From Acidobacteriota bacterium (GTDB taxonomy: Bacteria > Acidobacteriota > Terriglobia > UBA7540): DNA of 37,481 nucleotides. Positions 1 through 37,481 of the stretch are shown piece after piece (positions within the stretch are counted from its first letter, which is position 1; each line of letters begins with the position of its first letter). The stretch spans positions 1-37,481 of the forward strand of contig QHZN01000077.1 in assembly GCA_003225365.1 (NCBI GenBank). Reading direction: 5' to 3'. Both the position numbers and the translations under genes were made by a program. The notes beneath the pieces were generated by a model. That model was not told where the DNA came from. It searched no databases and saw only the letters and a program-made list of their open reading frames with translations.

Positions 1-1
1 C

Positions 2-214
2 GAACTGCTTCGGCTGGCGGAACGAGCCGGCTGGCAGGTTCAATTGACGATGGACCAGGCAATGCCTTATCAGCAGAACCTCGCGGACCGAACCATTTCG
101 CTCGTAATAATTCACGCGCAGTCAAACCGCCTGCCTGACCTGCTGCTTCGTGTGCCCGCGGTCCTCGCCGCCCTGCGCTCCATCAAGCGGGGCCAAGCAG
201 TCCGGATCAGTTGA
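2..214 (+). CDS. 3' end of a PIN-like/DUF5615-type hypothetical protein (partial)
   Basis: The frame is open from the window edge to TGA at 212-214 and gives about 70 residues, with the start outside the window. It reads LLRLAERAGWQV, then a short T-x-D segment, then YQQNLADRTISLVII, and ends in a helical stretch and QAVRIS. I recognise this arrangement from small PIN-like (DUF5615-type) proteins common in Acidobacteria and cyanobacteria, in which an AERAGFEVLVT-D segment precedes YQQNLAGR. These are often toxin-like partners of small antitoxins, but no partner is visible because the upstream DNA is missing. Assignment is by remembered motif only. It could equally be a conserved hypothetical protein with no nuclease role. 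Confidence 0.45.
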   Translation, partial: ELLRLAERAGWQVQLTMDQAMPYQQNLADRTISLVIIHAQSNRLPDLLLRVPAVLAALRSIKRGQAVRIS

Positions 215-252
215 GCATCGCATTGGGCCGCGGTCAGGGATCTCAGACGCAG

Positions 253-402
253 CGTGTTCATTGTGGCGCGCCGGTGAGCTGGAAACAGGGCGACGACGTG
301 ATCATCCTGCCGGCGGTTTCGGTCGAAGAGGCCAAACAGAAGTTTCCCGGCGGCTGGAAGGCACCCCGGTCTTATCTGCGGATCGTTCCCCAGCCGAGGT
401 AG
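253..402 (+). pseudogene. 3' remnant of a 1-Cys peroxiredoxin gene
   Basis: One frame ending in TAG at 400-402 encodes the typical C-terminus of AhpC/TSA-family 1-Cys (Prx6-type) peroxiredoxins: PVSWKQGDDVIILPAVS, then EEAKQKFPGGW and a final SYLRIVPQP. In the full family this follows about 170 residues holding the peroxidatic Cys (PxxxTxxC). Nothing resembling that lies upstream, where the frame instead meets the end of the PIN-like gene at 214. Only about 45 residues are recognisable, so this is a dead scrap, probably left by a deletion. The 5' boundary is approximate. Confidence 0.6.
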
Positions 403-428
403 CGGTCCGCAAGCGAGGACGGTGTACG

Positions 429-1838
429 GTGATCCTAAAGCAGTTCTATTTGCCGTGTCTGGCGCACGCTTCTTACATTATTGGAGACGAGGAGACAGGC
501 ACGGCGGCCGTCGTTGACCCGCAACGCGACACGGACCATTACCTTGCGTTCGCCGCCGAAAACGCGCTCAAGATCAAGCATGTATTCCTGACCCATCTCC
601 ACGCCGATTTCGTCGCAGGTCATTTGGAGCTGCGCCGACGCGCGGGCGCGACGATCTACCTGGGGGCGGCGGCGCAGGCGGCGTATCCGTTCACGCCTCT
701 GGCAGAGGGCGCCATCCTCGAATTCGGACAGGTACGCCTCAAAGTGCTGGAAACTCCGGGACACACTCCGGAGTCAATTTCCATCGTCGTTTACGACCTC
801 GCTGCCAGCGGCACGCGGCCGTATGCCGTGCTGAGTGGAGACACGTTATTCATCGGCGACGTAGGGCGGCCGGACCTGCGCGCGGCGCTGGGCTGGTCGG
901 CGGCCGATCTTGGCGGCCTGCTGTTCGATTCGCTGCACAGCAAACTATTGACTTTGCCGGATCAATGCCTGGTGTACCCGGCTCATGGCGCGGGTTCGCT
1001 CTGTGGAAAGGCGCTCAGCAAAGAGACTGTATCCACTCTGGGAGAACAGCGGCGATCGAACTACGCGCTGCAACCCATGGGGAAGGAAGCATTCATCCAA
1101 CTGGTGACGGCGGATCAGCCGGAGGCACCTCCTTATTTCACCTACGACGCCGTACTGAACAGCGAAGAGCGCCCGACGCTGGACGAAGCGCTGGCGCGCG
1201 AGCTGAACCCGCTGACGCTCGACCGCGTGCTGGAATTACAAGCGGCCGGCGCACAGATTCTTGACACCCGCGATCCAGTTGACTTTGCAGCCGCGCACCT
1301 TCGAGGCAGCATCAACATCGGCCTGGCCGGCCAGTACGCCACTTGGGCCGGAACGGTGCTCGATCGAAAGCATCCCATCGTAATCATCGCGGACCCGGGC
1401 CGGGAAAACGAATCGGCAGTCCGGCTCGGGCGCATCGGCTTCGATCACGTGGCCGGATACTTGAAGGATGGATTGCAAAGCCTGGAATCGCGGCCGGAAC
1501 TGACGGTGAAAACGGAGCGCCTCAGCGCGCAGTTTGCCGGGGAGCTCCTGTTATCGAGTCAGCCGCCGCTGGCCATCGACGTCCGCACGCCGCACGAGCG
1601 AGAACAGAAATACATTGGCGGCAGCCTGGGCATTCCGCTCAATCATCTGGTCGAAAATTTGGAAACACTGCCGAAAAACCGTCCCCTGCTGATTTACTGT
1701 GCGGGCGGCTACCGGTCGTCCATCGCCGCGAGCTTGTTGCAAGGCAGCGGATTTGACCGCGTCAGTGAAATTGCCGGCGGCATTGCAGGATGGGAAGCGG
1801 CAAAACTGCCGGTCCAAACCGCCCAGGTTTTGTCATAG
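429..1838 (+). CDS. MBL-fold persulfide dioxygenase with two rhodanese domains (CstB-like)
   Basis: The 469-residue protein has three parts. Residues 1-240 are a metallo-beta-lactamase fold with THLHADF (H56, H58, D60), TPGHTPES (H112) and SGDTLFIGD (D138). H56, H112 and D138 match the iron-binding two-His-one-Asp set of ETHE1-type persulfide dioxygenases. Residues 260-360 are a rhodanese-like domain with no active-site Cys (IIADPGRE where the loop should be). Residues 370-469 are a rhodanese with the active loop CAGGYRSS (C424). This order (dioxygenase, pseudo-rhodanese, active rhodanese) is that of Staphylococcus CstB, which oxidises thiol persulfides to sulfite and thiosulfate. A longer frame opens at 150 but translates upstream debris out of frame. 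GTG 429 is preferred because GAGGA (415-419) precedes it and the protein begins there with the family's usual ILKQFYLPCLAHASY. Confidence 0.85.
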   Translation: MILKQFYLPCLAHASYIIGDEETGTAAVVDPQRDTDHYLAFAAENALKIKHVFLTHLHADFVAGHLELRRRAGATIYLGAAAQAAYPFTPLAEGAILEFGQVRLKVLETPGHTPESISIVVYDLAASGTRPYAVLSGDTLFIGDVGRPDLRAALGWSAADLGGLLFDSLHSKLLTLPDQCLVYPAHGAGSLCGKALSKETVSTLGEQRRSNYALQPMGKEAFIQLVTADQPEAPPYFTYDAVLNSEERPTLDEALARELNPLTLDRVLELQAAGAQILDTRDPVDFAAAHLRGSINIGLAGQYATWAGTVLDRKHPIVIIADPGRENESAVRLGRIGFDHVAGYLKDGLQSLESRPELTVKTERLSAQFAGELLLSSQPPLAIDVRTPHEREQKYIGGSLGIPLNHLVENLETLPKNRPLLIYCAGGYRSSIAASLLQGSGFDRVSEIAGGIAGWEAAKLPVQTAQVLS

Positions 1839-1934
1839 AAACTTCGGAGCCGCCGGATGCTTTCGTGTGTTCACCGGAAGCCAATTTCAACGAACCGACG
1901 CGCCAGCTTTCCCTTTTTCAAATCGAACAATTCA

Positions 1935-2371
1935 AACTCAATGACCCTGACCGTGGCGGCGACTCAAGCGGGCATGATTCTGGGCACGGCCGCCTACATG
2001 AGCCCGGAGCAGGCGCGAGACAACCGGGCGGACAAGCGCGCCGACATCTGGTCGTTCGGCTGCGTCTTGTACGAAATGCTTGCGGGCAAGCGGCTTTTCG
2101 AAGGCGAAACGGTTTCTGACACACTGGCAATCAAGCGGCCTTTGTCGCGGGGACGGGTTCCGACCAGACTATCGTCATCGCCTCGCAAGGACGGTAACCT
2201 GCTGATCGGGGTGGCGCCGCGGTGCTTGACCTGGCGAGCGGCAAGCTCACCAGAGTCCCGCTAAACTTCACGGGCGACACATTGATGTCCGGATGGACGA
2301 ACGACGGGCGCATCCTGGCCTTCAGTGAACCCATGCGAGCCCGCATCTGGCGCTTTCGGCCAGCGCCTTAA
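1935..2371 (+). pseudogene. Decayed Ser/Thr protein kinase with C-terminal beta-propeller
   Basis: Two separate pieces of one recognisable protein family are present. From about 1941 the frame gives TLTVAATQAGMILGTAAYMS followed by PEQAR and ADIWSFGCVLYEMLAGKRLF, which are kinase subdomains VIII-IX (the APE-type motif and the DxWxxG region). From 2222 a different frame gives LDLASGKLTRVPLNFTGD, then GWTNDGRILAF and a terminal ARIWRFRPAP with TAA at 2369. That is the end of a WD40/TolB-like propeller, as in the large Acidobacteria kinases fused to propellers. The N-lobe, catalytic loop, membrane segment and most of the propeller are gone, and the joined pieces are out of frame. It is clearly non-functional. 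Confidence 0.75.
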
Positions 2372-2490
2372 TCGGGCGAATGAGCGAATGATCTGGAAAG
2401 CTATTTCTGATTGTGCAAGCCGTGGGCGGTATCGATGAAAAGGCCCACACAAGCCGGATCCCCACTACAAAAGTAATCCAGCCCAGGAGA

Positions 2491-2528
2491 GGGCGCCGCT
2501 CGGCGCTTACTCAAGCGCTCCGGCGCCC
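2491..2528. terminator. Strong GC-rich hairpin between the kinase remnant and the esterase gene
   Basis: An outer stem GGGCGCCG/CGGCGCCC (2491-2498 with 2521-2528) encloses an inner stem GCGCTT/AAGCGC around loop ACTC. No run of T follows on either strand, so this is not a classical intrinsic terminator. It lies about 60 bp past the stop of the minus-strand esterase and may protect or end that transcript. The rest of 2372-2592 shows no gene. Confidence 0.4.
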
Positions 2529-2592
2529 GCTTGCGGAGATGACTGGAGCCGGCCAATCGAGCTCGGGGCCGCAAGGAATGAGCTTAGAAACC

Positions 2593-3954
2593 TTACTGCG
2601 CATCGCGATTGGAGAGTGTCACGCGAAAGAGGGGCTTCGCTTTTTCAAGCGGCTCCATCTCGTAGCTCTGCTCTGTTTTGGACGGATCGTAATCGCGCCA
2701 CAGCCAAGTCATCTCCTCGGGGAACTCCGCGCTTCCGTGCGCCGCGCTGTGCGTCCCGTGACCGAAGCTGAAGTGAAAATCGTACTCCCGCAACTTCAGC
2801 GAATTGGCGAGTTGGATATTCTGCAATGGCCAACTTCCGTGTTGGTTCTCCAAGTCATTTGATCCGTCCTGCAACCAGACCCGGATGTTCCGCTTGGGCT
2901 CTTTCCGCACTTTGTTCGGATAGACGTTGCCGCCGTCCATCACGCCCGGCTGCCATTGGATGCTGGCGAAGCTGCCGATCCACGACAGGACCCGGCTGAA
3001 CTGGTCGGGCTGCTGCCAGGCGGCATTGAACGCACAGATTCCTCCCGACGAAAGGCCGGTAATCGCGCGACTGTAAGCGTCGCGCCGAATATTGTATTTC
3101 GACTGTACTTCGGCAAGGATTTCGTCCCTCAGGAAGCGGGCGTACCGGTCCGAAACCGTGTCATACTCGACGCTGCGCATCGAGTCTTTCAGGGTCCTTC
3201 CGGTGGAGGTGGAGAACGCTTTGACAAACTCATAGGTCTTGCCGTTGGGCGCGTTGCTGATGTCACCCGGCGATATAAACACTCCGATCATCACGGGGAT
3301 CTTCTTTTGCTCAATCAAATTGTCGATCGCGTCCAGAACTCGAATCCCGTCCGAATCGCGTTTGATGTAGGACGCGCCGTCCTGCCAGACCATCAGAGCG
3401 GCCCCGACGCGGGCATCGTATTGGGCCGGGACATAAATCCAGTATTCGCTCTGCATTCCGTCGTAGATTTTGCTGGTGTGCAGAAGTTTCTCGGACAGGT
3501 TTCCCCGCGGCACGCCCGATCGGGGATAAGAGTCCGGCCCGTAAGCCGGCACGTCGGTCCGGCCGCCGAACGGCGCTCCCTCGACCGTGTAGGAGAATGA
3601 GTGTGAAGTTCCGGTTTTCATTTTTGCCAGCGCAAACCACATCCCGGTCCCGGGGACTTCGGCCATGGCGGGGCCTTGGACGTTGTCCATGAACAAAACG
3701 GGCCGCGTCGCGCTCTCAATCGTCCACAGAAAATCCGGGCCATACCCTGCGACCGCCTTGCCGGCCTTCAGGTCAGCCTGAGTGAATGTCTTGGAGAGCG
3801 TCGCTCGAAACTCCGCCGAGCCAGGGTCGCGGCGCGCCAGTTCGATGAGTTCGGCTGCCGGCGTATCTTGGGCAGAAAGCGCCGCTGGGGCCGATAGGGC
3901 TAGTCCGGTGAGGAGGATGGTTCGAAGCCGGGCTGTCATGGTCCGAATCAGCAA
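2593..3954 (-). CDS. Secreted esterase of the enterochelin-esterase/Fes-like family
   Basis: This is a 453-residue alpha/beta hydrolase exported by an N-terminal signal peptide (TILLTGLALSAPAALSAQD). Residues 60-150 form a CBM48/Ig-like lead-in as in Fes-type esterases. The PF00756 esterase core follows, with nucleophile motif GLSSG (S302), a likely acid in LQDGSND (D363 or D367) and His in GHGTHS (H402). It probably cleaves a periplasmic or extracellular ester; the substrate cannot be read from sequence. The start is TTG at 3954: GGAGGAG lies 7 nt before it, while the ATG five codons on (3939) is too far from that site. The gene is alone and diverges from the PSD1 gene. A TonB receptor or siderophore gene would support a siderophore role, but none is present here. 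Confidence 0.8.
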   Translation of the reverse strand: MLIRTMTARLRTILLTGLALSAPAALSAQDTPAAELIELARRDPGSAEFRATLSKTFTQADLKAGKAVAGYGPDFLWTIESATRPVLFMDNVQGPAMAEVPGTGMWFALAKMKTGTSHSFSYTVEGAPFGGRTDVPAYGPDSYPRSGVPRGNLSEKLLHTSKIYDGMQSEYWIYVPAQYDARVGAALMVWQDGASYIKRDSDGIRVLDAIDNLIEQKKIPVMIGVFISPGDISNAPNGKTYEFVKAFSTSTGRTLKDSMRSVEYDTVSDRYARFLRDEILAEVQSKYNIRRDAYSRAITGLSSGGICAFNAAWQQPDQFSRVLSWIGSFASIQWQPGVMDGGNVYPNKVRKEPKRNIRVWLQDGSNDLENQHGSWPLQNIQLANSLKLREYDFHFSFGHGTHSAAHGSAEFPEEMTWLWRDYDPSKTEQSYEMEPLEKAKPLFRVTLSNRDAQ

Positions 3955-4155
3955 ATTAAGACTCCTCCCCCTCGGCTGAAACGCGCCGCAGACTGGGCTA
4001 ATAAGTTAGGACTCTGGCGGAAGCGAGTCAAGCCGAGTAATGCGCCGGGACCCGCGGAGGCGCCGTCAGAGATGCCGAGATCGAAGCGACGCGCACGGCC
4101 TGATCCTCCCGGTCTGAGTTTAATTTAGCTTCGGCGCGGCCTCCCGGCCAAATCA

Positions 4156-4184
4156 TTGACAGCTAAGACGTGCTATGTTGTAAT
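4156..4184 (+). promoter_or_regulatory. Sigma-70-type promoter for the PSD1-DUF1501 pair
   Basis: TTGACA (4156-4161), a 17-bp spacer and TGTAAT (4179-4184) form a near-consensus promoter. Transcription would begin near 4191, about 38 nt before the first start codon at 4229. The rest of the 3955-4228 gap shows no gene. Confidence 0.7.
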
Positions 4185-4228
4185 CCAAGTCAGAGGTTCG
4201 AGCCGCCAGGAGCGTTAGGCCGGTCAAA

Positions 4229-7072
4229 ATGTCACGAGCTTTCGAGCCCTCAGGCATCCATCCAATAAGACCCCCTGAAATGACTGTGACGCGCGACGGG
4301 TTTGAGGAAACGGTCCGAGCGTCGCGATTTGTCCGAGCTTCTTCTGCGTCTCTGGCCCTGGCTGCGTGCTGCCTTTTGATTGGCGGGCAAGCACGGGGGC
4401 AAGGCTCAGATCAAGCCCGATTGGCCGAATCTGGCGAATTCTTCGAGAGCAAGATCCGGCCAGTCCTGTCGAGCCGTTGCTATACCTGCCACACCGGCCT
4501 CAAGAGCGGCGGCTTGCAACTGGACTCGCGGCAAGGCGCCTTGAAAGGCGGCAATGACGGACCGGTGATTGTGCCCGGCCATCCTGAGGACAGCCTGCTG
4601 GTGAAAGCCATCAGCCACACCCACGAGCGCATCAAGATGCCGCTCAACGGCCCCAAGCTCGATGACGAGACAATCGAGAATTTCAAGAAGTGGATCCGCG
4701 ACGGCGCGGTCTGGCCTGAATCCCGGGAGGAATTCTTCGACGCGCGAGTGCGGCCCGTGCTGTCCAAAAACTGCTTGTCTTGCCACGGCGTGGCGCCGCA
4801 GGGCGGGCTCCTTCTCGATACGCGCGAGCATCTCCTGAAGGGCGGGCAATCGGGCGCCGCGGTTGTGCCGGGCGATCCGGAAAAAAGCCTGCTGATACAG
4901 GCTGTACGGCAGGGGGGCGAGCGTTTGAAGATGCCGCCCGGAACGCGGCTTTCCGACCAGGAACTCGCCGACTTGGTGGAATGGGTGAAGCAGGGCGCGG
5001 CCTGGGCCGGTGGTGCGCTGGCCGCGGGGAGTGACGATTATCGGATCACTCCGGAGCAAAAGGGGTTCTGGTCTTTCCAGCCGCCGGCCAAGCCGTCGAT
5101 TCCGAAGGTCAAAAAGGCCTCCTGGGCGCGGACTCCAGTGGACAGCTTCATCATGGCCAAGCTCGAGGCGAAGGGACTGCAGCCCGCGCCGGCCGCCGGC
5201 AAGCGCGTTCTGATTCGCCGCGCCACTTACGATCTGACAGGTCTGCCTCCCACCCCGCAAGAGGTCGAAGGTTTTCTTGCGGACCGATCCAAGCAGGCCT
5301 TCGCGAAAGTCGTCGACCGCCTGCTCGCTTCGCCGCACTACGGCGAGCGCTGGGGGCGCCACTGGCTGGACGTGGTGCGTTACGCCGATACGGCCGGCGA
5401 CAGCGCGGATTATCCGGTCCCGCAGGCATATCTCTATCGCAATTACGTGATCTATTCCTTCAACCGCGACAAACCCTACAATGAATTCATCCGCGAGCAG
5501 ATTTCCGGCGACCTGTTGCCGGCAAAGTCCGACGCCGAGAAATGGGAGCACACGGTCGCCACGGGCTACCTGGCCATCGCCAAGCGGTTCAGCGTCAAGC
5601 CGGAAAACTACAAGTACTTGACCATCGACGACACCATTGACAATCTGGGCAAAACCTTCCTCGGCCTCAGCGTCGCGTGCGCGCGATGTCACGACCACAA
5701 ATACGATCCCATCCCTTCCAAGGACTACTACGCGCTCTACGGCATTCTGGACAGCACGCGTTACCCGTTCGCGGGCTCGGAGAACATCAACGAGCAGAGA
5801 GATTTTGTTTACCGGCTGCCGCAAGAGAAAGTCGAAGCCAGCCTCAAAGCCTATAACGACCTCCTGAAGCCGCTCGACGCGCGACTGGACCAGCTTGAAA
5901 AGGAAAAGACGGGCCTGGACAAGGCCGGGGCTGGGACGGATGCCGCCCTCCATCCCGTCGTCGCCCATCGCACGGTGGAGGAGATCGACAAGGAAATCCG
6001 AGAGATCAAAAAGCAGCGCCAGAAAATCCGAGCCGAAATGCCGATCCTGGAGGCCGCTTATGCCGTGGCGGAAGGCGCCCCGCATGATGCGCCCGTGCTC
6101 CTGCGCGGGGATCCCGCCAAGCAAGGCGAGGTGGTGCCACGTCACTTTTTGCAGATCCTGGGAGGCCAGTCACTGCCCCGCGACGATAAATCGAGCGGCC
6201 GCCTCGAGCTGGCCCAATGGATTGCTGATCCCAAGAATCCACTGAGCGCCCGGGTGATGGTGAATCGCATTTGGCAGAATCACTTTGGCAGAGGCATCGT
6301 CGCGACGGCCAGCGACTTTGGGAGGCGCGGAAAAGCGCCCACCCATCCCGAATTGCTCGACTACCTTGCCACGCGCTTTGTCGAGAGCGGCTGGTCCATA
6401 AAGGCCATGCACCGCCTCATCATGCTCTCGCGGGTGTATCAGCTCGAGAGCGACGGCCCGCCTGAAAACGCTCGGATCGATCCAGGCAACGATTTATACT
6501 GGAGATTCAACCGGCAGCGGCTGGACGCGGAGTCCATTCGTGACGCGATGCTCAAAGTAAGCGGGGACCTCGATCCGACCGTCGGCACCGCGCATCCGTT
6601 TCCGCCGCCGGCAGTATGGAATTGGACGCAGCACAACCCCTTCGCGGCCGTGTATGACACCAACCGGCGAAGTGTCTACTTAATGGTGCAGCGCAGCCAG
6701 CGGCATCCTTACCTCTCGGTCTTCGACGGCGCAGACCCGAACGTGAGCACGGCGGAGCGCACCAGCAGCGTCACGCCGCTGCAAGCGCTGTTCGTGATGA
6801 ACAGCGAGTTCATCCAGGAGCGCTCGGAGCGGTACGCCGCGCGGCTGATGGACGCCGAGCCCGATGACGCTCGGCGCCTGGACCTGGTTTTCGAGTCAGC
6901 GTTCGCCCGGCCCCCCGCGCCCGAGGAACAGCAGCGGGCGCTCGCCTATTTGAGCCAGAGCCGGAAGATGCTGGAGGCTGCGGACGTGAGTCCGGACCGC
7001 GTGACCCAGGAGTCCTGGGCAAGCTTCCTGAGGGCTGTCCTGGCGAGCAACGAATTTATTTATATCGATTGA
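4229..7072 (+). CDS. PSCyt1-DUF1549-DUF1553 (PSD1) protein with two tandem cytochrome modules
   Basis: The 947-residue exported protein belongs to the planctomycete-type cytochrome C/PSD1 family. After a signal segment (residues 36-58, ASLALAACCLLIGG) come two tandem PSCyt1 modules. The first holds CYTCH (C84, C87, H88) and the second CLSCH (C182, C185, H186); each begins FF(E/D)x(K/R)xRPVLS and ends near KxWIRDGA or VEWVKQGA. DUF1549 follows (about 280-500, with ARCHDHKYDPIPSKDYYALY) and DUF1553 forms the C-terminal third (SARVMVNRIWQNHFGRGIV). The function is unproven; such proteins are usually paired with DUF1501 partners and suspected of surface polysaccharide or sulfated-glycan breakdown. 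The N-terminus is uncertain: Met1 at 4229 leaves a long lead, and the Met at residue 18 is possible. The downstream DUF1501 gene follows after 9 bp, so the two form an operon. Confidence 0.88.
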   Translation: MSRAFEPSGIHPIRPPEMTVTRDGFEETVRASRFVRASSASLALAACCLLIGGQARGQGSDQARLAESGEFFESKIRPVLSSRCYTCHTGLKSGGLQLDSRQGALKGGNDGPVIVPGHPEDSLLVKAISHTHERIKMPLNGPKLDDETIENFKKWIRDGAVWPESREEFFDARVRPVLSKNCLSCHGVAPQGGLLLDTREHLLKGGQSGAAVVPGDPEKSLLIQAVRQGGERLKMPPGTRLSDQELADLVEWVKQGAAWAGGALAAGSDDYRITPEQKGFWSFQPPAKPSIPKVKKASWARTPVDSFIMAKLEAKGLQPAPAAGKRVLIRRATYDLTGLPPTPQEVEGFLADRSKQAFAKVVDRLLASPHYGERWGRHWLDVVRYADTAGDSADYPVPQAYLYRNYVIYSFNRDKPYNEFIREQISGDLLPAKSDAEKWEHTVATGYLAIAKRFSVKPENYKYLTIDDTIDNLGKTFLGLSVACARCHDHKYDPIPSKDYYALYGILDSTRYPFAGSENINEQRDFVYRLPQEKVEASLKAYNDLLKPLDARLDQLEKEKTGLDKAGAGTDAALHPVVAHRTVEEIDKEIREIKKQRQKIRAEMPILEAAYAVAEGAPHDAPVLLRGDPAKQGEVVPRHFLQILGGQSLPRDDKSSGRLELAQWIADPKNPLSARVMVNRIWQNHFGRGIVATASDFGRRGKAPTHPELLDYLATRFVESGWSIKAMHRLIMLSRVYQLESDGPPENARIDPGNDLYWRFNRQRLDAESIRDAMLKVSGDLDPTVGTAHPFPPPAVWNWTQHNPFAAVYDTNRRSVYLMVQRSQRHPYLSVFDGADPNVSTAERTSSVTPLQALFVMNSEFIQERSERYAARLMDAEPDDARRLDLVFESAFARPPAPEEQQRALAYLSQSRKMLEAADVSPDRVTQESWASFLRAVLASNEFIYID

Positions 7073-7081
7073 GGAGAACCC

Positions 7082-8467
7082 ATGGCCGACCATTCCAACT
7101 GTGGATGCACCCGCCGTGATAGTCTGCGATCGCTTCTTGGAGCCTCGCTGGTTTTTCCGGCGATCTTATCCGACCTTCTGGCCGCCGATGGGCCCGTCTC
7201 CAGCGACGCGAATCCGCTCGCGCCCAAGCCCCCGCACTTTCCGCCCAGAGCCAAGCGAGTGATCTTTTTGCACATGAGCGGCGGCGTCTCGCACGTCGAT
7301 ACGTTCGATCCCAAGCCGAAACTCATCGCGGATCACGGAAAAACGACGGCGGGAGGCAAGTATCTCTCGCGACCCAAGTGGAACTTCCGGCCGTACGGGA
7401 AGTCCGGCACCGAGATCAGCGATCTTTTGCCGCACATCGGTGAGTGCGTTGACGACTTGTGCGTCATCCGCACCATGAAGAACGACCACGGCGATCACTT
7501 CGAGGCCACGCTCGGCATTCATACGGGCTCGGTGACGTTCACCAGGCCCAGCATCGGCGCCTGGGTGAGCTATGGGTTGGGAACCTTTAACCAGAATCTG
7601 CCCTCGTTCATGGTTCTCGCTCCCCAACTGCCTTACGCCGGCAGCCAGGTGTGGGGATCGGATTTTCTGCCCGCAGTTCACCAGGGGACGCGAATCGTGC
7701 CCGGCCCCGAGCCGATACCGAACTTGCAGCCGCGCGCGCCGTCACCCGAGATCCAGGAGATGGAGCTGGGTCTCATCGATTTCTTTAACCGCCGGCACCT
7801 GGGCGAGCGCGAATCGGATGCCGCTCTGGCGGGACGGATCAAATCGTTCGAGACGGCTTTCCATATGCAGAAAGAGGCGCCGGAGGCCTTCGACCTCTCC
7901 AAAGAGTCGGACTCGACGCTGAAGCTCTACGGGCTCGAGCGCGGCACAACGAGCGGCTTCGGGTGGCAGTGCCTGGTGGCGCGGCGGCTGGCCGAGCGCG
8001 GGGTACGATTCGTTGAACTGATCGACTCGGGTTCCAACACCAACTGGGACGCGCACGGCGATATGCAGACTTGCGTGCCGCTGGCGAAGAATATCGACCA
8101 GCCCATCGCCGGGCTGCTGAAGGACTTGAAGTCGAGGGGGATGCTTCAGGATACGCTGGTGGTATGGACCACCGAGTTTGGCCGAACTCCATTCTGCGCC
8201 CAGCCCGATGCCAAGGGCCGCGAGCATCACGCCCGCGCCTACAGCTCATGGCTGGCGGGGGGCGGCGTGAAGGGCGGAATCACTTACGGACAAACCGACG
8301 ATTACGGCATCGAGGTCGCATCCGATCTGATGCACATTCATGATTTCCACGCCACCATTTTGTATCTGCTCGGCATGGATCACACCCGGCTCACCTTCCG
8401 TCATGCCGGCCGAGACTTCCGGCTCACCGATGTCGCCGGAAGAGTTGTAAAAGAAATCATGGTTTGA
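7082..8467 (+). CDS. DUF1501 family protein, Tat-exported
   Basis: The 461-residue protein of the DUF1501 family has an alkaline-phosphatase/sulfatase-like fold. Its N-terminus has a twin-arginine signal (TRRDSLRSLLGASLVFP, R11-R12), so it is probably exported folded with a metal bound. Typical family segments are VIFLHMSGGVSHVDTFDPKP, a central DQPIAGLLKDL, TEFGRTPFC and GREHHARAYSSWLAGGG with a closing HDFHATILYLLG. GAGGAGA sits 4 nt before ATG 7082, and the PSD1 stop is only 9 bp upstream, so translation is probably coupled. The pair is conserved in Planctomycetes, Verrucomicrobia and Acidobacteria. A hydrolase acting on sulfated or phosphorylated glycans is often suggested but not shown. 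Nothing notable lies in 8468-8579. Confidence 0.88.
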   Translation: MADHSNCGCTRRDSLRSLLGASLVFPAILSDLLAADGPVSSDANPLAPKPPHFPPRAKRVIFLHMSGGVSHVDTFDPKPKLIADHGKTTAGGKYLSRPKWNFRPYGKSGTEISDLLPHIGECVDDLCVIRTMKNDHGDHFEATLGIHTGSVTFTRPSIGAWVSYGLGTFNQNLPSFMVLAPQLPYAGSQVWGSDFLPAVHQGTRIVPGPEPIPNLQPRAPSPEIQEMELGLIDFFNRRHLGERESDAALAGRIKSFETAFHMQKEAPEAFDLSKESDSTLKLYGLERGTTSGFGWQCLVARRLAERGVRFVELIDSGSNTNWDAHGDMQTCVPLAKNIDQPIAGLLKDLKSRGMLQDTLVVWTTEFGRTPFCAQPDAKGREHHARAYSSWLAGGGVKGGITYGQTDDYGIEVASDLMHIHDFHATILYLLGMDHTRLTFRHAGRDFRLTDVAGRVVKEIMV

Positions 8468-8579
8468 TTTAAGAGTCCGGCCTGCCGCAACTGAGGATTA
8501 GCAGTCGAGACCGCTGACCTTCAACGATTTCAACGCAGACGGACTTATTGGTGGACACGGCAGGTCAAAACGAAGAAGT

Positions 8580-9362
8580 TTATTCACTCATATTCGCTCG
8601 GGGCTTGAATACGAAGTCGAGAGTTTTAGTCTCACCCGCCGCAATCGTCACCTTTTGCGTTAGCGTGCCGAACTTTTCGTGCCAGGCTGCGATAGCGTAA
8701 TTACCTGGCGGCAAGTTCTTCAGACTGAAGCTTCCGGTCGCGCCAGTTACCGAGAAATAGGGGTGCTTGAAGACGGCGATATAGCACCTCATCCAGGCAT
8801 GGATATTGCACTTCACGGGGATCGCAATTTCCTCTCGCGCGAAGCTTTCTTCCAAAGGCGGCAATCCCGGAGGTTGCGACCGGTTCCATTCACGATTGTT
8901 ACTCGGAAGCGGGTGAATGTTGTGGGAGGTCGGGTCGCTGTTTACGACTTGCAGCTTCTGGTTGGACTGCAGTGCGACTACATGCGGGTGAAATTGACAG
9001 CCCTTCTGTTCAATCACTACTGGGTCCGAGGGCGGGTCAAAGGTCGAGTTGGGGACCCCCTCGGAGATATACACGATGGCGTTCTGAAGAGTGCCGTTCG
9101 CACCCGCGACGACTTCTTCCGTCAGGGGAGGCGTTGGATGTGCCTTAACGCAGATAGGCTCCTTGGCCATATTGATAGGCTTGCCTTTCGGAGCAGGCCC
9201 ATCGAGTTTGACCAAACCGGTGAGAGTCCCCGTGGCCTCTGCCCTCACGACAGGCACCAGGGTCTGTCCAGCCTCTTCCGAGACAGTTCCCCCTTTATGG
9301 AGGGGAGGGTTTGAAAGAATTGATGCTGCAATAGTTAAAACACACAAACGACTCCGTTTCAT
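8580..9362 (-). CDS. Cupredoxin-like protein with carboxypeptidase-regulatory-like C-terminus
   Basis: The exported 260-residue protein has a cupredoxin-like core at about residues 90-205 with SHNIHP, then VKCNIHAWM, which supplies the Cys, His and Met expected of a type 1 copper site with the earlier His. Residues 205-255 (GSFSLKNLPPGNYAIAAWHE) form a carboxypeptidase-regulatory-like beta domain. This matches proteins often labelled methylamine-utilisation-like or plastocyanin-like. As last gene of the unit after a dihaem cytochrome and a haem-bearing outer-membrane barrel, it probably carries electrons in the periplasm or at the outer membrane. The signal region is odd: SILSNPPLHKGGTVSEE is coded by an intergenic-type palindrome (9288-9306), which lengthens the segment between the hydrophobic core and the mature protein. 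Copper binding is inferred. Confidence 0.75.
   Translation of the reverse strand: MKRSRLCVLTIAASILSNPPLHKGGTVSEEAGQTLVPVVRAEATGTLTGLVKLDGPAPKGKPINMAKEPICVKAHPTPPLTEEVVAGANGTLQNAIVYISEGVPNSTFDPPSDPVVIEQKGCQFHPHVVALQSNQKLQVVNSDPTSHNIHPLPSNNREWNRSQPPGLPPLEESFAREEIAIPVKCNIHAWMRCYIAVFKHPYFSVTGATGSFSLKNLPPGNYAIAAWHEKFGTLTQKVTIAAGETKTLDFVFKPRANMSE
9288..9306. repeat. Short palindrome of the 'PPLHKGG' type inside a coding region
   Basis: TCCCC (9288-9292) and GGGGA (9302-9306) flank CTTTATGGA-like loop sequence, and the element continues as GGG. On the minus strand it reads as PPLHKGG within the cupredoxin signal region. I know similar C-run/TTTA/G-run palindromes as dispersed intergenic repeats in several phyla. 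No second copy is visible here. Confidence 0.45.
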
Positions 9363-9397
9363 GGCTTATTTCCTATCTCCCCGGATTAACTTTTCGG

Positions 9398-10318
9398 TCA
9401 TTTCGACCCAGAAACTGCCCGTAGAGCATTTCGAATCGAGCGTCCCGGCTGCCTGGCCGGGCTTGTCTTCACCGCTCCGTTGTTCGCTGAGTTCTCATAG
9501 TTCATTTGCAGCGTGCGCAGATAATGGACTAGATCCCAGGCCTGATCTGGTTTGAGATCCTTGAGATAAGAGGGCATGGGAGTCCCGTCCAGTCCGGTCA
9601 TGAAAATGCGGTAGAGGTCCTGGTTGGTCTGGCCGCATTTGAAGCGTTCCCCGGTCGTGAAGTCATACGGCACGATCGGCCTGTCCTTGCTGTCGGTCAG
9701 GGTGGAGGCCGACGGGCCGTCTCCGCGTCCACTCAGGCCATGGCATTTTGCGCACTCCATCTTTTTGAATATTTCAAGTCCCCGATTGAGGCTCTCTGGA
9801 CTCGCGGGGGGCTCTGGCGGTACTGGGACCACAGGTTCGGGCTTCTCTTCGTGGAACCGTGGAGAAAATGTTTTTACGTAAGCAATGAGATCTATGCGCT
9901 GTTGCCGCGTCAGAGGGAACCAGGAAGGCATAGCGCTGGCATGGAGACCCCGCCCTAAGGTTTCGTACAGGTCCATGTCCGTCGGAATGTGGCCCGTATC
10001 CGTGGATCGGCACTTGAAGACGCCAGCCGTGAAGTCTCGCGGTCTTGGATCGAGATAAGGGGCATTTTCGCCCTGCCCATTCCCTAAGACCCCGTGGCAA
10101 CCCACGCAATAGCGCCGGTAGAGTTCCTTGCCCCGTTTCAGGCTTCCCGTTACGTTGCCGATGCGGGTTTGCTGAGCAAAACAGACCGCGCTGGGCAACG
10201 TGGCCGGCAAGATAGCGGCGAGAATCGCCAACACGGGGAGCCTGAAAGCTTGAGGACGCAGGCGTCCAACCCGCGCTCGTGACGCCTTTTCATGCTCGAT
10301 GCTTCGTTCGGTCCACAT
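9398..10318 (-). CDS. Periplasmic dihaem cytochrome c
   Basis: This 306-residue protein has an N-terminal membrane/signal segment (about 24-48, LPVLAILAAILPATLPSAVC) and two class I cytochrome c domains. The first holds CVGCH (C71, C74, H75) with axial Met in SAMPSW; the second holds CAKCH (C189, C192, H193) with axial Met in TPMPSYL. A proline-rich linker (about 158-176, EPVVPVPPEPPASPES) joins them. A longer frame opens at 10357, but ATG 10318 is chosen because GAGG lies 5 nt upstream. The gene starts 28 bp after the barrel gene and ends 35 bp before the cupredoxin gene, so the three are probably one transcript. It likely shuttles electrons between the inner membrane chain and the outer-membrane haem protein. 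Confidence 0.88.
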   Translation of the reverse strand: MWTERSIEHEKASRARVGRLRPQAFRLPVLAILAAILPATLPSAVCFAQQTRIGNVTGSLKRGKELYRRYCVGCHGVLGNGQGENAPYLDPRPRDFTAGVFKCRSTDTGHIPTDMDLYETLGRGLHASAMPSWFPLTRQQRIDLIAYVKTFSPRFHEEKPEPVVPVPPEPPASPESLNRGLEIFKKMECAKCHGLSGRGDGPSASTLTDSKDRPIVPYDFTTGERFKCGQTNQDLYRIFMTGLDGTPMPSYLKDLKPDQAWDLVHYLRTLQMNYENSANNGAVKTSPARQPGRSIRNALRAVSGSK

Positions 10319-10346
10319 GTGAACCTCGTCTAAGCAATTTCTCTTG

Positions 10347-11738
10347 TCAAAAGGCAAAGTCGAAGCCCATCAGGAAACTGCTGGTGGTTTCGTCTTGCCC
10401 GGTAAGCGGCGCAGCGCCCCGGATGCGAACGCGGGCGAATTCCTGGTGCCAGGCCAGCCCAGCGCGGCTGGTCATGATGGGATACCAGCGATAACCCAGG
10501 ACCGCTGCGTCGGTATTGCCGAAGTCTGGCGTCAGGGGCACGCCGTTAGGGAGCGGCGTTCCAATCGGGAACGCCTGGCGAGAGACCCTAATGGCCTCGT
10601 ATCGGGCCACCAGAGTGAGCTGCGGCGACCACGTGTAGTGCGTCTCGACGAAACCGCCGTTCCACGTCGGGGCCTGCGCGCCCGGCGGCAGGGCCATTGG
10701 CTGGTTGGCCGGGGTGCCGGTGCCGAGAAATACGTTGTCCTTGCCGTGCATGTACAGCGTGCTGAAGTCCAGCTTGTGGATGTACCAGATGCCGTAGGCC
10801 CCGGCGCGGTAAAACGGGCGGTTGCCGCGTCCCGTGCCCGGAATCGGTGCGCCGCCCGAGGTCAGGAAGAACGTGGGCGATTCGCCACGGTAGACGTAGC
10901 CGCCGACCCTCTGCAGCCCGAGGTCGTGAAACTCAAAGGCCTGGTTCACGTTCGCGTAAAAGTCGTAGGTCTGATTCGTGGGTAGATCCACATCGCCGTT
11001 GTTACTGCTCAGGAGCGACACGGCGTAGCGCGTGTAGCTGTTGCGCGAGTGGCCCATTAGCTCGACCCCCAATTGGTTGTCGCCGATTCCGCCGAAGCTG
11101 TTGATGTCGCTGGTGGCGGTGAAGTGGTACAACTGGAAAAAGCCGCCGCTGGCCGTCAGGGTTAGAAAGCGCTTCTCGGAAATCGGCGTGTCGAGCTCAT
11201 GTTTGCCGACCTTGAGATTGAGCCAGCGTGAGCCGAGAAGATTGTCGAACCGGACCCAGGCCGCTTCGAAGTGGAAATTCCCGCTCGCGTCTGCGGACGG
11301 AAGTACAAGGAAAGAAATGTTCTTGGACAGCGTTCCCGCTGTCCACAAGTCCAAGCCCGAAAGATCGAAGCCCGAAGCCGTAACGTTCGCTTCCGTGAGC
11401 CCGCTCGCGGCATCGCCGGGAGTATGGTCGACGGCCATGCGATTGTTGTTCTCCCGGTGCCACTGCGGCGTGATTCGAAAACTTACGGGCCAGTACGACG
11501 GCTGCTGATCAATAGGCGCATCGCGGTCGTTCCCTAATTGATAGCCATTATCCTTAAAGACTTGCCCGAAATTGTTCAACTTCGGCCAGGCCTCGTGACA
11601 CGCCGAACAGCGAAGCGCGTATTTCCGAGCAAAGGCCGGGATTGCAAACGCGCGAGGAGTTGGGCTGAAAAGCAGCCAGCAGAAACTTAATATGATGGCA
11701 CCAACGAACGCGCTGACATTCGCCTTCCAATAAGACAT
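10347..11738 (-). CDS. Outer-membrane beta-barrel protein with N-terminal CxxCH haem motif
   Basis: The 463-residue protein has a signal segment (residues 8-32), then one haem-attachment motif, CSACH (C44, C47, H48), in the context RKYALRCSACHEAWPKLNNF. The rest is rich in alternating aromatic/polar strands (FHFEAAWVRFDN, TRYAVSLLSSN, YRAGAYGIWYIHKLDFSTLY) and ends with a terminal Phe (SFLMGFDFAF), the usual outer-membrane insertion signal. It looks like a 14-18-stranded porin with a single haem at its periplasmic mouth. With the dihaem cytochrome and cupredoxin genes downstream it could pass electrons across the outer membrane. The start at 11738 is chosen over 11813 because GGAGGGG lies 6 nt upstream and the signal segment then sits at the N-terminus. 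The barrel is inferred from pattern, not computed. Confidence 0.75.
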   Translation of the reverse strand: MSYWKANVSAFVGAIILSFCWLLFSPTPRAFAIPAFARKYALRCSACHEAWPKLNNFGQVFKDNGYQLGNDRDAPIDQQPSYWPVSFRITPQWHRENNNRMAVDHTPGDAASGLTEANVTASGFDLSGLDLWTAGTLSKNISFLVLPSADASGNFHFEAAWVRFDNLLGSRWLNLKVGKHELDTPISEKRFLTLTASGGFFQLYHFTATSDINSFGGIGDNQLGVELMGHSRNSYTRYAVSLLSSNNGDVDLPTNQTYDFYANVNQAFEFHDLGLQRVGGYVYRGESPTFFLTSGGAPIPGTGRGNRPFYRAGAYGIWYIHKLDFSTLYMHGKDNVFLGTGTPANQPMALPPGAQAPTWNGGFVETHYTWSPQLTLVARYEAIRVSRQAFPIGTPLPNGVPLTPDFGNTDAAVLGYRWYPIMTSRAGLAWHQEFARVRIRGAAPLTGQDETTSSFLMGFDFAF

Positions 11739-11969
11739 TGGGAACCCCTCCTTGCCATCTTTGATGTGGACGACTGACGTCAACGCTGACCGAAACAAAG
11801 ATCCAAAGGTCACCGGTTTACTTACGCTTCAAACTGGGCGCGAGGGAGGTAGCGCGGCCGTCTAGGTGGCTGTCTCGGGAGCGCACTACTTCCGCGCGGG
11901 TGTCGGGACGCATCCGGCAGCCCACGAGCCAGCGGGCCGAAAGCTGCGCTCCCCAAGACGCTGGTCGCT

Positions 11970-13115
11970 TCAGTGGTTCCGAACGCCTGGGGCTATGATC
12001 TTGCCGAAGAGTCCATGGCTCTCGCCAAAGAGTCCCGCAGTAAAGAACAGCTCGTTCGTCTGGCCCGCTACGTTGCCATTGCCGAACGTGAGTCCCCATA
12101 GCCCATCAATCGCAACGGGCTGACCAAGGTTGCCTCTAAGCTGTCCGACGAAAGAGTGCCCTTGCAGTTTGAACCCGTTGATCCGGCCGTCGCCGAAGTT
12201 CCCCACTAACAAATCACCTGAGAATTTTCCGAAATGGTCGGGGGCAAGAGCCAAGCCCCAAGGGGAGTTCAGCGTGCCGCCCGTGGCAAAGCGCTGAACA
12301 AAATTGCCGTTGAGGTCAAACACGTCAACGAAGCCACTCCCCAAACCTGCCACGTCGTCGTGTCGCTCCGAATCTTGCATGGCGAAAGTTACATAGAGAC
12401 TGCCGTTGATGTTGCGAATGCCGAAAGGCGCGAATCCGGGGTCAGCCGCGTCCGGCGTAATTCCAGGGTCCGTAAATGACTTCATGAAGGTGAAGGTTCC
12501 GTCGTACATCTCCACGACCCCGTCACGAAAATTGGTGGCGTAGATAAAATTCCCGGAGCCGTTATTCCCGTTAGCAAGGCCTTTGTAAACGGCGCCTAGG
12601 GTCGAGCCGTCTGCTCCACCTGGCGCTGAATTGTCGGCCGCCAGAATGGCATTGCAGAGATCGACGCCGGGGCTCCAACCGGCGAGCGTCCCATCCTCGG
12701 TGGCGAAGAGGAATCGAGCTGGCGCCGATGCGCTGTTTTCAGAAACAACAAAATCCGAGGTGCCGTTGAAGACGATACCCGTGGGTGTGCCGGAACCGCT
12801 TGCCCCTGAAGGGGGCGGGATCATTATCGCCGGCGAACATCCCAGAGAAATTGGATTGCCACTGCCGTCGTAGAGCGTGGTCGCGCCGGCATTGTTGTCC
12901 GAAATCCAGAAAGGACCGTGTGGGGGAAATACAACGCCCCAGGGGTTGATCAAATTAGGGTCGAACGTGGGAGCGAGACCATTTAGATCTGAAACAAGAT
13001 TATGCTGTTGATAGAACTGCGCCCTGGCTGGGATGGAAGAAGTTGCCAGCGCACTGGCCACCAACATCATCAACCCCAATCCGCTTTTGCGACTCAATGC
13101 AAATAATGCTCTCAT
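11970..13115 (-). CDS. TIGR03118 family beta-propeller protein, secreted
   Basis: A 381-residue protein with a signal peptide (LMMLVASALATSSIPARAQ) is followed by family-typical segments: QQHNLVSDLNGLAPTFDPNL, INPWGVVFPPHGPFWISDNN, ATNFRDGVVEMYDGTF, PFGIRNINGSLYVTFA and LLVGNFGDGRINGF. These are NHL/SMP-30-like propeller blades. The family is uncharacterised; many members end in a sorting tail, but this one stops at APGVRNH with no sorting signal. GAGGAGG lies 4 nt before ATG 13115. It is upstream of and co-directional with the cytochrome unit, but a 231-bp gap separates it from the barrel gene, so joint transcription is uncertain. That gap (11739-11969) holds no evident gene. Confidence 0.85.
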   Translation of the reverse strand: MRALFALSRKSGLGLMMLVASALATSSIPARAQFYQQHNLVSDLNGLAPTFDPNLINPWGVVFPPHGPFWISDNNAGATTLYDGSGNPISLGCSPAIMIPPPSGASGSGTPTGIVFNGTSDFVVSENSASAPARFLFATEDGTLAGWSPGVDLCNAILAADNSAPGGADGSTLGAVYKGLANGNNGSGNFIYATNFRDGVVEMYDGTFTFMKSFTDPGITPDAADPGFAPFGIRNINGSLYVTFAMQDSERHDDVAGLGSGFVDVFDLNGNFVQRFATGGTLNSPWGLALAPDHFGKFSGDLLVGNFGDGRINGFKLQGHSFVGQLRGNLGQPVAIDGLWGLTFGNGNVAGQTNELFFTAGLFGESHGLFGKIIAPGVRNH

Positions 13116-13403
13116 AATGCCTCCTCACCAGTTCAGAAAATCCGCGACACTGAAACCCCGGTGGCAGGCGGCAAAATTCGCGTGCCTGCTCGCGAAGGCT
13201 CTGACTGCCTTCGAGTCAATGAGCCTAACTTGACCTGGAGCTCGGAGTTGTCATGAGAATGCAAGAAACTTGTCAAATTCTTGTGATATGAGGATTGGAA
13301 TTTTCAGGGTTGCTCGTAGAGTGGGGAGGGGTCGGTCTGTCGTAATCGCGGCCCGAGCCAGCTCGACAACAGCAGGGCCCACCGACTGACCGCGCTCCCC
13401 TCC

Positions 13404-13432
13404 TTGACGCCGCGCCTCCATCCCGATATCTT
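13404..13432 (+). promoter_or_regulatory. Sigma-70-type promoter of hrcA-grpE-dnaJ
   Basis: TTGACG (13404-13409), a 17-bp spacer and TATCTT (13427-13432) lie 54 bp before the hrcA start. No CIRCE inverted repeat (TTAGCACTC-N9-GAGTGCTAA) is present here. The rest of 13116-13403 shows no gene; on the minus strand a perfect TTGACA (13271-13276) could serve the TIGR03118 gene, but no good -10 follows it. Confidence 0.6.
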
Positions 13433-13485
13433 AAAAAGAGTGAGAGTGAAGGTAGCGGCTATTCCGAGGCCTTAGGGGGAAGGGG

Positions 13486-14538
13486 ATGCGACCGGGCCAC
13501 AAACGACTGTCAAAGCGGCACGAGGAGATTCTGGCGGCCATCATTCGCCGCTACGTCGAGCGCAGGGTGCCCGTGGGATCGAAGTCTGTGTCTCGAAGCC
13601 TCGGCGAGCTGCTCAGCCCGGCGACGGTGCGGAATTGCATGGTGGACCTTGAAGCGGCGGGCCTCCTCGAGCAGCCGCACGTGTCGGCGGGCCGAATCCC
13701 CACCGACCGCGCCTATCGCCTCTACGTGGACCGCTGGATGGGCTCCGGGCGCTTGAAGCCCTCGACCCAGCGCTACATCGCCGATAGCCTGCGCCCCCAC
13801 TGCTCAGCGCTCGAGACCCTCATGGCGACGGCATCCCAGGTGCTGGCCGAAGTATCCCGAAACGTTGGTGTGGTGCTAGGCTCGCCGCTCGACGAAAAAA
13901 TCCTGGAACACGTCAAGTTCATCAAGCTTCCGGATTGTCGAGTGCTCGCCGTCATCGTCTCGAAACCGGACCGCGTGGAAAACAAGGTCATCCGGGTGGA
14001 AGGGGAATTCTCTCAGGAGGACCTCGACCGCGGCGCCAATTACCTGAACGAGAAGTTTCAAGGCTGGTCTTTGCGCGCCGTGCGCCTGGAAGTTTTCCAG
14101 CGTTTGGAAGGGATGAAGGCGCTCACCGACGAGGTGATTTCGAACTTGGCCAAGCTTTTTACCTGGGGCGGGCTCGCCGAAGACGAACCGGCGCAGTTGT
14201 TCGTCGAGGGCGCGGCGAAGATGCTCGGGCGGCCGGACTTCAACGATCTTCGAAGGGCCCGTGCGCTGCTGGCGGCATTTGAAGAGAAGGCGAAGCTGGC
14301 TCGCATCCTCGACGCTTGCCTGCAAACGCCTTCGGCGGGCGTACGCGTCCTCATTGGGCGGGAGAACCCCGCTCGCGAAATGCGCCAGTGCGCGGTGGTC
14401 GCGGCTCCGTACCGCTACCGAAACCGCGTGGTGGGCGCTCTCGGCGTGGTCGGCCCGACCCGGATGGAATACGGCCGCGCCGTCTCCACGGTGGAATACG
14501 TCGCGAATTTCTGCTCACGCCTGCTGAGCGCGAACTGA
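13486..14538 (+). CDS. hrcA: Heat-inducible transcription repressor HrcA
   Basis: At 350 residues it has the usual HrcA length. The N-terminal winged helix (residues 5-75) reads LSKRHEEILAAIIRRYVER, VPVGSKSVS and LSPATVRNCMVDLEAAGLLE, then SAGRIPTDRAYRLYVD, which is the family signature. The GAF-like middle and the dimerisation insert follow, ending in the conserved VVAAPYRYRNRVVGALGVVG and PTRMEYGRAVSTVEYV. HrcA represses groE and dnaK operons by binding CIRCE and is assisted by GroEL. Here it leads an operon with grpE and dnaJ; dnaK is not in the window. A purine-rich ribosome site (GGGGGAAGGGG) directly precedes ATG 13486. Its own promoter shows no CIRCE, so self-repression through that element is not supported. 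Confidence 0.95.
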   Translation: MRPGHKRLSKRHEEILAAIIRRYVERRVPVGSKSVSRSLGELLSPATVRNCMVDLEAAGLLEQPHVSAGRIPTDRAYRLYVDRWMGSGRLKPSTQRYIADSLRPHCSALETLMATASQVLAEVSRNVGVVLGSPLDEKILEHVKFIKLPDCRVLAVIVSKPDRVENKVIRVEGEFSQEDLDRGANYLNEKFQGWSLRAVRLEVFQRLEGMKALTDEVISNLAKLFTWGGLAEDEPAQLFVEGAAKMLGRPDFNDLRRARALLAAFEEKAKLARILDACLQTPSAGVRVLIGRENPAREMRQCAVVAAPYRYRNRVVGALGVVGPTRMEYGRAVSTVEYVANFCSRLLSAN

Positions 14539-14593
14539 CGCGGCGAGCCTTGGCCCGACAAGCTAAATGGCAACGGATCGAGAGAAGAAAAAC

Positions 14594-15217
14594 ATGAGTG
14601 AGACGCCGCCAAGCCAGACCGAAGAAACCGCTGGCGGCTTCCCGGAGGAAGGGAAGGGCACCCCAGCGTCGCATGACGCGAGGCTGCCCGAAGATTTGCC
14701 TGCCGCCTATGAGAAGTTGCTCGCGGAGAAACACGAGCTTTTCGACCGCCTGCTGCGAAAGCAAGCCGAGCTCGAGAATTTCCGCAAACGACTGCAGCGG
14801 GAGAAGGAAGAATTCATTCAGCACGCGACAGGCGACCTGCTGAGGGCGCTGCTGCCGGTGCTCGACGGCTTCGAGCGCGCCCTCAAGCACCGCGACGAGT
14901 CCGTGCCCGAAGCCTATGTCCAGGGCGTGAAGCTCATTTACCAGGAATTGTTCGACGTGATGTCCCGCGCGGGCGTCACCGCCATTGAGACCACGGGCAA
15001 ATTGTTCGACCCGCATCTGCATCAAGCGGTCGAAACTGTCGAGGCACCCGGCCATCGCGACCAGGAAATCGTGGAAGAGTTGCAGCGCGGATATAAGCTG
15101 CGCCACCGGCTGCTACGCCCGGCGGTAGTCAAAGTGGCGCTTAGCCGAAAGGCGGCTGGGGATAAACTGGACGGGCCGGGTGGATCCACAGCCGGTCCAT
15201 CAGGAGTTACGCATTGA
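14594..15217 (+). CDS. grpE: Nucleotide exchange factor GrpE
   Basis: GrpE releases ADP from DnaK in the Hsp70 cycle. The 207-residue product starts with a disordered acidic/Pro-rich tail. A long coiled coil follows (about 45-95, YEKLLAEKHELFDRLLRKQA and ELENFRKRLQREKEEF), then the four-helix and beta-wing head with VLDGFERAL, GVKLIYQELFDVMSRAGV and the signature FDPHLHQAVETVE. A frame opens nine codons earlier at 14567, but ATG 14594 is preferred because AGAGAAG precedes it and 14567 has no ribosome site. It begins 55 bp after hrcA, and its stop TGA overlaps the TTG start of dnaJ, so the two are translationally coupled. Confidence 0.94.
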   Translation: MSETPPSQTEETAGGFPEEGKGTPASHDARLPEDLPAAYEKLLAEKHELFDRLLRKQAELENFRKRLQREKEEFIQHATGDLLRALLPVLDGFERALKHRDESVPEAYVQGVKLIYQELFDVMSRAGVTAIETTGKLFDPHLHQAVETVEAPGHRDQEIVEELQRGYKLRHRLLRPAVVKVALSRKAAGDKLDGPGGSTAGPSGVTH

Positions 15218-16332
15218 GTCCAAAACGGGATTACTACGCGGTGCTGGGCGTGGGGCGGGACGCCGGCTTGCCGGAAATCAAAAGCGCATACCGGAAACTG
15301 GCGCTCCAGTACCATCCCGACCGCAATCCGGAAAAGGCCGAAGAAGCCACGGAAAGGTTCAAGGAGATTACGGAAGCCTACTCCGTGCTCGCCGACGCGG
15401 AGAAGCGCGCCGTCTACGACCGTTTCGGGCACGCGGGGGTGGGTGCCTCCGCGCCGGACTTTTCCTCGACGATCTTCTCCGACTTCGAGGACATCTTCGG
15501 GGACTTCTTCGGTTTTGGCGACATCTTCGGACAGCGGCGCGGCCGCCGCAGCCGCGCCGAACGGGGCGCGGACCTGCGATACGACATGGAAATTTCTTTT
15601 GAGGAAGCCGCGACCGGGCTCGACACCAAAATCAAAATCCCGCGCTGGGAAAGCTGCGCGGAGTGTGGCGGGCGGGGAGCGCGGAAGGGGAGCGAGGCCG
15701 TCACCTGCGCGACTTGCGGCGGGCGCGGACAGATCCGACGCCAGCAAGGCTTTTTTACGGTGACGCGAACTTGCCCGAACTGTCAGGGCTTGGGCCAAGT
15801 CATCGTCGAACCCTGCCCGGCGTGCAAAGGCGAGGGCCGCGCGCTTAAAGAAAAGGTCCTCGGCATCAAGATTCCCGCGGGCGTGGACGACGGCACGCGC
15901 TTGCGGGTCAGCGGCGAAGGCGAGGCGGGTTATTTCGGAGGGCCGCCGGGCGATTTGTACGTGGTGCTTCGCGTTCACGAACACTCGTTCTTCGAACGCC
16001 GGGGGAACGACCTTTACTGCACAGTTCCAATTTCCGTGACTCAGGCCGTTCTAGGCACGGAAATCAATGCGCCGACGCTCAGCGGGCAGGAACGCCTACA
16101 CATCCCTGAAGGGACTCAGCCAGGCTCTGTCTTCCGGATTCGCGGCAAGGGCTTCCCGAGCCTGGACAGGGGCGGCCAGGGCGACCTTTACGTGACGGTC
16201 GAGATCGTCATTCCCTCCCACTTGACGCGCGAGCAGCGGCGGCTATTCGAGATGCTTTCGGGCACCACCCACGTCGAGAACAAACCCCTCCACCGGCGTG
16301 TATCCGAAAAGGTAAAAAGCATCTTCGGCTAA
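15214..16332 (+). CDS. dnaJ: Chaperone DnaJ (type I Hsp40)
   Basis: The full-length 372-residue protein has a J domain at residues 4-68 with the essential HPD (LQYHPDRNPEKAEE). A Gly/Phe region follows (FEDIFGDFFGFGDIFG), then four zinc-finger repeats (CAECGG, CATCGG, CPNCQG, CPACKG), and the substrate-binding C-terminal domain ends near residue 350. It delivers unfolded proteins to DnaK and stimulates its ATPase. The start is TTG at 15214, sharing TTGA with the stop of grpE; no ATG or GTG fits, since SPKRDYYAVLGV must be near the N-terminus. It is the last gene of the hrcA operon. Confidence 0.95.
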   Translation: MSPKRDYYAVLGVGRDAGLPEIKSAYRKLALQYHPDRNPEKAEEATERFKEITEAYSVLADAEKRAVYDRFGHAGVGASAPDFSSTIFSDFEDIFGDFFGFGDIFGQRRGRRSRAERGADLRYDMEISFEEAATGLDTKIKIPRWESCAECGGRGARKGSEAVTCATCGGRGQIRRQQGFFTVTRTCPNCQGLGQVIVEPCPACKGEGRALKEKVLGIKIPAGVDDGTRLRVSGEGEAGYFGGPPGDLYVVLRVHEHSFFERRGNDLYCTVPISVTQAVLGTEINAPTLSGQERLHIPEGTQPGSVFRIRGKGFPSLDRGGQGDLYVTVEIVIPSHLTREQRRLFEMLSGTTHVENKPLHRRVSEKVKSIFG

Positions 16333-16338
16333 GGCTGC

Positions 16339-16355
16339 GCCTGCCCGCCGCAGGC
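16339..16355. terminator. Hairpin just after dnaJ
   Basis: GCCTGC (16339-16344) pairs with GCAGGC (16350-16355) around a 5-nt loop, 6 bp past the dnaJ stop. No T-tract follows, so termination is only possible. The element could also be a dispersed GC-rich palindrome. It lies between convergent genes. Confidence 0.35.
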
Positions 16356-16416
16356 AGGGCCGGGGACCGACAGCCTTCGTGCTCCGGGGTGCGAGCCACG
16401 GCCGCCCATCCCCGGA

Positions 16417-17136
16417 TTAAGGTTTGCTCGAGGCCGAGAGTAAGGAGCGGGTGTGGGACGCTCGAAAAGCGTTCCAGTGCGGCAGGCGCGGACGCAGCAG
16501 CCACTCGTATCCCACGCTGAGCATGCTGCCGTTCCACCCGTGGTTGGGTTCACGAATTCCCGCGTTCGACATGTGAAGGTAACGATACTCCAAAACCACA
16601 GCGCGGCGCGGCCGCACAAAATACTGGAAGCCCACTCCGGCTTGCGGGATAAATTGCAGGTTGCCGGAAAGTTCCGGCGCGCGCGTGGCCAGAGTGGTGT
16701 GGAGAAAACCCGCGCCCCAGTCGAAGTAGGGAACGGCTCGGTGCTTGGGTCGGCCGTCCAGCCGGAACAAGAGGTTCGAGCCGAGCAAGTGCCCTCCGGG
16801 ATGTACGGCGTTGCCCAGAATTCCCTCGGTCACGATCGCGAAGCGGCTGGCGGGCACGCGGGGACTTGCAAAATTGAGAAGCGTCAAGCCGACGTGAGGC
16901 TGAGCGACCAGAAGCACGATGTGTGAGATGTTGCGGGGAATATTGTTTTCGAGCGCGAAGCCTAATTGGGCGCCGTAAGTCCATCGGCCCTCGGGCGTGC
17001 GATCGTCCCGTGAGATTTTGGCCGCCTGGACCGGCCCCGCTCGATTCGGCGCATTCATTGTCTGGGCCCGCGCCGCTCGACTACGCACTGCGAGCACGCA
17101 GAGCATCAAGGTCGAAGCCAGAGCGAACGGGCGCAA
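16417..17136 (-). CDS. Lipid A 3-O-deacylase, PagL-like
   Basis: A 239-residue outer-membrane protein with a signal peptide (FALASTLMLCVLAVRSRAARA). The C-terminal half has the PagL signature EYRYLHMSNAGI followed by NHGWNG, where the His and Ser two apart (H-x-S) are the catalytic pair in Pseudomonas PagL and Asn lies next to them. PagL removes the 3-O acyl chain of lipid A in the outer leaflet. This implies an LPS-bearing outer membrane. The start is unclear: TTG 17136 has no ribosome site, whereas GGAGG (minus strand, 17169-17173) sits 5 nt before an in-frame ATT at 17163, which would add nine residues (FNSTAWAR) and keep a good signal peptide. The GT2 gene upstream on the same strand is 102 bp away. 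Confidence 0.78.
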   Translation of the reverse strand: MRPFALASTLMLCVLAVRSRAARAQTMNAPNRAGPVQAAKISRDDRTPEGRWTYGAQLGFALENNIPRNISHIVLLVAQPHVGLTLLNFASPRVPASRFAIVTEGILGNAVHPGGHLLGSNLLFRLDGRPKHRAVPYFDWGAGFLHTTLATRAPELSGNLQFIPQAGVGFQYFVRPRRAVVLEYRYLHMSNAGIREPNHGWNGSMLSVGYEWLLRPRLPHWNAFRASHTRSLLSASSKP

Positions 17137-17238
17137 GCGCGCCCAAGCCGTCGAATTGAAAATGAGTGCCTCCGTAAAGGCGCCGGATCCCGATCCCCCC
17201 GCTTTTACTATCTCGCCTCGACGAAGTCAAGTTTGAAT

Positions 17239-17985
17239 TCAATTCTTGCCTGCGTCCAAGGCGCGCGAGGCGTCCGCGCCGGAGCGAGTGCCGGTGGGCC
17301 CTCGCCACGAACGGTAGATTGTCCACAGAATTTTCCAACCTGCGCGGACGCTTCCGCCGAACGTGCCGGAGATCTTGGATTTCCCCACACGCCGACTTCG
17401 GTAACTCGCGGGAATCTCTTTCATCCGGAGTGCCAGTCTTGCGGCTTTGGCCTGCATCTCAACCGTCCAGCCGAAGTCCGGGTCGCGGAGTCCGAGTCGC
17501 CCGAGCGCCTCGCGCCGAATGAGGCGCAAGGGCCCGAGGTCCGTGAACCGCACGTCCCAAATCCAGCGAATCAACTGTGTGGCGAGTGCGTTTCCGAATC
17601 GCTGCAGCGGCAAGAGCGCGCCCGGCTCCGCATGGCCAAGCACGCGCGAGCCCATGACCAGATCCCATCCACCGGCTTCGTATTCGCAGACGAGCGCAGT
17701 GAGGTCGGCCGGGTCGTCGGAGAGGTCGGCGCCAATGAACGCAACGGCGTCGAATTTGTTGCCGAGAGCCCGGAGGCCCGCTTGGCAGGCTTGGCCGTAA
17801 CCGCGGCGCCGCTCCCGAACGACGCGCGCGCCCGCTTGCTCGGCCACCTCCGCGGTCCGGTCGCGGCTGCCATTGTCCACCACCAGGACTTCGCTGAAAA
17901 GGCCCGCCGGAATCGCCTTGAGCACGTCGGCCACGCTGTCCTCTTCGTCCAAAGCCGGAATGATGAGCGCGTAATTTCGAGGCAT
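17239..17985 (-). CDS. Family 2 glycosyltransferase, dolichol-phosphate-mannose-synthase-like
   Basis: A 248-residue GT-A fold enzyme starts directly with the nucleotide-binding strand (ALIIPALDEEDSVADVL). VLVVDNGSRDRT follows, then the DxD-like acidic motif in AFIGADLSDDPADL, and DLVMGSRVLG. There is no transmembrane tail, so it is a soluble or peripheral enzyme; relatives transfer sugars from UDP- or GDP-sugars to polyprenyl phosphate or cell-envelope acceptors. The acceptor is not predictable. It diverges from lepB; the 100-bp gap carries the lepB promoter. No Shine-Dalgarno is visible before the ATG at 17985, but the start fits the fold exactly. Confidence 0.88.
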   Translation of the reverse strand: MPRNYALIIPALDEEDSVADVLKAIPAGLFSEVLVVDNGSRDRTAEVAEQAGARVVRERRRGYGQACQAGLRALGNKFDAVAFIGADLSDDPADLTALVCEYEAGGWDLVMGSRVLGHAEPGALLPLQRFGNALATQLIRWIWDVRFTDLGPLRLIRREALGRLGLRDPDFGWTVEMQAKAARLALRMKEIPASYRSRRVGKSKISGTFGGSVRAGWKILWTIYRSWRGPTGTRSGADASRALDAGKN

Positions 17986-18060
17986 GGATCGGCGAAGGTT
18001 GGCATTCTAGCAGACTACTTCGCCGGAGTGCCGGGGCGGCTGGAACGATGATGAGAAATG

Positions 18061-18069
18061 TGGTATAAA
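18061..18069 (+). promoter_or_regulatory. Extended -10 promoter of lepB
   Basis: TGG directly precedes TATAAA (18064-18069), an extended -10 element. The -35 position (18041-18046, TGGAAC) matches poorly, as is usual for extended -10 promoters. Transcription would begin near 18076, about 10 nt before the ATG at 18086, leaving a very short leader. Confidence 0.5.
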
Positions 18070-18085
18070 TAAATCCTCGCAGGCT

Positions 18086-18667
18086 ATGTCAGACATCGAG
18101 CAGTGGCCGACGACAAGCGCCGACGCGCTGCCGGTCCCCAGAAAGCCGGCGTGGGGATTATTCAACACCCGTTTCTGGCTCCGGGACCTGATCCTTTCTA
18201 TTCTTCTGGCTTTCATCGTCATCGTCTTCCTTTACCAACCAGTGCAGGTCGAAGGCACCAGCATGATGCCCCGCCTTGAGAATCACGAGCGAATCTTCAT
18301 CAATAAGTTTGTCTATCGGCTGGAACCCATCCAGCGCGGCGACATCGTAGTCTTCTGGTACCCTCTCGACCCTTCGAAATCGTACATCAAGCGCGTGATC
18401 GGCTTGCCGGATGAGACGGTCGCCATCCGCGAGGGGCGCGTTTACATCAACGGCCGGCCGCTCCTGGAGAGGTATATCCCCCCAGGCTACCTCGACCACG
18501 AGGACTACCCGCCTACCGCGGTCCCCCCGGAGCACTTTTTTGTTCTCGGGGACCACCGGATTTCTTCAAACGACAGCCGCGTCTGGGGCACGGTCGACCG
18601 GAAATACATTTACGGCAAGGCGGTGTTTGTTTACTGGCCGTTCAACCAGTTGGGATCACTGGAATGA
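18086..18667 (+). CDS. lepB: Signal peptidase I
   Basis: The 193-residue S26 peptidase removes signal peptides from exported proteins at the inner membrane. It has one N-terminal transmembrane helix (residues 34-50, LILSILLAFIVIVFLY). The boxes follow in order: VEGTSMMP with catalytic Ser59, RGDIVVFWYP, YIKRVIGLPDE with the catalytic base Lys102, and the final GDHRISSNDSRVWG. The length is like that of Gram-positive and short Gram-negative forms rather than the 320-residue Escherichia enzyme with two helices. The ATG follows GCAGG by 2 nt, a weak ribosome site. It stands between a divergent glycosyltransferase and carA. Confidence 0.94.
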   Translation: MSDIEQWPTTSADALPVPRKPAWGLFNTRFWLRDLILSILLAFIVIVFLYQPVQVEGTSMMPRLENHERIFINKFVYRLEPIQRGDIVVFWYPLDPSKSYIKRVIGLPDETVAIREGRVYINGRPLLERYIPPGYLDHEDYPPTAVPPEHFFVLGDHRISSNDSRVWGTVDRKYIYGKAVFVYWPFNQLGSLE

Positions 18668-18789
18668 GACTTCCGCTGTCCGTCGCTGAGGGCCCGTGGT
18701 CAAATTCCCGGGTCTCGGAAGGACAGCCGACTACGGACAAGCGTGATGCAAGTCCGAATACCCAATAATCCCGCTGGGTCGGAGATTCG

Positions 18790-19923
18790 ATGGAGGCGGT
18801 TCTCGCCTTAGAAGACGGCCGGGTCTTCCACGGGCGCGGCGGCGGGGCGCCCGGCGAGCGTTTTGGCGAGGTCGTCTTTAACACCTCGCTTTCCGGCTAC
18901 CAAGAAATTCTCACCGACCCTTCCTACGCCGGCCAAATCGTCATCCTGACCTATCCCCACATCGGGAATTACGGCACGAACGCCCTCGATTCCGAGTCCG
19001 CGCGCCCTTACGCGGAAGGGTTGGTGGTGCGGGAACTTTCCGAGCTCGCGAGCAACTGGCGATCGGAGGAGGAGACCTCAGGCTTCCTTGCAGATTTTGG
19101 CGTGCCGGTGATTTCCGATATTGATACACGCGCGCTGGTGCTCCACTTGCGGCGGAAGGGCGCGATGCGCGGCGTAATTTCGACGCAGGACCTGAATCCG
19201 AAAAGCCTCGTGGCGAAGGCCCAAGCCTCGCCGAGCATGGTGGGCCTGGATTTGGCGAGCCGCGTCACCACGCCGACTCGCTACGAATGGAATCAGGCGT
19301 CGGAGCCTCTCAGCGCGCACGAGCCGAACGTGGGCGGCCCCCGCGCCGCGCGTTTCCACGTCCTGGCCTTCGATTATGGAATCAAGCAAAACATCTTGAG
19401 GCGGCTGGCGGACGCCGGCTGCCGCTCGACCGTGGTCCCGGCGAAAACGACCCCCGAACAAGTTCTGGAACTCAAACCCGACGGCGTCTTTCTCTCCAAT
19501 GGACCGGGAGATCCCGAGCCGCTCGATTACGCCGCCAAGACCGTCGCGAAGCTCGCCGGTCGTGTGCCCATCTTCGGAATTTGCCTAGGGCACCAGATTA
19601 TTGGGCTCGCACTCGGCGGGAAAACGTATAAGCTAAAATTTGGCCATCACGGGGGGAACCACCCCGTGTTGAACCTTGAGACCAACAAGGTGGAAATTAC
19701 CGCTCAGAATCACGGCTTCGCGGTGGACCCGGACTCGCTCCCGGCGAGCGAAGTCGCGCTGACGCATCGCAACCTGAACGACGACACGCTGGAAGGGCTG
19801 CGGCACCGCTCGCTTCCGCTCTTCAGCGTCCAGTACCACCCGGAGGCTTCCCCCGGCCCGCACGATTCGGGGTACTTGTTTGGGAAATTTGTGAAAATGA
19901 TGGAGGAGTACAAGAAGGGATAA
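18790..19923 (+). CDS. carA: Carbamoyl-phosphate synthase small subunit
   Basis: The glutaminase subunit hydrolyses glutamine and feeds ammonia to CarB for carbamoyl phosphate (pyrimidine and arginine synthesis). The product is 377 residues, the normal length. The N-terminal domain begins [13 protein letters not shown] with [20 protein letters not shown]. The class I glutamine amidotransferase domain holds the triad: Cys265 in FGICLGHQ, His350 and Glu352 in [16 protein letters not shown] precedes ATG 18790 by 5 nt. Normally carB follows at once; here carB lies 1.6 kb away behind toxin-antitoxin and nuclease genes. The 18668-18789 gap shows no clear promoter. Confidence 0.96.
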
Positions 19924-19947
19924 GTCGAAAGGGCGGCACGTCATCCA

Positions 19948-19993
19948 TTGAAACCTCACCCGTTTAGTGTTAATTTGTGTGAATGGCTAACAC
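19948..19993 (+). promoter_or_regulatory. Possible promoter and operator of the RHH/ParE pair
   Basis: TTGAAA (19948-19953), 17 bp, then TAATTT (19971-19976) could be a promoter whose start site falls on or next to the antitoxin ATG (19983). No ribosome site is visible, which would fit a leaderless mRNA. Inverted arms GTGTTA (19967-19972) and TAACAC (19988-19993), with GTGTG/CACAC nested inside (19977-19981, 19991-19995), straddle the start and could be the antitoxin's operator. Confidence 0.35.
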
Positions 19994-20285
19994 ACGCTCA
20001 ACGACGGTAAGCGTTCGCCTCACGCCGGAAGTCAGACGGCAGCTTTCTCGGCTGGCGAGGACGACCGGGCGAAGCCGGAATTTCCTCGTTTCCGATGCCA
20101 TTGAAATTTACATTCAGGAACAACAGCGGCAGCTCGAATCCATTCGTCGTGGGTTCGCGGAAATCGAATCCGGCCATTACGTACCACACGAAAGGATGAA
20201 AGCGTGGCTGCTCTCCTTGGGCTCAGATCATGAATTGCCGCCGCCGAAATGCGTGTGTGGTAAGACTCACGACGAGCCAAGCTGA
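19983..20285 (+). CDS. Ribbon-helix-helix (CopG/ParD-type) antitoxin
   Basis: The 100-residue protein begins with a ribbon-helix-helix DNA-binding domain (residues 6-50): TTVSVRLTPEVRRQLSRLA, TGRSRNFLVSDAI and EIYIQEQQRQ. Its C-terminal tail (RRGFAEIESGHYVPHERMKA, then WLLSLGSDHELPPPKCVCG) should wrap the toxin. The ParE-type gene begins within its stop codon (TGA 20283-20285, ATG 20285), so the pair is translationally coupled. It neutralises the toxin and probably represses its own promoter as a dimer on inverted repeats. The DNA for KAWLLSLG...KCVCG has a second, decayed copy on the minus strand at 26068-26130. It is part of the accessory block between carA and carB. Confidence 0.85.
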   Translation: MANTRSTTVSVRLTPEVRRQLSRLARTTGRSRNFLVSDAIEIYIQEQQRQLESIRRGFAEIESGHYVPHERMKAWLLSLGSDHELPPPKCVCGKTHDEPS

Positions 20286-20560
20286 TGCGAGTTGCGTGGT
20301 CAACGGAGGCGAGGCGTCAGGTCCACGAAATCTGGCACTACATCGCGCTCGACGACCCCGAGGCCGCTGGGCGCATGGTTACGCGGCTCGTGACGGCAGT
20401 GGAGAGGCTGGCCCACTTTCCTCATCTCGGGAGACCGGGAAGGGAAGGATCACGCGAGTTGGTGGTTGGAGGCACGCCCTTCATTGTGGTCTACCGCGTC
20501 GAGGGTGAAGAAATCAAAATCGGCACGGTGCTTCACGGGGCGCAACGGGGTGGCAACTAG
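20285..20560 (+). CDS. ParE/RelE-family toxin
   Basis: The 91-residue toxin shows the ParE/RelE fold order: first strand VAWSTEARRQVHEIWHYIA, helices DDPEAAGRMVTRLVTAVERL, then FPHLGRPGREGSRELVVG, TPFIVVYRVEGEEIKIGTVL and a final HGAQR. The FPxxGRPG...R(E)L turn and IxxVxHGAQ are typical of ParE-type members, which poison gyrase, while RelE-type members cut mRNA on the ribosome. Sequence alone favours ParE-like, but the target is uncertain. It overlaps the antitoxin stop by one base and has no other ribosome site, so it depends on antitoxin translation. Confidence 0.87.
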   Translation: MRVAWSTEARRQVHEIWHYIALDDPEAAGRMVTRLVTAVERLAHFPHLGRPGREGSRELVVGGTPFIVVYRVEGEEIKIGTVLHGAQRGGN

Positions 20561-20581
20561 CCCCGGTACCGAGGCGTCGGA

Positions 20582-20992
20582 ATGGGTTTTGAGCAGTTTC
20601 TCGAGGAAATTGCGGAGAAGGGGGAGGTCGTCAATCTTGTGTTCGAGGAACGCCTGTTCAAATTCGTGGGAATCCTTCAGAAGATTACGCACCCATTGAC
20701 GGCGGCGAACGTCCCATTTAAGGGCAGTGGAGGTCTCGCCGTCCTGATTCACGTCGAGCGAGCGGATCCGACGCACTCCGTGCTGACACGGGATGTAGAT
20801 ATTATGATCCACCGCGCTGACCTCGACAGAGTTATTGCAATCGCAGAAGCGCAGGGCTTCAAGTTTCGGCGCGTGGCAGGTGAAGATATGCTCCTGTTCA
20901 GTGGGAAGGCCCTCAACGCAATCCATCTGCTCTTCGCTGAGGAAGGAAAAGGTCAAGCCCAGCCAAGCGATCTGACATTGAGAAGGCTTTGA
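20582..20992 (+). CDS. Nucleotidyltransferase-like protein (AbiEii/MNT type), probably C-terminally truncated
   Basis: The 136-residue product resembles small nucleotidyltransferase-fold proteins: KGSGGLAVLIHVERADP, then LTRDVDIMIHRADLDRVIAI, in which D-V-D supplies metal-binding Asp residues, and GFKFRRVAGEDMLLF with NAIHLLFAEE. Relatives I know continue about 40-60 residues past HLLF with a segment like PVADLLRMKLSSYRDKD; here the frame runs instead into GKGQAQPSDLTLRRL and stops. The following DNA in other frames does not restore the missing part, and repeat R1 begins 37 bp after the stop. The gene may have been cut when the neighbouring GIY-YIG/repeat unit arrived. GAGG lies 7 nt before ATG 20582. 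Function is unknown; such proteins are often toxin-like in type IV systems. Confidence 0.6.
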   Translation: MGFEQFLEEIAEKGEVVNLVFEERLFKFVGILQKITHPLTAANVPFKGSGGLAVLIHVERADPTHSVLTRDVDIMIHRADLDRVIAIAEAQGFKFRRVAGEDMLLFSGKALNAIHLLFAEEGKGQAQPSDLTLRRL

Positions 20993-21028
20993 ACATCGGG
21001 TTAGGCCTGGTTCATGCCAGTCCAAGTT

Positions 21029-21064
21029 TGTCATTCCGAGCGCAGCGAGGAATCTGCTCTTGAA
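21029..21064 (+). repeat. R1 palindromic repeat, copy A (left of the GIY-YIG gene)
   Basis: The 36-nt unit begins TGTCATTCCGAGCGCAGCGA and ends TCTGCTCTTGAA; stem ATTCC/GGAAT surrounds loop GAGCGCAGCGA. It ends on the base before the ATG of the GIY-YIG gene. It is identical over 36 nt to copy C (21478-21513) and inverted relative to copy B. Confidence 0.8.
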
Positions 21065-21397
21065 ATGGACCGACGCTATTATGTCTACATCCTGGCCAGC
21101 CGATCGCGAAACCTGTACACAGGAGTGACGAACAATTTGATCCGCAGAGTGTACGAACACAAGCAGGGCTTGCTCAAAGCCTTTACGCGCAAGTACCGAT
21201 TACATCGCTTGGTCCACTTTGAAGGGTTCGCCGATGTCCGCGAGGCCATTGCGCGAGAGAAAGAAATCAAGGCGTGGCGGGGAGAGAAGAAAATTTCGCT
21301 CATTGAATCGCGCAACCCTGCCTGGGATGATCTGGCCTCGGAATGGTACGGCGAAGCCGGTAAGGGAAGAGCAGATCCCTCGCTGCGCTCGGGATGA
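21065..21397 (+). CDS. GIY-YIG nuclease superfamily protein framed by inverted repeats
   Basis: The 110-residue protein is a single-domain GIY-YIG protein (COG2827/UPF0213-like). Residues 5-20 (YYVYILASRSRNLYTG) are the two halves of the motif, followed by VTNNLIRRVYEHKQG with R27/R28, Y30 and H32. The acidic residue expected later is in REKEIKAWRGEKKISLIE. Members are predicted DNA nucleases; most have no known job. The frame opens at 21014, but its first 17 residues (VCHSERSEESALE) are translated repeat, so ATG 21065 is chosen. The last residues (KGRADPSLRSG) and stop codon lie inside the inverted repeat copy B. No good ribosome site other than AGGA in repeat A is seen. This exact framing suggests that gene and repeats form one unit. 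Confidence 0.85.
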   Translation: MDRRYYVYILASRSRNLYTGVTNNLIRRVYEHKQGLLKAFTRKYRLHRLVHFEGFADVREAIAREKEIKAWRGEKKISLIESRNPAWDDLASEWYGEAGKGRADPSLRSG

Positions 21398-21399
21398 CA
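21368..21399 (-). repeat. R1 palindromic repeat, copy B (right of the GIY-YIG gene, inverted)
   Basis: On the minus strand it reads TGTCATCCCGAGCGCAGCGA and then GGGATCTGCTCT. The stem is ATCCC/GGGAT, a compensated change from ATTCC/GGAAT in copy A. A longer stretch (21362-21416) matches 25992-26046 in inverted orientation at 54 of 55 positions. Confidence 0.8.
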
Positions 21400-21456
21400 A
21401 CCTGCGCCTTGGGCTGACGGGTTGACAACCTGGGCCTTCTCTTGTCCACCGTGTGT

Positions 21457-21513
21457 TGTCATTCCGAGCCCTTAGACTGTCATTCCGAGCGCAGCGAGGA
21501 ATCTGCTCTTGAA
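21457..21513 (+). repeat. R1 repeats before carB: partial copy (21457-21468) and full copy C (21478-21513)
   Basis: A 12-nt beginning of the unit (TGTCATTCCGAG, 21457-21468) is followed after 9 bp by a full 36-nt copy identical to copy A. Copy C ends 30 bp before the carB ATG, in the leader of that gene. Copies A and C are direct repeats around the GIY-YIG gene and copy B. Confidence 0.8.
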
Positions 21514-21543
21514 GCTGGAACGTAGGTTGCCGGAGAAGTCTGA

Positions 21544-24500
21544 ATGCCCAAGCGCACTGACCTTCGCAAAATCCTAATCATCGGCTCTGGGCCGATCGTC
21601 ATTGGCCAGGCGTGCGAGTTCGACTATTCGGGCACACAAGCCTGCAAAGCGCTGCGCTCGGAAGGCTACGAAGTAGTGCTGGTGAATTCCAACCCCGCCA
21701 CCATCATGACTGACCCGGAATTTGCCGACCGCACTTACATCGAGCCGCTGACGGCGGAGTACCTGGAGGCCATCATTGCGCGCGAGCGGCCGGATGCCGT
21801 GCTCCCGACCGTGGGCGGCCAGACAGCGCTGAACCTCTCGGTGGAGCTCGCCGAGAAAGGCATCTTCGCTAAGCATGGCGTCCAACTCATCGGCGCCTCG
21901 CTCCAAGCCATCAAGATGGCCGAAGACCGGCTGTGGTTCAAAGACACCATGAAGAGAATTGGGCTGGACGTTCCGAACAGCGTGGTCGTGACGACGGTCG
22001 AGGCGGCCCTTCAGGCGGCCGAGCAGTTGGGATTTCCGCTCATCATCCGGCCGTCGTTCACGCTCGGGGGGACAGGCTCGGGGGTCGCTTACAACCGCGA
22101 GGAGTTTGAGGAAAAGGTCCGCTGGGGCCTCGACCTCAGCCCTGTACACGAAGTTTTAATCGAAGAGTCGGTTCTCGGCTGGAAGGAATTCGAGCTGGAA
22201 GTGATGCGCGACCATGCGGACAACGCCGTGGTCGTCTGCTCGATCGAAAATTTCGACCCCATGGGCGTTCACACGGGCGACTCCATCACCGTCGCCCCCG
22301 AGCAGACGCTCACCGACAAGGAATATCAGCGCATGCGCGACGCCGCGTTCGCGGTGATCCGCGCCGTGGGGGTGGAGACGGGCGGCTCGAACATTCAGTT
22401 CGCAGTGGAGCCGCGCACCGGCCGCATGGTCGTGATTGAAATGAACCCGCGAGTTTCGCGCAGCTCGGCGCTGGCTTCGAAGGCCACCGGATTCCCCATC
22501 GCCAAGATCGCCGCGCGGCTCGCCGTGGGCTATCGCCTCGACGAAATTCCGAACGACATCACGAAAAAGACGCCGGCGTGCTTCGAGCCCACGATTGACT
22601 ACGTGGTGGTCAAGATTCCGAAATGGGCGCAGGAGAAATTCCCAGAATCCGACCACACGCTCGGCACACAAATGAAATCGGTGGGGGAAGTGATGGCCAT
22701 CGGCCGCACGTTCAAAGAAGCGCTGATGAAGGGCATTCGGTCGCTCGAGTCGGGCCGCAAGTCTCCACGCCCTCCGGCCGATGCGGGGGAGCTTTACCGC
22801 CGGCTCTCAGTCCCGCACCCGGACCGCCTCCGGGACCTCTTCTTCGCCTTTCAAGCCGGCGAAAGCGTGGAATCGGTTTGCGAGATTACCCACATTGACC
22901 CTTGGTTCCTGAATCAGGTGGAGCAGCTTGTGCGCTTGCAAAGCGAGCTCGCGCGCTTCAACCTCGACTCCGTCCCGGGGGCGGTGCTGCGTGAAGCCAA
23001 GCGCTTTGGGTTTTCGGACGCGCATCTCGGCGAGCTCTGGAACCTGTCGGAGTCGAAGGTTCGCAACGCCCGGCTGGCGAAGAACCTCCGGCCCGTCTTC
23101 AAGCGAGTGGACACCTGCGCGGCGGAGTTCGAGTCCTCGACGCCCTACCTGTATTCGACCTATGAGGACGAAGACGAGGCCGAGCCGAGCAGCCGAAATA
23201 AGATCATCATTCTCGGCAGCGGGCCGAACCGCATTGGGCAGGGAATCGAGTTCGACTACTGCTGCGTCCATGCCTCCTACGCGCTCAAGGAAGCCGGCTA
23301 CGAAACCATCATGGTCAACTGCAATCCGGAGACGGTTTCAACCGACTACGACACCTCCGACCGCCTCTACTTCGAGCCGCTGACATTTGAAGACGTTATG
23401 GCGGTAGTCGAAGAGGAAAAGCCCGAGGGCGTGATCGTGCAGTTCGGCGGGCAGACGCCGTTGAACCTGGCGCGCCCGCTCAAAGCCGCGGGCGTCCCCA
23501 TTATCGGGACCTCGCCGGATTCGATCGATCTCGCCGAGGACCGTAAACGCTTCGGAGCCATGCTTGCGCGAAAGGGCATTCCGCAGCCGGAAAACGGCGC
23601 GGCGATGAACGTGGAGGAAGCCCTCGAGATCGCTCGCCGCATCGGCTTCCCCGTGCTCGTCCGCCCCTCCTACGTGCTCGGCGGACGCGCCATGGTGATT
23701 GCCTACGATGAGAAGACGCTGGTGGACTATATCCGGCGCGCCGAGGAACTGCAGCGAGCCTTCCCGATTCTCGTCGACCGCTTCCTCGAGAACGCCACGG
23801 AACTTGACGTGGACGCGCTCGCGGACCGTCGCGAGGCGGTGGTCGCCGGCATCATGCAGCACATCGAAGAAGCGGGGATTCATTCCGGCGACAGTTCGTG
23901 CGTGCTCCCCGCGGTCGAAATCGCCGCCGAGCAGCGGCGGACGCTCCGCGATTACACCCTTCAGCTCGCGCACGAACTCAAAGTCGTCGGGCTGATGAAC
24001 GTGCAATACGCGATTCAGAACGGGAAAGTGTACGTCCTGGAAGTGAATCCGCGCGCTTCCCGCACCGTCCCTTACGTCAGCAAGGCGACGGGCGTGCCGT
24101 TGGCCAAGGTGGCGGCGCGGCTGATGGTGGGCGGCAAGCTCGCCGATTTCGGCCTGCCGCCGGAGCTTCCCGTGCGCTACCACTTTGTGAAGTCGCCGGT
24201 ATTTCCGTTCCGGAAATTCCCGGGCGTGGATACTATCCTTGGACCGGAGATGAAATCCACGGGCGAAGTGATGGGCATCGGAGAAAGCTTCGGGCTGGCG
24301 TTCTCCAAAGCGCAATTGTCGGCGATGCAGCCCGTCGCCGACTCCGGGCGAATATTCATTTCCGTCAACGACCACGACAAAGCTCACATGGTTCCGGTGG
24401 CGCGGGAATTGACGGCTCTGGGATTCGCGCTGGTCGCCACGCGTGGTACGGCCAAAGTGCTCCGCAGCCATGGCGTCGCGGCGGAGCGCGTGTTCAAGGT

Positions 24501-24789
24501 GAACGAAGGCAAGCCGAACGTGGTGGACATGATCAAGAACGGCGAAATCAGCCTGATCGTCAACACGCCGCTCGGGCGCTCCTCGCGCTTCGATGAGAAA
24601 GCCATTCGCCGGGCTGCCGTCCACCACGGCGTTACTTGCATTACCACGCTCGCGGCTGCGAAGGCCGCCGTCAACGGCATCCGCGCGAAGCGAAGTTCGG
24701 GCGTCCGCGTGATGAGCCTCCAGGAGTTGCATCAGATGAAACCGTCCATCGTCCTTGGTCCGTTGACCGCCGCCGAGAAGGTGACCTGA
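21544..24789 (+). CDS. carB: Carbamoyl-phosphate synthase large subunit
   Basis: At 1081 residues this is a full-length CarB. It has two homologous ATP-grasp halves: the first starts [20 protein letters not shown] with [10 protein letters not shown], the second [20 protein letters not shown] with [14 protein letters not shown]. An oligomerisation region lies between, and a C-terminal MGS-like allosteric domain follows ([20 protein letters not shown], ending about residue 1070). The first half makes carboxyphosphate and carbamate, the second phosphorylates carbamate; ammonia comes from CarA by tunnel. GGAG lies 8 nt before ATG 21544. It needs carA, here 1.6 kb upstream, and an R1 repeat sits in its leader, so it may have its own promoter or be read through the insert. 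Confidence 0.97.
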
Positions 24790-24886
24790 GCCGCGCGGCA
24801 CTTCAACAATCCGTATCCGGGGGCTTTGCAAGGGACTAAGGACGAAGGACAAGGGACAGCTTACGACTGATCGCTGAAAGCCATTC

Positions 24887-25801
24887 ATGAACCGTGAGCA
24901 AACCATCGCACGCCTGAAAGGAATTTTCCCTCCCGTCGTCACGCCTTTTGACCGGCACGGGGAACTGGACTTGGGCGCCTTTCGCTCGAACCTCGTTCGC
25001 CTCCTTGACGCGGGGCTGCCCGGTGTGTTGGTTTGCGGCTCGACGGGCGAAGCGCCGCTGCTCACTTGGCGCGAAAGGTTAAGGCTGGTTGAAGCGGCCA
25101 GACGTGTTGTGCGCCCGCCCCAACTGCTGCTTGTCGGGACGGGCTTGGAGAGCACGCCCGAGACGATTCGCCTGAGCCGCGAGGTGAGCCGGCGCGGCGC
25201 GGATGCTCTGCTCGTCGTGACGCCCGGCTACTACAAGCCCAAGATGGACGCCCCGGCGGTCCGGCAACACTACCTCCGGGTCGCCGACGCCGTCCACCGC
25301 CCGGTGCTCATCTATTCCATTCCGCAATTCACGGGAGTCCACATCGAGGTTGAAACCATCGTCGCGCTTTCCCGCCACCCGAACATTCGCGGGTTGAAAG
25401 AAAGTTCCGGGAACATCAAATTCGTCCGGAAAGTCCTGTCTCGAGTGCGGCCGGGGTTCAAGGTGCTGGTCGGCTCCGTGCTGATCCTCCTCGACGCGCT
25501 CAGAGCCGGAGCCGCGGGCGCCGTCCTCGGCCAAGCGGACTTCGCTCCGGACCTGTGCGCGGGCCTTTACCATGCGTTCGGTCAGCGGCGGATACGCGAG
25601 GCGAAAGAATTCCAGCGCCGCTTGCTGCCCCTCGGAGAAAAGATCAGCCTGCCGTTTGGCGTCGCCGGCGTCAAAGCCGCACTCGACCTGTGCGCATACT
25701 CGGGCGGCGACCCTCGTTCGCCGCTCATCCCACTCGATGCCGCCGAGCGGCGCCTCGTCGCCGCCGCGCTTCGCGAAGCTTACTCCGGACTGGAATACTA
25801 G
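24887..25801 (+). CDS. DapA/HOGA-family class I aldolase
   Basis: The 304-residue TIM-barrel lyase of the dihydrodipicolinate synthase/N-acetylneuraminate lyase family has GIFPPVVTPFDRHGELD, then VCGSTGEAPLLTWRERLRL, Tyr143 in YSIPQFTG and the Schiff-base Lys171 in RGLKESSG. True DapA enzymes usually have YNxPxRT; here YSIPQFTG and HPNIRGLKESSGN look nearer to 4-hydroxy-2-oxoglutarate aldolase (HOGA) or other oxo-acid aldolases. Lysine synthesis (4-hydroxy-tetrahydrodipicolinate synthase) remains possible. It lies 97 bp after carB with no lysine genes nearby, and no ribosome site is evident before ATG 24887. The C-terminal helices are complete. Confidence 0.82.
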   Translation: MNREQTIARLKGIFPPVVTPFDRHGELDLGAFRSNLVRLLDAGLPGVLVCGSTGEAPLLTWRERLRLVEAARRVVRPPQLLLVGTGLESTPETIRLSREVSRRGADALLVVTPGYYKPKMDAPAVRQHYLRVADAVHRPVLIYSIPQFTGVHIEVETIVALSRHPNIRGLKESSGNIKFVRKVLSRVRPGFKVLVGSVLILLDALRAGAAGAVLGQADFAPDLCAGLYHAFGQRRIREAKEFQRRLLPLGEKISLPFGVAGVKAALDLCAYSGGDPRSPLIPLDAAERRLVAAALREAYSGLEY

Positions 25802-25862
25802 GGCCACGTGGGCAAGGGCGCTTCAGGCCATAGGAAAGCACTCCGCGTACTCCCCAGCTTCA

Positions 25863-25951
25863 AGAGCAGATTCCTCTCGGAGTTTACCCTGAGCCCCTTC
25901 GCTACGCTCAGGGCCGTTCGCATTGGAATGGCGAACGGGCTCGGAATGACA
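25863..25951 (-). repeat. R1 repeat copy D with a long palindromic insertion in the loop
   Basis: On the minus strand it begins TGTCATTCCGAG and ends GAGGAATCTGCTCT, the two ends of R1 with stem ATTCC/GGAAT kept. The loop contains about 60 extra nt (25881-25942) that themselves pair: CCCTGAGC with GCTCAGGG and CCGTTCGC with GCGAACGG. The same insertion occurs in copy F. This fills much of the 511-bp gene-free gap 25802-26312. Confidence 0.75.
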
Positions 25952-25991
25952 GCATAAGGCGGCCAAGTGAAGGCCCAATTTGTCATCCTTC

Positions 25992-26046
25992 CAGCCCAAG
26001 GCGCAGGTTGTCATCCCGAGCGCAGCGAGGGATCTGCTTTTCCCTT
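25992..26046 (+). repeat. R1 repeat copy G with extended flank shared with copy B
   Basis: The core TGTCATCCCGAGCGCAGCGA starts at 26009 with stem ATCCC/GGGAT. Over 55 nt it matches the reverse complement of 21362-21416 with one mismatch, 17 of those nt lying outside the R1 core. The two thus bracket carB and the aldolase gene as a long inverted repeat. Confidence 0.75.
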
Positions 26047-26064
26047 GCTGGTCGCGCCCTGCGA

Positions 26065-26178
26065 ATCGCCGCAAACGCATTTGGGCGGCGGCAGTTCATG
26101 ATCGAAGCCTAAGGAGAGCAACCACGCTTTAATTTCACCGTGGTTGACGAAACGCAAGAGTCCCCGCTGCATCTGAAC
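26065..26178 (-). pseudogene. 3' remnant of an RHH antitoxin gene
   Basis: The minus strand encodes VQMQRGLLRFVNHGEI followed by KAWLLSLGFDHELPPPKCVC, nearly the same as the tail of the antitoxin at 19983-20285 (KAWLLSLGSDHELPPPKCVC). At DNA level about 62 nt align with roughly 8 differences, mostly synonymous, so the copy diverged while still coding. The ribbon-helix-helix domain and toxin are absent. Its frame runs on into repeat G and ends KGKADPSLRSG, just as the GIY-YIG frame ends KGRADPSLRSG in copy B. The 5' limit is approximate. Confidence 0.65.
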
Positions 26179-26312
26179 TAGGGTCGGTATCCAAGCGATG
26201 GCGAGAGCAGGAGGAAATGTCCGAAACCCACACCTCTCCAATTCCGGATGACCGAGGCGGGAGGCCCCGTCAGGTTGAGCCGCTCTGCTCGGACGTGTAG
26301 GATGGAATCTTG

Positions 26313-27935
26313 ATGACAACGGTTCCCTACGCACGCGTGCCGCGGTCGAGTGCGCTGTTTCTCGACTTCCTGAACAATTTCGAGCGCGTAAACAGTTTCT
26401 ACGACCGCCGCCCCTTCGAGCCCTCGGCATACATGGCCGCGGCCACTGAGCTGCGCGGAAAATTTGGAGACCGCCGCGCGCTTGTGGACATACTGGAAGC
26501 TCAAAACCGCACGTTCAGATGTTCGGAGAAAACGCTCGAGAATATTCGCCGCTTGATCTCCCCCGACACCTTCGCCGTGGTCACCGGCCAGCAAGTGGGC
26601 CTCGTCTCAGGTCCAGCCTTTACCCTCTACAAAGCTTTGACCGCTGTCCGCCTGGCCGAGCACTTGACCGAGAAAGGTCTTGCGTGCGTTCCGGTGTTCT
26701 GGCTCGCGACGGAGGACCACGATCTAGAAGAAGTGGCGGCGGCGAAGACGCTTGACGACGAATACAATCTGGTTCAACTAAAAGACCCCGGCCAGGCGCC
26801 TGCCCCGCGCGCGCCCGTGGGCCGAATCCGTCTGACGGCCACGATTACCGAGATCTTGAAACGGCTGGAAGACTTGACGCCGCCAGGCGAGCCGCGCGAC
26901 CGCCTGATGGCGGATTTAGGCGCGAGCTACCAGCCGGGGGAGACCTGGGGCAACGCCTTCGCGCGGCTCATGGCGCAGCTGTTTGCGCCCTGGGGCGTGG
27001 TGTTGCTCGACCCGCTCGACGAGGCCGTTCACCGACTCGCCCGGCCGGTCTACGAACGGGCACTTCGCGAAGCCGAACCCGTGCGCCGGCGGCTTCTCGC
27101 GCGCTCGGAGGCTCTTGTCCGCGCGGGCTATCATGCGCAAGTCCACATTGCCGATGACTCGACAACCCTGTTCCTTTTCTGTGATGGCAGCCGCCAGCCG
27201 GTGACTTTTCGCGACGGCACGTTTTTTGTTGACGACGCGAAGCCCATCTCCGCCTCCCTGCTTCAGGAGCAGGTTCAATCGAACCCTTTCAATTTCACAC
27301 CCAACGCGTTGCTCCGGCCGGTGGTTCAAGACACGCTCCTTCCAACCGTCGCCTATGTGGCGGGAGCGGCCGAGCTCGCTTATTTCGGCCAGGCGCTGGC
27401 CCTTTACGAGCCGCTGGGCAATCGGCCCCAGCCCGTAGTTTTTCCGCGCGCCGGCTTTACGCTCGTGGATCGGCGCATAGAACGGCTGATGGAAAAGTAC
27501 GGAGCGACCGTGGAAGACGCCTGGAAAGGCGAGGAGCAGCTTTCGAACAAAGTGGCTTCGAATGGATTCTCGGCCGGTTGGGCGGAGCGATTGGAGCGGA
27601 GCGAAAAGGAACTCGGCGAAATGCTCGAGGGCTTGCAGAAAGAGGTGGCGGCGATTGACCCCACGTTGGTGGATTCGGTGGGCCACGCGCGCGACAAGAT
27701 GCTTTACCAGGTCGGGCGGCTGAAGGGAAAGATCGCCCGCGCCACGCTCGAACGCTCCGAACTTCTGGCCCGTCACGAGCAGTCCCTGGCACGGTTTTTG
27801 GCGCCTGCGAAGTCGCTTCAGGAACGCGAAGTCTCCGGGATCTATTTCCTCGGCCGCGCCGGCTACGGGTTGCTCGAGCGGCTCCTCGAAGCCATCCGCA
27901 CGGATTCCTGCGAACATCACGTGATGGTTTATTAG
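26313..27935 (+). CDS. bshC: Bacillithiol biosynthesis cysteine-adding enzyme BshC
   Basis: This 540-residue protein catalyses the last step of bacillithiol synthesis, adding cysteine to glucosaminyl-malate. Family markers are the N-terminal SSALFLDFLNNFERVNSFYD, VVTGQQVGLVSGPAFTLYKA, VPVFWLATEDHDLEEV (the HIGH-like region of a nucleotidylyl-transferase fold) and LRPVVQDTLLPTVAYVAG followed by GPAE-like GAAELAYF. A C-terminal coiled coil (LERSEKELGEMLEGLQKEV) leads to a YFLGRAGYGLLERL end. The length equals Bacillus BshC (539). ATG 26313 follows AGGATGGA; a TTG directly before it is less likely. It stands alone, with bshA and bshB not in the window. Bacillithiol is a thiol substrate that could supply persulfides to the dioxygenase at 429-1838. 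Confidence 0.92.
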   Translation: MTTVPYARVPRSSALFLDFLNNFERVNSFYDRRPFEPSAYMAAATELRGKFGDRRALVDILEAQNRTFRCSEKTLENIRRLISPDTFAVVTGQQVGLVSGPAFTLYKALTAVRLAEHLTEKGLACVPVFWLATEDHDLEEVAAAKTLDDEYNLVQLKDPGQAPAPRAPVGRIRLTATITEILKRLEDLTPPGEPRDRLMADLGASYQPGETWGNAFARLMAQLFAPWGVVLLDPLDEAVHRLARPVYERALREAEPVRRRLLARSEALVRAGYHAQVHIADDSTTLFLFCDGSRQPVTFRDGTFFVDDAKPISASLLQEQVQSNPFNFTPNALLRPVVQDTLLPTVAYVAGAAELAYFGQALALYEPLGNRPQPVVFPRAGFTLVDRRIERLMEKYGATVEDAWKGEEQLSNKVASNGFSAGWAERLERSEKELGEMLEGLQKEVAAIDPTLVDSVGHARDKMLYQVGRLKGKIARATLERSELLARHEQSLARFLAPAKSLQEREVSGIYFLGRAGYGLLERLLEAIRTDSCEHHVMVY

Positions 27936-28031
27936 ACGGGCCGAAAACTGTGAGTCGATCTACAAACTCCGCGGTTGTTCGGTCGCGAAAAGCCGCAGAC
28001 TGGAAGGGCGGCTTGCCGGGGCCAGCGATGC

Positions 28032-28060
28032 TTGCACTGCAATGTACGAAGCCGTACAAT
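28032..28060 (+). promoter_or_regulatory. Promoter with embedded operator of the Phd/PIN pair
   Basis: TTGCAC (28032-28037), a 17-bp spacer and TACAAT (28055-28060) form a promoter 29 bp before the antitoxin ATG. A perfect inverted repeat TGTACG-AAGC-CGTACA (28043-28058) overlaps the spacer and -10. It resembles Phd-type operators built on TGTAC/GTACA arms, so autorepression is likely. Confidence 0.6.
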
Positions 28061-28088
28061 GGGATCGAATTAGTTGGAGGCGCAAGAC

Positions 28089-28319
28089 ATGAAGACAGTC
28101 ACATTCAGCGAATTTCGCAAGAATGCCTCTGGCGTCCTGGATCTGGTCGAAAAAGGAGAGAGCTTCCGCGTGCTTCGCCATGGCAAAGCCATTGCCAGGA
28201 TCGGGCCTGCCCAACGGCGCGGGGCCAGGCTGGCATGGAAGCGCGCCGGCCTTCGCCTGGTGGTGGCGGGCGCTTCGCTCAGTCGGGCGGTCTTGAAAGA
28301 AAGGCGGTCGTCGCCTTGA
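28089..28319 (+). CDS. Phd/YefM-type antitoxin
   Basis: The 76-residue protein starts with the Phd/YefM fold: KTVTFSEFRKNASGVLDLVE, KGESFRVLRHGKAIARIGPA. This is a dimer that binds DNA with its N-terminus; the C-terminal tail (AWKRAGLRLVVAGASLSRAV) should bind the toxin. GGAGG lies 8 nt before ATG 28089, which decides this start over an in-frame TTG at 28074. Its stop TGA (28317-28319) overlaps the TTG start of the PIN toxin. It probably represses its own promoter through the inverted repeat at 28043-28058. Confidence 0.85.
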   Translation: MKTVTFSEFRKNASGVLDLVEKGESFRVLRHGKAIARIGPAQRRGARLAWKRAGLRLVVAGASLSRAVLKERRSSP

Positions 28320-28738
28320 ACGTTTTTCTCGACTCGTCGGCGCTCGCCAAGCGCTACATGGAAGAGCCCGGGAGCGATCGCCTCGAGGAAATTTTGGCCT
28401 CGGCGTCGGCACTGGGCGTTTCGGTGGTCTGTGTCACGGAAGTTATTTCTGCTCTTGCAAGGCGCCGTCGCGAAAGAAAACTTTTGCCGCAGCAATACCT
28501 CAAGGCCAAGCAGGCGCTCTTTGAAGACATTGAGGAAGCCAGCGTCATCAACCTCACAGACCAAGTGGTTGCACGCGCCGTCGCCCTTCTGGAGCGCTGG
28601 CCACTGCGATCTTCGGATTCCCTCCACGTGGCCTCGGCCGCCGAATGGTCCGCGGATTTGCTTGTTTCCGCCGACGACCGCCAGTGCCGAGCAGCACGCG
28701 GTTATGGCCTTCGTGTGGAACAGCTCCCGGTCGGTTAA
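28316..28738 (+). CDS. PIN-domain toxin (VapC-type ribonuclease)
   Basis: The 140-residue PIN protein has the acidic residues of the Mg-dependent RNase site in the right places: Asp6 (FLDSSALAKRY), Glu42 (CVTEVISALARRR), Asp101 (SSDSLHVASA) and Asp120/121 (LLVSADDRQ). VapC-type toxins cut tRNA or rRNA. The start is TTG at 28316, overlapping the antitoxin stop by 4 bases (TTGA), the same junction type as grpE-dnaJ, so translation is coupled. A frame is open from 27950, but the extra upstream residues are the antitoxin read out of frame. Confidence 0.88.
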   Translation: MNVFLDSSALAKRYMEEPGSDRLEEILASASALGVSVVCVTEVISALARRRRERKLLPQQYLKAKQALFEDIEEASVINLTDQVVARAVALLERWPLRSSDSLHVASAAEWSADLLVSADDRQCRAARGYGLRVEQLPVG

Positions 28739-28819
28739 ACGGCTTCGCGATGGGTTCGATATAATTCGGAAATCTCACGAGCTCCAGGGTGACGAACAGG
28801 CGGCTGAGAGGAGGCGGCC

Positions 28820-29266
28820 ATGACTGTGGAAATTGGAAAAATCGTGCCGGCGGAGCGGCTGGCGCCTCACTCACACACGCTCCAGATTGAGACACGCTCG
28901 CGTGTGGAATTCCTCGACATAACCGCTCGCCTCCACAAACTCGTCGAACGGTCCGGCGTCCGAAGCGGCGTCTGCCACGTCTTTGTCCCGCACACCACGG
29001 CCGCGCTGCTCATCAACGAAAACGACGATCCGGCGCTTCAAAAAGATCTGGACAAGTTTCTGGAGGGCCTGGCGCCGGTCCGCAACGACTACCACCACAA
29101 CGACGGCAACTGTGATGCGCACTTGAAGGCCTCGCTCATCGGCGCCTCGAAATCTTTGCTGATTGAAGATCGGCGTCTCGTGCTCGGCCGCTGGCAGGGG
29201 GTTTTCTTCTGCGAGTTCGACGGGCCGCGCCGCCGCGAGCTGCGGGTCAAGATCGTCAGCGATTGA
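28820..29266 (+). CDS. YjbQ family protein (UPF0047)
   Basis: The 148-residue protein of the YjbQ/UPF0047 family carries GVCHVFVPHTTAALLINEND, DDPALQKDLDKFLEGLAP, then HLKASLIGASKSLLIEDRRL and LGRWQGVFFCEFDGPRRREL. The conserved His, Glu and Asp cluster is a likely metal-binding site. Members form trimers; some databases call them secondary thiamine-phosphate synthases because they can rescue thiE mutants, but the native role is unknown. GAGGAGG precedes ATG 28820 by a few nt. It lies 81 bp after the PIN toxin with no shared function. Confidence 0.9.
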   Translation: MTVEIGKIVPAERLAPHSHTLQIETRSRVEFLDITARLHKLVERSGVRSGVCHVFVPHTTAALLINENDDPALQKDLDKFLEGLAPVRNDYHHNDGNCDAHLKASLIGASKSLLIEDRRLVLGRWQGVFFCEFDGPRRRELRVKIVSD

Positions 29267-29353
29267 GAAGCGCGCTTATATTCTGAAGAGTTGCGACCTC
29301 TGCGCCCGACCGCGTCCGCTGGATTTAGAAATCAGACGAGGGGGCCCTTTGGT

Positions 29354-29381
29354 TGTCATTCTGAGCGAAGCGAAGAATCCC
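29354..29381 (+). repeat. R1 repeat copy E
   Basis: TGTCATTCTGAGCGAAGCGA is followed by AGAATCCC; stem ATTCT/AGAAT is a further compensated variant of R1. It lies in the gene-free gap 29267-29558 and is inverted relative to copy F, 26 bp downstream. Confidence 0.7.
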
Positions 29382-29407
29382 TTGGCCGTTTTTTCGCCAA
29401 CAGAATA

Positions 29408-29492
29408 GGGATGCTTCGCGAAGTTTACCCTGAGCCCCTTCGCTGCGCTCAGGGCCGTTCGCAGCGGAATGGCGAACGGGCTCAGCATGACA
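29408..29492 (-). repeat. R1 repeat copy F with loop insertion
   Basis: On the minus strand it starts TGTCATGCTGAG and ends CTTCGCGAAGCATCCC, with stem ATGCT/AGCAT, the fourth paired variant. The loop carries the same roughly 60-nt palindromic insertion as copy D (29421-29482 against 25881-25942, about four differences). Confidence 0.7.
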
Positions 29493-29558
29493 TAACGCGA
29501 TCTTCGCCATCTCGCCGGACAAGGGCATACATCCCCGACCGGGACGGCATGTTGCAAC

Positions 29559-30743
29559 ATGGAAACTGTCGGTATTTACATTCAGGTTCCCTTTTGCGCG
29601 TCGAAGTGCAGCTTCTGCAATTTCAGCTCGAGTGTGGAGCGGAGAGAGGCGATTGACCGCACGCTGTCGGCGCTCGTGGAAGAGATCCAACGTCTGCCGG
29701 GCTGGTACGCCGACGAGGGCATCAGCCCGCATCTGTTGGCTCTCCCCGGCGATTCGATTTATTTTGGCGGAGGAACACCGCCGCTTGCGGGCCCGACTCG
29801 CCTAGCGCGCGTTCTCGATGCGCTGGCGCGGCGCTTCCAGCGGGCCGATTCCGTCGAGTTCACGATGGAGGCGACGCCAGGCTCGGCCGACGAACCGTTT
29901 CTCGAGTGGGCGGCGCGCGCAGGAATCAACCGCCTAAGTATTGGCGCGCAGTCATTTGTTGATTTGGAGCTCGGCGCCGTGGGGCGCCTGCACTCGGCCG
30001 ACCAGACACGGGAATTCGTCCGCCAAGCGCGCCTCGCCGGATTCAAGAACCTCAGCCTCGACCTCATCGCCGGCTTGCCTCATCAGACCTTGGCTTCGTG
30101 GCGCGACAGCTTGGCGAGCGCCGCCGCTCTCCAGCCCGAGCACGTTTCGGTTTACTTATTCGAAGTTGACGAAAAGAGCCGTTTAGGCAATGAGGTCTTA
30201 CGGCACGGTACGCGCTACCAGGCTCTGGCCCTCCCGAGCGAGGATTTTATGGCCGACGCCTACGAAGAAGCTCGAGCGTTTCTCGCGCGCGAAGGGTACG
30301 CGCAGTACGAAATCTCGAATTTCTCGCTGCCCGGATTCGAGTCCCGCCACAATCGCAAATACTGGCGGCGCGAGCCGGTGGCGGGCGTGGGACCGGGCGC
30401 CCATTCTTTTGACGGGGAGCGCCGCTGGGAAAACGCCACTTCGGCGGCCGACTACCGAATGAAGATCGAGCGCGGCGACTCGCCCATCCAGAAACTCCGC
30501 CGGTTGACCGATATGGAGCAGTTGGAGGAATTTTTCTTCCTCGGCTTGCGCGAAAGCGCCGGAGTCGAGTTCCAGGCCGTCGGGCGACGCTGGGGCCGGG
30601 AGGCGGAGAAAACCGTGGAGCGTATCATCCGAGAGCTCACAGCCCGGCATTTGCTAACGCGCGAAAATGGACGAGTGCGCCTACGGGCCGAGGCGTACCT
30701 GGTCTCGAATGAAGTCTTCCAGGAGTTTCTGTTGAACGTATAA
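29559..30743 (+). CDS. hemW: HemW-like radical SAM protein
   Basis: The 394-residue radical SAM protein is related to oxygen-independent coproporphyrinogen oxidase. The cluster motif is C13-x3-C17-x2-C20 (FCASKCSFCNFSS); FGGGTPPL is the SAM-binding GGGTP region, followed by ARAGINRLSIGAQSF and LDLIAGLPHQT. HNRKYW and GVGPGAHSF in the second half match the HNxxYW signature of HemW, a haem chaperone, rather than true HemN. The HemW C-terminal domain (TDMEQLEEFFFLGLRESAGV) is present. It ends 21 bp before the threonine aldolase. The ATG at 29559 has no clear ribosome site, but the protein starts right at the fold. Confidence 0.88.
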   Translation: METVGIYIQVPFCASKCSFCNFSSSVERREAIDRTLSALVEEIQRLPGWYADEGISPHLLALPGDSIYFGGGTPPLAGPTRLARVLDALARRFQRADSVEFTMEATPGSADEPFLEWAARAGINRLSIGAQSFVDLELGAVGRLHSADQTREFVRQARLAGFKNLSLDLIAGLPHQTLASWRDSLASAAALQPEHVSVYLFEVDEKSRLGNEVLRHGTRYQALALPSEDFMADAYEEARAFLAREGYAQYEISNFSLPGFESRHNRKYWRREPVAGVGPGAHSFDGERRWENATSAADYRMKIERGDSPIQKLRRLTDMEQLEEFFFLGLRESAGVEFQAVGRRWGREAEKTVERIIRELTARHLLTRENGRVRLRAEAYLVSNEVFQEFLLNV

Positions 30744-30764
30744 TTGAGGGACGGAGCGAGAACC

Positions 30765-31826
30765 ATGTCTGAATCAGTGGTGGATTTGCGCAGCGACACG
30801 GTGACCAAGCCCACGGCGGCCATGCGTCGCGCGATGGCGGAGGCGGAAGTCGGCGACGACGTCTATCGCGAAGACCCGACCGTTAACCGGCTGGAAGCCC
30901 GGGCTGCGGAAATCTTCGAGCGCGAGGCGGGACTGTTCGTCCCCTCCGGCACCATGGGCAACCAGACGGCCATCAAAGTCCATACGCAGCCGGGCCGGGA
31001 AGTGATTTGCGAGGAGCGCGCGCACATTGTCAACCACGAGATGGCGATGATGGCGGCGTTCTCGGGCGTGCTCGCGCGCACGATCCGCGCCGAGGACGGT
31101 ATCCTCTCGTGGGGGCTCATCGCTCCGCAAGTGCGCGGCCGGAGCGATCATCGCGCGCGCACGGGCCTGGTCGAGATCGAGAACTCCTCCAACCTCGCCG
31201 GCGGCTCGGTTTATCCTCCGGCCGTCGCCGACGAGATTGTCGACCGCACGCACGCGGCGGGTTTGCCGGTGCACTTGGACGGCGCGCGCATCTTCAACGC
31301 AGGCGTGGCGCTCGGGCGAAGGCCCGCCGAGCTCACGCGCAAATTCGACTCGGTGATGTTTTGTCTCTCGAAGGGGCTAGGCGCGCCGGTGGGCTCAATG
31401 CTCGTGGGGTCGAAAGAGTTCATCGAAGAAGCGCGTCTGGTGCGCAAAATGCTTGGCGGCGGAATGCGACAGGCCGGAGTCCTCGCCGCAGCGGGTCGGG
31501 TGGCGCTGGAAGACAGCCCCAAGCGATTGCACTTTGACCACGATAACGCCCGCTTTCTGGCCGAGGGCTTGGCCGAAATCCCCGGGATCCAAATCGACCC
31601 CGCGAAAGTTGTGACGAACATTCTCTTCCTCGACGTTTCGGAAACCAGCCTTACCTCGTTCGAGATTTCAAAGCGCCTCGCCGCCAAGGGGGTGCTCGCC
31701 AACGGCGTCACGCCTACGACAATGCGAATGGTGACGCATTATGATGTGGACCGCGCCGGCTGCGAGCGCGCGCTGATGGTCCTTCGCGAGGTTCTTTCAG
31801 TGCCCGCCCGCGCGGTGGTGGTCTGA
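30765..31826 (+). CDS. ltaE: Low-specificity L-threonine aldolase
   Basis: The 353-residue PLP enzyme of the beta-eliminating lyase family splits L-threonine or L-allo-threonine into glycine and acetaldehyde. It starts [20 protein letters not shown] with [17 protein letters not shown]; the PLP Lys203 is in [12 protein letters not shown], preceded by [13 protein letters not shown], where Asp binds the PLP nitrogen. The frame opens at 30744, but ATG 30765 is chosen because the family begins there and GGAGCGAG lies a few nt upstream. It follows the HemW-like gene by 21 bp, probably in one transcript. Confidence 0.93.
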
Positions 31827-31916
31827 GAGCGGGTGAGCTTCCCGCCAGTCTGCCGAGACATGCCCTTCAGCAGCCGCGACGGCCCCTTCACGTCTCAGGG
31901 CGAATCATGCGTGCCC

Positions 31917-32672
31917 CTATTTCTTCTGCGATTTCTCTCCCTGCTTCGCGGCGACTTTGGTGAGAGCATCGAAGTAGTGCTGGCGGTAAGAGGGGTCGTC
32001 CGGCTCCAGGTGCGTCGCGGTGCGGTACTCGCTGAGCGCGTCGTCGAGGTCGCCCATCTTCTCGAGCGCGTAACCCAGGCCGTTGTGGGCGTCGGCGTCT
32101 GTGGGGTCGTGACGGATTGCCTCCAGCATTTCCACTCGGCCGCGCTTCCATTCTTTCCCGAGTAAAAATGTGATGCCTAGCTCACGATGCAAGTCGGAGT
32201 TTTCCGGATCGAGGTTCGCCACCTCGCGCAGGCGCGCGACGGCTTCCTCCAATCGCCCTTGCGCGCGCAACTGCACGGCTTCCTTGATCAGCGGCTCGAG
32301 CTTCAATCGCGCCTCTACAGCCTCTTCAGGAGTGAGCGTCGGACCCTTCGTCGGCCCCGCGTCCAAATCCAGCGCCTCGCCCGCGCGCGGCGCTACCAGG
32401 AAGGCTTGCTCTGCGCCTCCACGGCAATCCACGTGGATGTAGTGCTCGATCGGACCTATGTTCTGAATGAGGGCTTCACCCTGGGCGTCGGTCTTTCCGG
32501 CGGGCACGTTATCGAGGAAGAGAGCGCAACCTCCGCGCCGCGCGTGGACGCGAACCTGGGCCAGTTCGCTTCCGCCGCGTTGCTCGGAGCCAAACGCGGG
32601 AACCGGAATGGCCGCAAGAGCACCCAAGCCGAGCGCAGCAACCGCCGAACGCCATGGCTGTCGGAGGGACAA
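31917..32672 (-). CDS. Secreted TPR-repeat protein
   Basis: The 251-residue exported protein has a signal peptide (AVAALGLGALAAIPVPAFG). A short beta-rich domain follows (residues 35-105, VRVHARRGGCALFLDNVPAG), resembling a PEGA-like module, and then about four TPR motifs (130-240): AVQLRAQGRLEEAVARLREV, NSDLHRELGITFLLGKEW, DAHNGLGYALEKMGDLDDAL and SEYRTATHLEPDDPSYRQHY. It ends in a Lys-rich tail. Such proteins are periplasmic scaffolds; no partner is evident. The start is TTG at 32672 with GGAG 5 nt upstream; no ATG fits the signal peptide. Confidence 0.85.
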   Translation of the reverse strand: MSLRQPWRSAVAALGLGALAAIPVPAFGSEQRGGSELAQVRVHARRGGCALFLDNVPAGKTDAQGEALIQNIGPIEHYIHVDCRGGAEQAFLVAPRAGEALDLDAGPTKGPTLTPEEAVEARLKLEPLIKEAVQLRAQGRLEEAVARLREVANLDPENSDLHRELGITFLLGKEWKRGRVEMLEAIRHDPTDADAHNGLGYALEKMGDLDDALSEYRTATHLEPDDPSYRQHYFDALTKVAAKQGEKSQKK

Positions 32673-32729
32673 GATGGCTCCATTGTAACACGGTGGCGGG
32701 GCGGCTGCGGGAGAGCATGACCCACACGT

Positions 32730-32785
32730 CGTAGGGGCGGACCCACGTGTCCGCCCTGGGACAGACGCATTGGTCTGTCCCTACG
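32730..32785. repeat. 56-bp compound palindromic element (R3)
   Basis: Outer arms CGTAGGG (32730-32736) and CCCTACG (32779-32785) enclose two inner hairpins: GGGGCGGAC/GTCCGCCC and GGGACAGAC/GTCTGTCCC. It lies between the divergently spaced TPR and YjbR genes (both minus). I recognise this GTAGGGGCGGAC type as a dispersed element of many bacterial genomes. Confidence 0.6.
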
Positions 32786-32804
32786 TACCACCACTTCGCG
32801 GGGA

Positions 32805-33149
32805 TTATCGGTCGGAGACAAATTGTTTGGCGAGTCGCTTCGGGGCCCTGTTCCGCCATGCCGCCTCAAGCGCAAGGTGGACTGTGTCTCGCTTGGCGGG
32901 CTTCAGGCGCACGTTCGTAGCGCCCTGACGGCCCCACGCCCCCTTTACCAATTCGAAGACCTTCGGTTCCGCCCCGATCAAAGCTCGCTGTTGCTCGCCC
33001 GTAAGCCGGACCATTGCCCAACGCTCGTCCGGGTAGCCGAGGGTCGCAAAAATCTTACCGCCCACTCGAAAGTCCGGATGGCCCATGTGGGCGGCCTCGC
33101 GCGCTTCGGGAAAACGGAGAGCCATGCGCCGGAAATCCTCAGCGGTCAT
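32805..33149 (-). CDS. MmcQ/YjbR family protein
   Basis: The 114-residue protein has the YjbR/CyaY-like fold: DFRRMALRFPEAREAAHMGH, PDFRVGGKIFATLGYPDERW, then RLTGEQQRALI and a C-terminal WGRQGATNVRLKP with LALEAAWRNRAPKRL. The family is called DNA-binding because of its double-wing resemblance, but no function is established. GAGGAG lies 8 nt before ATG 33149. It diverges from the acyl-CoA dehydrogenase across a 130-bp gap and is not obviously linked to it. Confidence 0.88.
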   Translation of the reverse strand: MTAEDFRRMALRFPEAREAAHMGHPDFRVGGKIFATLGYPDERWAMVRLTGEQQRALIGAEPKVFELVKGAWGRQGATNVRLKPAKRDTVHLALEAAWRNRAPKRLAKQFVSDR

Positions 33150-33252
33150 GAACGCTTCTCCTCGGCTTCGACTGCGCCAATGACATCACAAACCGCTCCG
33201 CCGCGCAACACTGACGGCAGCATTCGCCGTAGAAATCCGCCGACTTTGGATA

Positions 33253-33261
33253 TGCTATAGT
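33253..33261 (+). promoter_or_regulatory. Extended -10 promoter of the acyl-CoA dehydrogenase gene
   Basis: TGC directly precedes TATAGT (33256-33261), an extended -10 with 5 of 6 matches to TATAAT. The -35 region is poor. Transcription would start near 33268, only about 12 nt before the CTG start, with GAGGTG (33270-33275) in between. Confidence 0.45.
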
Positions 33262-33279
33262 TGAATCTCGAGGTGACGC

Positions 33280-34428
33280 CTGGACTTCGAGCTCACGGAA
33301 GAACAAAAGGGAATTCAAAAGTCCGTCCGGGAATTTGCGGAAAAGGAGATTCGCCCGCACGCCGCGGGATGGGACGAAGCGGAGCGATTCCCCCAAGAAC
33401 TCCTTCCCAAATTCGCCGGGCTGGGGCTGATGGGCGTGGTCTTTCCCGCCGAGTACGGGGGCGCAGGGCTCGGATACCTGGAATTCGCGCTGATCCTCGA
33501 GGAGCTCGCGCGCGTGGACGCTTCGGTCGCCCTCATCGTCTCCGCGCACAACACGCTTTCGGCGGGGCACATTTTTCTCGCCGGAAATGAAGATCAAAAA
33601 CGGAAATATCTCACCCCGCTGGCGCGCGGAGAAAAGCTCGGTTGCTGGAGCCTGACCGAACCCGGCGCGGGCAGCGACGCGAGCGCCGCGCGCACCGTGG
33701 CCGTGCTCGAGGGCGACACCTGGCGGCTTGATGGCGTCAAGTCCTTCGTCACCAACGGCCATTACGCCGACATCGCCGTGGTGATGGCCGTGACCGACAA
33801 GACCGCCGGCAAGCACTGCCTCTCGGCATTCATCGTCGAAAAAGGGGCGACGGGCTTCCGGGCCGGCAAGAAAGAACGAAAGCTCGGAATGCGCGCAAGC
33901 GACACCGCCGAATTGGTTCTCGAAAACTGCCGCGTGCCGAAGTCGAATACCCTGGGCCGGCCCGGCCAAGGGTTTAAGGATTGCCTGAAAATTCTCGACA
34001 AAGGGCGCATCGGCATCGCGGCGATTGCGGTGGGAATTGCCCAGGGCGCGTTTGAAGCCGCTTCCGCCTACGCCCGCGAGCGCAAACAGTTTGGCAGGCC
34101 CATTGGCTCGTTTCAGGCGATCCAATGGAAGATCGCGGACATGGCTACGGAAATTGACGCCGCGCGCCTGCTAACCTACCGCGCCGCGGCGCTCGCCGAC
34201 CTCGGTGCGCGCGTGACGCTCGAAGCGTCGAAGGCCAAGCTCTTCGCTTCCGAAGCCGCCGTTCGCGCCGCTAGTGAGGCCGTCCAGATTTTCGGCGGCT
34301 ACGGTTTCGTCCGCGACTACCCGGTCGAGAAGTTCTATCGCGACGTCAAACTGTGCGCGATCGGCGAAGGGACCAGCGAGATTCAGCGCATGGTCATTGC
34401 GCGGGAACTCCTGGGACGGCTGGATTGA
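33280..34428 (+). CDS. Acyl-CoA dehydrogenase, probable CTG start
   Basis: This FAD enzyme oxidises acyl-CoA to enoyl-CoA, passing electrons to ETF. At 382 residues it is full length only if it starts at CTG 33280: [20 protein letters not shown], the standard short-chain ACAD N-terminus. A stop (TGA) lies two codons upstream, and the next ATG (33430) would remove 50 residues of the first helical domain. GAGGTG stands 4 nt before the CTG. Later motifs are [20 protein letters not shown] (flavin/substrate), [40 protein letters not shown] and [17 protein letters not shown] with the catalytic Glu. With meaB and the epimerase downstream, it fits branched-chain amino acid or short-chain fatty acid breakdown. 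Confidence 0.92.
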
Positions 34429-34519
34429 CCGTCGCCGACGCGCGTAGCGGCGGTCCCGCAAGCGTGGGATCGGCATCGTGCCCCGATGAATATGGGGCGC
34501 ACCTTTCGAGATTTGTTTC

Positions 34520-35470
34520 ATGCCGGATGCGCTCGACAGTTGGGCAGCGAAGGTTTTGGCGGGCGACCGGCTCGCCATGTCGCGCGCCATCTCCGCCGTC
34601 GAAGATAGGGAGCCGGAAGGGCGTGAGCTCGTCAAGCGCCTGTTCCCGAAAACCGGCCGGGCCTTCGTCGTCGGCGTCACCGGGGCGCCCGGCGCAGGGA
34701 AGAGCACTCTGGTGGAAAAGCTCGCGAAGGAATATCGCGCCGCGGGGCGCACCGTCGGCATCTGCGCGGTGGACCCGACCAGCCCCTTCACGGGGGGCGC
34801 GGTGCTCGGCGACCGAATCCGCATGCAGCAGCTTGCGACCGATGACGGCGTTTACATCCGCAGCATGGCTACGCGAGGGCACCTGGGCGGGCTGGCTGCC
34901 GCGGCTCACGACGTAGCCACCATCCTCGACGCCGCCGGTTTCGAAATCGTTCTCCTCGAGACCGTTGGCGTGGGACAAGACGAAGTGGAAATCGCCCGGC
35001 TCGCCGACGCCACCGTGCTCTTGCTCGTGCCCGGAATGGGCGACGACGTCCAGACGTTTAAGGCGGGGGTGATGGAGATTGCGGACATTTTCGTCGTCAA
35101 CAAAGCCGACAGGCCTGGCGCCGACCGCGTGGTGCAGGAAGTCGCCGCCATGCTTTCCATCTCTGCCCGGCCGGACGGGCGGCAGACGCCCATCTTGAAG
35201 ACCGTAGCAACCACCGGCGAAGGCGCGGCCGCGCTCCGCGACGAACTCGAGAAATTTCGCGCCTCCGCCGCCGCCGGGCCGCTTGGCCTGGGCCGGAAAC
35301 GCGAGCAATGGCGCGCCCGCCTGATCGAGCTACTGCGCGAGCGCCTGTTTGAAAAAGTCGTCGGAGAGCGGCTGCGCGACGGCGAAATTGACGCCCGCCT
35401 GGAAGACATCCTGGCCCACCGCACCGACCCCTACACAATAGTAGAGGCGCTGATTGACGGACCCCTGTAG
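34520..35470 (+). CDS. meaB: Methylmalonyl-CoA mutase-associated GTPase MeaB
   Basis: The 316-residue G3E-family GTPase protects and reactivates adenosylcobalamin-dependent methylmalonyl-CoA mutase. Walker A is GAPGAGKST (K61), followed by VDPTSPFTGGAVLGDRIRM, RSMATRGHLGG (switch region), ETVGVGQDEVEI (switch/Walker B) and the base-specificity motif NKAD. The C-terminal helical dimerisation part (DELEKFRA, then RLIELLRERLFEKVVGERL) is complete. The mutase genes are absent from the window but the epimerase follows 84 bp later, so the propionyl-CoA route is implied. The ATG at 34520 has only a weak ribosome site (CGAGA) upstream; an approximately 90-bp gap separates it from the dehydrogenase. 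Confidence 0.94.
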   Translation: MPDALDSWAAKVLAGDRLAMSRAISAVEDREPEGRELVKRLFPKTGRAFVVGVTGAPGAGKSTLVEKLAKEYRAAGRTVGICAVDPTSPFTGGAVLGDRIRMQQLATDDGVYIRSMATRGHLGGLAAAAHDVATILDAAGFEIVLLETVGVGQDEVEIARLADATVLLLVPGMGDDVQTFKAGVMEIADIFVVNKADRPGADRVVQEVAAMLSISARPDGRQTPILKTVATTGEGAAALRDELEKFRASAAAGPLGLGRKREQWRARLIELLRERLFEKVVGERLRDGEIDARLEDILAHRTDPYTIVEALIDGPL

Positions 35471-35535
35471 CGGCGGTGTCCTCACCGCCGACAGGGCGGA
35501 TGACCAGGAGCGACGATGGGGACATCGCCGCTACA
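35466..35535. repeat. 70-bp palindromic element (R2) between meaB and the epimerase gene
   Basis: Perfect 10-bp arms TGTAGCGGCG (35466-35475) and CGCCGCTACA (35526-35535), extended by TGTCC/GGACA inside. The left arm contains the meaB stop codon (TAG 35468-35470). A related half unit, CGTAGCGGCGGTC, lies after the dehydrogenase near 34442-34454. Confidence 0.65.
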
Positions 35536-35554
35536 AAAGAGGCGAGATTTCGCG

Positions 35555-36001
35555 ATGAAACTTGACCACGTTGGCATTGCCGTGGAGTCGCTCCGAACGG
35601 CGGTGCCGGTGTTCGAAAGGTTGCTTGGGCGGCGGGCGGATTTCGAGGACGTAGTCGAAGACCAGCAGGTTCGCGTGGCGGTCTTCGAGTTTGGGCGAAG
35701 CCGTATCGAGCTGCTCGAAGCGACCTCGCCAACCTCGCCCATCGCGCGTTTCCTCGCCAAGCGCGGGCCCGGAATGCATCATCTGACGCTCTCCGTGCCG
35801 AACCTTGCCGAAAGGCTCCGGGTGCTCGATGAGAGCGGCGTGCGACTGATTGACCCAAAGCCGCGCCGGGGGGCAGGGAATTCCCGCATCGCGTTCTTGC
35901 ACCCTGCGAGCACGAGCGGGGTCTTAATCGAGCTCGTCGAGGAGAAGCGCCGCCGGTCACAAGGGCGCAGCAATCCCAAGGGGCGGGCACCGAGAGCATG
36001 A
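35555..36001 (+). CDS. mce: Methylmalonyl-CoA epimerase
   Basis: This vicinal-oxygen-chelate enzyme interconverts (2S)- and (2R)-methylmalonyl-CoA for the mutase. At 148 residues it shows KLDHVGIAVESL (metal-binding His5), then IELLEATSPTSPIARFLAKR, GPGMHHLTLSV with a metal His, RLIDPKPRRGAGNSRIAFLH and a final LIELVEE with a metal Glu. A frame opens at 35516, but its first residues are repeat R2, so ATG 35555 is used; AGAGGCGAG precedes it. The stop overlaps the start of the next gene (ATGA at 35998-36001), so the two are coupled. Together with meaB it marks propionyl-CoA metabolism. Confidence 0.93.
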   Translation: MKLDHVGIAVESLRTAVPVFERLLGRRADFEDVVEDQQVRVAVFEFGRSRIELLEATSPTSPIARFLAKRGPGMHHLTLSVPNLAERLRVLDESGVRLIDPKPRRGAGNSRIAFLHPASTSGVLIELVEEKRRRSQGRSNPKGRAPRA

Positions 36002-36834
36002 GACTCGGCCAATTTGAAATCCACGCGCTTTCCGACGGCACGTTCGCGCTCGACGGCGGGCAGATGTTTGGCGTGGTCCCGAAGGTTTTGTGGGAGAAGA
36101 AGGCGCCGCCTGACGAGCGCAACCGCATCCGGATGGGCTTGACGTGCCTGCTTGTCCACGCGCATGGAAAGAACATCGTCATCGAAACCGGCATCGGCGA
36201 CAAGATGAACGCCAAGCAGACCGGCATCTACAAGATCGAGCACTCGACGGCGCTTCCCGCCGAGCTTCAGAAACTCGGAGTGGCCTTGAACGAAGTCGAT
36301 CTGGTCATCAACACGCACTTGCACTTCGACCACTGCGGTTGGAACGTAAGCCGCGAGGCGGGAAAGCTCGTACCGGCGTTTCCCCGCGCGCGCTATTTCA
36401 TCCAGCGCGGCGAGTGGGCGCACGCGCTCGCCCCCACACTGCGCGACCGCGCAAGCTACATCCCTGATTTTTTCACCGCGGCCGAAGCCCAGACGGAGTT
36501 CCTTGATGGCGACACGGAAATTTTGCCGGGCATCAAGATGGAAGTCGTGCCGGGGCACACCCGGCACATGCAGTGCGTGCGAATCGAATCGGAAAACCAG
36601 CGGGCGTATTTCATCTCTGACCTGGTTCCCATGTCGGCGCACCTTTCACCTGCGTGGATTATGAGTCTCGACCTGTATCCGCTCGAGACGCTCGCGAACA
36701 AGGGGCGTCTGCTTCCCGAGCTCGCCGCGGAGAAAGCGCTGGTGGTTTTTCCCCACGACCCGGCGACGCCGTGGGTGAAGCTCGCCGAGGTGGACGGCAA
36801 AATCGCCGCGCAGCCCGTCGCGGCAGCGGCATGA
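35998..36834 (+). CDS. MBL-fold metallo-hydrolase
   Basis: The 278-residue metallo-beta-lactamase-fold enzyme has the dizinc motif HLHFDH (H107, H109, D111, H112) in INTHLHFDHCGWNV, a second His in VPGHTRHMQCV and an Asp in YFISDLVPM. The overall layout (N-terminal FEIHALSDGTFALDGGQMFG, then KNIVIETGIGDKMNAK) resembles quorum-quenching lactonases and related hydrolases of the AttM/AiiA-like group. The substrate is unknown. Overlap with mce (ATGA) suggests a linked metabolic role, perhaps a CoA-thioester or lactone hydrolase. Confidence 0.88.
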   Translation: MRLGQFEIHALSDGTFALDGGQMFGVVPKVLWEKKAPPDERNRIRMGLTCLLVHAHGKNIVIETGIGDKMNAKQTGIYKIEHSTALPAELQKLGVALNEVDLVINTHLHFDHCGWNVSREAGKLVPAFPRARYFIQRGEWAHALAPTLRDRASYIPDFFTAAEAQTEFLDGDTEILPGIKMEVVPGHTRHMQCVRIESENQRAYFISDLVPMSAHLSPAWIMSLDLYPLETLANKGRLLPELAAEKALVVFPHDPATPWVKLAEVDGKIAAQPVAAAA

Positions 36835-36922
36835 GCTACATTAGAGGCGAATTCCGAGCCCACGCATCTAATCAACGAATTCACGCAAGAACCGGGTTGC
36901 AGCAGGCAGAACGTTAAGCTAG

Positions 36923-36943
36923 CCTGCTGACGAAAGCAGCAGG
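36923..36943. repeat. Short hairpin after the MBL gene
   Basis: CCTGCTG (36923-36929) pairs with CAGCAGG (36937-36943) around a 7-nt loop, 88 bp past the MBL stop. No T-tract follows, so termination is uncertain. It lies just outside the R4 element in the 369-bp gene-free stretch 36835-37203. Confidence 0.5.
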
Positions 36944-36949
36944 TAGCAG

Positions 36950-37111
36950 GTAGCGCAGAGTTGTTTTATAACTCTGCGGCGCTTCCTCGGTATTCGTTCA
37001 AACCTTCGCGCTCTCATCGGCAGGCGCACCCTATGGATTCGGAGGATTGCGTCCCATCGCGGGACGCCACGAGCCTAAAAGCCGCAGAGTTAAGAGACAA
37101 CTCTGTGCTAC
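36950..37111. repeat. 162-bp element with 31-bp terminal inverted repeats (R4)
   Basis: The left arm (36950-36980) begins GTAGCGCAGAGTTGT and ends AACTCTGCGGC. The right arm (37081-37111), read on the minus strand, begins GTAGCACAGAGTTGT and ends AACTCTGCGGC; 27 of 31 positions agree. Each arm is also a hairpin (CAGAGTT with AACTCTG). Between them is a further hairpin GCGTCCC/GGGACGC near 37047-37065. There is no open frame of note, so this is MITE-like or a large REP-type cluster. Confidence 0.65.
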
Positions 37112-37203
37112 CCCCTCGCCTGCTCAGGAATAGCGGCACGCGGCGGTAAGAGCTTGCCGTGATAAACTGCAACTGCCGCATCGGCAAAGGAGCGGCCAAG
37201 AGC

Positions 37204-37481
37204 GTGGTGACAGCGCAAATCGGCATTATCGGCGGAAGTGGACTCTACAACATGCCCGGAATCGAGCGAGTGAAGGAAGTTCGTATCGCGACCCCTTTCG
37301 GCAGGTCTTCGGACGCCTACTTCGTCGGCGAGCTCGAAGGCCGCTCGGTGGCGTTCCTGGCGCGGCACGGGCGCGGGCACCGGCTGATGCCCTCGGAGCT
37401 GAACTTCCGGGCGAACATTTACGGCTTCAAGAAACTCGGCGTCGAGCGGATCATTTCTGTCAGCGCGGTGGGCTCGCTCAA
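37204..37481 (+). CDS. mtnP: S-methyl-5'-thioadenosine phosphorylase (5' part)
   Basis: The first 92 residues of an MTA phosphorylase are present and the gene runs off the window. [18 protein letters not shown] is the phosphate-binding start, then [16 protein letters not shown], the family signature [20 protein letters not shown], and ISVSAVGSL at the edge. The enzyme splits methylthioadenosine into adenine and methylthioribose-1-phosphate. The start is GTG 37204 or the next codon GTG 37207; AAAGGAG lies about 12 nt upstream, rather far. The [19 protein letters not shown] motif is nearer MTAP than other purine phosphorylases. Confidence 0.88.

Follow-up and report, generated by a model that had tools for sequence, protein, structure and literature searches.

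A Cyc2-type cytochrome-porin encoded with a dihaem cytochrome and a cupredoxin in Acidobacteriota: a candidate outer-membrane electron conduit

Cyc2 joins a monohaem cytochrome and a porin in one protein, and iron-oxidising activity has been reported for members of each of its three clusters (Keffer et al. 2021, PMC8406198); according to the same authors, distant members of clusters 2 and 3 may have other functions, and the motif AXPXFAR[Q/K][T/Y] is described as unique to Cyc2 (PMC8406198). In Acidithiobacillus ferrooxidans, the cupredoxin AcoP is reported to be reduced in vitro by the dihaem cytochrome c4 (PMC5982212). Acidobacteriota account for four of six Cyc2-bearing MAGs in one report (PMC10367259), and Cyc572 homologues from Acidobacteria have already been listed (PMC10654088). 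A literature search, with preprints and most subscription journals outside its reach, found no paper describing the acidobacterial operon presented here.

The window, a stretch of 37,481 nucleotides from an Acidobacteriota bacterium, contains a minus-strand cassette of three genes, for a barrel protein, a dihaem cytochrome and a cupredoxin in that order, with intergenic gaps of 28 and 35 bp (Table 1). The coordinates agree with the initial annotation, which had read the three genes as a candidate electron conduit. Cox genes are absent beside the window cassette, and of the rus-type order only the first three genes are present. No sigma-70-like promoter was found for the cassette, an absence that says little here. 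Within the cupredoxin gene, a short palindrome in the stretch coding for the N-terminus was considered as a dispersed repeat and rejected, as it has one exact copy only.

Table 1. Positions in the window of the three cassette genes and of their motifs and domains.
Feature	Position	Strand	Basis or remark
Cyc2-type fused monohaem cytochrome-porin, 463 aa	10347..11738	-	motifs, relatives and porin model
AIPAFARKY, residues 32-40	11619..11645	-	published Cyc2 signature AXPXFAR[Q/K][T/Y]
CSACH c-type haem motif, residues 44-48	11595..11609	-	sole CxxCH of the barrel protein
PKL, residues 52-54	11577..11585	-	PXL motif downstream of CXXCH
Porin barrel, about residues 82-463	10350..11495	-	predicted structure and structure-search matches
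Dihaem periplasmic cytochrome c, 306 aa	9398..10318	-	relative of Kuenenia PDB 6h5l chain B
Haem motif 1, CVGCH, residues 71-75 (C71-H75)	10094..10108	-	dihaem cytochrome
Haem motif 2, CAKCH, residues 189-193 (C189-H193)	9740..9754	-	dihaem cytochrome
Cupredoxin inserted in transthyretin-like (carboxypeptidase-regulatory) domain, 260 aa	8580..9362	-	
Cupredoxin domain, residues about 112-198	8769..9029	-	candidate type-1 copper ligands H147, C185, H188, M191

The N-terminal region of the barrel protein fits the Cyc2 signature and the PXL motif exactly (AIPAFARKYALRCSACHEAWPKL), and its length lies above the minimum of 365 residues that is required of Cyc2 together with a porin barrel. The expression AXPXFAR[Q/K][T/Y] ... 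PXL is present in 24 of 30 related loci, and in four more it differs only in that G replaces the first A; of the other two loci, L004 has lost it and L026 is truncated. The K-Y form of the motif occurs in 78 of 84 rows scanned, which come from loci that repeat genes and overlap, and the Q-T form was seen in the second Cyc2-like copy of this genome and in a Caballeronia plasmid protein. The single N-terminal CxxCH noted in the initial annotation is kept in 28 of the 29 related loci that span the barrel N-terminus (L026 is cut by the contig end there and was excluded), so that it is no chance occurrence. In the lone exception (L004), a deletion puts the upstream ATG out of frame, and a near-identical copy of this barrel in another genome (G073, L045) retains the motif. 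The fusion of a monohaem segment to a barrel is the known design of Cyc2, and haem attachment at this site is predicted from the motif.

The barrel protein matched no family at cut-off in Pfam and NCBIfam, and sequence search retrieved no solved relative. Its structure model predicts a barrel (pLDDT 77.8, pTM 0.76), to which porins align with VIA Z scores of 24-25 over residues about 80-463; the best Foldseek matches are OprP (2o4v) and OprO (4rjw), and the top VIA matches include PorB (4aui and 3wi4, Z 25). The same porins, OprP/OprO and PorB, have been reported as templates in the modelling of Cyc2-PV1 and Cyc572. Thus a barrel was predicted and the CxxCH was found conserved in relatives, the two points on which the initial annotation had let its reading depend. 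The haem segment, residues 25-78, has pLDDT below 50 and therefore the CSACH segment cannot be placed relative to the barrel.

The two haem sites of the second protein, read in the initial annotation as a two-haem periplasmic cytochrome, are invariant in all 26 aligned proteins, and both are included in the alignment with PDB 6h5l chain B (E 5.6e-57, 210 residues), the dihaem cytochrome that accompanies an HAO-like partner in the anammox bacterium Kuenenia. None of the 16 PDB sequences retrieved by phmmer at E up to 0.001 is labelled cytochrome c4 or 1H1O. The top NCBIfam match, cytochrome 579, with a score of 49.6 bits where the cut-off is 280, was given no weight. The third protein had been called cupredoxin-like, and its predicted fold agrees: plastocyanin matches it with Z 12.2 over 84 residues, and structure comparison relates its fold to that of cupredoxins as a group. 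A full type-1 copper ligand set of His, Cys, His and Met is found within the predicted fold, and these four residues are invariant in 25 of 25 proteins; the C-x2-H-x2-M loop is as in amicyanin. From motifs and fold, this domain is predicted to bind copper. A sequence search of the PDB at E up to 10 retrieved no rusticyanin.

Of 30 related loci from Acidobacteriota and Gemmatimonadota, 24 hold all three genes, and coxB lies downstream in the same direction in 16 of the 30, mostly with coxA, coxC and cox4, so that cox linkage is seen in about half of the loci; the CuA motif was found in 15. Eight of the 30 lack cox genes although at least 4 kb of downstream sequence exists. L015 and L021 do carry the dihaem gene, which an overlap filter masked in the cox-linkage table. 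In a class sample of 299 genomes the barrel was found in 36, of which 34 carry a cupredoxin of the same family no more than about 5 kb away in that contig (listings compared by eye), and in the remaining two the barrel lies at a contig end. A tree was built from 43 rows, 28 from one alignment (without L025, L026 and L027) and 15 others hand-picked from the loci; one more row yielded no sequence. The cox label needs eight changes on this tree, where early-ending contigs are scored as 'no cox' and the 15 other rows are unscored for cox; deep forks are unsure owing to long branches. Therefore, cox linkage appears to come and go, and a single origin of the cox-linked form was rejected.

Contamination as the source of the cassette contig was rejected, since both flanks match relatives at about 77% nucleotide identity: the hrcA-grpE-dnaJ flank matches a genome of the same genus (G500), and the PSD1/DUF1501 flank one of the same family (G518). 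The cassette is absent from the matching stretches of both, and the barrel was not found at E up to 1e-40 in the 38 other sampled genomes of the family. The contig is thus native to the lineage. The cassette itself is distributed patchily, a pattern that points to its gain by transfer or to its loss elsewhere.

Since the barrel protein carries the Cyc2 signature, is modelled as a porin, and is grouped in a conserved manner with a dihaem cytochrome, a cupredoxin and, in the 16 loci above, cox genes, the conduit reading of the initial annotation gains support. Members of the cassette's cupredoxin family occur in three different respiratory contexts within this genome, which also speaks for that reading, and the reduction of AcoP by cytochrome c4 offers a precedent. 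It is fairly probable that the cassette encodes a Cyc2-family outer-membrane electron conduit with two dedicated periplasmic carriers, passing electrons inward, most likely from Fe(II), to an oxidase. The single N-terminal haem segment of the barrel would accept an electron from outside the cell, with dissolved Fe(II) as the most likely donor, and hand it to the dihaem cytochrome, from which it would pass to the cupredoxin and then, by way of an aa3-type cytochrome oxidase, to oxygen. In many relatives the genes for this oxidase directly follow the cassette, whereas this genome could supply it only from contig C338, which has a cupredoxin-cox operon with a paralogous cupredoxin ahead of coxB-coxA.

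The same inward conduit may use a donor other than Fe(II), such as reduced humic substances, an excreted shuttle or Mn(II). Cyc2 homologues are reported from numerous organisms in which iron oxidation is not known (PMC8406198), and many of the relatives appear to be MAGs from soil or peat. No RuBisCO large subunit was found in the genome (91.7% estimated completeness); therefore, the organism is not an obvious Calvin-cycle iron autotroph. However, the Cyc2 proteins that have been functionally tested are reported to oxidise Fe(II), and we regard a different donor as unlikely. Less likely again is an outward conduit, in which electrons from the periplasm would be discharged through the dihaem cytochrome and the barrel onto Fe(III) or humics under oxygen shortage. 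In principle the carriers can work in both directions, and elsewhere in the genome a cupredoxin of this family neighbours a bc-type complex, while another forms part of a second Cyc2-like/cupredoxin pair that adjoins an ActA/ActB (Qrc-like) complex. Against outward flow, genes for an oxygen-reducing oxidase are linked to the cassette in the cox-bearing loci, and a copper carrier placed before an oxidase would fit a donor-to-oxygen chain better. A solute porin with a sensing haem, or a copper- or oxygen-responsive uptake system, would agree with the ordinary porin fold of the barrel, but is very improbable given that two extra haem sites and a full type-1 copper ligand set are conserved alongside, with respiratory neighbours in the 16 cox-bearing loci.

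Where earlier work recorded the bare presence of Cyc2, its conserved linkage to genes for a dihaem cytochrome and a cupredoxin, and often to those of an oxidase, outlines a specific, testable respiratory chain. If this chain operates, oxidation of iron or of extracellular electron donors by Acidobacteriota becomes open to genetic tests in cultivated members; as a genomic marker, the cassette together with cox genes would then be preferable to Cyc2 alone. Acidobacteriota are abundant in acid soil and peat. More tentatively, it is possible that soil Acidobacteriota and some Gemmatimonadota encode a complete outer-membrane-to-oxygen chain in one operon, with the parts and order of the rus operon and partly non-orthologous carriers; a rus-like layout would then have arisen more than once, and a dominant soil phylum would hold an overlooked capacity for iron oxidation or other extracellular electron uptake.

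Compared with Cyc2/Cyt572 of Acidithiobacillus, Mariprofundus and Leptospirillum, the window protein has in common the signal region, the single CxxCH, both motifs, the porin barrel and a similar length, while it carries the K-Y form of the motif. MtrCAB-type porin-cytochrome complexes likewise combine a barrel with c-type haem across the outer membrane; such a complex was rejected for the window, where one CxxCH lies in the barrel and two in its partner, the cassette has no separate multihaem cytochrome, and the haem is fused to a small porin. The 'different design' put forward in the initial annotation thus holds against MtrCAB, but not as a novelty. Plastocyanin and amicyanin share the cupredoxin fold, whereas the window domain is embedded in a transthyretin-like domain. 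In comparison with Kuenenia 6h5l chain B, the window cassette lacks an HAO-like gene, and the signal and C-terminal regions of the cytochrome differ. Cox-bearing relatives mostly show the same order as the rus operon of Acidithiobacillus, namely cyc2, dihaem cytochrome, cupredoxin, coxB, coxA, coxC and cox4, whereas the window copy is without the cox genes. Since the dihaem protein retrieves the Kuenenia cytochrome and not cytochrome c4 (1H1O), and the cupredoxin lies inside another domain, the likeness to the rus operon looks partly convergent.

The three genes of the cassette lie, as initially annotated, consecutively on the minus strand with 28 and 35 bp between them, in an assembly of 5.16 Mb that is 91.7% complete. 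The barrel protein (463 aa) contains a single CxxCH (residues 44-48), the dihaem cytochrome (306 aa) contains two (residues 71-75 and 189-193), and the cupredoxin has 260 aa.

Features of the cassette, its surroundings and related loci
Feature	Location	Strand	Remark
PSCyt1/PSCyt2/PSD1 protein (CxxCH motifs) and DUF1501 protein	window 4229-8467		convergent to cassette
Cupredoxin	window 8580-9362	-	
Palindrome	window 9287-9309		within N-terminal coding part of cupredoxin gene
Dihaem cytochrome	window 9398-10318	-	
Barrel	window 10347-11738	-	
TIGR03118 family protein (PEP-CTERM-associated)	window 11970-13115	-	directly upstream of barrel gene
BshC-type bacillithiol synthesis gene	window 26310-27932		
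Rieske, split cytochrome b, 1125-aa multihaem cytochrome, cupredoxin, full cox operon	L041 (own genome, C338) 2295-13544		in one run
Second Cyc2-like porin (FARQT type), cupredoxin, ActA/ActB (Qrc-like) complex	L039 (own genome, C263) 12090-18636		in this order
Deletion in barrel gene	L004 5988-6060		haem segment with the CxxCH lost
Uncharacterised pair, examples	L017 744-2165; L019 4229-5332	-; -	

The PSCyt1/PSCyt2/PSD1 and DUF1501 pair is best known from Planctomycetes. The palindrome reads CCCTCCCCT, then AAAGGGGGAA; it is missing from the aligned relatives and has one exact copy genome-wide.

Two motifs flanking CXXCH define Cyc2, AXPXFAR[Q/K][T/Y] before it and PXL after it; the first is termed unique to Cyc2 by the authors of the definition (Keffer et al. 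2021, PMC8406198). With the string AIPAFARKY-ALR-CSACH-EAW-PKL, the window barrel is a Cyc2-type protein. Its AlphaFold model (28 aligned proteins; pLDDT 77.8, pTM 0.76) is a porin, in agreement with the barrel first inferred from motifs. Foldseek ranked OprP (2o4v) first and OprO (4rjw) second, the templates named for Cyc2-PV1 (PMC8406198), and VIA-align matched PorB (3a2s, 4aui, 3wi4) with Z about 25 and rmsd 3.1-3.2 A over 295-303 residues; 4AUI and 3WI4 are the templates named for Cyc572 (PMC10654088). Since the haem part (residues 25-78) has pLDDT below 50, the model does not fix the haem position. Given the signature and the porin model, the monohaem site fused to the barrel, at first noted as differing from MtrCAB-type conduits, is the known design of Cyc2.

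The dihaem protein matches the Pfam families Cytochrom_C and Cytochrome_CBB3. Among solved structures it has one close relative, chain B of 6h5l, aligned over 210 residues at E 5.6e-57; that entry contains an anammox HAO-like protein together with the small dihaem protein that partners it. No cytochrome c4 entry is present among the 16 PDB matches of the window protein. In the predicted structure of the third protein, residues 112-198 form a cupredoxin domain (84 residues aligned with plastocyanin 7pcy at 1.7 A, Z 12.2) nested within a transthyretin-like domain, for which residues 45-255 align with carboxypeptidase D 1qmu at Z 11.7; the protein's Pfam match is CarboxypepD_reg. Foldseek matches include amicyanin and plastocyanin, and H147, C185, H188, and M191 are invariant in 25/25 aligned proteins.

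A search of genome contigs gave 30 barrel loci, the named ones being from Acidobacteriota and two Gemmatimonadota. The CxxCH, expected to be conserved, is present in 28 of the 29 that cover the N-terminus. In L004 the deletion puts the upstream ATG in a different reading frame, and the near-identical barrel of another genome (L045) retains the motif; the loss is misassembly or decay. The dihaem gene accompanies the barrel in 27/30 loci, the cupredoxin gene in 24/30, and both in 24/30. Several missing partners are contig ends (L009, L020, L027), and in L005, L006, and L032 at least one of the two partners is missing although kilobases of sequence remain. In the class sample the barrel occurs in 36/299 genomes (E up to 1e-40) and the cupredoxin in 231/299 (E up to 1e-50), within about 5 kb of the barrel gene in 34 of the 36 when two listings were compared by eye. 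In the phylum sample the barrel profile matches 107/396 genomes (E up to 0.001), mostly in the haem segment alone, as expected where the porin part of a family diverges fast.

Downstream in the same direction, coxB is found in 16 of the 30 loci and coxA in 15; coxC and cox4 come next wherever contig sequence continues, and 15 loci retain an intact CuA motif. The gene order of these relatives is that of the Acidithiobacillus rus operon (PMC10654088). No cox genes adjoin the window cassette. In the barrel tree cox linkage changed repeatedly, early-ending contigs being counted as 'no cox'. Gene order varies in some loci: in L007 the cupredoxin gene precedes the barrel gene, and L004 and L008 have an inserted pair of uncharacterised genes. 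Members of this pair, one weakly SH3-like, occur in 17 and 18 loci beside the cassette, divergent upstream or between its genes.

An extracellular donor, likely Fe(II), would reduce the barrel haem, from which electrons may pass to the dihaem cytochrome, then to the cupredoxin and, if flow is inward, to the oxidase. A precedent for the step from dihaem cytochrome to cupredoxin is the reduction of the cupredoxin AcoP by A. ferrooxidans cytochrome c4 in solution (PMC5982212). The lack of a RuBisCO large-subunit match in this 91.7% complete genome counts against a classical iron autotroph.

At E <1e-60 the genome has two further cupredoxin-family genes, besides a weak fourth match. The C338 copy has the Rieske/cytochrome b/multihaem cluster on one side and coxB-coxA-coxC-cox4 on the other; after the cox genes come ones resembling, by reading, ctaA and ctaB. 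Downstream of the C263 copy come genes for a multihaem cytochrome and a molybdopterin-type subunit, whose resemblance to QrcA and QrcB is below the cut-off, and then for a 4Fe-4S protein; the cluster is read as an ActA/ActB-type complex. Here a Cyc2-type conduit is apparently wired to a quinone-linked complex; its Cyc2-like protein has matches at 34-41% over most of its length in Caballeronia, Acidiphilium, and Acidithiobacillus plasmid proteins. The family's varied neighbours in this one genome (a Cyc2-type conduit twice, an oxidase once, a quinone-linked complex in two of three places) would fit an exchange point for electrons.

Both cassette flanks match same-genus or same-family genomes and the cassette is absent from the stretches fetched there, so it is patchy within the lineage; the barrel is absent from all other class-sample genomes of the family (E up to 1e-40). 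The tree groups the window barrel protein with L005, L004, and L045 (support 88/91, below the star threshold). Among the open-licence PMC papers searched, none was found to describe a conserved acidobacterial cyc2-dihaem-cupredoxin(-cox) arrangement; the barrel design is known, as are acidobacterial Cyc2 homologues (PMC10367259, PMC10654088).
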